From Tetracentron sinense (taxonomy: Eukaryota; Streptophyta; Magnoliopsida; Trochodendrales; Trochodendraceae): DNA of 64,000 nucleotides. Location: positions 12,150,041 to 12,214,040 of the forward strand of contig CM026565.1 of the NCBI GenBank assembly GCA_015143295.1, in the 5' to 3' direction. Shown in pieces: positions 1 to 64,000 of the stretch; position 1 is the stretch's first letter, and the number at the start of each line of letters is the position of its first letter. The position numbers and the translations under genes were made by a program. A model generated the notes under the pieces. It was not told where the DNA came from. It worked only from the letters and a program-made list of their open reading frames with translations, and made no database searches.

Positions 1-2153
1 AAACTATCTAAGAGTTTTAGTCATATCACCTAGGTGAATGATGTTCACCGGTACCGTCAGAACTCTTTGTAGAGATTTCTCAGAAAAATACTAGAAGTTC
101 GATCCTTGTTCTTCGCTATCCCCACAAAGCTTTAGAATCTCTCTTTGGAATTGTTGAAGCAAGAGGAAGAAGATGGATCAATGGTGTAGACCTTCTATCA
201 CCAAAAACACTAAGGTTCAAAACCCTAGATTTGAAAATCCCAACTTAGAGCACCCTTGTAGCTTCACGAAAACCCTAGGGACTCTCCCTAGGGGCTCACG
301 GTTTTTAGGGGAGAAGGGGTGAAAAACATTCTGGAGAATTGTGTTGTGTATGGTCAAGGGGTGTTGGAGTATTTATAGAATAGGATCCAATCCTAATCCT
401 ACTCTAACTATACCTGATCTCTTAAAGAATAATTTAACAATAATAACTCTTATTATTTATTAAATAATTCCTAGTTTATCTATGACTAGTCTAGTTATAG
501 AAGACCTACTAACTAAGGAGTCATTCTAATAAGAGGGTTCCTTAATTAAAGGGATAAGTCAACAACCAACACATGGAAAATCCTAGTTAAACTAGGAAAC
601 CTGAACCACAAAGGGGGGGGGGGGGGGGGGGGGGGGGGGGGGCGTGAGCATCAAGGGGGTGTGAGGTTTGGGGAGTGCAAGTCTCCTTGTTGCAATCCAT
701 ATCCATTTTATCTTAATCCTAATTACAATCCAACCATTGGATTTAAATTCCATAATAAAAGGAATTATATTTTAACAATTATTCAATTAACCTAATCCTA
801 ATCCAATTAGGATTACTCTAAGGGGCGCCCAACCCTGGGGTTTTAATCCATGGGTTTGGGCCCATATTAAAGGTCTATATTAAATGGGTTTATGGATATG
901 GGTCAAACCCATTTCCCCTTTAATTATGTTAATCAAATAATTACTAAAATAATTGCTAGATTTAAATTAACAATTAATTTAAACCATAGATTAACTTTTA
1001 ATCTATTTAATTAATGATTAACTTTTAATCACATAAATAATTGATTAACATTTAATCAATTATTGAGCTTGTATTTCTTATATGAGCATCTCCACAGATT
1101 GCTTTAGGACATTCTTACTCTGGCTTACCCAATGTTATCCCATTGACCCTAAACATGAATTACATCAGAATTGCAAGTGACGTGAGACATCCATGTTGCA
1201 ATTGAATTATAGTGTATGAACATTAACCAATACTGATCCCGCCACATGAAATTTTAAATTCAATTTATCCTTCCAAATACATTATCCCTAATGGGCCTCA
1301 AGATTGAAATACTATCTAACTCATAGCCCATTCCACATCATCCGGGTTTTCAAGACTTATGATTAAGCCATGAGAAACAATTTCTCATGAAATTTTTTTT
1401 GAGAAAATCCTTTAATAAGTATAATATCTTTGAATAAAAGTATATTTCAAAACTTATTTTGATTTCAAAATCACCTGCGCAGGATTTGAACTTAATCAAC
1501 TGTCTTACCGGAACTTGGATAATCTCTCAAATTAATGTGCATGGATTTCTTGTTTGAAATTCATCATGAATTGAACAGCTTTCCTACTATTCAACTGTCA
1601 CTATATTGTATTCCCTAAGTTAGAAAATACTATGGTGGAATCAAAACAATCAGATTACTGCTCAGTTATAGATGAACTCATCAGATCTAAGGATCATCGA
1701 AACTGTTCAATGTGAATGAGAGACCAACTATCTAATAGTATGTTTATGCAAGAGGTCTCTCATTTAATGCAATCAGTCAGTGTACATTTAAGCACCTATA
1801 TGCTGATGTGTAGTCTCCACTACAATAGTTCGAGATAGAACTACATCTCAACTATTGAGAACATCTAAGCATTCTGGCAGCCATATTAGTGAAGTGTCCA
1901 GCTTCACCCACAGCTGTGACTATATAAGGTATAAGGAACCAGAAAGTTATATCTGCTTGTGATAATCCAATCACATAACTTTCCTACAATATATCCTATG
2001 GACCTTTATCGATATCTCATATTGTATAGATCATCACATGATCATGGTCAATTACCTATAATGAATACACAATACATTCAGAAGAAGTCTTTATTAATCA
2101 AATTAATAAGATTCTAACAATCTAATTGACTTTTCTGGGCATCGTGTCTAACA
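1..2153 (-). mobile_element. Copia element K1, 3' LTR (partial)
   Basis: This is the 3' LTR of the minus-strand copia element whose pol lies to the right. Read on the minus strand it opens TGTTAGACACG at 2153, directly after a purine tract (GTGGGAGAT) that follows the RNase H stop. The stretch is AT-rich and has no coding potential. A TATA-like TATAAATACTCC (minus strand, near 375) is followed by a leader-like segment, so the U5 end should lie at or just left of position 1. The 5' LTR of this element is not in the window. Ends and purine tract are seen; assignment to copia rests on the adjoining pol. The exact LTR end cannot be set. Confidence 0.8.
613..642 (+). repeat. Uninterrupted run of 30 G
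   Basis: Thirty consecutive G residues (C on the element's sense strand) lie inside the K1 LTR, flanked by CACAAA and CGTGAGC. Nothing similar occurs elsewhere in the window. It could be a true homopolymer with strong G-quadruplex potential, or a sequencing or assembly error in a shorter G run. Confidence 0.95.
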
Positions 2154-2154
2154 A

Positions 2155-2164
2155 TCTCCCACTT
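2155..2164 (-). other. Copia polypurine tract
   Basis: On the minus strand AAGTGGGAGA sits between the RNase H stop codon and the LTR start TGTTAGAC. This is the usual place and composition of the plus-strand primer of plant copia elements. It fixes the orientation and the inner edge of the 3' LTR. Confidence 0.8.
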
Positions 2165-2174
2165 GCCCTAAAAG

Positions 2175-3208
2175 TCACTGTGTCATAGATTGTAATCCCA
2201 TACTATCTAAGTGTGTTACAAACACTTTATCTGATAAAGCCTTGGTCATCAGGTCAACAACATTAAGTTGAGACCTAATCTTTGTAACAACTACATCTTG
2301 CCTGTCAATGATCTTACGAATGAGATGATACTTCCGCTCCACATGTTTCATCTTTTTGTGGCTCCTAGGTTCTTTGTTGTGGGCTACTGCATTGTTACTA
2401 TCACAGAAGAGAGTGATAGGTTTAAGTGCTGAAGGAATATTTCCTAGCTCTTGCAAAAACCTTCTGAACCAGACTCCTTCTTTTGCTGCTTCTGAACCTA
2501 CAATATATTCTGCTTCTGTGGTGAGGTCAGCGATACTCTTCTGCTTTATGATGTGCCAACTGACAGCAGCACCACCCAGTGTGAACACATACCTTGATGT
2601 GGAAGCTCTATTGTCCGGATCAGATTAGAAATCGGAATCAGTATATCCTAGTCCAACTAAATCTTCTGATTGAAAAGTAAGCACATAATCCCTAGTCCTT
2701 TTCAGGTACTTCATGATGTGTACTGCAGTCCAATGATTAACACCTGGATTGCTTTAGAATCGACTAACAACTGCCACTGCATGACAGATATCCGATCTAG
2801 TACATAACATGGCATACATGAGGCTCCCAACTACTGAAGCATAAGGGCACCTCTTCATCTGCTCGATCTCATCAGCTGATGTAGGACCCATCTTTTTAGA
2901 CAAAGTGACACCATGTCTGAAAGGAATGGGTGTTGTCTTACAATCACTCATACTATACCTAGACAATATCTTGTCTATGTAGGAAGTTTGGCTCAATCCT
3001 AACATTCAGCATTTTCTATCTCTCAGAATCTTTATTCCAAGAATATAGGATGCCTCTCCCAAGTCTTTCATTGAGAAATGATGAGAAAGCCATATCTTGA
3101 CTGATCATAACATCCCTACATCATTCCCAATGAGTAGAATGTCATCAACATATAGAATTAGGTATACTACTGCTCTCCCACTGTCCTTCTTGTAAATATC
3201 AAAGAGAA
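2175..3208 (-). pseudogene. Copia pol: RT C-terminus and RNase H (K1)
   Basis: One minus-strand frame runs from the RT palm to the end of RNase H. The RT active-site motif YVDD is encoded at 3141-3152 (context LILYVDDILLIGND). It is followed by the SYILGIKI and SMDEL-like region, then the RNase H domain with EAEYIVGSEAAKE and a C-terminal CDSNNAVAHNK...KHVERKYHLIRK segment, ending with a stop at 2175. The frame holds several in-frame stops (for example near 2625, 2752 and 3006), so it is dead. Upstream, about 170 bp of RT (the SLYGLKQAPR part) is missing where a foreign LTR fragment begins at about 3209. Family placement is secure from the motifs; functionality is excluded. Confidence 0.85.
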
Positions 3209-4510
3209 TGGGTTCTCAATATAAGCCAGGAATTAAAGACAGTATTAGATATTGTCCCGTAAGCTTATAACAATATTGGAAGTGGAGGGACTGATCTGTA
3301 AACAAATCTTGAGATAGAAATACCTGTAAATAATTCTCTATTTTCTGGAGGTTAATTAGATTGTGTTAATGGACATTAATTGTGATTGGTGGAAGTCCAA
3401 GGATATAGATAAAATTCTATGATCCTAATGGAGTATAGGAAAGGTGTTTCCTAGTAACAATGCTTTAACCAAAAGGTTGAGTACTTGGTCCCACAACCGG
3501 AAATAGGAGATCCCTTTAGATCCCACACACAAAGACTTTCTTAAAGTATTTAAGTTAATGACTTATTAAATTAATTAATTTCTCTAAGAAATCACTATAT
3601 GGTATAGTGAAGCTCTAAAAGGTGGAATCACATTTGATGTGAAAAACCAAATGGGTAGGACCCATTGGGAAATATTTTAAAAGAAAATTTAAATTGACCA
3701 AAAGGGGTTTAGAACCCATGGGGATGTGTGGGAGTGTGGCCCACCTAGGCTGGGACGCCCACTTCATGGAGGATTCTATTTTGTTAGTCAATAATTAATT
3801 TCTAATTAATTAAACACCTTATTGGATAAGGTTAGTTAGTTAGTTAGTTAGTTACTAATTAAAGATTTCTTGTTGGACAAGGAGTCTATTAGTTTCTTGC
3901 TAATCAAGGAATCCTAATTGGATTAGGATAAGGATAAGATTAGTTGGACACTAAAGGATAAGATTAGTTTCTATTTTGATCAATCCTAATTAATTAAAGG
4001 AGAAACCAAATAGGAAACTAATTGAGGACTTCTAATTGGATTAGAAAGTGGAGTCTTGGGTTGCAAGCAACACAAGCATATCTTATTTAAAGGGTTGGAC
4101 GTCCAAGCATGTGAGACATTCAATAATTTCCAGAATTTCTAGATTTTGAAATATCTCCTCTCCCCTCAATCTCACGCCCTCCCCTCTCAAATTAGAGGTG
4201 TACGGTTAGCCCCCTAATCCCCCTTTCTTGTTATCTTGTGTTCTTAGTTTTGAATATCAAGAAGAGATTCAAGAACCCATTCTTGAATATAAAGATTGGA
4301 TCTTTTAATCAAGAATCAAGAGCTAGAATTTTTGGAAGGGCCATTAGCTTCCATTAGAGAAAGCTTTAAAGAAAAAGAAGGTCTGTGTGGCTTGCGAAGG
4401 AGACTTGGCACTTTTGAATTTTTGCCGGTATCGCTTTTATCGTGGATTTGACTTAACATTTTCAAAGTCGCAAAGGTATTGTGATTTTTAATCTTATTGA
4501 ATAAAATCAA
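3209..4510 (+). mobile_element. Partial copia LTR (K2 family) inserted in K1 RT
   Basis: This segment is a diverged, opposite-orientation relative of the LTR at 52015-53173. Shared stretches include GGTTAAT...TGTGTTAATGGACATTAATTGTGA, CCTAATGGAGTA and the block around TACTTGGTCCCACAACCGG. Homology begins at about 3209, so the first several hundred bases of the LTR are missing. A TATA-like TTATTTAAAGG near 4083 precedes a leader with CTCTCCCCTCAATCTCACGCC. The right end is not certain; I place it near 4510, before recognisable K1 RT resumes at about 4560. No target-site duplication could be read, and about 170 bp of the host RT is gone, so insertion plus deletion or recombination is likely. 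Nothing else is coded here. Confidence 0.65.
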
Positions 4511-4559
4511 TTAAAATCGTAGTCAGATCTTGGGATTCGATGTATGCTCCCCCAAGAAC

Positions 4560-5366
4560 TGTTTTTTTAAAATTAAAAAGAGGCATACTTTCACATACCA
4601 TGTTCTCCTGGTTAGGAGCAATGAAGCCCTCTAGTTGCTTCATATAGATGTCTTCATCTAACATTCCGTTAAGGAAAGCAGTTTTGACATCCATTTTCCA
4701 TATCTCATAATCATGGTGTGCAGCTACAGCTAGCAATATCTTGACGGATTTGAGCATAACTACTAGAGAAAAGGTATCCTCATAATCAACTCCTTGAATT
4801 TGAGTGTAACCTTTTGCAACAAGTCTAGCTTTATAGGTCTCCACGTTACCATCTGGTGGATCTGCTAAAGTCGAAAAGCTGTGGTCATACATGGAATCTA
4901 TTTTAGGATTCATGGCTTTATTCCATTGAGATCCATCTACATCTAATGTAGCTTCCTGATAACTATTAGGATCTGTATCCTCATCATCATGGGTAACTAG
5001 ATAAACCTCATTATTGTAATATTGAAGTCTATCTGGTGCTCTAGAAACTCTTTCAGACCTTTTTAGTGGAATAGAATTAGGAGAATCATTAATAGAAGAA
5101 TTAGGTTCAGTTTGGACATTGGCTGTGTTGTCTTTCATCTCATGAAATTCAACCTTCTTAAGGAGATTCATTTCTTCCTCCAAGAAAGTGGCATGAAGCC
5201 TAACAACAATTGTTTGGTCTGCCTTGGTGTAGAAATTGAAACCCTTAGTTTCTTTTGGATACCCTACAAAATTCCATTTCTCTGTCGTAGATTCCAACTT
5301 AGTGGGTTCGAGTTTGCGAACAAGCGCAAGACAACCCCATACCCTTAGATGTTGTAAACTAGGTTT
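4560..5366 (-). pseudogene. Copia pol: integrase C-terminus and RT N-terminus (K1)
   Basis: The minus-strand frame encodes the tail of integrase, a linker with NSIPLKRSERVSRAPDR, and the start of RT: SQWNKAMNPKIDSM, then TYKARLVAKGYTQIQGVDYEDTFSLV and KMDVKTAFLNGMLDEDIYMKQLEGF. These are the canonical first RT motifs of plant copia elements. The frame breaks off after ENMVC, where normal RT would continue into the SLYGLKQ motif. It resumes only at about 3208, across the inserted LTR fragment. The short join to the IN core at 5298-5366 carries a frame break. A remnant of one gag-pol gene, not a separate gene. Confidence 0.85.
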
Positions 5367-5649
5367 TCACCCAGTCCACAATTCATAGGGTGTAACCGGA
5401 ATAGACTTAGATGGAACCCGGTTTAGAATATAAATGGCAGTTTGTATAGCATATCCCCAAAGATATGAAGGAACATCGGCATGGCTCATCATAGAATGAA
5501 CCATATCTAATATGGTCCAGTTTCTTCTTTCAAAAACTTCATTTTGTTGAGGAGAGGTAGGACTTGTCCATTTCGAGATAATCCCATTATCCCTTAAGTA
5601 ATCCATAAATTCATTGGTGAGGTATTCACCACCTCGGTCTGATCGAAGT
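5367..5649 (-). pseudogene. Copia integrase core, C-terminal half (K1)
   Basis: This encodes the second half of the DDE core: LRSDRGGEYLTNEF holds the second Asp, SPTSPQQNEVFERRN holds the Glu (normally NGVAERRN), and VPSYLWGYAIQTAIYILNRVPSK follows. The N-terminal half is at 7902-8303. The two halves were separated by the solo LTR at 5655-7896; removing it and one GTCTT copy joins DKSIKT to LRSDRGG in frame, which confirms the insertion. The open frame running on to 5792 is LTR sequence and not part of the protein. Confidence 0.88.
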
Positions 5650-6163
5650 GTCTTCGTAGAACACCGGAACTTTTGTCCATGTATTGGAACCCATGCCAAG
5701 GCTTTAAGCCTTTCTAATCTTCCATTCCTATGAAATGAGAAATTGGAAGGTTTTCCTAAGTCGGATATGTTATCCGAGTTGCTAAACTCCATTTACGGAT
5801 CAGTTAACTCTAAGGCTAATTTGGTCAATAAATAAAGAGGAATTTGAAGATTCTAAAATGCCAAAAATTTTCATTTTCGAATGACAAATCCAATGCAAGT
5901 TGAATCATCAAAATCCGATGAACGAGTCAAAAGTTATGGCCGAAATACGAAAACGGGAAAATCTAGAAAATTTCTACAAGTGTTATGAATGATCGTACAG
6001 ACCTCACGAATGATCGTAGGTGAAGTTATGATCGATCGTAGGTTCTCAGAAATGGCCAAAACTCTTTCTAAACGTTATGATCGATCGTAAAGAACCTACG
6101 ACCGATTGTAGATCGCAAACCCAAAATTTTATTTCAGGATTTTTAGGGTTTCTACTCTTTGCA

Positions 6164-6170
6164 TATAAAT
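6164..6170 (+). promoter_or_regulatory. TATA box of solo LTR
   Basis: GCATATAAATAGGG is a canonical plant TATA box about 510 bp from the LTR start, followed by a leader with CTAAACCTAGAGAGAG. The same spacing and leader occur in the family D LTR. Confidence 0.75.
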
Positions 6171-7476
6171 AGGGATTACCTTTGGGGGTTTATGGTTTAC
6201 CCTAAACCTAGAGAGAGTCCTTAAGAGATTGAGAGAGAGGGAGAATTTCTAAGAGAGGGTTTTCATCCTTGAGGAGAGATTGAGCAAGTGGGTGACCTAG
6301 ATCACTCCCAAATCCTTGGATTCTTCAAATCCAAGGCAAAGCACGCAAGGAGCACCTCCTCCAACCTCAGTAGAAACTCCACCCATGTTTTTCCTCATCT
6401 ATTGAAGGTCGGTACCTTGTGCTACCCTCCTCGTCATATTTTTTCTTTCCCTTTATTGCTATGCTTCTCTATTCCCTTGTTTTCACCTAAATGTTTTTCA
6501 TGATATAAGATGGAATTAGTGAATGAAATGCCATATGGATGTTGTGTTGTGATGAATGAAATGAGAAGGGCATTGTACCAATAACGAACACATGTATGTC
6601 ATGAGCATTAATCCATCTAGAAAATCAAGATATAGGCTTTAACCATAATGTACACACCAAGTGTTTGATGAAATGCCAAGGTGAAGAATTATTTCTAGAA
6701 ATGCATGTATAAATTTATTTATTTTTCTATAATGGCATTAATATTACTCTAAATTGAAACGAATGCTATTCCATGTATTATTGAACTCTATGTCTCATGT
6801 TTAATTCCAAGTGATAGCATGTACACAAAACCACAAGCACGACATGCATGACATGGTTTACCGAGTTTTCAAGACGAGTTTTATTCTCGATTCATGAACA
6901 CCATGACAAGGCCAAACGTAAGGGTTGGTATGAGAGGTAGGGCATATCTTAAGATATGTTTTGCCTTGCTTTTGACAAGAACAAGAACTCGCCAAGCAAT
7001 ACTCCAAGCATGCATGTTTACTTTCAATGCATTTTCACTAAAGAGGGGTTTCCCCTCCCTCACAATTTGTGTCTCATTTAAGAAGAGGGGGTTCTAAACC
7101 ATCCTCCCTCACAAGTAGCATGAGCATGTTTAATTTCCAGGCAAGCAAGCAAGGATGAGTATTTGCATTCATGACATGATAAGACAAGCAAGATATGGCA
7201 TGACACAACAAGCAAGACATGACTCGACAAGACCAATAAGACAGAACATGATAAGATAAGTTTTTCAAGTACAAAAAGAGTATTTTAAGTCAAGTCAAGC
7301 ACATGATGATTTCAAGAGTTTTCGGATTTTGATGCGATGCAAGTATGAGATATAAACTGTTTACTTTCCTCTCAATTATATGAACTGCTTCCTGCTTTAT
7401 TTCCATTATTATATTGCTTTAACTGTTGGTTAGTATTTGGTACCCCCTGAGTATTCCATGCTCAGCCGTACTTTTG

Positions 7477-7599
7477 ATGTCCACAGGTGTTAGTAGAGCG
7501 CCCGCTCCTTTTGACATATGTGCTCTCGGTCCATGGGAGGAAGAGGAGTACGTCGAGGAGGCCCCTACTGAGGAGCCTCATGTGGAGGGCTACTACTAG
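7477..7599 (+). CDS. LTR micro-ORF, acidic PWxEEEY peptide (40 aa)
   Basis: A 40-codon frame starts at the ATG of CTTTTGATGTCC, directly after a conserved hairpin (CTGAGTATTCCATGCTCAG), and ends TACTACTAG. It carries APFDICALGPWEEEEYVEE. Family A, C and D LTRs have an ORF at the same place with an ATG in the same register. Between families the codons for P, V, E and Y of the PWVEEEYVEE core differ mostly at third positions, which points to coding constraint. No known domain is recognised. The alternative is a purine-rich RNA or splicing element that is only incidentally open. Coding status is inferred; conservation is seen. Confidence 0.5.
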   Translation: MSTGVSRAPAPFDICALGPWEEEEYVEEAPTEEPHVEGYY

Positions 7600-7901
7600 G
7601 GGGTAGATTCTAAGTGAGTGGTGGTGAGCTTGAGAGATTTATACCCATGTGTTTTGGTGGGTATGTCTGCACCTTCTTTTGTTGATTTCACTTTGTACAA
7701 AACTTGGATCATGTATATACATAGGGGCTTTGGTTAGACTTCCACTGTGCCATGTTAGTGTATGCTTCCGCTATTTTATCCTCTATTGTATATGCTCTGA
7801 GTGTTTTGTAGGATGGGTTGTCAAGCACGTCATATAGGTCATGATAAGTCATCTAGGATTCACTCTAATTCCTAGGGTGGGTTTTGGGTCACGACAGTCT
7901 T

Positions 7902-8303
7902 TATGGATTTGTCAGTTTGATTCTCAACTTCTAATCTGAATTCTTTTAACTTTTCAAAAGTGTCAGATTTATGTTGCATCAAATAGATATATCCATATCT
8001 AGAATAGTCATTAGTAAATGTGACAAAATGCAGGTATTGTCCTCGTGCAACAATGTCAAATGAACCACATACATCACTATGTATTAGTCTTAACTTTTCT
8101 TCAGCTCTTCCTACCTTTTTAGGGTAAGGCTTCTTGGTCATCTTCCCTTCGAGACAAGACTGGCAAGTAGAGAGTGGTTCTACCTTCAGAACGTCAAGGG
8201 GACCATCTCTTACTAACCTCTTGATCCTATCAAGATTAATGTGACCAAGTCTCTTATGCCAAAGAGAAGTAAACTCAGTGTAATGTCTCTTCATTCCAGA
8301 CAT
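7902..8303 (-). pseudogene. Copia GAG-pre-integrase and integrase N-half (K1)
   Basis: The minus-strand frame encodes the zinc-binding GAG-pre-integrase module (SLWHKRLGHINLDRIKRL...CQSCLEGKMTKKP; H-H-C-C pattern) and the first half of the DDE core. LRLIHSDVCGSFDI holds the first catalytic Asp, and the frame continues FVTFTNDYSRYGYIYLMQHKS. It stops at the solo LTR junction near 7902 and continues at 5649. It follows the protease-linker remnant with only a few bases between, as expected for one copia polyprotein. Confidence 0.88.
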
Positions 8304-8309
8304 TCTAGA

Positions 8310-8735
8310 TTATGAGGCATTGTCACTTTGTAGACATTCATTATTTACCAAAGGGAATATTAAATAAGGATCATTAATAAGATTACCAGTAATCAAGACA
8401 ATTCCATCTTTCTTAATTTCAACAATTGAATTAAAAATGATAGAGAATCCACAATGTAAGAGTCTAGATACTGAAATCAAATTACGATGTGCAGAAGAAG
8501 GCACATAAAAGCAGTCTTCTAAAATTAATGTATTTTCATTAGGTAAATAAAGAGTAAACAAGCCGATTGACTTCACTACAACATTTGCACTGAAGCCAAC
8601 TTTAAGCTTCTACTCCTGTTTGGTCGGCTTTCTGGTTTCCTTGAACCCCTGCAAACAATTGCATACGTGTACAGTGGATCTAGAATCTACGCACCATGAG
8701 TTAGGAGGACCATCCAGAAAGTTAGACTCAACAGT
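8310..8735 (-). pseudogene. Copia protease region (K1)
   Basis: The best-preserved part (8310-8576) carries NENTLILEDCFYVPSSAHRNLISVSRL, the conserved segment just after the copia protease. Further upstream the protease active-site region reads SWCVDSRSTVHVCN (minus strand, around 8650-8700), where the catalytic D-S-G has become D-S-R. Frames shift between the two parts and stops are present. The order gag, protease, integrase, RT, RNase H identifies copia. Function is excluded. Confidence 0.75.
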
Positions 8736-9420
8736 AATCAATACTTCAAAGCATCTCATACCTTAAGTATTGCCGCCACCCTTCTTAAGAGTTGCGAGGT
8801 AAGTCCTACAGTTCCTCTTCTAGTGGCCTATTTTACCATAGTGGAAACATTTTCCATTGTCTTTAAACTTACCTTTATCTTTATTCTTCTTTCTAAACTT
8901 TTTAGATTGATTGGAGGTATCAGGTTTATCGATAGTTAAAATTTCACCCTTTGTTGACTTTTTGATCAAATCTCTACAGACACAAGTGAGTTCATAAGCT
9001 CACTTAGTGACATTTCACTCTTGTTCATGTTATAATTTAACACAAACGAATTGAAGGATGAAGGGAGTGACTACAGAACAGTGTCAACCTGAGTGATGGC
9101 ATCCTTCTCTCTACCAAGAATTTCCAGTTCATTCAATAGGCCCATCACCTTAATGATGTGCTCCCTGACTGGAGGTCCCTCAGCCATCTTGGCGTTTACA
9201 AGGGATTTCAATTTTTACTTGTCGAGCTGACCTATTTTCCTCACCAAAAATCTCATGTAGGTTTTGCAAAATGTCAGAAGCCTTATCCATGTGTTCACGC
9301 TGGCTTTGCAAGATGTTAGACATCGAAGCCAGAATGTAACACTTGGTCATCTGATTGGACCTCTCCCATTGCTCTAACCCAGCCTTTTGGGCCTGTTAAG
9401 CATCTGGAGGAATTTCGGGT
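8736..9420 (-). pseudogene. Copia gag (K1), decayed and truncated
   Basis: Minus-strand fragments in more than one frame encode a copia Gag: LEQWERSNQMTKCYILASMSN, HIIKVMGLLNELEILGREKDAI and SEMSLSELMN. A basic linker and one Cys/His knuckle follow, in decayed form (CFHYGKIGH then a stop then KRNC, around 8810-8858): the second Cys is Tyr and a Trp codon is a stop. The N-terminus is cut off at 9421-9425 where the Tat/Athila-like LTR begins. Homology is by motif pattern only. Confidence 0.75.
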
Positions 9421-12400
9421 TTAGGTGTTGATCGTCAGTTAATCTTAAATTATTCCTTCTTAGTAATAATTCCGTAGAATAGTACTAGTAAGGGTATTGT
9501 TCCTCTGAGGATTGCGCTGGTTTCGTTGCCTTTTATTCAGATTAATTTTAAACTAATAAAATGGGTAATTGAATTTTGCTTGATTAAATTAAAAAAATTA
9601 ATTAAACTAAGGAAGATTTCTAAATCAACTACTGATTTTAAATCATTTGAAAGAGAAAATCTAGGGTTTTCAAATCCACCACTAACCTAATAACTAATCC
9701 CTATTTTAAATTTATTCTAATATTTTAATTTGCAAACATTATAGTTAGAGTGATAGTATGTCCCCTCTTAACTAATCTAGAAAAGTTCAAGAGATTATAT
9801 TCTAAGCATATCGTATCTTCGGTTAGCACGAATGATACACACTAATCTACAGTTGTGTAATCACTTGTCTTCCCTTAGCATAAAATATCTTCGAATTTAA
9901 TTTCTTGATATGTTAAAACCATTGCATAAAACATATGTTTAAATTCTAACGAAAATTAACATAAGTGATTTCAATTCCAATTTCATGAAACCTAAGACAA
10001 GGTTGAGAATTCCATTGAAATCGAATATAAATCAATAAATCCAGTTGTTGAAACAACCCTCTAATTTATGCAATCAATGTCTTAAAATTTAGACAATCTA
10101 AATAAAAACAAAATAAATGACACAGATACTTGGCTAGGGTTTCATCGAAACCCTAAAATGGAAATTAGTTCATCGCGAGGGAGGAATGCAACATCTTCAT
10201 AGACAAAACTGCAACACTTCTCTTCATGGCTTCCTTGATCTCCAGAGCTTCTCTTCTTCAGATCCAAAATCTCTACAAAATTCTAATAATAATGATAATA
10301 AAAGAATCTCTACAAGGAATCTTTCCTTTTATAGAGAAAGATAGAATCCTTATATAATAAGAACTTCTAATTGGGGTATAACTCCTCTTTTATCTTTTCC
10401 CTACGAATTTGGGCCTTAAAGAATAGTCAAATTGGGCTGAATTGAAGATTTCTTATAACTTTAAATTTTCCAAACGCACAGAGGGGTGATCGATCGCCCC
10501 CCCTTGGGCGATCAATCGCCCAGGGTAGAAACTCCCCATTTGTTCTGCTCTTTTGCTCCATTCTTTCACTTTTGTTCCTGAGATCCTTCTGAGCCTTTGA
10601 TGTTCTTAAAACCTTTAATTTTAAGCTCTTTTTAGCACATGAACCTGAAACAAATTGAAACTACCAAGTAGCATAAAATAATACAAATAATTACTCTTGT
10701 AGAGCCCCGGACTTTTTCATGCTTAATACATAGCACTTTTGTTACCAATTTTCCTTTAAAGTAGTGTAATTAATAAATAAGGAAGAAATTGGAAATTCCA
10801 AAATATCAGAAATGTTCCTTTTCGAAGTACGAACCCAACGCAAGTTGAATCGTCGAAATCCGACGAGCGAGTCAAAAGATATGGACAAAACAGTCTGGAC
10901 CTGCAGGCAACCGATCGCTCGGTCCATAGAGCGATCGATCGGTCCAAAACCGATCGATCGGTAGCTATCGACTGGTCAATATTTTGTATGGGGAAATTTT
11001 CCAGAGAGTTGATTTTTGGTCGAGAGCTCGGTCAACACACCAATCGCTCGGTCCTCGTGTTTTTGCAGAAATTTCATTAAGGGTGTTTTCGTCTTTTGGG
11101 CGTTTCACTCATACCTTAAAGGCTTTGCCCGATCATTTGAGGGTTCATACACAACCCTTAGAGTCTTTTGAGAGATGGAGAGAAAGGAGAAGGGTTTCCA
11201 AAACCTAGGTTTTCATTTGGGGAGAAATCAAAGGGGTTAAGACCCTAGATCAACCCCAAGCCTGTTTTCTTCAAGATCAAGGCTCAAGCATTCGAGGAGC
11301 TCGTGATCCAAGCTAGGGCAGCAACTATACGGTTGTTTTTGGAAGGGGTTTCTTCCTCATTTCTTCAAGGTCGGTACTTCTTGCTACCCTCCTAGTTATA
11401 GTTCTTCTTTTCCTTTATTTTCTTTGTGTTCCTTTATATATCCATGTATTATGAGATGGGTTGTGAATGGTGAATGGTGAATGGAGATGAATGTGGGCGA
11501 TTGGATGCCGTGTGTATTGATGTGATGGATGAACGGGGAGGGCATTGTACCCATAATGAACATACATATGTGATGTGAGTAAAACTCACCTAGAAAAGCA
11601 TGTTGTAGGGTTAATAAATAATGAATGCACCATGTTTGATGAAATGCCAAGGTGAATAAAATGAATAATAAATTAAGAAAATGCATGTTTAAGGTTTATG
11701 GAAATTGCTAGGGTCATGATAGTGTGATTGTTCGCTTTCCCTAAATGATATGAATATTAAATTGCCCAAATCATTGATGTTATGTGTTATGAATTACTCA
11801 AATGCCATATTTAATTCCAATGCAAGTATGCACACGACCTCACGAGCACGCATACATGACATGATTTACCGAGGTTTTCAAGAATAGGGATTTAGAGGTG
11901 GGGCATATCCTACGATATGTTTTACCTCGCTTTTGGCAAGGACAAGACAATCATGCATTTTCATAAGAAGGGTCTCCCTTCCCTCGCAAGTGCATCTCAC
12001 AAGGACATCTCACAAGTGGAAGTACAAGCATGAGCATTCTAGGAAGAAGGGTCTCCCTTCCCTCACAAGTAGTTTACTTTTCCGAGTAAGCATGACATGA
12101 CATAGCATGACAAGCATGAGCATTCTAGGAAGAAGGGTCTCCCTTCCCTCACAAGTAGATTACTTTTCAGAACAAGTGTAGAGCCCCGAAAATTTGATTC
12201 ACTGTTCATGTGAATAGAGCCCTGGTATGGTATGTGTAAAGGCCTAATGCCTTACATAGTATTCTTGGTATTATGATGAGTCAAGTGAGGGTCTTAGGTA
12301 TGTATTTGGAGTCTCAAAATGAGAGTATAAATATGCTCTAAGTGGTTAAAAAAAAGGGTATAAATACCCAAGGTGTTTAATGGGTTGTGAGTGAATAGTG

Positions 12401-13161
12401 TAGTGAATAGTGCTAGTGCGCGAGGCATAAGGAGGCCGGGCCTCTCATGCATGTTGGTGTATGTTAAATGATCACTTAGAAGGATTTAAAAATATATGGG
12501 GAATGATTAATGAGGTGTGAGTATGGTTTTGGACCCGAGGGAAAAGAGTGTGAAAACACTCGAAGTGTTCTAAGTGTTGAAGAGGTATGTTTCGGCATTT
12601 CCCTCAACTTTATGAAACCTTAGTTTAGGCTCCATTGCTCAGAATCAAGTGATTCTTGAGTTTTTGGAAAGGCATTTGAACCCTCTTCAGGGTTCATGTT
12701 CATCACTTTCCCTGATTTTGAGCTGGGGTTGAGTCAAAACTCCGATTTCCAAAGTCGGGACTGTTGGAAATCTGGACTGTTAAAACCCAGTTTCAGACCA
12801 GTAAACTTTAGGGGTAAAATGGTCCAATAATAAATATGAATTATGAGTTGTACAAAACATGAAAGTTGTTCTCCTTCTAAAGATGAATCCAACGCAAGTT
12901 GAATCGTCAAAATCAGACGAGCGAGTCAAAAGTTATGGACGAAATACCAAAGCGGGAAAAATCTGAAAATCATTCTGTCAAAGCTACGATCGATCGTAGA
13001 AGACCTACGAATGATCGTAGTTATGAACGATCGTAAAGTTACAGAAATGCTGAAAACTTACTGTAAGAGCTACGATCGATCGTAGGAAGCCTACGAACGA
13101 TCGTAGGTGCGCGAATCAAACTCTTTAGTGCGTGTTTTTTTAGGGTTTTCACCCCTTGGCC

Positions 13162-13170
13162 TATAAATAG
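13162..13170 (+). promoter_or_regulatory. TATA box of family D LTR
   Basis: CCTATAAATAGGGGAC lies just after the palindrome cluster and before a CTAAACCTAGAGAGAG leader. This layout is shared with the LTR at 5655 and with family B LTRs. Confidence 0.78.
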
Positions 13171-14700
13171 GGGACATTTTTGGGGGTTTTGGGTTACCCT
13201 AAACCTAGAGAGAGATCTTAGAAGAGAAGGGAAGAGAGTGGAGGATTGCAAGAGGGGTTTTTGGATTTGGAAAAGAAGAGCACAAATCGAGCCTTGATCT
13301 CGCTCCTACGCGCCATTGGAGCTTGGATCTCCAACATCAAGCTTGGGTTTCACTTCTACAAGCTTCTTCAAGCCTTTTCAAGCATTGGATCAAAGGGATT
13401 TCATCCCATAAGGTAGATACACTCTACTAGGTTCTAATTTCATAAACCCTTAATGAAAAGCATGATTTTCTGGACAAGTATAGTTATATATAGCCTCTTA
13501 TATGTAAAAATACACTCTTCTAGCAATGGATTTCATGAAACCCTTTCTACATCAAGATAAAATCCCATGAATGATGGTGTGAATTAAATGTGATGATGTT
13601 ATGCTTTCAACCAACAAATAAAAGATGGTAATTTTTGAGTTGTTCTATATGTTAGTATCCAAGATGAAAAGCATGTTAAAAGCAACAAGTTTTGGGAAGA
13701 ACAAGTAGAAAAACCTTATTTTAAATGTGATTGGAATGGTGTGATGTTATTGTATATGGATTATGGTGATGGATGAATTATGTTGAGTATGAGACATATG
13801 ACCATATGTAAAGGGTTTTCCCTAATGTCTACCATGTTATATCACAACTGCTATACGGACACATATGCATATGCATGATCGAGTTTTTCTAAATTATGGG
13901 TATCCCAAAAGAAGAAATACATGTATATAAGATGCAATACAAGAATAAGAAGAAGAAGAGTATAAGATGCAAATGAACCACACGAAAAGTATAAGATGTA
14001 AATAAACCAAATGAATAGTACAAGAGGCATAAGAAGTATAAGAAAAGTACAAGAAGTAAAAAGAGGTCTACGGAAAAGTATAAGAAGCACAAGATACATA
14101 CGGAAAATACAAGAAGCACAAGATGTTACAAGAAATACAAGAAGATGGAAAGTATACGGAAAAAGCCGACAGGGATGCGACGATAGCAGGCCGCCTGAAA
14201 GGGAAAGGGATACTGGCATCGGACTCCGATGATAGCAGGCCGCCCGGAAGGGAGATGGATACTGGTCGTCTACCCTTGAGGTAGCCGAAGGTGAGGAGAA
14301 CATTAGGCCACCCAGCTTACGTGGGTACAGGTACTAGTTGTCCTACTCCGGAGGTAGCAAATGATGAATACCAAGGTATTTTAAATACCCGTACAGGATA
14401 ATAAAAGATAAAAGCCAAGGTATTTTAAATACCCGTATATGCAAAGGTACAAGATGATAAGAAGATGTTTTCGACAAAAGATGATAAGAAAATGTAAAAG
14501 ACAAAAGATGATAAAAAGATGTTTTCCGATAGTATTTTTCGAGATATATGCACATGATATGATTTTGTTTTCCGCGCTCTGATTTCAGGAATGCATGTGA
14601 GATGATTAAACTGTGATATGTACACGTTGTATTCTTGTTTACGATATTACTATCTAGTGGTTTGTATACGCTGAGTATTCCATGCTCAGCCGTACATATT

Positions 14701-14856
14701 ATGTCGGCAGGTCCCTTCGACATTTGTGGCGAGCGTCCTCAAGAACCATGGGTCGAGGAAGAGTATGTTGAGGAGGAGGAGACTTGGGGCAGTCTTCAGC
14801 AGCAGAGGGCTCAGGAGGGGCAGAGGGCTTTTGTTAGGTGGCCCCATCATGAGTGA
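14701..14856 (+). CDS. LTR micro-ORF, family D version (51 aa)
   Basis: It opens at the ATG of TTATGTCGGCAGG, right after the CTGAGTATTCCATGCTCAG dyad, and ends at CATGAGTGA. The peptide starts MSAGPFDICGERPQEPWVEEE and continues YVEEEETWGSLQQQ. It shares the start, PFDIC and PWVEEEYVEE with family A but has a different, longer C-terminus. The longest open frame reaches back to 14635, but the conserved ATG is the better start. Function is unknown. Confidence 0.5.
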   Translation: MSAGPFDICGERPQEPWVEEEYVEEEETWGSLQQQRAQEGQRAFVRWPHHE

Positions 14857-15431
14857 CGAGAGGGAGAGACAAGTACATATATTTTGTTGAGCGAGTATGT
14901 TCGCTCTTTATTTTGGGTCATGTATAAACTGAGATATATAGTATTGATAGAAATTTTGTAGTCCGCTTCCACTACCATATATAGATTAGTATTACGCTTC
15001 CGCTATCACAGGTTTTATATGTTGTACAGGATTCATATGTTATATAGAATGGTTTGGTTATGAGTTCACGTCGTCAAAGTATCCTAACTACTAGGGGGTA
15101 TTTTGGGTCGTGACAACAAGCAAGCATGATACACGCATGGCATGACACGACACGAATGATACAAGCATGACACGCATGACACGGTAGACAAGTTTTCAAG
15201 CATAAAAAGGGTAATTTCAGTCAAGTCAAGTGCACAAGATTTCAAGGGTTTTACCGGCTTTTATGAATGCAAACATGATGAAATATATTGCTTTACCTTA
15301 TTGTCATGATATGAATCATTCCTGCTTTATATGTGTGAATTGTTTCCTGCTTTATGTATGCTATCCGTATGCTATGACTGTTGGTTAGTGCTTGGTACCC
15401 GCTGAGTATTCCATGCTCAGCCGTACTTCTT

Positions 15432-15551
15432 ATGTCGGCAGGTGATAGCGGAGCGGCTACTCCTTTTTATGTATGTGCTCCTGGCCCATGGGTGGAGGAG
15501 GAGTACGTTGAGGAGCCTATGGAGGACCCTCCGGTCGAGGGTTATTATTAG
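15432..15551 (+). CDS. LTR micro-ORF, family A version (39 aa)
   Basis: A 39-codon frame starts at TTATGTCGGCAGG and ends GGTTATTATTAG. Central residues read CAPGPWVEEEYVEEPMED. About a third of the residues are Glu or Asp and there is no Lys or Arg. Near-identical frames occur at 23996-24115, 37454-37573, 44033-44152, 51594-51710 and 57663-57782. Its place, just upstream of the LTR 3' end in the presumed transcript leader, makes it an upstream ORF of gag. Coding is inferred. Confidence 0.5.
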   Translation: MSAGDSGAATPFYVCAPGPWVEEEYVEEPMEDPPVEGYY

Positions 15552-15912
15552 AGGTGGTAGATTCTGAGTGATAGAGCTGTGGGTGAGATGAGAGAGTCGT
15601 ATCCATGCATTTTGGCGGGCATGTCCGCACTTTCTTTTGGATTTCTTTTGTGTAAACTTGGATTTGTATATACATAAAGGTTTGTTTAGACTTCCGCTGT
15701 GCTTTATAGTTTATGTTTCCGCTATTATTGTCCTCTATTGTGTATACTCTGTGGGTTTGCAGGTTATTTTGGTCAAGCAAGTCATGTAAGTCATGATTAG
15801 TCGTCCAAAGTTCACTCTAACTCTTAGGGTGGATTTCGGGTCGCGACAACTCTAAAGGATTAACAAGTTATGTTTGAGGTGCTTTTATGTATAACATTTA
15901 GCACCGATCACA

Positions 15913-17692
15913 ACCCCAAACTTAGACATTGCTAGTCCTCGAGCAATGAAAAATAAAATAAAACTAGAATCTAAACTAAACCTAGATCCCCTTTCGTGAG
16001 ATCCCCGGTTGCATTTTGCATATGCAACATGCTTTTTAAACCCCTAGGTGGCCCTAGAGGACGAGTGAAGTCTTGTAAAGGTTTACAGTGATGACACCTA
16101 CAAATATCTGTACTACCCTGTCATTGTGCAATATATTCAAGTAAAACATTCAAATCTCAAAAGTGATCGAATTATATTCCAAATTTTCTAGATTCACAAT
16201 ACATACAAGATAATCCACAAATTATTAACAAGATTGAATTGTCAACTCTCCGCATTCTCAATTTCACACAATTCTTAACTATTTTTGAAAAATTTAGCTT
16301 TTAAAAGATTTGTCAGAATTTCTTTGATGTGTAATGTGACTAACAATTGAATGTGTGATATCAACCTTACTTTTCAACCGTTTTTTTGTCTTCTCATTTA
16401 TCATTGAATTTCCTTTCAATTTAAACTACTAACTCCAAGGCTTTCATTCAATAATTTTTCTTTTATTTTATAAGTGTGACTGTGCAGAATCTAAGTCCAT
16501 TAAGCACTCTAGATAACCCATGTAGTGAGTATTAAGCCGATGACTCCCAAACCATATGGTTTTAGGGCCCCAGTTGTCAAGACCTCTAAGGACTTATTAA
16601 CTCGAGTTAAATAGGCTACAAACTCAAACTAATCACACTAGGTTATTTTATCCATTCCAAAAATCACATGGTTTGACGCGAACACTCTATGCTTAGTGAG
16701 GCAAGAGGCTCGGTTACTAAGTGTAAAACTTTCTCAGGTAACCCATTCTTCTATCAATTTTTCTTTTTAGCTAAGGTTGGTGTTCAATTTCTAGGTTATC
16801 CAATTTTTTATGAGTTAACAAAAGCACTAATCAATTAGTTTGGCTTTAAACCTCACTAGATAATTAATTAGAGTGCTCGTGCAAATTTCAAAGTTTATTC
16901 ATGACTTTAAAAAAATTCAGCTTTTGTAAGGTTAAAAACAGTTACAAACAGTGTGTATTTGGGATTATGTATTCTCAAATTCAACCCTATCAATAAAATT
17001 TGGATTATCCGATGAACATTACAAACTTTCAAATTTTATAATAAAACAATCAAAATTTTTTTAGTGTTTTTGCTTGTTCTACCCTATTCATGGTTGCACA
17101 ATCATCAAAAATAAAATAATAGTGTAGCCTATTATTTGCCAACCCCAAACTTAAAATTTACATTGTCCTCAATGTAAGAATAAAAATAAAGTACAGAAGG
17201 GATTAGAATTATAATACCTGAATCATGAAATGCAAACTATGATGAGAAAGGTGAAGGGGGTGAAAATAGATCAAGAATGAAGACAAATCACCCCAAACTT
17301 CATCCACACAGTACCTAACAGGGTTAGTACAAAACAAGAAATATCCACACAAAAATAGATGCTAAATCAATATATCTCAATTAAGTATAGAAAACATCAA
17401 TCAAGAATAAAATTGGGATATTTAATATTTTTTTTTGTTTCTTTAGGGTCGGTATCAAACTCCTGCAGGCGATCGAACCCCCTTTGGGCGATTAATCACC
17501 CTTTTTTCTTATCGTATTTGATTTTTAATTATTTTTTTTGTGGATGACTTTGGGCGATCAATCTCCCTTAGTGGCGATCGATCACCAAAAACACCGATTT
17601 TTGATGCTTTTTGACGATTTTTTATTTTAAGACTAAAAAAAAAGTAGGGGAACCCCAAACTAACTCTCTAAAAGAGTTGGGGGAAGTAAAAG
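15913..17692 (-). mobile_element. Tat/Athila-like internal 3' end, non-coding
   Basis: This is AT-rich sequence next to the LTR at 9426-15912, with no usable frame. On the minus strand there are two inverted repeats next to AAGTTTGGGG-type purine tracts: CATTGCTCGAGGACTAGCAATG-type (15925-15947) and CTTACATTG-AGGA-CAATGTAAG (about 17160-17181). Near the left end of the internal region are GGGCGATC/GATCGCC dyads (17465-17590), resembling those in the LTR. It ends abruptly at 17692, where the family C LTR begins. Group assignment is inferred from the purine tracts. Confidence 0.6.
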
Positions 17693-18036
17693 TTTCGCGC
17701 CCCAAAATACCCCCTAGGAGTTAAGGGATACTTTAGGTGTGACTATACTTAACCTGGCAAACCATCCTGTAATGAACAAGGTATAACATGCTCTAATAGA
17801 AATATAATACAGAATGTGGAAGCTAAAATATGGCAGAAACACAACCAACTTTTTCTTTTCTTCTATAAACTTAACAAGTATTCCAAGTTTTATACAAAAC
17901 ATATTAGTAAAGGTGGACATGCCCACCTATCAAAAGACAAAAGACATAATATGACTCTATCTCGCTCAATAGTCACCCTTGTGGGGCCAATGGTCTAAGC
18001 CCCTCTCTCCTCCTGAGGTTCGACTACCGATTCCTC

Positions 18037-18120
18037 TTATGGTTCTTCCTCCCCATAGTCCTCCTCGACCCAAGGACCTGGTGCACAAATGTCAAAAGGG
18101 ACTTGTGTACCTACCGACAT
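18037..18120 (-). CDS. LTR micro-ORF, family C version, shortened (27 aa)
   Basis: It starts at ATGTCGGTAGG (minus strand) after the hairpin and reads PFDICAPGPWVEEDYGEEEP before a TAA. Beyond the TAA the frame stays open for 13 more codons (EESVVEPQEERGA) to a TAG at 17995-17997. A 41-codon ancestor with one nonsense change is likely. Core residues PWVEE-Y-EE match the other families. Confidence 0.45.
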   Translation of the reverse strand: MSVGTQVPFDICAPGPWVEEDYGEEEP

Positions 18121-18334
18121 AAAAGTACGGCTGAGCATGGAATACTCAGCGAGTACAAGCTCCTAGGTAACAATAATAATAACGAACAAGACATCATATA
18201 AAAGTACTGGAAAGATACAATTCATAATTATTTAAAACAACATCATACATAACCATTTATTAATTCACAACTCTAATGAAAACCCAACCATATCCATGAA
18301 ACACATGAGTCCTTATGAGTTTTCCTTTCCATAT

Positions 18335-18670
18335 TTCTTATGAGCCAGAGGTTAGTACCCGCACAACACTGGGCTACCAACCTCCTTGATAGTACAACTC
18401 TTTAGAGTATTTTCTTATGAACCAGGGGTTAGCACCCGCACAATCCTAGGCTACCAACCTCCTTAACAATTCCCATACTTTTCTTATGAGCCAGAGGTTA
18501 GCACCAGCACAATCCTGGGCTACCAACCTCCTTGACAATACAATACTCTTGAACATTTCTTATGAGCCAGAGGTTAGTACCCGCACAACACTGGGCTACC
18601 AACCTCCTTGACCATACCATTCTCTTATGAGCAAGAGGCTAGCACCCTTAACCAGGCTACCAACCTCCTT
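18335..18670 (-). repeat. Five-unit minisatellite of family C LTR
   Basis: Units of about 70 bp share CTTATGAGCCAGAGGTTAG and GGGCTACCAACCTCCTTGAC on the plus strand. The other family C LTR has four related units at 45804-46085. Families A, B and D lack this repeat but have their own at the corresponding place. Confidence 0.85.
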
Positions 18671-19914
18671 AACATTCCTCCATATACATGTGTGCTCGTG
18701 CATATGACATATATGATTTGAGAAGTAACATATAGCATTCTAATTCTTATCACATTCATATGAGAATTTAAACAAGCATTTCGAAATATGGTCACAATCT
18801 TCATTTTAGGGAAACTACATGAATCATGCTTTTCGAACTTCATTCAATTCAAAGTATTTTCATTCATGCATTTTACCAAGCAAGTGGTGTCCTACATTTT
18901 CTTTAGTCCTTTAAACTCATAATTTCTTTCTCAAGCATTTCATCAAGCATCACATGTGCATTCATTATGTGTATGATACCCTCCCACCATTTCCATCATT
19001 CAACACATCACAACATGGCATCCCATCGCCTCATTCCCTTCCTCCATCCATACATTCCACCATTCATTCATTTTATCTTGTTTATGTTTAGGGATTTAGC
19101 ATATTTCAACACAAAGGATGAATGGGGAAGATACAAACACCATATTCACAAGAAGTCTAGGTTATTACCAAGGTAGCTAGGAAGAGTGTACTAACCTTGA
19201 AAAGGAGGGAAGAAACCCTTATGAATGCCGAGGGAGATGCTGCCTTAGCATGGAGAAGGAACCCACACGTGCTTGTGGGTGGATTTGAGGATTCCAAGCC
19301 AAAGGGATGATCTTGGGTCTTCAAAACCCTTGATTATCTCCAAGATGATGCCCTAGGTTTAAAACCCCTTTCTACTCTCCCCTTTTCTCTCAAAACTCTA
19401 AGTGTGAGGAAAATGAGAACCCAAGGCTCGTGCAAGCCTTATAAGCAAAGGTTGAATACCCCAAAAGATGAAAAAACCCTTGATGAAATTCTAGAAAAAC
19501 GCGAAGGACCGAGCGATCGGTGGTTATGACCGATCGATCGATGCCCAACTCAGCGATCGGTGTTTTTGACCGAGCGATCGGTCAAAAACATATTCTCTGG
19601 AATTTTTTCCCATACAAAAAAAGTTAACCTGTCGATAACTACCGATCGATCGCTAGTTTGGACTGATCGATCGGTTGTTGACCGATCGATCCCTACGATC
19701 GGTGCTCTGCAGGTTTCACTGTTTCGGCCATATCTTTTGACTCGTTTGTCGGATTTTGACGATTCAACTTGCATTAGATTCATCTTTCGAAAAGAAACCT
19801 TTCTGGTGTTTCAGAATTTTCCATTTCTCTCTTATTTATTAATTAGACTATGTTAAAGGCCAATTACTTATGAAAGTGCTATTCGTTAAGTACGGAAAAG
19901 TCTGGGGTGCTACA

Positions 19915-19930
19915 TTCTCCCCCCTTACAA
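19915..19930 (-). other. Polypurine tract of X 3' end
   Basis: Minus strand GTAAGGGGGGAGAA immediately precedes the LTR start TGTAGCACC, and AAATTTTG...CGAAATT lies just inside. This is the standard chromovirus 3' end and matches Y (49670-49681) and B1 (27600-27612). Confidence 0.85.
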
Positions 19931-20004
19931 AAATTTCGTTCTCAAAATTTGGAAGATACATACATGCACAAAACCATAACAAAATACAAGGGAATGTCAA
20001 ATCT

Positions 20005-21507
20005 CTAAACAAACAGTTGGGGATATTTTTCCTTTACTTCGGCCTCACGCTCCCAAGTAGCTTCTTCCCTCGAATGGTGTTGTCATTTTACAAGGACTAA
20101 CGGAATGATTTTGTTGCGCAAGACTTGATCTCGTCTGTCCAAAATTTGCACCAGTTGTTCAACTAGGGAGAGGTCCTCTCAAATTTCTATCGGATCAAGC
20201 TCGATGACATGAGAAGGATCCGGGATATACTTCCGGAGCATAGAGACATGGAACACATTGTGGACGGGCCAACATATCGAGGGCTAACACACTCGCGTGA
20301 TGATCTCAGACGGGCCAACATATCGAGGGCTAAGCTTGCCTCGCCTGCCAAATCTCATAATCCCCTTGCTAGGAGATACCTTCACAAAGACTTGATCCCC
20401 AACCTGGAACTCCAAGTCCCTGCGGCACGTGTCCGCATAGCTCTTTTGACGATCTTGAGCGGCTTTCAACCGATCCCTGATGATCTTAACTATACTTGCA
20501 GTTTGCTCGATCAACTCCGGACCAAGTACTTTCCTTTCTCCTACCTCATCCCAGTAGAGAGGAGACCTGCAACTTCGCCCATACAAAGCCTCGAATGGAG
20601 CCATTTGGATACTTGCCTGATAGCTATTGTTGTAGGCGAACTCTACCAAAGGCAAGTGCTCTTCCCAACTGCCTTTGAAATCCAGGATACAAGCCCGATG
20701 CATGTCTTCTATAACTTGGTTCACCCTCTTGGTTTGTCCATCCGTCTGTGGATGAAAAGCGGTGCTGAAATCAAGTCGGGAACCCATAGCTTCCTGAAAA
20801 CTTTTCCAGAATCTGGATGTGAATCTCGGATCTCGATCTGAGACAATACTGACTGGCACCCCGTGTAGCCTAACAACTTCCTTGATGTACAGAGTGGCCA
20901 ACTGATTAGAATTGAACGTGGTCCGGTAAGGTAAGAAATGCGCGGACTTTGTCAAACGGTCCACCACAACCCAAATCGCATCTGAGACCCTTGCCGTCTT
21001 TGGCAAGCCAACTATGAAATCCATGGATATGTTCTCCCATTTCCACTCGGGAATAGGAAGAGACTGTAATAGGCCTGCGGGCCGCATGTGCTCTACTTCC
21101 ACTTGCTGGCACACCAAACACCATGCCACATATTCCACAACATCCCTCTTCATATTCTGCCACCAAAAGTGACTCTTGAGGTTCCGGTACATTTTCGTAC
21201 CCCCAGGATGCACAGTATACTTTGATCGGTGTGCTTCGTCCATAATCTCCCTTCGAAGATCTACATTGGCTGGAACACACAGCCTTCCTTTGAACGTAAT
21301 AGCACCCTGGCTAGTGAGAGAGAAGTCTACACTACCCTTGGCAACTTCCTTGTCCCGATAAGCCAACAATTCAGCATCTGTGGCTTGGTATTCTTGGATC
21401 AAATCTATAATGTATGGCCGAACCGTGACATTTGCCAAGATAGGACTACGAACAGAGTCATTCACACTAATGTCTAGATTTGCCAAATCTTCAAGTAGCT
21501 TCCATTC
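20005..21507 (-). pseudogene. Chromovirus integrase and chromodomain (X)
   Basis: Minus strand, N to C: zinc-binding domain ([24 protein letters not shown] ... CLVCQQ), DDE core ([11 protein letters not shown] and VSDRDPRFTS hold the two Asp), and a GPY-like module (KLSPRYVGPSEI). It ends in a chromodomain tail WEREAEV-like...KYPQLFV with a stop at 20005. The expected catalytic Glu (QTERVN) is Lys (QTKRVN), and the frame is broken at 20258-20283. There about 44 bp is replaced by a second copy of GGGCCAACATATCGAGGGCT. Left of this point the sequence differs more from Y and Z than to the right. A chimeric, inactive integrase. Confidence 0.88.
20268..20330 (-). repeat. Local 23-bp duplication at a recombination scar
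   Basis: GACGGGCCAACATATCGAGGGCTAA occurs twice within about 60 bp (near 20263-20287 and 20310-20334). It is a single copy at the equivalent place in Z (about 59668) and B1 (about 27970). The extra copy replaces integrase sequence. It looks like templated filler from DNA repair or polymerase template switching. Confidence 0.8.
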
Positions 21508-21890
21508 CTACACCAACATGTGTGCTAATAACCCCGGAGGTCTTCTACTCAAAGCATCAACCACTACATTTGCTTTACCCGGGTGGTATTGAATGGTCCA
21601 ATCATAGTCTTTCAAAAATTTCATCCAACGCCATTGCCTTAGATTTAGCTCTTTTTGGGAAAAGAGATACTTGAGACTCTTGTGATCCGTGAACACATAT
21701 AACTCCACCCCATAAAGGTAATGACGCCAAATCTTAATTGCAAACACGACCGCTGCAAGCTCCAAGTCCTGCGTGGGATAATTCTTTTCGTGCTCTTTCA
21801 ATTGCCTCGATGCATAGGCAATGACTTTCTTGTGTTGCATGAGCACACACCCAAGTCCAACGTGTGAGGCATCACTATACACCTCATACC
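21508..21890 (-). pseudogene. Chromovirus RNase H, C-terminal part (X)
   Basis: Reads [19 protein letters not shown] (first RNase H Asp), [39 protein letters not shown] (second Asp) and [18 protein letters not shown], then a stop where other copies have Gln (HMLV-stop-EW). The N-terminal remainder is at 24420-24530. Removing the solo LTR at 21896-24414 and one CATAA copy restores continuity. The stop is CAG to TAG, a C-to-T type change. Confidence 0.88.
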
Positions 21891-22150
21891 CATAATGTAG
21901 AGCCCCAGACCTTTTCACATTTAATGCATGACCCTTTCGTTGCCATTTTGCCTTTAAAGAGGTATAATTAATAAATAAGGAAGAAATTAGAAATTACGAA
22001 ACGTGAGAAATGTTTCTTTTCGAAGTACAAACCCAACGCAAGTTGAATCGTCAAAATCGGACGAACGAGTCAAAAGATATGGCCAAAACAGTCTGGACCT
22101 GCAGGCAATCGTAGCTCGGAAGGCACTAAGGACGTAGCTCTAGCTCTGAT

Positions 22151-22462
22151 AACGTATACGTTGTGCATCCGTTGTGCAACAGACAACGGGTACGTCGTGC
22201 AGTAGACAACGTGTACGTTGTACAGCAAACAACGTGTACGTTGTACAGCTCACAACGGGCACGTTGTACATAAGACAACGGACAACGAGCTCAGCACTAT
22301 GCACAACACAACGTGACAACGTGTTTGGCACTATTCACAGCATAACGTGTTTGGCACTATTCACAGCACAACGTGTTCGGCACTATTCACAGCACAACGT
22401 GTTCGGCACTATTCACAGCACAACGTGTTCGGCACTACTCACAGCTCAATGTGTTCGGCACT
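22151..22462 (+). repeat. ACAACG palindromes and 26-bp tandem array
   Basis: The first part holds AACGTATACGTT (a perfect palindrome) and repeated ACAACGTGTACGTTGTAC words. The second holds five 26-bp units, GTGTTCGGCACTATTCACAG plus CACAAC, starting at 22321, 22347, 22373, 22399 and 22425, with a partial unit at 22451. It fills the slot between the TTGAC block and the leader. Confidence 0.92.
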
Positions 22463-23509
22463 CGTGTTTTTGTAAAAATTTCAGTAAGGGTATTATGGTC
22501 TTTTGGTCGGTTCACTCTTACCTTAAGAGTTTAACCCGAGCCTTTAGGGCTCATTCTCAACACTTAGAGGATTTGGGGGATTAGAAGAGAGGAGAAAGGG
22601 TTTCCTAAGCTAGGGTTTTGCTTTTGGAGAAGAATCAAAGGGGTTTTGAGACCCTAGATCACTTCAAGTCCGGTTTTTCTCCAAGATCACGGCTCAAGCA
22701 CTCGTGGAGAGCGTTCCCCAAGCTAGGGCAGCACCTCACGGTCGTTTTTGGAAGGGGTTTCTTCCTCATTTCTTCAAGGTCGGTACTTCTTACTACCCTC
22801 CTAGTTATAGCTTCCCTTTTTTCTTTGTTTCTCCTTGTTTTCCTTCACTTATATATGTGTTATGAGATTGGTGGTATGAATGGTGAATGGAGATGGATGT
22901 TGGCGAATGGATGCCGTGTGGATGATGTGATGAACGAATGGGAAAGGGCATTGTACCAATAATGAACATACAAGTGTGATGTGAGCATAACCCACCTAGA
23001 AAAGCATGATCTAGGTTTAAGTGAATAATGAACACACCCCATGTTTGATGAAATGCCAAGGTGAACAAAATAAATGATAAATTAAGGGAACCCATGCTTA
23101 ATTGCTCTTGAAAATTGTTAGGGTTCATGATAGTGTGTTTCTTACATTTCTTAAAATGCGTAGATTATTACTCTCTTAAATTGTTATATGCTATGCTTTG
23201 TGAATTACCCCAAATTGCCATATTTAATTCCAAATGCAAGTATGCACACGATCTCACGAGCACGCATGAAATGACGTGATTTACCGATGTTTTAAGTATG
23301 GGACGTAGAGGTGGGGCATATCCTAAGATATGTTTCACTTCGCTTTTGACAAGGGCAAGACAATCATGCATTTCATAGGGAAAGGTCTCCCATCCCCTCG
23401 CATGACATGCATAGCATCGCATGACACGCATAGCATAGCATGGCATGACACGCATAGTATAGCATCACATGACACGCATAACTCTGCATGGCATTACACG
23501 CATGGATGC

Positions 23510-23646
23510 TAGTTGCGACGGGCTATGAACGGCAACTAGGCATTCACATTCCGCATGGATGCTAGTTGCGACGGGCTATGAACGGCAACTAGGCATACCC
23601 ATCTGCATATAGGGTACTAGTTGCGACGGACTATGAACGGCAACTA
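23510..23646 (+). repeat. Three-unit hairpin repeat in solo LTR
   Basis: Units at 23510-23538, 23563-23591 and 23618-23646 begin TAGTTGCGACGG and end ACGGCAACTA. Each has a 7-bp inverted repeat TAGTTGC/GCAACTA. It occupies the place where other LTRs have their own minisatellite. Confidence 0.88.
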
Positions 23647-23995
23647 GGCATGTGAACATGTTTAAATTATGAACAAGCAAGCATGATACTCGCATGACAC
23701 GCATGATATGACATGGCACGCATGATGCAAGCATGACAAGCATGACATGGTTAACAAGTTCCCAATCACGCAAAGGGTATTTCAAGTCAAGTCAAGTGCA
23801 CGATGTTTTCAAGGGTTTTATCAGTCTTTCTGAATGCAAGCATGAATATAAATTACTTTACTTCCTTGTATGATATAAATTGTTCTTGTTCTATATATGC
23901 AACTTGCTTCCTACTTTATGTATGCTATCTGTATACTATGACTGTTGGTTAGTATTTAGTACCCGCTGAGTATTCCATGCTCAGCCGTACTTCTT

Positions 23996-24115
23996 ATGTC
24001 GGCAGGTTCTGAGGGTGCTGCTGCTCCATTTGATATTTGTGCTCCTGGTCCATGGGTGGAGGAGGAGTACATCGAGGAGCCTTTTGAGGAACCTCCCGTA
24101 GAGGGTTATCAGTAG
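23996..24115 (+). CDS. LTR micro-ORF, family A version (39 aa)
   Basis: Starts at TTATGTCGGCAGG and ends TATCAGTAG. The core is APFDICAPGPWVEEEYIEEP, with the tail EEPPVEGYQ. It differs from 15432-15551 mostly by synonymous or conservative changes, and the length is the same. Function unknown. Confidence 0.5.
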   Translation: MSAGSEGAAAPFDICAPGPWVEEEYIEEPFEEPPVEGYQ

Positions 24116-24419
24116 GTGGTGTTAGATTCTGAGTGGATTAGCTGTGGGTGAGCATGAGTGATTATATCCATGTGTTTTGGCGGGCATGTCCGCACTTTCT
24201 TTGTTTTGATTTCTTTGTATTAAACTTGGACCATGTGTATATACATAGAGGTTGTTAGACTTCCGCTGTGTTTTATAGTTATGTTTCCGCTGTCATCCTC
24301 TATTGTATATGCTCTGTGGGTTTTTGCAGGTTTGTTTGTCAAGCAAGTCATGTAAGCCATGTTTAGTCGTCCAAAGTTCACTCTAACTCCTAGGGTGGGT
24401 TTTGGGTCGCGACACATAA

Positions 24420-25183
24420 GGTCCTGATGGCACAGTAAGGACAGGGACTGTAGTAAGCCACTTCTTCAGTTCCGTGAAACTGATCTCACACTTGTCGCTC
24501 CATACAAAATTCGCATTCTTCCTTGTTAGGTAAGTAGCGATGCCGCAAGGCTGGAGAAACCCTTCACGAATCTCCTGTAATAGCCTGCCAACCCAAGGAA
24601 ACTGTGTATTTCCGTGAAACTCTTGGGCCTCGCCCAACTCATAACTGCCTCTACTTTCTTTGGATCAACCAAGATGCTTTCCGCAGAAACAACGTGGCCT
24701 AGGAATGCCACCTCTTCCAACCAAAACTCACACTTACTGAGTTTGGAGTACAGTTTGTGCTCTCTCAGCATTTCCAAAGCAAGACGAAGGTCTCGCATGT
24801 GATCTTCCCGTGTCTGGGAGAACACCAAGATATCGTCGACAAATACTATCACGCATCGATCAAGATATGGCCGGAACACCCAGTTCATCAAATCCATAAA
24901 GGCTGCCGACGCATTTGTGAGACCAAAAGGCATTACCAAGAACTCGTAGTGTCCATATCGAGTCCGGAAAGCAGTTTTGGGAACATCTTCCGCCTTAATC
25001 TTCAACTGGTGATAGCCCGATCGAAGATCTATCTTCGAGAAAAATCTCGCTCCTTTCAACTGATCGAACAAGTCATCAATTCTAGGCAATGGATACCTAT
25101 TCTTTATAGTGACTTTGTTCAACTGCCGGTAATCGACGCACATCCGCTTCGAGCCATCCTTCTTCTTAACAAATAACACCGGG
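24420..25183 (-). pseudogene. Chromovirus reverse transcriptase (X)
   Basis: Minus strand: [74 protein letters not shown] and the catalytic [12 protein letters not shown]. The [20 protein letters not shown] and [11 protein letters not shown] connection region follows. The palm residues look intact, but a frameshift after SSLAAS (near 24527) disrupts the join to RNase H ([14 protein letters not shown]). At 25183 it is interrupted by element B1; the N-terminal side continues at 34754. Confidence 0.9.
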
Positions 25184-27599
25184 TGTAACGACCCCAAAAT
25201 CCTATAAGGCTAAAATAGGACTTTGGAATCGCCACATTACTTAAACCTGCTTAAAACCATGCATACAAGGCTACTACACGAGTCTTCAAAAATGAGGATA
25301 ATAAAATTCTGGTATATAAACTATAATCAAATAGCAAAAGTCTACAGTAAACATATACAACTCACTCTAAAACCAAAGAGTCTGATACACAACTATAAAA
25401 GTCTACTAAGCAACATCTACTCAAGTCTAATACAACTCTCTCAATCAAATGAAATAAAAACTAAGAGGTGTAGCCACCCAAGTCTCTGGCTCCCTCATCA
25501 GAAGGCTCACCTTCACCTCCTTCCTCGAGGTAAGTCTCCTCAACCCACGGCTCCGCCGTGTACTCCTGCTCTATACCTGCCAAGACAAAGTCCGGCTGAG
25601 TACAAAGGTACTCAGTGTATCTAAAATCCAATCAACAATAATAATGTACCTGCACTTAGTCAGAAACATATCCAATAGCATAATAACATAATCAGAGTGC
25701 GGAAGAACGTGTGCGCATATACATCATATCATTACCTTAACTCGTGTACTTGTGAGAATCTTAGACTTAGAAAACCATACACTTATGAGGTACTTATGCT
25801 TACGAGACCACGTGCTTATGAGATGCTTATGCTTATGCTTATGCACTTATTCAGATCATACAAGGATGAGACATGCCATTCTTGGCGGATACGGACCATG
25901 CCTTAGAAATCATATGGTTGACATGCCGTTCTTGGCGGATACGGGCCATGTCATGCTTATGCTTATTCAGAATGCCATACATATGTCATGCTCATGCTTG
26001 TGGCCCACATGTGTGACTTGTGAGACTCTTATCTTAACATACACGTGCTTGTGTGCTTAAGTGTCGAAATTAATATTCGAGTTGGTAATTGCTTAGGTTC
26101 CGATCTCCCGCCATGGAAACTCCACTATATGTCCCATACCAAATAGTTAGAGAATTCCCGGTTTGAGAGATGTTCCTCTAAGTTCTTACCTTCCCGACTA
26201 CCAATTCCCAAGCAAGTAATTGAGTATACTTAACAAACAATCACATATATATTTCTTATCATAATTCTTAACATCATTTATAATCCATTTACCACCATTT
26301 CATAAAAGTATCATAGCATTTATTCTCACAGACATTTTCACAAACACCTTGAGTACACATAATATGAATCCATTTCTCCTCTATATTTTCAAGCATTCAT
26401 CAAAACATAATTCATCCATACAATCAATTCACTATTCACATCCACATATTAATCCCATCCTCCATACATTTCCCATCCTCCATATATTTCCCATCCACAT
26501 CCAATCCACATTTCCATCTACATTTCCATCAATAATTAGCTTACTTCATAGAAAATTTGGAGAAAATGCATTTAATCTCTATTCCATCATTTCTATCAAA
26601 TTAATATTCACACAACATTAAAATAGAGTTGATTAGGATAGTATATCGACCTTAGGAATCCTTCCCTTGGATTCAAAACGCTCCCGAGACGATTTGGAGA
26701 AGCTTCCCAAACTTTTCTTGCAATCTCCTATCAATCTCCTCCTTCTCCAAGAAAACCCTCTCTCAAAACCCTAGGGTTTTTCCCCCTTTTTGCCAAATTA
26801 GGTTAGAACTAGGTGGAGTATTTTAATATTTCGAGTAGGACCCCCTATTTATAGCCTCAAGTCTGAGAACAAAAAGACCAAAAAGCCCTTACTAAAAATC
26901 AGCAAAAATGCTCGAAGGACCGAGCGATCGGTGGTTATGACCGATGGATCGGTTCTCAACCGAGTGATCGGTTCTCTTGATCGGTCGATCGGTCAAAAAA
27001 GCACTCTCTGGAAATTTTCCCCATACAAAATTCTGGACCAGTCGATAGATACCGATCGATCGGTTTTGGACCGATCGATCGCTACTTCTGACCGAGCGAT
27101 CGGTTGCCTATAGATTTTTGACCCGCTTTACTGTTTTGGCCATAACTTTTGACTCGTTCGTCGGATTTTGACGATTCAACTTGGGTTGGATTCGTCTTTC
27201 GAAAACGAACATTTCTAACTTTTTAGAATTTCCAATTTCCATTTAATTAATAGACTAAATTGTCCCCAAAGTTGACTGATCTGTAATTCCATTAGATAAA
27301 ACCCACCATTGACTTGGCTTAAACTCAAAATAAGAAAAAAACATTAAACATGAACTTCGAAGAGGGTTCCAACACCTTTGTAATGGTTCAAGAATCACTC
27401 AATTCCAGTAAACGGTGCCAAAACTAGAGCTTCCTAAAGTTTAGGGTGTGATATGACATCCCTCCGTTACAAGTTGATTAAGCTTAGTTTACACCACAAT
27501 AATTAGGCATAAAAAAAACAATAAACATCAAACATCACAAGGACTAAAATACCCTTAACACAATGAAATAAAAACATGAAAACGATTCGGGTCTCTACA
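25184..27599 (-). mobile_element. B1 3' LTR (family B)
   Basis: On the minus strand it starts TGTAGAGACCCGAATCG at 27599 and ends GGGGTCGTTACA at 25184. Parts: TTGAC-rich block (about 27134-27205), ACCGATCGATCGGT cluster (26920-27112), TATA box CTATTTATA on plus (26846-26854), donor-like TAAG/GTCGAT near 26650, a two-unit CATGCC...GGCGGATACGG...CATG repeat (25880-25950), a perfect 8-bp-stem hairpin CTGAGTAC-CTTT-GTACTCAG and an acidic frame with EPWVEETYLEEGG ending at a TAG near 25468. The acidic frame has no ATG near its start. Confidence 0.93.
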
Positions 27600-27612
27600 T
27601 CCTCCCCCCTTA
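27600..27612 (-). other. B1 polypurine tract
   Basis: Minus strand TAAGGGGGGAGGA abuts the 3' LTR start. Just upstream is the dyad AATTTCG-AGGA-CGAAATT, found in the same place in Y and X. Confidence 0.85.
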
Positions 27613-27641
27613 AAAGAATTTCGTCCTCGAAATTACGTACC

Positions 27642-30600
27642 TTAGGTGAATAAGTGCGGGTACTTTTCGCGGACTTCGGCTTCTCTCTCCCAAGTAGCCT
27701 CTTCTCTAGAGTGATGCTCCCATTGCAAGAGTACAAGAGGAATGACCTTAGAACGCAAAACTTGCTCTTTCCGGTCCAAAATTCGAGCCGGTTGCTCCAC
27801 TAGAGTCAAATCTTCCCGAATTTTCAACGGTTCCAAATGAATGACATGTGAAGGATCAGCAATGTACTTCCTCAACATAGAGATGTGAAAGACATTATGC
27901 ACACCTTCCATGTGAGGTGGTAAGGCGACCCGATAAGCAACTTCCCCGACTCGGGTGATGATCTCAAAAGGACCCACATATCTCGGACTGAGCTTGCCTC
28001 GCTTTCCGAATCTCATCACCCCCTTCGTAGGTGAGATCTTTACAAATACAAAATCTCCGACTTGGAACTCAAGATCTCTCCTCCGAGTATCGGCATAGCT
28101 CTTCTGTCTACTCTGAGCTGCTTTCAACCTCTCCCTGATCAACTGAACTCTATCCACAGTCTGACCAACGAGCTCGGGACCCAAAAGCTTCCTCTCACCA
28201 ACTTCGTCCCAACACAAAGGTGAACGACAACTCCTCCCATAAAGTGCCTCAAACGGTGCCATCTGAATGCTAGCTTGATAGCTGTTGTTGTAAGCAAACT
28301 CAACCAACGGCAAGTGATCAACCCAACTACCCTGAAAGTCTAACATGCAAGCTCGTAGCATGTCCTCTATGATCTGGTTCACCCTCTCAGTTTGCCCATC
28401 TGTCTGCGGATGAAATGCCGTACTAAAATCCAAATGGGAACCCATAGCATGCTGAAAACTCTTCCAAAACTTGGAAGTAAATCTCGGATCTCGATCAGAA
28501 ACAATGCTAACTGGCACTCCATGCAAACGAACTATCTCCTTGATATAGAGGTTAGCCAATTGATTGGAGTTGAAAGTGGTCCGATATGGAAGAAAATGAG
28601 CTGATTTAGTCAATCGGTCAACCACAACCCAAATGGCATCAAAGTTCTTGGCCGTCTTTGGCAAACCAACAACAAAATCCATGGAGATATTTTCCCACTT
28701 CCACTCGGGAATAGGAAGAGACTGAAGAAGTCCTGCCGGCCTCTTGTGTTCGGCCTTCACCTACTGACACACCAAACACTTGGATACAAAGGTAGCCACA
28801 TCTTTCTTCATACCCTTCCACCAGAAATACTTCTTGAGGTTCTGGTACATCTTAGTACCTCCTGGATACACGGTGTACTTGGACTTGTGTGCTTCATCCA
28901 GAATCTCCCTTCTTAAATCCTCATCATCCAGAACACAAAGTCTACCCTTGAAACAAACTCCACCATCCCTCCAAGAGAAATCCTCAAACCAGCTGCTCAG
29001 AGACTTATTCATAGCAGCGTGCAGTTCTCCATCATTCCACTGCAAGTCCTTAATCCTGTTCAAAAAGGTTGGCCTGACCATAATGTTAGCCAACAAGGCT
29101 CCAGAAGCTCCAACACTGAAACCCCCATCGAGGCTAGACACCTCTTCTAGTAACTTCCATTCTTGGACCATCAAGTGTGCCAAGAACCAGTAGGCCTCCT
29201 ACTTAGAGCATCTGCCACTACATTCGCTTTCCCCGGGTGGTACTGGATAGAACAATCATAATCCTTGAGGAATTCCACCCAACGACGTTGCCTCAAATTC
29301 AGCTCTTTCTGCGAGAACAAATACTGTAGACTTTTGTGGTCGGTGAAAACTTCAAACTGCGCACCGTACAAGTAGTGTCTCCAGATCTTAAGAGCAAAAA
29401 CCAAGGCTGCCAACTCCAAATCATGGGTAGGATAGTTCTTCTCTTGATCTTTCAACTGCCGAGAAGCATATGCAATCACCTTCCCGTGTTGCATAAGAAC
29501 ACAACCTAACCCAACGAGTGATGCGTCACTATACACCACAAAATCTTCACTACCCGATGGAACAGTCAAGATCGGAGCGGTGGTGAGACGCTTCTTCAAC
29601 TCAAGAAAACTCTTCTCACATTTCTCATTCCACTTGAATCTAGCGTTCTTTCGAGTTAGATGAGTAAGCGGAGCTGCCAAACTGGAAAATCCTTCTACAA
29701 ATCTTCGATAATATCCAGCTAGGCCCAAGAAACTTCGAACCTCTGTAACACTCTTTGGCCTTCCCCATCCTTCCACTGCTTCTATGTTAGCAGGGTCAAC
29801 TGAAATCCCCTCTTCTGACACCACATGGCCTAGAAATGCTACTTTTTCTAGCCAAAACTCGCACTTGCTAAGCTTAGCATATAGCTTATGCTCACGGAGT
29901 GTCTTCAGGGTGATCCTGAGATGCATCTCATGCCCCTTCTATGTCCTGGAGTACACTAAAATGTCATCCACAAACACGATCACAAAGCGGTCCAGAGTCG
30001 GCTTGAAGATCCTATTCATAAGATCCATGAATGCTGCGGGAGCATTTGTCAAACCGAACGGCATGACTAGGAATTCAAAATGCCTATATCTGGTCCTAAA
30101 AGCAGACTTAGGCACATCTTCCGCCTTTATCTTCAGTTAATGGTAGCCCGACCTCAAATCAATCTTGGAGAAATACTTAGCTCCTTGCAACTGATCAAAC
30201 AAGTCATCGATCCTAGGTAAAGGATATTTGTTCTTGATAGTGACCTTGTTCAGTTGCTGATAGTCGATGCACATCCTCATCGAACCATCCTTCTTCTTCA
30301 CAAACAATACTGGAGCTCCCCAAGGTGATACACTTGGGCGGATAAATCCAAGACCAAGCAATTCGTCAATCTGCTCCTTAAGCTCTTTCAACTCTGCTGG
30401 AGCCATCCTATATGGCGCTTTAGAGATGGGTGCCGTACCCGGAGCCAACTCAATTGCAAACTCTACTTCTCTATCTGGTGGCAAACCCGGTAAGTCTTTA
30501 GGAAAGGCATCCATGATTTCCTCTACAATAGGGGTACTTGAGAAATCTAGTGCTTCCGAGGTAGTAAGACTCAATGCCGCGAAACGAGCTAAGTCATTCT

Positions 30601-30963
30601 TCTTCATCCCTTGAAAACGAAAAGAGGGCTCACTGATTGGTCTAAAGTTGACCACTTTCTCAAAACAGTCGACATGCCCATGGTATTTGGAAAGCCAATC
30701 CATGCCTAAAATGACGTCAAAGTCTTGGAACTCAAGGACAATCAGATCAGCTGGCATCTCTCTCTGACCTACTTGAATATTACAAGCTCAATAGACCTTA
30801 TCAGTGATGACCGAACTACCAATAGGAGTAGCAATCGATAATTCACGATCTAATAGACTTGGCTCAATCGAAAATTCTCGTGCAAAACTAGGTGTAACGA
30901 AGGAGTGAGTGGAACCAGTATCGATCAAAACATGAGCGAGGAAATCATTTATCAACAATGAGC
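27642..30963 (-). pseudogene. B1 pol: PR, RT, RNase H, integrase, chromodomain
   Basis: Downstream of the intron the minus strand encodes protease (AHVLIDTGSTHSFV, intact D-T-G), [19 protein letters not shown] ([21 protein letters not shown] ... [12 protein letters not shown]), RNase H ([13 protein letters not shown] ... [13 protein letters not shown]), a zinc-binding domain, and the integrase core (SMDFVVGLPKT, VSDRDPRFTS, TDGQTERVN; all three acidic residues present). It ends in a chromodomain (VLLQWEHHSREEATWERE). Breaks: TGA at 30788-30790, TAA at 30137-30139, TAG near 29940, a frameshift near 29180 and TAG at 28761-28763. The integrase-chromodomain part (27642-28760) is one intact 372-codon frame. 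The stops are consistent with C-to-T decay of CGA, CAA and CAG codons. Confidence 0.93.
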
Positions 30964-31098
30964 CTGAATTAATACACAAAGCTAATTTGTCAAATCATGA
31001 ATACATACATGCATCTTACATCATACCTCATAACATTTAATATCACACACATAGCATCAAAATAATATTTTAATTGACTAAAGCACAATTAAACGTAC
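30964..31098 (-). other. Candidate gag-pol intron of B1 (135 bp)
   Basis: On the minus strand the exon edge GTGCAGG/GTACGTTT is a GT donor and TATTAATTCAG/GCTCATTG an AG acceptor. Joining them reads CAG-GGC-TCA-TTG-TTG, giving Q-G-S-L-L-I-N and then the protease, in frame with Gag (DDVV-Q-G). Unspliced, the frame reads G-T-F-N-C-A-L-V-N and stops inside the intron. The same arrangement is present in X, Y and Z. Splicing is inferred; it needs RNA evidence. Confidence 0.8.
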
Positions 31099-32032
31099 CC
31101 TGCACAACGTCATCGGACGCCTGTGCATCCCGCTCCGAGGTAGCAAACACTCGACCCTGAGCTGGCTGGTGAGGCTGCTGAGGTCTAGGACCCTGTGGTG
31201 GCCTCTGCTGTGTGGACTGTCTACCTGGGGGCCTGACTCCCTGTGGCTGAGTCGACTGAATCCCCTGCTGAATGCGGAGTGGGCAATCTCGGATCCGGTG
31301 TGAGACCTCTCCACAATGGAAACAACCTCTAGTAATTGCCCTACACTCTCCCACTCTGTGCCTCTTTCCGCACTGGCGGCATACATCAAACAGCTGAATG
31401 CCAGTAGTAGGCGGAGCCACCTGAGCTGCTCGTGGGGCTACCTGAGTAGGCCTCTGATACGGGGTAGGCCTAGCAATCGGCATAGGACCCGACACCCTTG
31501 GCCTCTTGTCCTGAGGACCAAACCTACCTGCTTGCAACTTCTCCCTCTTCTTCAACAATTCTTCTGAATTCTTCTCAGCTATCAAAGCACGTTGGTACAC
31601 TTCCCTACAAGTCTCGAGCTGAAGTATCGAAACTTTCTCCCGAATAAAATCCTTCAAACCTCGCTCAAACCTCTTTGCTTTCATTCTCTCTGTAGCAATC
31701 AAGTGAGGAGCGAACTTAGAAAGCTCTACAAACTTGGCCTCATACTCGGCCACTGAGGGATCCGTACTACCATAGAAGGCTGGAGGACTCATCCTCCTAA
31801 AAGCTTCCACTCCGTTATGCCGGGGTGGGTGAACATCAACTGCCCTCTCTTGCCTAGCTTGACCAGCAGCTAGCAGCGCAGTTTGCTGAGCCATAATTTC
31901 AGCCTGCCTCTCTATGGCTACAGCAATAGCTTCCATAGCCCGACTCACATTGGCTTGGGAAGCACCATCTGGGGAATCCCCATCTGTCACACTGCCTCCT
32001 CCAGTCCTATGGTTTCTTCCACCCCTTCTCAT
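31099..32032 (-). pseudogene. B1 gag with internal deletion (about 311 aa)
   Basis: The start ATG at 32030-32032 (MRRGGRNHRTGG) matches MRRGT in X and Y; the longer frame to 32065 adds unaligned residues. The C-terminal part has the variant knuckle CRQCGKRHRVGEC and the canonical CFHCGEVSHRIRDC, followed by a Q/P-rich tail. Near 31755 the protein jumps from AFYGSTDP to SVAEYEAKF. About 90 residues present in X, Y and Z (from AAEAW through WAVFMLEGEAHHWW and FYKKYF to LEQGSM) are missing, in frame. That is the capsid core, so particle formation would need Gag from elsewhere. Confidence 0.88.
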
Positions 32033-32315
32033 GCTTACAATCCCGAGAAGAAGAAAACAATCCATTTAGAACACACTCACATAAAATTCCTAAGTCTACG
32101 CTTAATCAAAACTCAATCCTCAACAATTTTAAAGTCCTGAACTTGATGTTGCTTCCCTAGGGTCAACATCTTCCCATATCCAATACTTAATAGCTTAACC
32201 CTAAGGACTCTAATGCCTTGAGCACTGATTGACATCCTCTGGTATCAGACCCGGAGTGACATAACACGACTCCTACTAAGAAGACAATTTAGCCCAAGGG
32301 AACCTAATGCCTAGA

Positions 32316-32327
32316 GCTCTGATACCA
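32316..32327 (-). other. B1 primer-binding site
   Basis: Minus strand TGGTATCAGAGC lies four bases inside the 5' LTR. It is complementary to the 3' end of plant initiator tRNA-Met, the usual primer for plant chromoviruses. Confidence 0.93.
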
Positions 32328-33992
32328 CCTCTGTAACGACCCCAAAATCCTACAAGGCTAAAATAGGACTTTGGAATCGCCACATTACTTAAACCTGCTT
32401 AAAACCATGCATACAAGGCTACTACACGAGTCTTCAAAAATGAGGATAATAAAATTCTGGTATATAAACTATAATCAAATAGCAAAAGTCTACAGTAAAC
32501 ATATACAACTCACTCTAAAACCAAAGAGTCTGATACACAACTATAAAAGTCTACTAAGCAACATCTACTCAAGTCTAATACAACTCTCTCAATCAAATGA
32601 AATAAAAACTAAGAGGTGTAGCCACCCAAGTCTCTGGCTCCCTCATCAAAAGGCTCACCTTCACCTCCTTCCTCGAGGTAAGTCTCCTCAACCCACGGCT
32701 CCACCGTGTACTCCTGCTCTATACCTGCCAAGACAAAGTCCGGCTGAGTACAAAGGTACTCAGTGTATCTAAAATCCAATCAACAATAATAATGTACCTG
32801 CACTTAGTCAGAAACATATCCAATAGCATAATAACATAATCAGAGTGCGGAAGAACGTGTGCGCATATTCATCATATCATCACCTTGACTCGTGTACTTG
32901 TGAGAATCTTAGACTTAGAAAACCATACACTTATGAGGTACTTATGCTTACGAGACCACGTGCTTGTGAGATGCTTATGCTTATGCTTATGCACTTATTC
33001 AGATCATACAAGGATGAGACATGCCATTCTTGGCGGATACGGACCATGCCTAAGAAATCATATGGTTGACATGCCGTTCTTGACGGATACGGACCATGTC
33101 ATGCTTATGCTTATTCAGAATGCCATACATATGTCATGCTCATGCTTGTGGCCCACATGTGTGACTTGTGAGACTCTTATCTTAACATACACGTGCTTGT
33201 GTGCTTAAGTGTCGAAATTAATATTCGAGTTGGTAATTGCTTAGGTTCCGATCTCCCACCATGGAAACTCCACTATATGTCCCATACCAAATAGTTAGAG
33301 AATTCCCGGTTTGAGAGATGTTCCTCTAAGTTCTTACCTTCCCGACTACCAATTCCCAAGCAAGTAATTAAGTATACTTAACAAACAATCACATATATAT
33401 TTCTTATCATAATTCTTAACATCATTTATAATCCATTTACCACCATTTCATAAAAGTATCATAGCATTTATTCTCACAGACATTTTCACAAACACCTTGA
33501 GTACACATAATATGAATCCATTTCTCCTCTATATTTTCAAGCATTCATCAAAACATAATTCATCCATACAATCAATTCACTATTCACATCCACATATTAA
33601 TCCCATCCTCCATACATTTCCCATCCTCCATATATTTCCCATCCACATCCAATCCACATTTCCATCCACATTTCCATCAATAATTAGCTTACTTCATAGA
33701 AAATTTGGAGAAAATGCATTTAATCTCTATTCTATCATTTCTATCAAATTAATATTCACACAACATTAAAATAGAGTTGATTAGGATAGTATATCGACCT
33801 TAGGAATCCTTCCCTTGGATTCAAAACGCTCCTGAGACGATTTGGAGAAGCTTCCCAAACTTTTCTTGCAATCTCCTATCAATCTCCTCCTTCTCCAAGA
33901 AAACCCTCTCTCAAAACCCTAGGGTTTCTCCCCCTTTTTGCCAAATTAGGTTAGAACTAGGTGGAGTATTTTAATATTTCGAGTAGGACCCC

Positions 33993-34001
33993 CTATTTAT
34001 A
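33993..34001 (-). promoter_or_regulatory. TATA box of B1 5' LTR
   Basis: Minus strand GGCTATAAATAGGGGG, about 750 bp from the LTR start and just downstream of the palindrome cluster. The equivalent box in the solo family B LTR is at 55551-55560. Confidence 0.78.
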
Positions 34002-34059
34002 GCCTCAAGGTCTGAGAACAAAAAGACCAAAAAGCCCTTACTAAAAATCAGCAAAAATG

Positions 34060-34262
34060 CTCGAAGGATCGAGCGATCGGTGGTTATGACCGATCGATCG
34101 GTTCTCAACCGAGCGATCGGTTCTCTTGACCGGTCGATCGGTCAAAAAAGCACTCTCTGGAAATTTTCCCCATACAAAATTCTGGACCAGTCGATAGATA
34201 CCGATCGATCGGTTTTGGACCGATCGATCGCTACTTTTGACCGAGCGATCGGTTGCCTATAG
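34060..34262 (-). repeat. GATCGATC palindrome cluster in B1 5' LTR
   Basis: Seven to eight dyads of the type ACCGATCGATCGGT, CCGAGCGATCGG and GACCGGTCGATCGGTC lie in about 200 bp, upstream of the TATA box. The same cluster is at 26920-27112 and 55290-55475. Confidence 0.9.
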
Positions 34263-34753
34263 ATTTTTGACCCGCTTTACTGTTTTGGCCATAACTTTTG
34301 ACTCGTTCGTCGGATTTTGACGATTCAACTTGGGTTGGATTCGTCTTTCGAAGACAAACATTTCTGGCATTTTAGAATTTCCAATTTCCACTTAATTAAT
34401 AGACTAAATTGTCTCCAAAGTTGATTGATCGGTAATTCCATTAGATAAAACCCACCATTGACTTGGCTTAAACTCAAAATAAGAAAAAAACATTAAACAT
34501 GAACTTCGAAGAGGGTTCCAACACCTTTGTAATGGTTCAAGAATCACTCAATTCCAGTAAACGGTGCCAAAACTAGAGCTTCCTAAAGTTTAGGGTGTGA
34601 TATGACATCCCTCCGTTACAAGTTGATTAAGCTTAGTTTACACCACAATAATTAGGCATAAAAAAAACAATAAACATTAAACATCACAAGGACTAAAATA
34701 CCCTTAACACAATGAAATAAAAACATGAAAACGATTCGGGTCTCTACACCGGG

Positions 34754-35402
34754 GCACCCCACGGTAAGACACTTGGTCGAATGAAACCAAGACCTTGCAA
34801 TTCCTCCAACTGAGTGTTCAACTCCTTGAGTTCAATAGGGGCCATTCTATACGGAGCCCTGAAAACAGGAGCTGTGCCTGGTGCAAGCTCAATCACAAAC
34901 TCAATCTCCCTGTCTGGAGGCAACCCTGGCAACTCCTCTGGAAATACATCCAGGAATTCACTTAGAACCGAAATAGTCGATGAGTCCCTTGCCTCGGGGT
35001 TAGCTAAGCTCAACGCCGTAAAACGAGCAATATCTCTACTTTTCAACCCGCGAAAGTGGAATGGTTTTCCTTCTACTGGCTTGAAGAGTACCATTTTCTC
35101 AAAGCAAGCTACATGCCCGTGATGTGCCGCTAACCAATCCATTCCCAATATCACGTCAAAGTCTTGGAATCCAAGAACTATTAGATCAACCGCCAACTCG
35201 TGGCTTCCCACTTGAACCACACTATTTCGACACACTTTGTTTGTCAACACTGTTTTTCCGAGAGGAGTTGAAATGGCTAACTCCGGTTCTAGTTGATTAG
35301 GCTCCATAGAAAAGACTTCTGAAAAGCTCGGCGAGACAAACGAATGAGTAGACCTGGTATCAATCAACACTCTAGCTAAACATTAGTTGACTAGTAGGGT
35401 TC
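34754..35402 (-). pseudogene. Chromovirus protease and RT N-terminus (X)
   Basis: After the intron the minus strand reads TLLVN, a TAA in place of Glu, then [21 protein letters not shown]. The catalytic D-T-G is [25 protein letters not shown] (retropepsin-RT linker), [33 protein letters not shown] and FIRPSVLPWGAPV follow, running into the B1 insertion. The frame resumes at 25183 with LFVKKKDGS. The Gly loss predicts an inactive protease even without the stops. Confidence 0.9.
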
Positions 35403-35544
35403 CTGAAATTTCAACTAGTTACGTCAATCCATGCATCACATCATATGTATATAAGTAGATAGATATATAGCACGCCACCTACGTACACAAGGAAAAAGGC
35501 ATAACATGACAATCGTGGATAAAAGAATAACTCTAAATGCGTAC
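35403..35544 (-). other. Candidate gag-pol intron of X (142 bp)
   Basis: Minus strand: GTGCAAG/GTACGCAT donor and GTTGAAATTTCAG/GAACCC acceptor. Joining gives CAA-GGA-ACC-CTA-CTA-GTC-AAC (Q-G-T-L-L-V-N), restoring the Gag-to-protease frame. A TTGACGTAAC word about 25 bases before the acceptor could serve as branch point. Unspliced reading stops within the intron. Confidence 0.82.
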
Positions 35545-36793
35545 CTTGCACCACATCATCAGATGCAAGTGCATCACCCTCTGTCAAGGCAAAAACTCAC
35601 CCCTGGTTCGCTTGGCGAGGCGGAGGTGTAGACCGGGTAGTCTGGGATGACGCCTGGTATCATCCTGTTGGGCGTGCTGGGGGCCTAATCCCCTGAGACT
35701 GGCCTGGTAAATGCCGACTAGGGCAATCCTTGATCATATGGCCCTGGCGACCACAATGAAAACATTCACCCGATGCCCTTCGGCAATCTCTTGCCGGGTG
35801 CCTTCTGCCGCACGAAGTGCAGACCTCGTGTGTATAGGTTGGAGGGGCCGGAGGTGGAGCATACCTCACCGTCTGAGGTGCAACTGGCCGTGGAGCTGGA
35901 AGAGCCTGAGGCCACAGTGCCTGAGGCATGTACGGCCGTGGAACTGGAGGTGCATAAGATGGCCTCATTGGTGGTGCTGGCCACGTGTACTGATACAGGC
36001 CAGTACGAGCCCGCCTCTCTGGAGGTGCTGAACTACTGGCTTGGCCTCTCACCAACTCTCTCTTCTTGGACACGGCCTCGGAATTCGCCTCCACCAATAA
36101 AGCCTTGTCTACTACCTCAGGGTAGGTAGCATGTTTGAAAACCGAAACCTTCTCCATGATAACATCTTTGAGCCCTTGCTCAAATCTTCTCCCTTTCATT
36201 GACTCGGTAGCAACCATGTGAGTCGCGAAGCGTGATAGCTCCGAGAACTTAGCCTCATAAGTGGCCACAGTCATCGAACCTTGCTCTAGGTTGATGAACT
36301 CTCTTTCTTTCTTTTTCCGTGCCCCAACAGGAAAGTACTTCTTATAAAAAGTATCCTTGAACTCCTCCCAAGTCCAGGGTTGACCCTGCATAATCAAATC
36401 TCGTGTCTTCAATGCGGACAACCACCAATGGTGGGCTTCGCCCTCTAGCATGAAAACAGCCCATGCTACTTTCTCTTCCTCTGTGGGCGAGAGGACCACA
36501 AAGATCTTCTCCATCTGGAGGATCCACGCCTCTGCAGCAAGAGGGTCCACACTCCCATGGAATGATGGAGGCCTCAATCTCTGGAATGCCTCAACTCCAG
36601 CTATACGATGTACTGGAGCTGCGGGTAGTGGAGTAGGTGCCGCTGACGATGGTATAGCCTGCCGAGCCGCCAGAATGGCGAGAGTCTCAACAATAGAGCC
36701 TAAGACCTGAGAGAGGTCCGACTGCTCATCCTCATCTCTAGAAGAAGATAAAGCTCTAGTGTGTGGCCCACGATCCCGTGTGCCCCGCCTCAT
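35545..36793 (-). pseudogene. Chromovirus gag (X, about 416 codons)
   Basis: Starts MRRGTRDRG at 36793; the longer frame to 36907 precedes the conserved Met. Order: low-complexity N-terminus, capsid (FHGSVDPLAAEAW, VAWAVFMLEGEAHHWW, TWEEFKDTFYKKYFP, LEQGSMTVATYEAKFSELS), a Pro-rich region (35900-36000), and two knuckles CTSCGRRHPARDC and CFHCGRQGHMIKDC. Stops occur at PTG-stop (35660-35662) and NQG-stop in the tail. The second TGA is shared with Y and absent in Z. Otherwise it is complete and close to family length. Confidence 0.9.
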
Positions 36794-37132
36794 GACTAAA
36801 GTCCTGAGAACAATAACACCACATGAGTCTAACTTGAAGCCACAATTTATCACAGTTCCTTTGCACAATAATTCAATTTGTATTAGTTGTATAATACTAA
36901 TATACATCGCATCACAACCATCAATGTATTTATAATATTATACTTTGGTGTTCTAGCATTCCTAAGACTCATACTTGGTTGAAACAACCATTTTGACTAA
37001 GACTAAAGTTTAGTCTTACACATGGATCACGACTCGCTTCCGACTTACTTCCTTCCAAACTTGTTTCCGGGCATATGCTCTTGTCAAGCCGTGGTATTAG
37101 ATTCTAAGTGACCCTAGAGACCTAAAGCCTAA
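36794..37132 (-). other. X leader between PBS and gag, non-coding
   Basis: About 340 bp of untranslated leader. Y has a matching stretch (39974-40307) with shared words such as CCGTGGTAT/ATACCACGG and GACTAAA...TTAGTC. No further feature is recognised. Confidence 0.7.
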
Positions 37133-37144
37133 GCTCTGATACCA
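37133..37144 (-). other. X primer-binding site
   Basis: Minus strand TGGTATCAGAGC, five bases inside the 5' LTR end; complementary to initiator tRNA-Met. It shows that the LTR at 37150-39337 is the 5' LTR of X. Confidence 0.93.
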
Positions 37145-37149
37145 CTTCT

Positions 37150-39337
37150 TGTCGCGACCCAAGACCCACCCTAGGAGTTAGAGTGAATCTTGGACGACTA
37201 ATCATGGCTTGCATGACTTACTTGACAAACCAACCTGCAAAACCCACAGGGCATATACAATAGAGGACAATAATAGCGGAAACATAAACTATAAAGCACA
37301 GTGGAAGTCTAACAAACCTCTATGTATATACATCTAACCCAAGTTTATACAAAAAGGAAAACAAAAAAAAGTACGGACCTGCCCATCAAAATACATAAAT
37401 GTATATCTCTCATCTCACCCACAGCTCTACCACTCAGAATCTACAACCACTACCTAATAGTAGCCCTCTACCGAAGGTTCCTCCAAAGGTTCCTCGACGT
37501 ACTCCTCCTCCACCCATGGGCCAGGAGCACAGACATCAAAAGGAGCAGCCGCTCCGCTATCACCTGCCGACATAAGAAGTACGGTTGAGCATGGAATACT
37601 CAGCGGGTACCAAATACTAACCAACAGTCATAGCATAAAAATGACAATACATAAATCAGGAGCAATTCATATATATTAAACGGGAACAATTCATTTCATA
37701 CAAGGAAGTAAAGGAATTTATAATCATGCTTGCATTTCGTAAAAAACCGATAAAACCCTTGAAAACACCGTGCACTTGACTTGACTTAAGTACCATTTTC
37801 GTGCTTGAAAACTCGTCTTGTCTATCTTGCTTGATTCTTGTAGATCGTGTCATGTCATGCATGTCATGCGTGCTTGCTTGTGATCATGTAACTTGTGAGA
37901 TGCGCTTGTGAGATGCCTTGAGAGGGAAGGGAGACCCTTCTTCATGATATGTAAGTACTTGCGAGGGAAGGGAGACCCTTCTTTATGCTATGCACTTGTG
38001 AGTGAGGGGAAACCCCTCATGGAATGTTTATTCTTATTTTCTTGTGAAAAGCGAGGTAAAACATATCGTAGGATATGTCTCACCTCTCAACCTCGTTCTT
38101 GAAAGCCTCGTTAAATTCATATCATGCATGCCGTGCCTGTGGATTCGTGTGCATACTTGCATTGGAATTTGAAGATGACATTTGGGGATTTCACAATATA
38201 TAGCATGTTGCAAATTAAACAATAAGCATTTATGAAATTTTAAAGAAAACAAGAACTCACACTATTATAAGCCCTAACAAGTTCATAAGTAATTAAGCAT
38301 GCATTTTCTTAATTTATCCTTCGTTTTGTTCACCTTGGGATTGCATCAAACATAGGGTGTGTCCATTATTTATTTCAACCTAAATCATGCTTTTCTAGGT
38401 GGGTTATGCTCACATCATACATGTTTGTTCATTATGGGTACAATGCCCTCCCCATTTCATTCATCACATCATTTCACACGGCATCCAATCGCCAACACCC
38501 CTCTCCATTCACACCATTCACCATTTCAACTCATAATACATTTACGGGTGAAAGAAAACAAGGACTACAAAGAATAAGGGAAGAAAGAAAAGCTATAACT
38601 AGGAGGGTAGCAAGAGGTACCGACCTCGATCAATGAGGAAGAAAACTCCTCCAAAAACGTTCGTGAGGCGCTGTCCTAGCTTGGAGAAACTCCTCCTCGC
38701 GTGCTTGAATCGGAATCTTGAAGCAATCCAAGCTTGAGGTGATTGTGGGTCTTGAAACCCCTTTGATTTCTCTCCAAAAGCAAACCCTAGGTTAGGGAAC
38801 CCTTCTCCTCATCCTCTAACTCTCAAAAGACCCTAAGTGTTGTGTATGAACCCTTAAATTTTCAGGCAAAGCCTTTAAGGCATGAGTAAAACGCCCAAAA
38901 GACGAAAACACCCTTAATAAAATTCTGCAAAAAACGCGAAGACCGAGCGATCGGTGTTTATAACCGATCGATCGGTTGCCTACCGAGCGATCGGTGTGTT
39001 GACCGAGCTCTCGACCGAAAATCAACTCTCTGGAAAATTTCCCCATACAAATTCTTCGACCAGTCGATAGCTACCGATCGATCAGTTTTGGACCGATCGA
39101 TCGCTCCATGGACCGAGCGATTGGTTGCCTACAGGTCCAAACTATTTTGGCCATATCTTTTGACTCGCTCGTCGGATTTCGACGATTCAACTTGCGTTGG
39201 GTTTGTACTTCGAAAAGAAACATTTCTAATGTTTTGGAATTTTCAATTTCTTCCTTATTTATTAATTGTACTACTTTAAAGATATATTGGCTACGAAAGT
39301 GCCATGTATTATGCATGAAAAAGTCCGGGGCTCTACA
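37150..39337 (-). mobile_element. X 5' LTR (family A, 2,188 bp)
   Basis: Minus strand starts TGTAGAGCCCCGGAC at 39337 and ends TTGGGTCGCGACA at 37150. It holds the TTGAC block (about 39150-39225), ACCGATCGATCGGT cluster (38938-39130), donor-like CGAG/GTCGGT near 38628, AGGGAAGGGAGACCCTTC repeats (37918-38010), hairpin and micro-ORF 37454-37573. It sits inside the 5' LTR of Y, with AAAAG on its outer side. Its partner at the other end of X belongs to family C. Confidence 0.92.
37454..37573 (-). CDS. LTR micro-ORF, family A version (39 aa)
   Basis: Starts at the conserved ATGTCGGCAGG and ends GGCTACTATTAG. The core is FDVCAPGPWVEEEYVEEP. This copy lies in a 5' LTR that has its PBS and gag downstream, so it is an upstream ORF in the predicted X transcript. 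Confidence 0.5.
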   Translation of the reverse strand: MSAGDSGAAAPFDVCAPGPWVEEEYVEEPLEEPSVEGYY

Positions 39338-39957
39338 AAAAGATTATTTCAAGTCAAGTCAAGCACATGATGTTTTTACGAGATTTCTGACTTGACGTGA
39401 TGCAAAGCTTGAATTATAAATTGTTTCTTTCTTATTATGATATGAACTGCTCCCTGTTTTATGTTATCATTATTATGTTATGGCTGTTGGTTAGTGTTTG
39501 GTACCCGCTGAGTATTCCATGCTCAGTCGTACTTCTTATATCGACAGGTGAGAGCGGAGCGGCTGCTCCTTTTGACGTCTATGCTCCTAGCCCATGGGTG
39601 GAGGAGGAGTATGTTGAGGAACCTATGGAAGAGCCTCATGTAGATGGTTATTCGGTGGTAGATTCTAGGTGAAGGATTGTGGGTGAGCGTGAGAGTGATG
39701 TTCATGTATTTTGGCGGGCCTGTCCGCACCTTCTTTGTTTTGATTTCCCTTTTGTATCAAACTAGGATCATGTATATATACATAGAGGTTTTGTTAGACT
39801 TCCGCTATACCACATTAGAGTATGCTTCCACTATTTTAGTCCTCTATTGTATATGCTTAGTGTCTTTTGGAGGATGGTTTGCCAAGCATGTCATGTAGGT
39901 CATGACAAGTCATCCAAGATTCACTCTAACTCGTAGGGTGGGTTTTGGGTCGCGACA
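39338..39957 (+). mobile_element. Y 5' LTR, 3' fragment only (family A)
   Basis: The last 620 bp of the Y 5' LTR, closely matching 51393-52014 and ending GGGTCGCGACA before the PBS. The first about 1,700 bp is missing left of 39338, where X begins, and is not found on the far side of X. The micro-ORF position is present but its ATG is ATA and its stop has moved (GYSVVDSR-stop). Confidence 0.9.
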
Positions 39958-39961
39958 GAGG

Positions 39962-39973
39962 TGGGATCAGAGC
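39962..39973 (+). other. Y primer-binding site (one mismatch)
   Basis: TGGGATCAGAGC, four bases inside the LTR end, differs from TGGTATCAGAGC at one site. It marks the start of Y's internal region on the plus strand. Confidence 0.88.
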
Positions 39974-40307
39974 TTAAGCTTTAGGTCTCTAGGGTCACTT
40001 AGAATCTATACCACGGCTTGAGAAGAGCATATGTTAGGAATCCAGTTAGGAAGGAAGTAAGTCGGAAGCGAGTCATGATCGAAGTGTAAGACTAAATTTT
40101 AGTCTTAGACCAAAGTGGTTGTTCCAACCAAGTGCGTGTCTAGGAACGCTAGAACACTAAGTCTATTATGTATACACCGATGGGTATGATGCAGTGTATA
40201 CTAATATTATATCAATAGTACTACTTGAATTATTATGAAATGAAAGTATGATGAATTTTGATTCCAAGTTAGACTCATGTGGTGCTATTGATCTCAGGAC
40301 ATTAGTC

Positions 40308-41580
40308 ATGAGGCGGGGCACACGGGGTCGCGGACCATACACTAGGGCTTCATCTTCTTCTAGAGATGAGGGTGAGTAGCCAGACCTCTCTCAGGTTCTC
40401 GGCTCTATTGTAGAGACTTTAGCCTTGCTGGTGGCTAGGCAGGCTACTCCATCGTCTGCATCACCTACTCCACCGCCTGCAGCTCCAGTACATCGTACGG
40501 CTGGGGTTGAGGCATTTAGGAGACTGAGGCCTCACTCATTCCATGGGAGTGTGGACCCTCTTGCCGCGGAGGCTTGGATCCTCCAGTTGGAGAAGATTTT
40601 CGCAGTCCTCTCGCCCATAGAGGAAGAGAAAGTGGTATGGGCGGTCTTCATGTTAGAGGGTGAGGCACACCATTGGTGGTTATCCGCCTTGAGGACTCGG
40701 AATTTGACCATGCAAGGTCAACCTTGGACTTGGGAGGAGTTCAAGGATGCATTCTACAAAAAGTACTTCTCGGTTGGAGCTCGGGAAAAGAAAGAGAAGG
40801 AGTTCATCAACCTCGAGCAGGGTTCTATGTCGGTGGCTCAGTACGAAGCCAAGTTCTCGGAGCTATCATGCTTCGCTCCACACATGATTGCCACCGAGGC
40901 AATGAAGGCAAGGAGATTTGAGCAAGGGCTCAGAGATTTCATCATGGACCGAGTCTCGGTCTTCAGGCACGCCACTTACGCCGAAGTAGTGGATAAAGCC
41001 TTGTTGGTTGAGGCCAATTCAGAGACCGTGTCCAAGAAGAGGGAATTGGCGAGAGGCCAAGCCAGTTGTTCAGCACCTTTAGAGATGCGGGCTCGGACTG
41101 GCCCTTATCAGTACGCATGGCCAACACCACCACAGTATGCGTGGCCAGCACCACCGCCGAGGCCGTTTTATGCTCCTTCAGCTCCACGGCTGTATACGCC
41201 TCAGGCGCCACGACCTCAGGCTCTTCCGGCCCCACGACCCGTCGTACCTCAGGTAGCGAGGCATGCTCCACCTCCAGTCCCTCCAACTTACACATATGAG
41301 ATCTGCACGTCTTGTGGCAGAAGGCACCCGACAGGAGATTGTCGGAAGGCATCAGGTGGATGTTTCCATTGTGGTCGCCAAGGCCACATGATCAGGGATT
41401 GTCCGACGAGGCATCTACCAGGCCAGTCACAGGGGATTAGGCCCCCAGCTCGACCAGCAGGATCATACCAGGCGTCCTCCTAGCCTGCACGGTCTACACC
41501 TCCACCTCGCCAGGTGAATCAGGGGTGAGTTTTTGCATTGACGGAGGGTGATGCACTTGCATCTGACGATGTAGTGCAAG
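40308..41580 (+). pseudogene. Chromovirus gag (Y, about 424 codons)
   Basis: Starts MRRGTRGRG. A TAG at 40377-40379 cuts the frame after about 23 codons; downstream the frame is open from 40425 to 41483. It encodes FHGSVDPLAAEAW, VVWAVFMLEGEAHHWW, TWEEFKDAFYKKYFS, a Pro-rich stretch and knuckles CTSCGRRHPTGDC and CFHCGRQGHMIRDC. Two further stops (after YQASS and NQG) precede the intron donor at 41581. The capsid core missing from B1 is complete here. Confidence 0.9.
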
Positions 41581-41673
41581 GTACGTTGTTGTAATTTATT
41601 TCATTACCCATAAGTTAAATTGTTATGTATACGCTGTCGATGCATGGATTGACTTAGCTAGCTAAAATTTCAG
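41581..41673 (+). other. Candidate gag-pol intron of Y (93 bp)
   Basis: GTGCAAG/GTACGTTG donor and GCTAAAATTTCAG/AAACCTTA acceptor. Splicing gives CAA-GAA-ACC-TTA-CTA-GTC (Q-E-T-L-L-V; Gly changed to Glu) and keeps the frame into protease. Unspliced Gag ends G-T-L-L-stop within the intron. It is about 50 bp shorter than in X and Z, yet both edges and the TGCATGGATTGAC word near the 3' end are conserved. Confidence 0.82.
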
Positions 41674-42204
41674 AAACCTTACTAGTCAATGAGTGTTTGG
41701 CTCGGGTATTGATCGACACTGAGTCTACTCATTCATTCGTATCCCCGAGTTTCTCTCAAGGCTTTTCCTCCGAGCCTAACCAGTTGGAACCGGAGTTATC
41801 CATTTCAACTCCTCTCGGCAAGACAGTAGTGGCAGATAAAATGTGTAGAAGTAGTGTGGTTCAAGTGGGGAGCCACGATTTGGCGGTTGATCTAATCATC
41901 CTCGGATTTCAAGACTTTGACGTCATCTTGGGGATGGATTGGTTAGCAGCACATCATGGGCATGTGGTTTGCTTTGAGAAGATGGTACTCTTCAAGCCAG
42001 TAGAAGGGAAGCCATTTCATTTTGGGGGATGAGGAATAAAGGTATTGCTCGCTTTGCGGCACTAAGCTTAGCGAACCCCGAGGCAAAGGACTCTTCGACT
42101 ATCCCGGTCGTGAGTGATTTCCTGGATGTATTTTCAGAGGAGTTTCCAAGATTGCCTCCAGACAGGGAGATTGAGTTTGTGATCGAGCTTGTGCCAGGCA
42201 CAGC
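41674..42204 (+). pseudogene. Chromovirus protease and RT N-terminus (Y)
   Basis: [21 protein letters not shown] shows the protease active site with D-T-E instead of [25 protein letters not shown] and the [12 protein letters not shown] linker follow. A frameshift lies near 42030 (after GKPFHFGG). It is interrupted by the solo LTR at 42205, after VPGTA, and continues at 44455. Confidence 0.88.
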
Positions 42205-43475
42205 TGTAGAGCCCCGGACCTTTTCACATTTAATGCATGATACTTTCGTTACCATTTTGCCTTTAAAGAGGAATAATTAATAAATAAGGAAGAAATTGGA
42301 AATTCTGAAACATCAGAAATGTTTGTTTTCGAAGTACGAACCCAACGCAAGTTGAATCGTCAAAATCGGACGAACGAGTCAAAAGATATGGCCAAAACAA
42401 TCTGGACCTGCAGGCAACCGATCGCTCGGTCCATAGAGCGATCGATCGGTAGCTATCGACTGGTCAAGATTTTTGTATGGGGAAATTTTCCAGAGAGTTG
42501 ATTTTTGGTCGAGAGCTCGGTCAACACACCGATCGCTCGGTAGGCAACCGATCGATCGTCATAAACACTGATCGCTCGGTCCTCGTGTTTTACAGAATTT
42601 TCACTAAGGGCATTTTCGGCATTCGGGTGTTATACCCTTTCTTATATAGGATCGCCCGAGCCTTTAGGGCTCATTCTCAACACTTAGAAGATTTGGGAGA
42701 TTAGAAGAGAGGAGAAAGGGTTCCCAAACCTAGGTTTTCATTTGGGGAGAAATCAAAGGGGTTAAGACCCTAGATCAACCCCAAGCCCGTTTTCTCCAAG
42801 ATCAAGGCTCAAGCACCCGTGGAGAGCGTTCCCCAAGCTAGGGCAGCACCTCACGGTCGTTTTTGGAAGGGGTTTCTTCCTCATTTCTTCAAGGTCGGTA
42901 CTTCTTGCTACCCTCCTAGTTATAGTTCCTTCTTTTACTTTATTTCTCTTTCTCTTCTTTCATTTACACATGTGCTATGAGATGGATGTGTGTAAATGGT
43001 GAATGGAGACGGAATTGGCGATTGGAGGCCATGTGAAATGATGTGATGAATGAAATGGGTATCCATAATGAACAAACAAATATGATGTGAGCATAACCCA
43101 CCTAGAAAAGCATGTTGTAGGGTTAATAAATAATGAATGCACCATGTTTGATGAAATGCCAAGGTGAATGAAATGAATAATAAATTAAGAAATTGCATGT
43201 TTAAGATTTATGGAAATTGCTAGGGTCATGATAGTGTGATTGTTCGCTTTCCCTAAATGATATGAATACTAAATTGCTCAAATCATTGATGTTATGTGTT
43301 ATGAATTACTCAAATGCCATATTTAATTCCAAATGCAAGTATGCACATGACCTCACGAGCACGCATACATGACATGATTTACCGAGGTTTTCAAGAATGG
43401 GATTTAGAGGTGGGGCATATCCTACGATATGTTTTACCTCGCTTTTGGCAAGGACAAGACAATCATGCATTTTCA

Positions 43476-43730
43476 TAAGAAGGGTCTCCCTTCCCTCGCA
43501 AGTGCATACATATCATAAGAAGGGTCTCCCTTCCCTCGCAAGTTCATCTCACAAGGACATCTCACAAGTGAATCTCACAAGTGGAAGGACAAGCATGAGC
43601 ATTCTAGGAAGAAGGGTCTCCCTTCCCTCACAAGTAGTTTACTTTTCCGAGTAAGCATGACATGACATAGCATGACAAGCATGAGCATTCTAGGAAGAAG
43701 GGTCTCCCTTCCCTCACAAGTAGATTACTT
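43476..43730 (+). repeat. GAAGGGTCTCCCTTCCCTC minisatellite
   Basis: Four to five copies of GAAGGGTCTCCCTTCCCTC separated by CACAAGT- and GCATGA-rich spacers. Each copy contains the self-complementary core GGGTCTCCC/GGGAAGGGAGACC. Related arrays occur at 11964-12170, 37918-38010 and 58140-58270, all in family A LTRs. Confidence 0.88.
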
Positions 43731-44032
43731 TTCAGAGCAAGCAAGCATGATACACGCATGATACAAGCATGACACGCATGACACGGTAGACAAGGTTTCA
43801 AGCATAAAAAGGGTGATCTCAGTCAAGTCAAGTGCACAAGATTTCAAGGGTTTTACCGGCTTTTATAAATGCATCATGATGAATTATATTGCTTTACTTT
43901 ATTGTCATGATATGAATCATTCCTGCTTCATATGCGTGAATTGTTTCCTGCTTTATGTATGCTATCCGTATGCTATGACTGTTGGTTAGTGCTTAGTACC
44001 CGCTGAGTATTCCATGCTCAGCCGTACTTCTT

Positions 44033-44152
44033 ATGTCGGCAGGTTCTGAGGGAGCTGCTGCTCCATTTGATGTTTGTGCTCCTGGTCCATGGGTGGAGGA
44101 GGAGTACGTCGAGGAGCCTTTGGAGGAACCTCCTGTAGAGGGTTATCAGTAG
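44033..44152 (+). CDS. LTR micro-ORF, family A version (39 aa)
   Basis: TTATGTCGGCAGG start, GGTTATCAGTAG end. The core is FDVCAPGPWVEEEYVEEP. It is nearly identical to 23996-24115, with changes V/I, L/F and V/I. Length and register are conserved. Confidence 0.5.
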   Translation: MSAGSEGAAAPFDVCAPGPWVEEEYVEEPLEEPPVEGYQ

Positions 44153-44454
44153 GTGGTGTTAGATTCTGAGTGGATTAGCTGTGGGTGAGCATGAGTGATT
44201 ATATCCATGTATTTTGGCTGGCATGTCCGCACTTTCTTTGTTTTGATTTCTTTGTATTAAAACTTGGACCATGTGTATATACTTAGAGGTTTGTTAGACT
44301 TCCGCTGTGTCTTATAGTTATGCTTCTGCTGTTATCCTCTATTGTATATGCTCTGTGGGTGTTTTGCAGGTGGTTTGTCAAGCAAGTCATGTAAGTCATG
44401 ATTTAGTCGTCCGCGATTCACTCTAACTCCTAGGGTGGGTTTTGGGTCGCGACA

Positions 44455-45071
44455 AGAGCTCCCATCTTTCGAGCTCCGTATAGAATGGCCCCGATTGAAC
44501 TCAAAGAGTTGAAGACTTAGTTGGAGGAATTACAAGGCCTTGGTTTCATTCAACCAAGTGTCTTACAGTGGGGTGCCCCAGTTTTATTTGTCAAGAAGAA
44601 GGATGGCTCGAGGAGTATGTGCGTCAATTACCGATAGTTGAACAAGGTCACTATAAAGAATAGGTACCCATTTGCCTAGAATTGATGACTTGTTCGATCA
44701 GTTGAAAGGAGCGAGATTTTTCTCTAAGATCGATCTTCGGTCGGGTTATCACCAATTGAAGATTAAGGCTGAGGATGTGCCCAAAACTGCTTTCAGGACT
44801 CGATACGGACACTATGAGTTCTTGGTGATGCCTTTTGGTCTCACGAACGCCCCGGCAGCCTTTATGGATTTGATGAATCGGGTGTTCCGGTCATACCTTG
44901 ATCGATGCGTGATCGTGTTTATCGATGATATACTGATATATTCCCAGACACGGGAAGAGCATGTACGAGACCTTCACCTTGCTTTGGAAATGCTGAGAAA
45001 GCACAAGCTGTATGCCAAACTCAGTAAGTGTGAATTTTGGTTGGAAGAGGTGGCATTCCTAGGCCACATTG
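44455..45071 (+). pseudogene. Chromovirus RT, middle part (Y)
   Basis: Encodes [31 protein letters not shown], a frameshift near 44660, then [42 protein letters not shown] and the catalytic [17 protein letters not shown], ending GHIV at the next insertion. The palm is intact but the reading frame is not. It continues at 47404. Confidence 0.88.
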
Positions 45072-47403
45072 TGTAATGCCCCAAAATACCCCCTAGGAGT
45101 TTAGGGATCCTTTAGGCGTGACTATACGTACCTGCCAAACCATCCTGTCATGAACAAGATAATTAACGTACTAAACAATGATAATCAGAGCACGGAAGCT
45201 AAACATAAATGCGGAAGCGTAAACTAACTTTTTCTTTTCTTCTAAGGTTTCCAAAAGAGTATTCCAAGTTAACATATATATATACAAAGCATGTCTAAGT
45301 CTAAGGTGGACAGGCCCACCTATCAAAATGTCAAACCACATATAACCCTTTCGTACTCTCCCCTCAACAATAGTCGAGGTACGGCCACACATCGAGGTCT
45401 CGGTCCGCCTGAGACTGCAGTGGGATAGACGGCTCTCTCTCCTCAATATACTCTTCCTCGACCCAAGGCTCTGGGTCGAGGGCTCCCTCAGTACCTGCCG
45501 ACATGAAAGTACGGCTGAGCATGGAATACTCAGCGAGTACAAGCTACTAGCTATCCATAACAATAATAAACATGCAAAGAGTAGGACAATACCAATCATC
45601 AATTCCAGGCAATAGTAAAATCATAGAATTAAACAATATTAATCATGGAGAAATATTATCATCTTGATGAGCATGAATGCAAAAACGCCGACAAAACTCA
45701 TGCTTGAAAACCCGTTTCCATGTCCCGGTATGCAATTTAAAACCATATATGCGTGCATGCATGAATGTCTTGTCATCATCTTGTAACCTTGTATCTTGTT
45801 ACTTGTGAGCCAGGGGCTAGCACCCGAATCTCCCTGGGCTGCCAACCTCCTTGATATGTATGGTTTTCTTGTGAGCCAGAGGCTAGTACCCCGAATGTCC
45901 CTGGGCTACCAATCTCCTTGACAATAGGTGATTTTTATTACTTGTTTAGTTTTTTTGTGAGCCAGAGGCTAGTACCCGAATTTTTCCTAGGCTACCAACC
46001 TCCTTGACAATAGGTGTTTAAGGGGTTTTCTTATGAGCCAGAGGCTAGTACCCGAATGTCCCTGGGCTACCAACCTCCTTGACATGCAATATTTTCTTGT
46101 TGAATATTATATGCACATGCTCTTGAAATCTCAGTTCATGCTATCATGCGTGCTCGTGTACGTGTCAATCGTGACAAACATGGAATAAGGATAATAGGGG
46201 AGGTATGACATCACCATTCAATTCACAATATATGCATATGAGAATTTGAGTAATCAACATGGTATTTAAATCCATTCATCATTCATGAGAATACATGCAT
46301 AAGGCCCCTTTCCATTTCTTCATTTAAATCATTATTTCATAGTTTAGGTATTTTGTCAAACACTTAGCATGCAAGTTTCCTCATTGTTCATTTTCTCCTT
46401 TTTAGTGCATATTTTACATTCAATCACACAAGGTAAGTTTATTATTTGTGTAATGCCCATCCTCCATTTTCTAATCCACGACCCACACATACCATACATC
46501 ACCCATTCGGCATCCAATCGCCACATCCAACATCCATCCAAACATCCATACCATTTCTTTATCTTGTTTATATTTATTAGGGATGATACATTTCACAAGA
46601 AAGCAAACATAATTGCATAAATCACATTTCCTAAAGAAAACTTAGATTTATTGCTAGGGTAAGTTAGTAGGGTGTACTAACCTTAGATCAAGGCTTGATC
46701 TTGGTAGGAACCTTGATTGAAGCTCCAAAAAGGGTAGGGAACAACCCTTGCTTGAGGAAGACTTGAGTTGGGGAAGAAACCCTTTTAAAAAAAAACGTGC
46801 GTGGGTGCTGCCCTAGCTTGGAGGAGGAGTCCCACAAGAGCTTGAGCCTTGAACTTGAAGCAATCCAAGTTGAGGATGATCTAGGGTTCTTAAACCCCTT
46901 TGATTCCTTCTCAAAATCAAAACCCTAGGTTAGAGTCTCTTCTCCTCTCTCCCTAACTCTCAAAAGCTTCTAAGTGTTGTAAATAATCTCTAAGGCTCGG
47001 GCATAGCCTTATAAGAAAGGGTTTAACACCCAAAAGATAAAAACGCCCTTACAAAAATTTCTGCAAAAATACGGGGACCGAGCGATCGGTGGTTATGACC
47101 GATCGATCGGTTGCCTACCGAGCGATCGGTACTCTGGCCGAGTGACCGGTCAAAAAACTACTCTCTGGAAAATTTCCCCATACAAAATCTTTGACCGTGC
47201 GATAGATACCGATCGATCGGTTTTGGCCCGATAGATACCGGATTTCGACGATTCAACTTGCGTTGGGTTCGTCTTTCAAAAATGAACATTTCTGACGTTT
47301 CAGAATTTCCAATTTCTCTCTTATTTATTAATTAGACTACGAGGAAGGCCAATTAGCTACGAAAACGGTATTCATTAAGTATAGAAAAGTCTGGGGTGCT
47401 ACA
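45072..47403 (-). mobile_element. Solo LTR, family C (2,332 bp)
   Basis: Minus strand starts TGTAGCACCCCAGAC at 47403 and ends GGGGTATTTTGGGGCATTACA at 45072. It sits in Y RT, in reverse orientation to Y. The flanks CATTG (45067-45071) and TGTTG (47404-47408) match at three of five bases, a decayed duplication; joining restores GHIVSTEG. Contents: partial TTGAC block (47230-47285, shortened), palindromes 47078-47225, donor-like site near 46679, minisatellite 45804-46085, hairpin and micro-ORF 45364-45504. Confidence 0.88.
45364..45504 (-). CDS. LTR micro-ORF, family C version (46 aa)
   Basis: Starts ATGTCGGCAGG on the minus strand and ends TACTGTTGA-like (DYC-stop). The core is DPEPWVEEEYIEEREPSIP, with a C-terminus unlike the other families (DLDVWPYLDYC). 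It shows that the ATG and the PWVEEEY core are kept while the tail varies. Confidence 0.5.
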   Translation of the reverse strand: MSAGTEGALDPEPWVEEEYIEEREPSIPLQSQADRDLDVWPYLDYC

Positions 47404-48058
47404 TGTTGTTTCTACGGAAGGTATCTCAGTAGATCCGAAGAAGATCGAGGCGGTAATGAGTTGGGCGAGGCCCAAGAGTGTCACAGAGATACACAGTTTC
47501 CTTGGGTTGGCAGGCTACTACAGGAGATTGGTAGAGGGTTTCTCCAGCCTTGCAGCACCGCTCACTTACCTAACAAGGAAGAATGCGAAGTTCGTATGGA
47601 GCGATAAGTGCGAGATCAGTTTCATGGAACTGAAGAAGAGGCTTACCACAGCTTCTATCCTTACAGTGCCATCTGGACATGGTGGTTATGAGGTGTACAG
47701 TGATGCCTCATATGTTGGACTTGGGTGTGTGCTCATGCAACACAAGAAAGTCATTGCCTATGTATCGAGGCAATTGAAGGAGCATGAAAAGGATTACCCC
47801 ACGCACGACTTAGAACTTGCCGCAGTCGTGTTTGCACTCAAGATTTAGCGACATTACTTATACGGGGAGGAATTCTATGTGTACATGGATCACAAGAACC
47901 TCAAGTACCTCTTTTCCCAAAAGGAATTGAATCTAAGGCAACGGCATTGGATGAAATTTTTGAAGGACTTTGACTGCACCATTCAATACCACCCGGGCAA
48001 AGAAAACGTGGTCGCAGATGCTTTGAGTAGAAGACCTTCGGGTTTATTGGCACACATG
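47404..48058 (+). pseudogene. Chromovirus RT C-terminus and RNase H (Y)
   Basis: [60 protein letters not shown], then RNase H ([32 protein letters not shown], stop TAG at 47846-47848 replacing Trp, [49 protein letters not shown]). One nonsense change; otherwise well kept. Confidence 0.9.
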
Positions 48059-49591
48059 TTGGTGCAAGAATGGATGTTATTGGAGGACTTCACTAATCTG
48101 GACATCAGTGTGAATGATACAATTCGCGGTCCTGTTTTGGCAAATGTTACGGTGCGGCCATACATTATAGATCTAATCCAAGAATACCAAGCCATAGATG
48201 CTGAATTGTTGGCTTATCGGGACAAGGAAGTTGCCAAGGGTAGTGAAGACTTTTCTCTCACTAGTCGAGGTGCTATTACGTATAAAGGAAGGCTGTGTGT
48301 TCTGGCCAATGCAGATCTTCGACGAGAGATCATGGATGAAGCACATCGTTCGAAGTACACAGTGCATCCTGGGGGTACAAAGATGTATCGGAACCTCAAG
48401 AGTCACTTTTGGTGGCGGAATATAAAGAGGGATGTTGCAGAATATGTGGCACGGTGCTTGGTGTGCCAACAGGTGAAAGCAGAACATATGCGACCCGCCG
48501 GTCTATTGCAGTCTCTTCCTATTCTTGAGTGGAAATGGGAGAACATATCCATGGATTTCATAGTGGGCTTGGCAAAGACGGCAAGGGGCTCAGATGCAAT
48601 ATGGTTAGTAGTGGATCGTTTGACAAAGTCTGCTCATTTCCTACCCTACTGTACTACGTTCAATTCGAGCTAGTTGGCCACTCTATACATCAAGGAAGTG
48701 GTTAGGCTACACGGGGTGACAGTCAGTATTGTGTCAGATCGGGATCCGAGATTCACCTCAAGATTCTGGAAAAGCTTTCAGGATGCTATGGGTTCCCGAC
48801 TTGATTTCAGCACTGCTTTTCATCAACAGACGAATGGACAGACCGAAATGGTGAACCAAGTCATTGAAAACATGCTTCGGCCGTGTATGCTGGATTTCAG
48901 AGGCAGTTGGGAAGAGCACTTACCTTTGGTAGAATTCGCCTACAATAACAGCTACCAGGCGAGCATCCAAATGGCACCATTTGAGGCATTGTATGGGCGA
49001 AGCTGCAGGTCTCCTCTCTACTGGGATGAGGTAGGAGAGAGAAAAGTACTTGGTCCGGAGTTGATCAAGCAAACTGTAAGTATAGTTAAGATCATCTGGG
49101 ATCGGTTGAAAGCCACTCAAGATCGTCAAAAGAGCTATGTGGACACGCGCCGTAGAGACTTAGAATTCCAAGTAGGGGATCAAGTCTTTGTGAAGGTATC
49201 TCCTAGCAAAGGGATTATGAGATTCGGCAAAAGAGGCAAGCTTAGTCCTCGGTATGTTGGACAGTTTGAGATTAGCACGAGAGTTGGTGAAGTTGCATAC
49301 AGGGTAGCTCTTCCACCTCACATGGCCGCGGTTCACAATGTTTTCCACGTGTCTATGCTTCGGAAGTACATTACGGACCCTTCGCATGTCATAGAGTTGG
49401 AACCGTTGGAAATCCGAGAGGATCTTACTTTAGTTGAGAAGCCGGTTCAAATTTTGGATCGAAGAGATCAAGTGCTTCGCAACAAGGTTATTCCTTTGGT
49501 TCTTGTGCAATGGCGGCACCATGCTCGAGAAGAAGCTACATGGGAGCGTGAAGCCGAGGTTAAAGCGAAGTATCCCGAGTTGTTCGAATAG
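48059..49591 (+). pseudogene. Chromovirus integrase and chromodomain (Y)
   Basis: [19 protein letters not shown] linker, zinc-binding [15 protein letters not shown]...CLVCQQ, and core Asp residues in [11 protein letters not shown] and VSDRDPRFTS, with the Glu in NGQTEMVN. One stop (TAG at 48671-48673, for Gln) splits the core. From 48674 the frame is open for 305 codons through KLSPRYVGQFEI and the chromodomain VLVQWRHHAREEATWERE, ending KYPELFE at 49591. This terminal chromodomain identifies the chromovirus lineage. Confidence 0.92.
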
Positions 49592-49669
49592 GCTTATGTA
49601 TGTGGTTTGTGATTTTGTTTTGGTTTTGTAATGCATGTCCCGTCCAAATTTCGAGGATGAAATTTTTAT

Positions 49670-49681
49670 AAGGGGGGAGGA
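49670..49681 (+). other. Y polypurine tract
   Basis: AAGGGGGGAGGA immediately before the 3' LTR, with the dyad AAATTTCGAGGATGAAATTT just upstream. Confidence 0.88.
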
Positions 49682-50044
49682 TGTAGAGCCCTGAAACTTT
49701 TTGCTATGCATTGGAACTCATGCCAAGGCATTTTGACTTCGTAATCTTTTTCCTTTCTATGAAATGAGAAATTTTGAACAACTTAAGTGTTAAAAGGGTA
49801 GTGTTCCCAAGTCGGATGTGTCGAAAAACCCGAGTTACTGAAACCATTAGCGGATCAGTCGACTTCAGGGGCAATTTAGTTAATAAATAAAGTAGAAATT
49901 AGAAATTTTGAAAAGTCAAGAATGTTCCTTTTCAAAAGATGAATCTAACGCAAGTTGAATCGTCAAAATCGGACAAACGAGTTGAATGTTATGGCCAAAT
50001 TACCAAAGTGTGGAAAAATGGGAGAAAACAACAAAATCTGAAGG

Positions 50045-50273
50045 GTGCGATCGATCACAAGTCAGGTGCGATCGATCGCATGCAGGCAAAATGGGCACCA
50101 AACTCTCGGGGTCATATACGCTAGATGGATCCCCAGGTGCCGATAGATCGCAGGGATCTGTGATCGATCGCAAGAATGTGCGATCGATCGCATGCAGGGG
50201 GAAATCAGACCAATATGTTCGGGTTCATGTGCGATAGATCGCATCCAGGTGCGATCGATCGCATGCGGTAGCA
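50045..50273 (+). repeat. GCGATCGATCGC palindrome cluster
   Basis: At least six copies of (G)TGCGATCGATCGCA or one-base variants (GCGATAGATCGC, GTGATCGATCGCA) in 230 bp, often followed by TGCAGG. It occupies the same slot as the other clusters but has G/C-type outer arms. Confidence 0.92.
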
Positions 50274-51593
50274 GATTCCGAAATTGAGGGTTTTAACCCT
50301 TGATCTATTTGAGGCTTTTCATTTAGGGCTTTTGCTAACTTAGAGGAGAGGAGAGAAGGGAGAGGAAAAAAGGGGGTTTCCAAGAGGGTTTTGGATTGGA
50401 GTGAAGGATTAACTTCACTCTTCTTCCCCAAAATCTCAAGGTCTTCCTAATCCAAGCTCAAGCACCACGTGGAGTTCTCCTCCAAGCTAGGCAACGCCTT
50501 CCACGAGCTACTTCAAGGGCTTTCTTCGCTCTATTGAGGTCGGTACCCTACACTACCCTCCTAGTTCATATTCTTATTCTTTCTATGTTTTTCCTAAATG
50601 TTAAACAAGATAATGAGAATTGATGAATGGGTGGAGATGTGTGGATGAGTAAGGGCGATTGGATGCCGTTGTGTATGTGTTGTGATGAACAAAATGGGAA
50701 GGGCATTGTACCAATAATGAACACACATGTATGTATGAGCTTAACCCACCTAGAAATCCAAGATTTAGGTATAAGCATAATACACATACCAAGTGTTTGA
50801 TGAAATGCCACAATGAAGAAGATGATGATTTGTTCATAGTAAATACATGTGTTAATTCCTTTAAATTTTAGAATAGCTTGTTAATAGTTTCAATGCTCAT
50901 TTATTTGATTGAATGAATTGTCAAATGCAAATGCTCCTATGCTAATGTCATCCTTAATTGTACACAAATCCACGAGCACGGCATGTAGTCCCCGAGTAGG
51001 ACCTTCAAGCATTAAACACCGTTGTTTTTTTCAAGGTTTTATTCCCGATTTACGAACACCACGACAAGGCCAAACGCAAGGGTTGGTAATAAAGGTAGGG
51101 CATATCTTAAGATATGTTTTGCCTCACTTTTGACACGAACAAGAAACCGCCACACAAGAACACTCCATGCATGCATGTTCCATTTAATGCATTCGTTAAA
51201 GAGGGTCTCCCCTCCCTCACAAGTTGCTTCTCATTTAGGAAGAGGGGTCTCCCCTCCCTTACAAGTAGCAAGATCATGTTTATTTTCCAAGCAAGCAAGC
51301 ATGATACAAGCATGACATGCATGATACAAGCATGGCACGATACGATACGATATGACAAGACAAGACACATGACAACACAAGTTTTTAAACACGAAAAGAC
51401 TATTTCAAGTCAAGTCAAACACATGATGTTTTTACGAGATTTCTGACTTAACGTGATGCAAAGCTTGAATTATAAACTGTTTCTTTCCTATTATGATATG
51501 AACTATTCCCTGTTTTATGTTATCATTATTATGTTATGGCTGTTGGTTAGTGTTTGGTACCCGCTGAGTATTCCATGCTCAGTCGTACTTCTT

Positions 51594-51710
51594 ATGTCGG
51601 CAGGTGATAGCGGAGCGGCTGCTCTTTTTGACGTCTGTGCTCTTGGCCCATGGGTGGAGGAGGAGTATGTTGAGGAACCTGTGGAGGAGACTCATGTAGA
51701 TGGTTATTAG
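51594..51710 (+). CDS. LTR micro-ORF, family A version (38 aa)
   Basis: TTATGTCGGCAGG start and GGTTATTAG end. The core is FDVCALGPWVEEEYVEEP with tail EETHVDGY. The paired 5' LTR copy has lost its ATG (ATA at 39539-39541), so the two LTRs of Y differ in coding potential. Confidence 0.48.
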   Translation: MSAGDSGAAALFDVCALGPWVEEEYVEEPVEETHVDGY

Positions 51711-52014
51711 GTGGTAGATTCTAAGTGAAGGATTGTGGGTGAGCGTGAGAGTGATGTTCATGTATTTTGGCGGGCCTGTCCGCACCTTCTTTGTTTTGAT
51801 TTCCCTTTTGTATCAAACTAGGATCATGTATATATACATAGAGGTTTTGTTAGACTTCCGCTGTACCACGTTAGAGTATGCTTCCACTATTTTAGTCCTC
51901 TATTGTATATGCTTAGTGTCTTTTGCAGGATGGTTTGCCAAGCATGTCATGTAGGTCATGACAAGTCGTCCAAGATTCACTCTAACTCCTAGGGTGGGTT
52001 ATGGGTCGCGACAT

Positions 52015-53173
52015 AATTAATAATTAAATTAAGCACTTTAAGAAGGTCCTTGTGTGTGAGATCTAAAGGGATCTCCTATTTCCGGTTGTGGGACCAAGTA
52101 CTCAACCTTTTGGTTAAAGCATTGTTACTAGGAAACACCTTTCCTAAAACTCCATTAGGATCATAGAATGTTATCTAAGTCCCTGGACTTCCACCATTCA
52201 CAATTAATGTCCATTAACACAATGTGATTAACCTCCGGAAATTAGAGAATTGCTTGTAAGTACCATCTCACAATATATTTACAAATAAATCCTTCCACAT
52301 TCCGATATCACTTATAAGCTTCCGGGATTGGAACAATTCCACTGTCTTAGTCCCTAGCTTATGAATAGAACCCTTTCTCATGATTACTTTTTCATTGAAC
52401 TGAACCTCCAAAACACTTTTGAAGAAACATTAGAAAAGAACTGACATATATATTTATATATATAGTTTTCCATATTAAAAATATCAACTTCGATAAAAAC
52501 CATTTTACCGAAAAGCACCAGTACTGGATTTAACAGTTCAGTTCAACAAGTATCACCTTGATATCATTATCTCAAATTAAGGAGTTGTGGATTCCTTATT
52601 GAGTGTTTACACACTTCTCCAAACATTGTGTACATGACCCAACGTACCCGGAGTTAGTCCTGTGTATTGGACATTGCCGATTGGCACATGAAAGCCATAT
52701 AGACAAATGTCTGAGAAGATGTTAACCTCTCAGGTCTAAGGACAATTTGTCAAATGGATAACCCTAATACAATCTGATAGTGTATTCTATAGGGTATCCA
52801 CTAGTGACCCCGTTCAGTATTATGTACTTGTTACATATACTCACATGTTAGTCAAGAGTCACCACTCTCTGTGAATGAGATTCATCACACTATCTCATAG
52901 AACTACACATGTGTAAGCCATTATGAAGTACGGCGCCCAACTAGTATTCTAGAGGCTTCGAATAATATTAGGTTTACAAGGAACCGGAAAATCATATCTC
53001 CTCGCAACCTTTGCATGATTTTCCTACAATGTTACCTATGGAACTTTATGTCATCATCATATGAGACACTAATTAATATAAATACCCTTTATAGTTGGTT
53101 GTGTGAATATGATGCTTGTCTAATCAACATAGAAAAGTCTCTTATTGGCTTTCAAGGGCATATATGTCCAACA
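52015..53173 (-). mobile_element. Copia element K2, 3' LTR (truncated)
   Basis: Minus strand begins TGTTGGACATATATGCC at 53173 after a GTGGGAGAT purine tract (53175-53184). It is cut at 52015 by the Y insertion, so the promoter and U5 end are missing. It is the relative of 3209-4510. No proteins are coded. Confidence 0.75.
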
Positions 53174-54800
53174 ATCTCCCACTTGCACTCTAAGCCAATT
53201 AGATCTAATACCCATCTTCTCAGTGATGTTTCTCAAACACCAGCTAAAGCATAGCTTAATATACATGGGTCTGTCATGTCTGCTTTACCACAGCTATTGT
53301 AGTGATGTAATAATACTTGCAACTCTTGCAAATTTATTTTCAATAACCACAGTTTTAAAAGACCAAACAAAAATGATACTGTCTAACAGTCATTTTCAGA
53401 AGTTAACTTGCTTGTGGTTTACCATTGTACAATGCCCCGGACTAATCTGACCAATATCTTATCACATCAACATGTGATGACTATCCGGTCTAGTACAAGT
53501 TTACTTTCTCATGATATCACATATCTAAGAGAAACAAATTTCATTCCATAAAGGTAGAAACTCTTTTCTTGGAATCTTACTTGCACAAAAACATTATTGT
53601 TATTGGGAGAATAACAATATCATTTTTCTTTTGTCTCTAAACCATTTAGGACTAAGAAAACATGTTGTCAAAGTTTTTGTCCTTCATTGCAAAATTGTTA
53701 GATCAAATCTAAGAGAAGAATAATATTCATACTTCATTCACAATGAAAAGAATATTATCTTTGTATAGAGCCAGGAAAGTAATTATGCTCCCACTAACCA
53801 ATTTACACACAAAGGATACTTTCATTCTTAGATGAAAATCAAACAGTTTGATTATTTCATCAGAATAAAAGTTAGTCCAACTACAGATTCTGGGACCTGT
53901 GGGTTCTAGTGTACTATTTAGGTATAGTGAAAGTAGAGATTTGATCTCTATCAATTCTCATAGTTATTGGTCTATTGGGCTTCCGCTTCTAGAACAATTC
54001 TAGATTCAGTTTTTCTTCTAGGAAACTTACATTCCTATTTACAAATATCTTTTGTTATCCAAGAATATAGACTAAGTATCTCTAATGCGAATCCCAAGCT
54101 CATCTTCCATCAAATCATATCCAATATAATTCGATTTAACAACACCATCATGCTATGGTTTGTTAAGGGAATTATCTGAGACAAGATGTAATGAGAGTAG
54201 ATTATGAAATTTCTATTAAGAGGTACTCTTCTCAATCATGGAAGACTTACCTAGCTGTTTCTTTATTTCAATGTGGAATTCCTTGAACTTTTCAAAGAAG
54301 GTGAAATAAAGTTAGCTACCTCTTAATGGAAGATTCATATAATTACGATCATCCAACTTTTGTCCCATTCCCAAGTAGAAGTTTTATCTATTCGGATTTC
54401 TCTTTCTCCTTAACAAACATGCAACTATTGCACTTATGCAAGATCATACCAAGCATTAGGAGCTAGAGGTTCCAACAATTAAGTTGGACTTGATGAGTAT
54501 ACAAATTGGAAAATCCTTCCAAATGTTTGTCTTCTATCCAATGACCAATTGCTTCATCATGAAGCACAATCCTTATACTTTCCTTTCTTCTCAGAAGAGC
54601 CCTTGTCCATACTACCAGAATACCTTTCCAATGGAAAATCTTGGATTTCTTTCTTTTGCATAAATGCTCGGGATTTAGAAAAACCCAACTCTTTCGAACA
54701 TCTTTGCAAGTAGCATTGAACTCTTCAAAGGTTCTTAGCCATATACAACATGTAGGAATTTAGACAATCTGATTTCCTATTTGTTCAACATAACCATATT
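53174..54800 (-). other. K2 internal region, no recognisable protein
   Basis: This lies where copia RNase H and RT should be, but I see no RT, RNase H or integrase motif in any frame, only short AT-rich open stretches. It may be heavily decayed or a non-autonomous copia derivative. A short continuation (57326-57356) lies right of the solo LTR. Confidence 0.45.
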
Positions 54801-54805
54801 AAAGG

Positions 54806-57320
54806 TGTAGAGACCCGAATCTTTTTCATGTTTTTATTGCATTGCATTAGGGGTATTATAGTCCTTGTGATGTTTTAATGTTTATTGTATTGTATTGGTA
54901 TAGTGTGATTAAGGTTTAATCAAACTTCTAGTTCAGGAATGTCATATCACACTCTAAACTTTAGGAAGTTCTAGTTTTGACACTGTTTACTGGAATTGAG
55001 TGATTCTTGAACCATTAGAAAGGTGTTGGAATCCTTTTCGAAGTTCATGTTTAATGTTTTTCCTTATTTTGAGTTTAAGCCAAGTCAATGGTGGGTTTTA
55101 TCTAATGCAATTGCAGATCAGTTAACTTTAGGGACAATTTAGTATATTAATTAAGTGGAATTTAGAAATTCAAACACGCCAAAAATGTTCGTTTTTGAAA
55201 GACGAATCCAACCCAAGTTGAATCGTCAAAATCCGACGAACGAGTCAAAAGTTATGGCCAAAATAGTAAAATGAGTCAAAATAGAGCACCGATCGCTCGG
55301 TCAGAAGCAGCGATCGATCGGTCCAAAACCGATCGATCAGTATCTATCGACTGGTCCAGAATTTTGTATGGGGAAAATTTCCAGAGAGTACTTTTTTGAC
55401 CGATCGACCGGTCAAGAGCACCGATCGCTCGGTTGAGAAGCGATCGATCGGTCATAACCACCGATCGCTCGGTCTTTCGTGATTTTTTTACAGAATTTTA
55501 GTATGGGCGTTTTGGTCTTTTTGTTCTCAGACCTTGGGGCTATAAATAGGGGGTCCTACTCGAAATATTAAAATACTCTACCTATTTCTAACCTAATTTA
55601 GCAAAAAGGGGGAGAAAACCTAGGGTTTGAGGGAGAGGGTTGCTTGGAGAAGAAGGAAGTTGCTAGAAGATTGAGAGGAAAGCTTGGAGATCGTCCTCAA
55701 AGCTTCTCCAAATCTCCTAGGGAGCGTTTTGAATCCAAGGGAAGGATTCCTAAGGTCGATATACTATCCTAATCAACTCTATTTTAATGTTTTGTGAATA
55801 TTAATTTGATAGAAATGATAGAATAGAGATTAAATGCATTTTCCCCAAATTTTCTATGAAGTAAGCTAATTATGGATGGAAATGTGGATTGGATGTGGAT
55901 AGAATATATGGAGGATAGGAAATGTATGGAGGATGGGAAATGTATGGAGGATGGGATTAATACGTGGATGTGAATAGTGAATTGATTGGATGGATGAATT
56001 ATGGTTTGATGAATGCTTGAAAATATAGAAGGGAAATGGATTCATATTATGCGTACACAGGGTGTTTGTGAAAATGCTTGAAAGGATAAATGCTATTATA
56101 CTCTTATGAAATGGTGGTAAATTGATTATGAATTGCGATATGAATTATGATAAGATATGTATATGTGAATTGTTTGTTAAGTATGTCTAATTATTTGCAT
56201 GGAAATTAATAGTTGGGAAGGTAAGAACTTAGAGGAACATCTCTCAAACCGGGAATTCTCTAACTATTTGGTATGGGACATATAGTGGAGTTTCCATGGT
56301 GGGAGATCAGAATCTAAGCAATTACCGACTCGAATGTTAATTTCGACACTTAAGTACACAAGCACGTGTATGTTAAGATAAGAGTCTCACAAGTCACACA
56401 TGTGGACCACAAGCATGAGCATGACATATGTATGACATTCTGAATAAGCATAAGCATGACATGGTCCGTATCTGCCAAGAACGGCATGTCAACCTGATTC
56501 TTAGACATGGTCCGTATCTGCCAAGAACGGCATGTCAACTATATGATTTCTAAGGCATGGTCCGTATCCGCCAAGAACGACATGTCAACCATATGATTTC
56601 TAAGGCATGGTCCGTATCCGCCAAGAACGGCATGTCTCATTACTGTGTGATTTGAATAAGTGCATAAGCATAAGCATCTCCCAAGCACGTGGTCTTATAA
56701 GCATAAGCAACTCATAAGTGTATTGTCTTCCAAGTCTAAGATTCTCACAAGTACACGAGTCAAGGTGATGATATGATGTATATGCGCATACGTTCTTCCG
56801 CACTCTGATTATGTTATTATGTTATTGGATATGTTTCTAACTAAGGGCAAGTATATTATTATTGTTGGTTGGATTTTATATACACTGAGTACCTTTGTAC
56901 TCAGCCGGACTTTGTCTTGGCAGGTTTAGAGCAGGAGTACACGGCGGAGCCGTGGGTTGAGGAAACATACGCAGAGGAAGGAGGTGAAGGTGAGCCTTCT
57001 GAGAAGGGAGCCAGAGATTTGGGTGGCTACACCTCTTAGTTTTTATTTCATTTGATTGAGAGAGTTGTATTAGACTTGAGTAGATGTTGCTTAGTAGACT
57101 TTTATAGTTGTGTATCAGACTCTTTGGTTTTAGAGTGAGTTGTATATGTTTACTGTAGACTTTTGCTATTTGATTATAGTTTATATACCAAAATTTTATC
57201 ATCCTCATTTTTGGAGACTCATGTTAGTGTGCCTTGCATGTCATGGATTTTAAGCAGGTTTAAGTAATGTGGCGATCCCAAAGTCCTATTTTAGCCTTGT
57301 AGGATTTTGGGGTCGTTACA
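54806..57320 (+). mobile_element. Solo LTR, family B (2,515 bp)
   Basis: Ends are TGTAGAGACCCGAATC...GGGGTCGTTACA, with a perfect duplication AAAGG at 54801-54805 and 57321-57325, inside K2. TTGAC block about 55196-55261; palindromes 55290-55475; TATA box TATAAATAGG at 55551; donor-like TAAG/GTCGAT near 55754; four-unit CATGGTCCGTATC-GCCAAGAACGGCATG repeat (56458-56640); hairpin CTGAGTAC-CTTT-GTACTCAG; acidic frame EPWVEETYAEEGG ending with TAG at about 57039. It has more repeat units than the B1 LTRs. Confidence 0.94.
56458..56640 (+). repeat. Four-unit minisatellite of family B LTR
   Basis: Units contain CATGGTCCGTATC, GCCAAGAACGGCATGTCAA and a spacer with TGATTTCTAAGG. The B1 LTRs have two units. 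It lies between the donor-like site and the hairpin. Confidence 0.88.
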
Positions 57321-57356
57321 AAAGGACTTTGGGAGTTTGTCGAGGATCATATCCTC

Positions 57357-59327
57357 TGTTGCGACCCAAAACCCACCATAGGAGTTAGAGTGAACTTTGG
57401 AAGACTAATCATGGCTTACATGACTTGCTTGACAAACCATCCTGAAAAAACCCACATAGCATATACAATAGTGGACGTAAATAGCGGAAACATACTTAAA
57501 CATAGTACAGCGGAAGACTAACAAACCTCTATGTATATACATATGTAATCAAAGTTACACAAAAGAAATCCAAAAGAAAGTGCGGACAAGCCCGCCAAAA
57601 TACATGGATATACATCTCTCAACTCACCCATAGCTCTATCACTCAGAATCTACAACCACTACCTAATAGTAGCCCTCTACCGGAGGTTCCTCCAAAGGTT
57701 CCTCGACGTACTCCTCCTCCACCCATGGGCCGGGAGCACAGACATCAAAAGGAGCAGCCGCTCCGCTATCACCTGCCGACATAAGAAGTACGGTTGAGCA
57801 TGGAATACTCAGCGGGTACCAAATACTAACCAGTAGTCATATCATAAAAATGGCAATACATAAATCAGGAGCAATTCATATATATTAAACGGGAACAATT
57901 CATGTCATACAAGGAAGTAAAGGAATTTATAATCATGCTTGCATTTCGTAAAAAGCCGATAAAACCTCTTGAAATCATTGTGCACTTGACTTGACTTGAA
58001 ATATCTATTTCGTACTTGAAAGCTTGTCTTGCTTGATCTTGTCGAGCGTGTCATGCCATGCCATGCGTGTCATGCGTGTTTGCTTGTGATCATGTAACTT
58101 GTGAGATACACTTGTGAGATGTCCTAGTGAGATGCACTAGAGAGGGAAGGGAGACCCTTCTTTATGCAATGCACTTGAGAGGGAAGGGAGACCCTTCTTC
58201 ATGATATGTATGTACTTGCGAGGGAAGGGAGGCCTTCTTTATGCTATGCACTTGTGAGTGAGGGGAGACCCCTCCTGGAATTTTGTTCTTGTTTTCTTGT
58301 GAAAAGCGAGGTAAAACATATCGTAGGATATGTCCCACCTCTAATCATGTTCTTGAAAATACGATAAATCATGTCATGCATGCCGTGCTCATGGAAGTCG
58401 TGTGCATACTTGCAATTGAATTTAAATATGACATGTTTGGGGATTTCACAATACATTGCACATCACCATTTAAACAAGTAACAAATTAAACAATTTAGGG
58501 AAAGCGCGAAAACACACTATCATAACCCAAATAATTTCCATAAACTTTAAGCATGCATTTTCTTAATTTACTATTCATTTTATTCACCTTGGCATTCCAT
58601 CAAACTGGGTATGTTCATTATTTGTTAACCCTACAACATGCTTTTCTAGGTGGGTTATAATTCCATCATACATGTTTGTTCATTATGGATACAATGCCCT
58701 CCCCATTTCAATTATCACAACACAACCATTGGCATCCAATCGCCCATTCCATCTCTATTCACAACATCCACACATCCCAACTCATAGCACAAGTATAGAT
58801 GAAGGAAAACAAAGAAACATTGAGGAAAAGAGGAACTATAACTAGGAGGGTAGCAAGAAGTAACGACCTTGATCAATGAGGAAGAAAACTCCTCCAAAAA
58901 CGTTCGTGAGGCGCTGCCCTAGCTTGGAACACGAGCTCCACGAGTTCTTGAGCTTGAATCTTGAAGAAAATGGGCTTGAGGTTAATCTAAGTCTTCACCC
59001 CTTTTGATTTCTTCCCCAAATGGAAACCCTAGGTTAGAAATCGCCCTCCTCTTTCTCTAACTCTCAAATGTCTCTAAGTGTTGTAAATGAGCCCTAAAGG
59101 CTCGGGCAACCCTTAAGAGTAAAGAGTGAAACGCCAAAAGACCGAAACACCCTTACTTAAATTTCTGCAAAACACGATACACCGATCGATCGGTGGTCGA
59201 TGCCGAGCGATCAGTTGCCTACCGAGCGATCGGTGTGTTGACCGCTCTCTCGGTCAAAAATCAACTCTCTGAAAAATTTTCCCATACAAATTTTTCGACC
59301 AGTGATCGGTGGTCTGTAGGTCCAAAC
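57357..59327 (-). mobile_element. Z 3' LTR with 5' part deleted (family A)
   Basis: Minus strand ends TTTTGGGTCGCAACA at 57357. At the other side the homology stops after GTAGGTCCAAAC (59321-59327), so the LTR start, its TTGAC block and the PPT are missing. Eleven bases later comes the pol stop codon. Palindromes remain at 59175-59310, with one further internal loss (CGACCAGT joined to GATCGGT). Minisatellite 58140-58270; micro-ORF 57663-57782. Confidence 0.88.
57663..57782 (-). CDS. LTR micro-ORF, family A version (39 aa)
   Basis: ATGTCGGCAGG start, GGCTACTATTAG end. The core is FDVCAPGPWVEEEYVEEP. It is almost identical to 37454-37573. The surrounding LTR is clearly damaged but this frame is intact. 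Confidence 0.5.
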   Translation of the reverse strand: MSAGDSGAAAPFDVCAPGPWVEEEYVEEPLEEPPVEGYY

Positions 59328-59338
59328 CTATACAAAAC

Positions 59339-60859
59339 TCATTCAAACGATTCCGGGTACTTCGCTTTGACTTCGGCCTCATGCTCCCATGTAGCTTCTT
59401 CTCGAGCATGTTGCTGCCATTGAACAAGAACCAATAGAATAGTTTTGTTGCGAAGGACTTGATCTCTCCGATCCAATATATGAACCGGCTTTTCAACTAA
59501 AGTGAGATTCTCTCGAATTTCCAACAGTTCCAAGTCTATGACATGCGAAGGGTCCACAATGTACTTCCGAAGCATAGACACATGGAAAATGTTGTGAACC
59601 GCAGCCATGTGAGGTGGAAGAGCTACCTTGTAAGCAACTTCACCAACTCGCGTGATGATCTCAAACGGGCCAACATATCGAGGACTAAGCTTGCCTCGCC
59701 TGCCAAATCTCATAATCTCCTTGCTAGGAGATACCTTCAGAAAGACTTGATCCCCAACCTGGAATTCCAAGTCCCTGCGGCGCGTGTCCGCATAGCTCTT
59801 TTAACGATCTTGACCGGCTTTCAACCGATCCTGGATGATCTTGACTATACTCGCAGTTTGCTCGATCAACTCCGGACCCAACACCTTTGTTTCTCCTACC
59901 TCATCCCTGTGGAGAGGAGACCTACAGCTTCGCTTATATAAGGCCTCAAATGGTGCCATTTGGATGCTCGCCTGATAGCTATTATTATAGGCGAATTCAA
60001 CCAAAGGCAAGTGCTCTTCCCAACTGCCTCTGAAATCCAGCATACACGCTCAAAGCATGTCTTCAATGATTTGGTTCACCCTCTCGGTTTGTCCATCCGT
60101 CTGTGGATGAAAAGCAGTGCTAAAATCAAGTCGGGAACCCGTAGCTTCCTGAGAGCTTTTCCAGAATCTTAACGTGAATCTTGGATCCCGATCTGACACA
60201 ATACTGACTGGCACCCCGTGTAGCCTAACCACTTCCTTGATGTGTAGCGCGGCCAACTGGCTAGAGTTGAAAGTAGTTCGATAGGGTAGGAAATGAGCGG
60301 ACTTTGTCAAACGATCCACTACTATCCATATCGCATCTGAGCCCCTTACCGTCTTTGGCAAGCCAACTATGAAATCCATGGATATGTTCTCCCATTTCCA
60401 CTCGGGAATAGGAAGAGACTGCAATAGACCGGCGGGCCGCATGTGTTCTGTTTTTACCTGCTGGCACACCAAACACCGTGCCACATATTCCGCAACATCC
60501 CTCTTCATATTCTGCCACTAAAAGTGACTCTTGAGGTTCCTGTACATCTTTGTACCCCCTGGATGCACCGTGTACTTTGCCCGGTGGGCTTCATCCATAA
60601 TCTCTCGTCGAAGATTTGCATTGGCCAGAACACACAGCTTTCCTTTAAACGTAATAGCACCTCGACTAGTGAAAGAAAAGTCTTCACTACCCTTGGCAAC
60701 TTCCTTGTCCTGATAAGCCAATAATTCAGCATCCGTGACTTGGTATTCTTGGATAAAATCTATAATGTATGGCCGAACCGTGACATTTACCAAAACAGGA
60801 CCGCGGACTGTATCATTCACACTAATGTCCAGATTTGCCAAATCCTCCAATAATCTCCA
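59339..60859 (-). pseudogene. Chromovirus integrase and chromodomain (Z)
   Basis: Minus strand pieces: 60518-60850 (linker and start of zinc domain), 60050-60508 (CLVCQQ, core with [21 protein letters not shown] and TDGQTERVN; catalytic residues kept), 59801-60043 and 59339-59770 (KLSPRYVGPFEI, VLVQWQQHAREEATWEHE, ends KYPESFE). Single nonsense changes separate the pieces: at 59800 (Gln to stop), at about 60046 (Arg to stop), at about 60516 (Trp to stop) and at about 60860 (Gln to stop). All fit C-to-T or G-to-A changes. Confidence 0.9.
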
Positions 60860-61865
60860 TTCTTACACCAACATGTGTGCTAATAACCCCGGAGGTCTTC
60901 TACTCAAGGCGTCCGCTACAATGTTTGCTTTGCCCAAGTGGTATTGGATGGTACTATCATAGTCTTTCAAATATTTCATCCAACGTCGTTGCCTTAGATT
61001 TAGCTCTTTTTGGGAAAAGAGATACTTGAGACTCTTGTGATCCATGAACATGTAGAACTCCACCCCATAAAGGTAATGGTGCCAAATCTTGAGTGCAAAC
61101 ACGACCGCCGCAAGCTCCAAGTCGTGCGTGGGGTAATTCTTTTCATGCTCCTTCAATTGCCTCGATGCATAGGCAATGACTTTCTTGTGTTGCATGAGCA
61201 CACACCCAAGTCCAACATGCGAGGCATCACTGTATACCTCATAACCACCATGTCCGGATGGCACTGTAAGGATGGGGGCCGTGGTAAGCCTCTTCTTCAG
61301 TTCTGTGAAACTGATCTCACACTTGTCACTCCATACAAATTTCGCATTCTTCCTTGTCAAATAAGTGAGCGGTGCCGCAAGGCTGGAGAAATCCTCTACG
61401 AATCTCCTGTAGTAGCCTGCCAACCCAAGGAAACTGCGTATCTCTGTGACACTCTTGGGCCTCACCCAACTCATGACTGCCTCTATCTTCTTTGGATCTA
61501 CCGATATGCCTTCCGCGGACACAACGTGGCCTAGGAATGCCACCTCTTCCAACCAAAACTCACACTTACTGAGTTTGGTGTATAGCTTGTGCTCTCTCAG
61601 CATTTCCAAAGCAAGACAAAGGTCTCGCATGTGATCTTCCCGTGTCTAGGAATACACCAAGATATTGTCGACAAACATGATCACGCATCGATCCAGGTAT
61701 GGCCGAAACACCCGGTTCATTAAATCCATAAAGGCTGCTGGCGTATTTGTGAGACCAAAAGGCATCACCAAGAACTCGTAGTGTCCATATCGAGTTCGAA
61801 AAGCAGTTAGGAACATCTTCCGCCTTAATCTTCAACTGGTGATAACCCGACCCAAGATCTATCTT
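60860..61865 (-). pseudogene. Chromovirus RT C-terminus and RNase H (Z)
   Basis: The best piece (60863-61630) runs from [24 protein letters not shown] through [11 protein letters not shown] to RNase H ([38 protein letters not shown]). Upstream, a TAG interrupts SQTRE (near 61648). The RT active site reads FVDN rather than FVDD, and two small indels or stops lie in the palm (near 61808 and 61870). Confidence 0.88.
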
Positions 61866-62662
61866 TTAGAAAAATCTCGCTCCTATCAACTGATCGAACA
61901 AGTCATCAATCCTAGGCAATGGATACCTATTCTTTATAGTGACTTTGTTCAATTGCCGGTAATCGACGCACATCCGCATCGACCCGTCCTTCTTCTCAAC
62001 AAATAACACCGGGGCACCCCACGGTGAGACACTTGGTTGAATGAAACCAAGGCCTTGTAATTCCTCCAACTGAGTCTTCAACTCCTTGAGTTCAATAGGG
62101 GCCATTCTATACGGAGCCCTGAAAATAGGAGCTGTGCCTGGTGCAAGCTCAATCACAAACTCAATCTCCCTGTCTGGAGGCAACCTTGGCAAATCCTCTA
62201 GAAACACATCCAGGAATTCACTCACGACCGGAATAGTCGAAGAGTCCTTTACGTCGAGGTTCGCTAGGCTCAACGCCGCAAAACGGGTAATATCTCTACT
62301 TCTCAACCCCCGAAAATGAAATGGCTTGCCTTCTACTGGCCGGAAGAGTACCAACTTTTCAAAACAAGCCACATGCCCATGATGTGTTGCTAACCAATCT
62401 ATTCCCAATATAACGTCAAAGTCTTGGAATCCAAGAACTATTAGATCAACCGCCAACTCGTGGCTTCCCACTTGAACCACACAATTTCGACACACTTTAT
62501 CTATCAATACTGTTTTGCCGAGAGGAATTGAAATGGCTAACTCTAGTTCTAGCTGAGTAGGCTCTATAGAAAAGCTTTCTGAAAAGCTCGGCCAGACAAA
62601 CGAACGAGTAGACCTGGTATCAATCAACACTCTAGCCAAACACTCGTTGACTAGTAGGGTTC
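61866..62662 (-). pseudogene. Chromovirus protease and RT N-terminus (Z)
   Basis: [27 protein letters not shown] (D-T-R in place of D-T-G), [68 protein letters not shown] and [12 protein letters not shown] in one open frame. It begins just after the intron acceptor at 62662. The D-T-R change is shared with X. Confidence 0.9.
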
Positions 62663-62804
62663 CTGAAATTTCAACTAGCTACGCCAATCCATGCATCACA
62701 TCATATGTATATAGGTAGATAGATATATAGCACGCCATATACGTACACAAGGAGTAAAGCATAACATGACAATCGCGGATAAAATAATAACTCTAAACGC
62801 GTAC
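62663..62804 (-). other. Candidate gag-pol intron of Z (142 bp)
   Basis: Minus strand GTGCAAG/GTACGCGT donor and GTTGAAATTTCAG/GAACCC acceptor. Length and edges match X. Joining gives Q-G-T-L-L-V-N-E. In this copy the Gag tail upstream retains CGA where X and Y have TGA. Confidence 0.82.
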
Positions 62805-64000
62805 CTTGCACCACATCATCGGATGCAAGTGCATCATCCTCTGTCAAGGCAAAAATTCGCCCCTGGTTTGCCTAGCGAGGCGGAGGTGTAGACCGGGTAG
62901 TCTGGGATGACGCCTGGTATGATCCTGCTGGGCGTGTTGGGGGCCTAATCCCCTGAGACTGGCCTGGTAAATAACGACTGGGGCAATCCCTAATCACATG
63001 GCCCTGACAACCACAATGAAAACATCCACCCGATGCCCTTCGGTAATCTCCCGCCAGGTGCCTTCTGCCGCACGAAGTGCAGACCTCGTGTGTATAGGTT
63101 GGAGGGGCCGGAGGTGGAGCATACCTCACCGTCTGAGGTGCAACTGTCCGTGGAGCTGGAAGAGCCTGAGGTCGTGGTGCTTGAGGCATGTACGGCCGTG
63201 GAACTGGAGGCGCATAAGATGGCCTCATCGGTGGTGCTGGCCACGTTACTGATAAGGGCCGATACGAGCCCGCGTCTCTGGAGGTGCCGAACTAATAGGT
63301 TAGCCTCTTGCCAACTCCCTCTTCTTGGACACCGCTTCCGAATTTGCCTCGATCAATAAGGCCTTGTCTACTACTTTCGGATAAGTAGCGTGCCTGAAAG
63401 CCCGATACTTTCTCCATAATGACATCCTTGAGCCCTTGCTCAAATCTCCTCGCCTTCCTTGCCTCAGTAGCAACCATGTGAGGCACAAATCTAGAGAGTT
63501 CCGAGAACTTAGCCTCATAAGCGGCCATAGTCATCGAACCTTGCTCTAGGTTAATGAACTCTCTTTCTTTCTTTTTCCGTGCTCCAACAGGAAAGTACTT
63601 CTTATAAAAAGTATCCTTGAACTCCTCCCAAGTCCAAGGTTGACCCTGCATGGTCAAATCTCGCGTCCTCAAGGCGGATAACCACCAATGGTGGGCTTCG
63701 CCCTTTAGCATGAAAACAGCCCATGCCACTTTCTCTTCCTCTGTCAGAGAGAGAACCACAAATATCTTCTCCACTTGGAGTATCAAAGCCTCCGCAGTGA
63801 GAGGGTCCACACTCCCATGGAATGATGGAGGCCTCAATCTCTTGAATGCCTCAACCCAAGCTATACGATGTATTGGAGCCGCAGGCAGTGGAGTAGGTGC
63901 CGCTGATGATGGTATAGTTTGCCGAGCCGCCAGTATGGCGAGTGTCTCAGCAATAGAGCCTAAGACCTGAGAGACGTCCGGCTGCTCATCCTCATCTCTA
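62805..64000 (-). pseudogene. Chromovirus gag (Z), runs off the window
   Basis: Capsid segment FHGSVDPLTAEALILQ, VAWAVFMLKGEAHHWW, TWEEFKDTFYKKYFP, LEQGSMTMAAYEAKFSELS (63292-63837); frameshift near 63405; Pro-rich region and knuckles CTSCGRRHLAGDY and CFHCGCQGHVIRDC (62872-63228). The last Cys of the first knuckle is Tyr. The N-terminus is close to the window end; the 5' LTR lies outside. Confidence 0.88.

What the first reader, a model, noticed from the sequence alone, without database searches (positions are those of the whole stretch)
35403..35544. In-frame GT-AG intron between gag and pol in every chromovirus of the window
All four internal regions (B1 30964-31098, X 35403-35544, Y 41581-41673, Z 62663-62804) have CAAG/GTACG or CAGG/GTACG on one side and TTTCAG/GAACC- or ATTCAG/GC-type edges on the other. 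Removing the insert turns D-D-V-V-Q plus L-L-V-N into a continuous Gag-Pol frame; keeping it ends Gag within 30 codons. Lengths vary (93, 135, 142 bp) while the edges and frame are kept. A retroelement normally loses an intron on the next cycle if spliced RNA is copied, so conservation implies regulated partial splicing: unspliced for Gag and genome, spliced for Gag-Pol. Ogre elements are known to do something similar; I do not know of it for Tekay/Del-like elements.
Basis: partly seen in the sequence, partly recalled or inferred. Interest (0 to 1): 0.86.

Follow-up and report, generated by a model that had tools for sequence, protein, structure and literature searches.

The report
Intron between Gag and protease genes
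Four plant jumping genes each carry a short stretch that looks like a removable intron exactly where their coat-protein and enzyme genes meet, which would let the cell's splicing machinery decide how much of each protein is made.

Summary
4 of 4 chromoviruses in the window that keep gag carry an insert of 93, 135 or 142 bp, starting GTACG and ending TTCAG. It splits, in phase 1, the codon of a conserved glycine (VVQ-G-TLLVN), position 24 of Pfam's protease model RVP_2. In 59 of 120 listed relatives whose protein spans the site there is no such insert; the other 61 do not reach it, and these include the nearest, Asteraceae, ones. The inserts are U-rich, match donor consensus at 7-8 of 9 bases and have stops in every frame. 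Pol lies in Gag's frame in two copies and +1 in two, so frameshifting or readthrough cannot serve all four; excision gives the same phase in each. The two families differ by saturated synonymous change. One copy (B) has a target-site duplication and 98.7% identical LTRs, so an intron-bearing copy transposed fairly recently. A spliceosomal intron is very likely; partial splicing (unspliced for Gag and genome, spliced for Gag-Pol) is inferred, without RNA data. Ogre uses similar logic one gene further on. Ten library searches listed no Gag/protease intron in chromoviruses. All four copies are broken. New variant of a known kind.

The parts
35403..35544 (-). Intron of element X, 142 bp, GTACGC...TTTCAG, phase 1
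30964..31098 (-). Intron of element B, 135 bp, GTACGT...ATTCAG, phase 1
41581..41673 (+). Intron of element Y, 93 bp, GTACGT...TTTCAG, phase 1
62663..62804 (-). Intron of element Z, 142 bp, GTACGC...TTTCAG, phase 1
35423..35427 (-). Branch-point candidate TTGAC in X (A is 22nd base from the intron end)
   Evidence: motif rule YTNAY recalled
41649..41653 (+). Branch-point candidate TTGAC in Y (A is 22nd from the end)
30989..30993 (-). Branch-point candidate TTGAC in B (A is 27th from the end; a second candidate TTCAT lies at 35)
   Evidence: no YTNAY candidate was found in Z between 14 and 50 bases from the end
35545..36937 (-). Gag side (exon 1) of X: Retrotrans_gag, Ty3_capsid, CCHC; long ORF ends at 35660, before the junction
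31099..32065 (-). Gag side of B: ORF open through the donor to a stop inside the intron (31070); part of the capsid region missing
40164..41580 (+). Gag side of Y (long ORF 40380-41483 ends before the junction)
62805..64000 (-). Gag side of Z, no ORF of 150 aa or more, runs off the window
34749..35402 (-). Protease/start of RT side (exon 2) of X, cut at 34749 by the insertion of B; RT continues at 25182 and below
30137..30963 (-). Protease/start of RT side of B (one stop)
41674..42205 (+). Protease side of Y
61866..62662 (-). Protease/start of RT side of Z, open; RVP_2 matched from model position 22
25184..34748 (-). Element B, chromovirus with two LTRs nested in X; TSD CCGGG at 25179-25183 and 34749-34753
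32332..34748 (-). 5' LTR of B (2417 bp)
   Evidence: 98.68% identical to the 3' LTR
25184..27599 (-). 3' LTR of B
32316..32327 (-). Primer binding site of B, TGGTATCAGAGC, initiator-tRNA-Met type (type recalled)
27642..28760 (-). Integrase part, SH3_Tf2-1 and chromodomain of B

Best explanation
The inserts are phase-1 spliceosomal introns at the Gag/protease boundary of a clade of Tekay/Del-like chromoviruses. SHOWN: position, phase, splice-type edges, stops in the intron, inconsistent frame offset, absence from relatives whose sequence spans the site, purifying selection on both sides, and presence in an element that inserted with both LTRs. INFERRED: the host spliceosome removes the intron from part of the transcripts. 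Unspliced RNA serves as genome and is translated to Gag alone, ending 4-34 codons past the junction and before the protease. Spliced RNA is translated to Gag-Protease-Pol. The Gag:Gag-Pol ratio would thus be set by splicing efficiency. The intron persists because packaging or reverse transcription uses unspliced RNA, or because intron-less descendants, which would make only Gag-Pol, do not propagate.
Against: No RNA evidence of any kind. All four copies are broken, so none need be expressed. Intron bodies of B and the others are not significantly alike (191, 33 and 168 of 500 shuffles reach the observed scores for X, Y, Z), so common origin rests on position, phase and edges. Z lacks a branch-point candidate. 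The donor +4 base is C, not the consensus A. 61 of 120 relatives do not reach the junction; an ORF interrupted by an intron would look like that, so other carriers could hide among them, and the six that did not align at all are the Tanacetum and Smallanthus proteins, the likely nearest kin. Unspliced RNA with a stop followed by a long untranslated part could be degraded. A sunflower study of active Tekay elements (73 mentions) has no word beginning 'intron' or 'splic' (PMC11728184, term search); it may not have looked. Another says Tekay members were absent from its expressed set (PMC7730604, passages).
Confidence: 0.72

Rival explanations
1. It is an intron, but there is no partial-splicing switch: mRNA for translation is spliced fully, and the genome comes from a separate unspliced RNA pool (as BARE keeps separate pools). 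The Gag:Pol ratio would then be set by something else, such as protein turnover.
For: BARE has capped translated and uncapped packaged pools (PMC3735527, passages). The sequence alone cannot give splicing efficiency. Donors are fairly strong in 4 of 4.
Against: Unspliced RNA would be a natural Gag-only message, and Ogre is reported to splice only a subset of transcripts (PMC6317226 section 13).
Confidence: 0.17
2. The insert is a programmed frameshift, stop-readthrough or internal-initiation region rather than an intron.
For: Gag/Pol boundaries in many retroelements use recoding (recalled); stop codons occur right after the boundary.
Against: Pol offset is 0 in two copies and +1 in two; 2-6 stops lie in the Gag frame; RNA folding z-scores are -0.35 to 1.23, i.e. 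no special structure; no ATG in the Pol frame before the catalytic Asp; GT...AG edges would be unexplained.
Confidence: 0.03
3. A non-intron insertion (small transposon or rearrangement) arose in one already defective ancestor and was copied in trans; the GT...AG edges are chance.
For: All four copies are broken, and B lacks part of the capsid region.
Against: Reading frames on both sides stayed under purifying selection until synonymous saturation (dN/dS 0.05-0.33 where measurable, one mis-framed 27-codon comparison with 0.64 set aside) while the ends stayed fixed; chance of the edges about 4e-6; blastn finds the inserts nowhere else in the window.
Confidence: 0.05
4. B and X/Y/Z gained introns independently at the same proto-splice site (CAAG/G).
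For: Intron bodies are not significantly alike between B and X/Y/Z.
Against: Same position, phase and GTACG/TTCAG ends, TTGAC in 3 of 4, and the two families are sisters with support 1.0 relative to relatives without the insert.
Confidence: 0.1

Closest known systems
Ogre (Tat lineage, Ty3/gypsy; non-chromovirus)
   Same: Intron inside the Gag-Pol coding region, spliced out of only a subset of transcripts so that the whole polyprotein can be made (PMC6317226 section 13).
   Different: [quoted passage not shown] here it lies between Gag and protease, is 93-142 bp, and the elements have a chromodomain.
BARE1 (barley) and EVADE (Arabidopsis), Ty1/copia
   Same: Alternative splicing near the Gag/Pol boundary that tunes Gag over Pol (BARE1 intron 104 nt; PMC3735527 passages; EVADE from PMC12786077 passages).
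   Different: Opposite logic: there unspliced RNA encodes Gag-Pol and splicing yields Gag only; here unspliced would yield Gag only and spliced Gag-Pol. Different superfamily.
CRR (Ty3/gypsy; rice centromeric chromovirus, recalled)
   Same: A Ty3/gypsy element with spliced transcripts.
   Different: Reported to splice out RT and create two ORFs (one sentence in PMC3735527; primary paper not seen).
Bianca (Ty1/copia)
   Same: Two ORFs separated on average by 172 bp (PMC6317226 section 13).
   Different: Different superfamily; no splicing of it stated in the section I read.
Sunflower active Tekay elements
   Same: Tekay chromoviruses from Asteraceae, the probable host family here.
   Different: Term search and passages of PMC11728184 show no intron or splicing; the extra feature there is a 5' additional ORF.

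Membership tests
Tekay/Del chromovirus | Chromodomain after integrase | tested here: met
   Chromo hits after the SH3_Tf2-1 domain in 3 of 3 scanned pieces that reach that end (B, Y, Z), E 2.1e-5 to 3.6e-4, but each below Pfam's curated cut-off of 25.1 bits; X not scanned
Tekay/Del chromovirus | Domain order Gag-PR-RT-RH-INT-chromodomain | tested here: met
   Order of hits along B, X, Y and Z; chromodomain of X not scanned
Tekay/Del chromovirus | tRNA-Met primer binding site, 5-bp TSD | tested here: met
   B only: TGGTATCAGAGC beside the 5' LTR, TSD CCGGG; that most chromoviruses use tRNA-Met and TSDs are 4 or 5 bp is from PMC6317226 section 13
Tekay/Del chromovirus | Groups with named Tekay references in RT/RH/INT trees | not tested
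   No named Tekay reference was at hand; the clade name is recalled
[quoted passage not shown]
   The insert lies between Gag and protease
Ogre | No chromodomain | tested here: not met
   Chromodomain hits in B, Y, Z; second RNase H of Ogre not tested
Spliceosomal GT-AG (U2-type) intron | GT...AG edges with extended donor match | tested here: met
   4 of 4; donors 7, 7, 8, 7 of 9 (B, X, Y, Z); acceptors TTCAG
Spliceosomal GT-AG (U2-type) intron | Branch-point motif a short way upstream of the acceptor | tested here: inconclusive
   TTGAC in B, X, Y; none in Z
Spliceosomal GT-AG (U2-type) intron | U-rich body compared with exons | tested here: met
   40-44% against 19-35%
Spliceosomal GT-AG (U2-type) intron | Removed from RNA | not testable with these tools
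   No RNA reads available
BARE/EVADE short-Gag splicing | Unspliced RNA open through Gag-Pol; splicing creates the Gag stop | tested here: not met
   Stops lie in the unspliced form in 4 of 4

The most novel reading that the evidence does not exclude
A clade of Tekay-like chromoviruses, in a plant probably of the daisy family, replaced the continuous Gag-protease frame of its relatives by splicing control at the Gag/protease edge. Unspliced RNA is both genome and Gag message; spliced RNA is the only source of protease and Pol. It kept this intron against loss by reverse transcription for longer than synonymous sites take to saturate, independently of Ogre.
Probability: 0.6. Interest if true: 0.66.

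Novelty: new variant of a known kind. Interest (0 to 1): 0.52.

Why it matters
How plant Ty3/gypsy elements with Gag and Pol in one frame make more Gag than Pol is poorly known (recalled). An intron exactly at the Gag/protease edge gives these elements a simple, testable answer, and would be a second case beside Ogre of an intron that survives a life cycle in which copying of spliced RNA could erase it. It also means that automatic annotation may call such elements broken or two-ORF.

Tried and rejected
Frameshift, readthrough and internal start were tested by frame offset, stop counts, RNA folding and ATG search and rejected. Chance edges were weighed against the window's own donor and TTCAG frequencies. 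Similarity of intron bodies between B and the others was tested and is not significant. Protein searches with Gag of X gave 4 hits (30-36% identity, Manihot; not examined further) and with Gag of B none, perhaps because common short words filled the candidate list; so Gag-side relatives were not compared directly. Scans of viral contigs for the protease/RT region found no relative in 3 scans. A junction-pattern scan returned 6 stretches that I did not examine and do not use. The scan of bacterial/archaeal contigs gave 28 loci, probably eukaryotic DNA in such assemblies (inference). Of these L001 and L002 have a well-aligned junction. L004, L005, L015 and L016 align across it only distantly, with gaps of 1 to 9 residues, and are not used. 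L003 begins after it. The others show no alignment at the junction. In one search the separate 'PR' comparison of B and X (27 codons, 8 stops, 33% identity, dN/dS 0.64) was mis-framed and is dropped. In one search one of 42 sequences (P0063) fell out for being under 80 residues, and the Tanacetum pieces P0001 and P0003 overlap little and are placed unreliably. Of the 120 proteins listed, 114 aligned to the junction probe and 59 span it; 55 begin at, near or after it or align only past it, and 6 did not align. Those 61 say nothing either way. Some of the 59 come from sources whose gene models may have been spliced in annotation, so the DNA-level proof of absence rests on L001 and L002. Which plant lineages carry the insert was therefore not settled.

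Full report
WHAT IS THERE. The window is a nest of plant LTR retrotransposons. Searches with Gag and Pol pieces find four chromoviruses that keep gag: B (minus strand), X (minus strand, interrupted by B), Y (plus strand) and Z (minus strand, running off the window end). B spans 25184-34748, has two LTRs of 2416-2417 bp that are 98.68% identical, a CCGGG duplication on both sides and a TGGTATCAGAGC primer site. With a rate of 1.3e-8 per site per year (recalled) that divergence is about 0.5 million years. X's protease/RT frame stops where B begins and RT resumes on B's other side, so B is nested in X.

THE INSERT. At the edge of Gag and protease each of the four carries an insert: 135 bp in B, 142 in X and Z, 93 in Y. 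All begin GTACG and end TTCAG. A pattern of the last Gag codons plus GTACG hits these four sites alone; 100 shuffles give none. tblastn with two Gag ORFs shows no other gag in the window, so the count is 4 of 4.

WHY IT IS AN INSERT AT AN EXACT PLACE. Among the 120 listed relatives of the Z protease/RT piece (the search scored 7990 candidates), 59 span the site. None of the 59 has an insert of more than one residue there (four have one extra residue nearby, one has a gap of seven just before it), and 55 of 59 have glycine at the residue whose codon is split here (2 Cys, 2 Ser). The other 61 do not reach the site: 55 align only from near or after it and 6 do not align. An ORF interrupted by an intron would look like that, so they are silent, not negative; the six are the Tanacetum and Smallanthus proteins, probably the nearest kin. 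In a 20-sequence alignment of chosen spanning relatives that Gly is invariant. In Pfam's RVP_2 model it falls at position 24: 10 of 10 scanned relatives match the model from position 3-5 to 130-132 with lengths equal to within one residue, while the Z piece, which begins after the insert's last stop, matches from position 22. In two contigs filed under bacterial genomes (L001, L002; probably eukaryotic DNA, an inference) the DNA itself reads through without insert or stop. So the window copies have ...DDVVQ-G split as G / GN (Y: G / AA, which would give Glu), phase 1, where relatives read ...VVxGTLxx.

WHY AN INTRON. Donors match 7, 7, 8 and 7 of the nine consensus bases (B, X, Y, Z). Donors with 7 or more occur at 1.05-1.33 per kb per strand; the product with TTCAG is about 1e-6, or 4e-6 for four equivalent placements. 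The inserts have 40-44% U against 19-22% in the 300 bases before and 30-35% after; [quoted passage not shown] TTGAC, a YTNAY match, has its A 22 (X, Y) or 27 (B) bases from the end; Z has no such match. RNA folding is ordinary (z -0.35 to 1.23). blastn finds nothing else in the window that resembles the inserts.

WHY NOT RECODING. In the unspliced frame Gag ends after 4 (Y), 9 (B) or 34 (X, Z) codons past the junction, and 2-6 stops lie in that frame. Pol is in Gag's frame in B and Y but +1 in X and Z. No single frameshift or readthrough can serve all. No ATG in the Pol frame lies between the last intron stop and the catalytic Asp in 4 of 4. Exact excision gives the same phase in all four.

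TIME AND SELECTION. Between B and the others synonymous differences are 0.72-0.91 per site for integrase, RNase H and protease/RT pieces, i.e. saturated, while dN is 0.12-0.31; within X/Y/Z dN/dS is 0.08-0.33 (one mis-framed 27-codon comparison, 0.64, dropped). The intron bodies are not significantly alike between B and the others (191, 33 and 168 of 500 shuffles score as high), as expected of unconstrained sequence over that time. X, Y and Z share a 3' part: 35 of 37 bases for X-Z, 31 of 37 for X-Y and Y-Z. B and X/Y/Z are sisters with support 1.0 in a 41-sequence FastTree tree of the protease/RT piece, which holds 32 spanning relatives plus L001 and L002; this fits a single gain on their stem. 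So both halves stayed under selection with the insert, most simply, in place, and B shows that a copy with the insert transposed fairly recently. That the insert predates the B / X-Y-Z split is inferred.

HOW IT MOST LIKELY WORKS. Shown: position, phase, edges, stops, offsets, selection, transposition of an intron-bearing copy. Inferred: part of the RNA is spliced; spliced RNA gives Gag-protease-Pol, unspliced RNA gives Gag and the genome. Retention could also reflect separate RNA pools with full splicing of the translated one. RNA data are needed; none could be reached here. The four copies themselves are broken: X has stops on both sides of the junction, Y's long gag ORF ends before it, Z has no gag ORF of 150 aa, B lacks part of the capsid region and has a stop in the protease/RT piece.

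WHAT IS KNOWN. The REXdb survey says that most groups encode one ORF, some two, and singles out Bianca and Ogre as having two ORFs apart by 172 and 274 bp on average; [quoted passage not shown] A review of December 2025 says plant LTR elements generally lack introns, with exceptions including Ogre and EVADE (PMC12786077, passages). BARE1 and EVADE splice to make Gag only, the reverse logic. The BARE paper says in one sentence that CRR also splices. One sunflower study reports splicing in Ty1/copia elements and no Tekay in its expressed set (PMC7730604, passages); one on active Tekay elements has no word beginning intron or splic (PMC11728184, term search and passages); one on long-read cDNA has no 'intron' and one 'splic' (PMC9784723, term search and passages). 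A Medicago survey describes a Tekay family without mentioning an intron in it (PMC2533021, passages). PMC3059260 on centromeric elements has none of intron, splic, frameshift (term search). Ten library searches listed no report that I recognised of an intron between Gag and protease in a chromovirus; I looked inside twelve papers, by passages or sections, and saw the rest as listings. The library lacks most subscription journals, and the primary Ogre paper was not held.

HOST. The listed proteins with the highest local identity are from Tanacetum cinerariifolium (73% over 41% of the query) and Smallanthus (73% over 27%), so the host is probably in Asteraceae; this was not confirmed. The clade name Tekay/Del is recalled; no named reference was aligned.

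VERDICT. Observation confirmed; intron very likely (about 0.9); partial-splicing control likely (about 0.65); new variant of a known kind.

Noticed in passing
31099-32065 (-): B's Gag ORF stays open but lacks about 66 residues of capsid (X Gag residues 157-222 unmatched, no Retrotrans_gag hit), yet B has near-identical LTRs and a TSD: it may have been mobilised in trans by another element's Gag.
   Followed up: partly
25179-25183 and 34749-34753: Perfect 5-bp duplication CCGGG around B, nested in the protease/RT gene of X.
   Followed up: yes
39335-39957 and 51391-52013: A direct repeat pair of 623 bp, 95.8% identical, on either side of element Y; possibly part of Y's LTRs.
   Followed up: no
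7351-7650, 15306-15605, 23870-24169, 39412-39711, 43907-44206, 51468-51767: A 300-nt direct repeat family of 6 copies (61-92% to the reference copy), perhaps LTR parts of related elements.
   Followed up: no
L001, L002, L003: Chromovirus-like genes in contigs filed under Labilibacter, Mycobacterium and Streptomyces genomes; probably eukaryotic contamination of those assemblies.
   Followed up: partly
4494-5366 (-): An open 290-aa frame that looks like a Ty1/copia polyprotein fragment (by eye).
   Followed up: no
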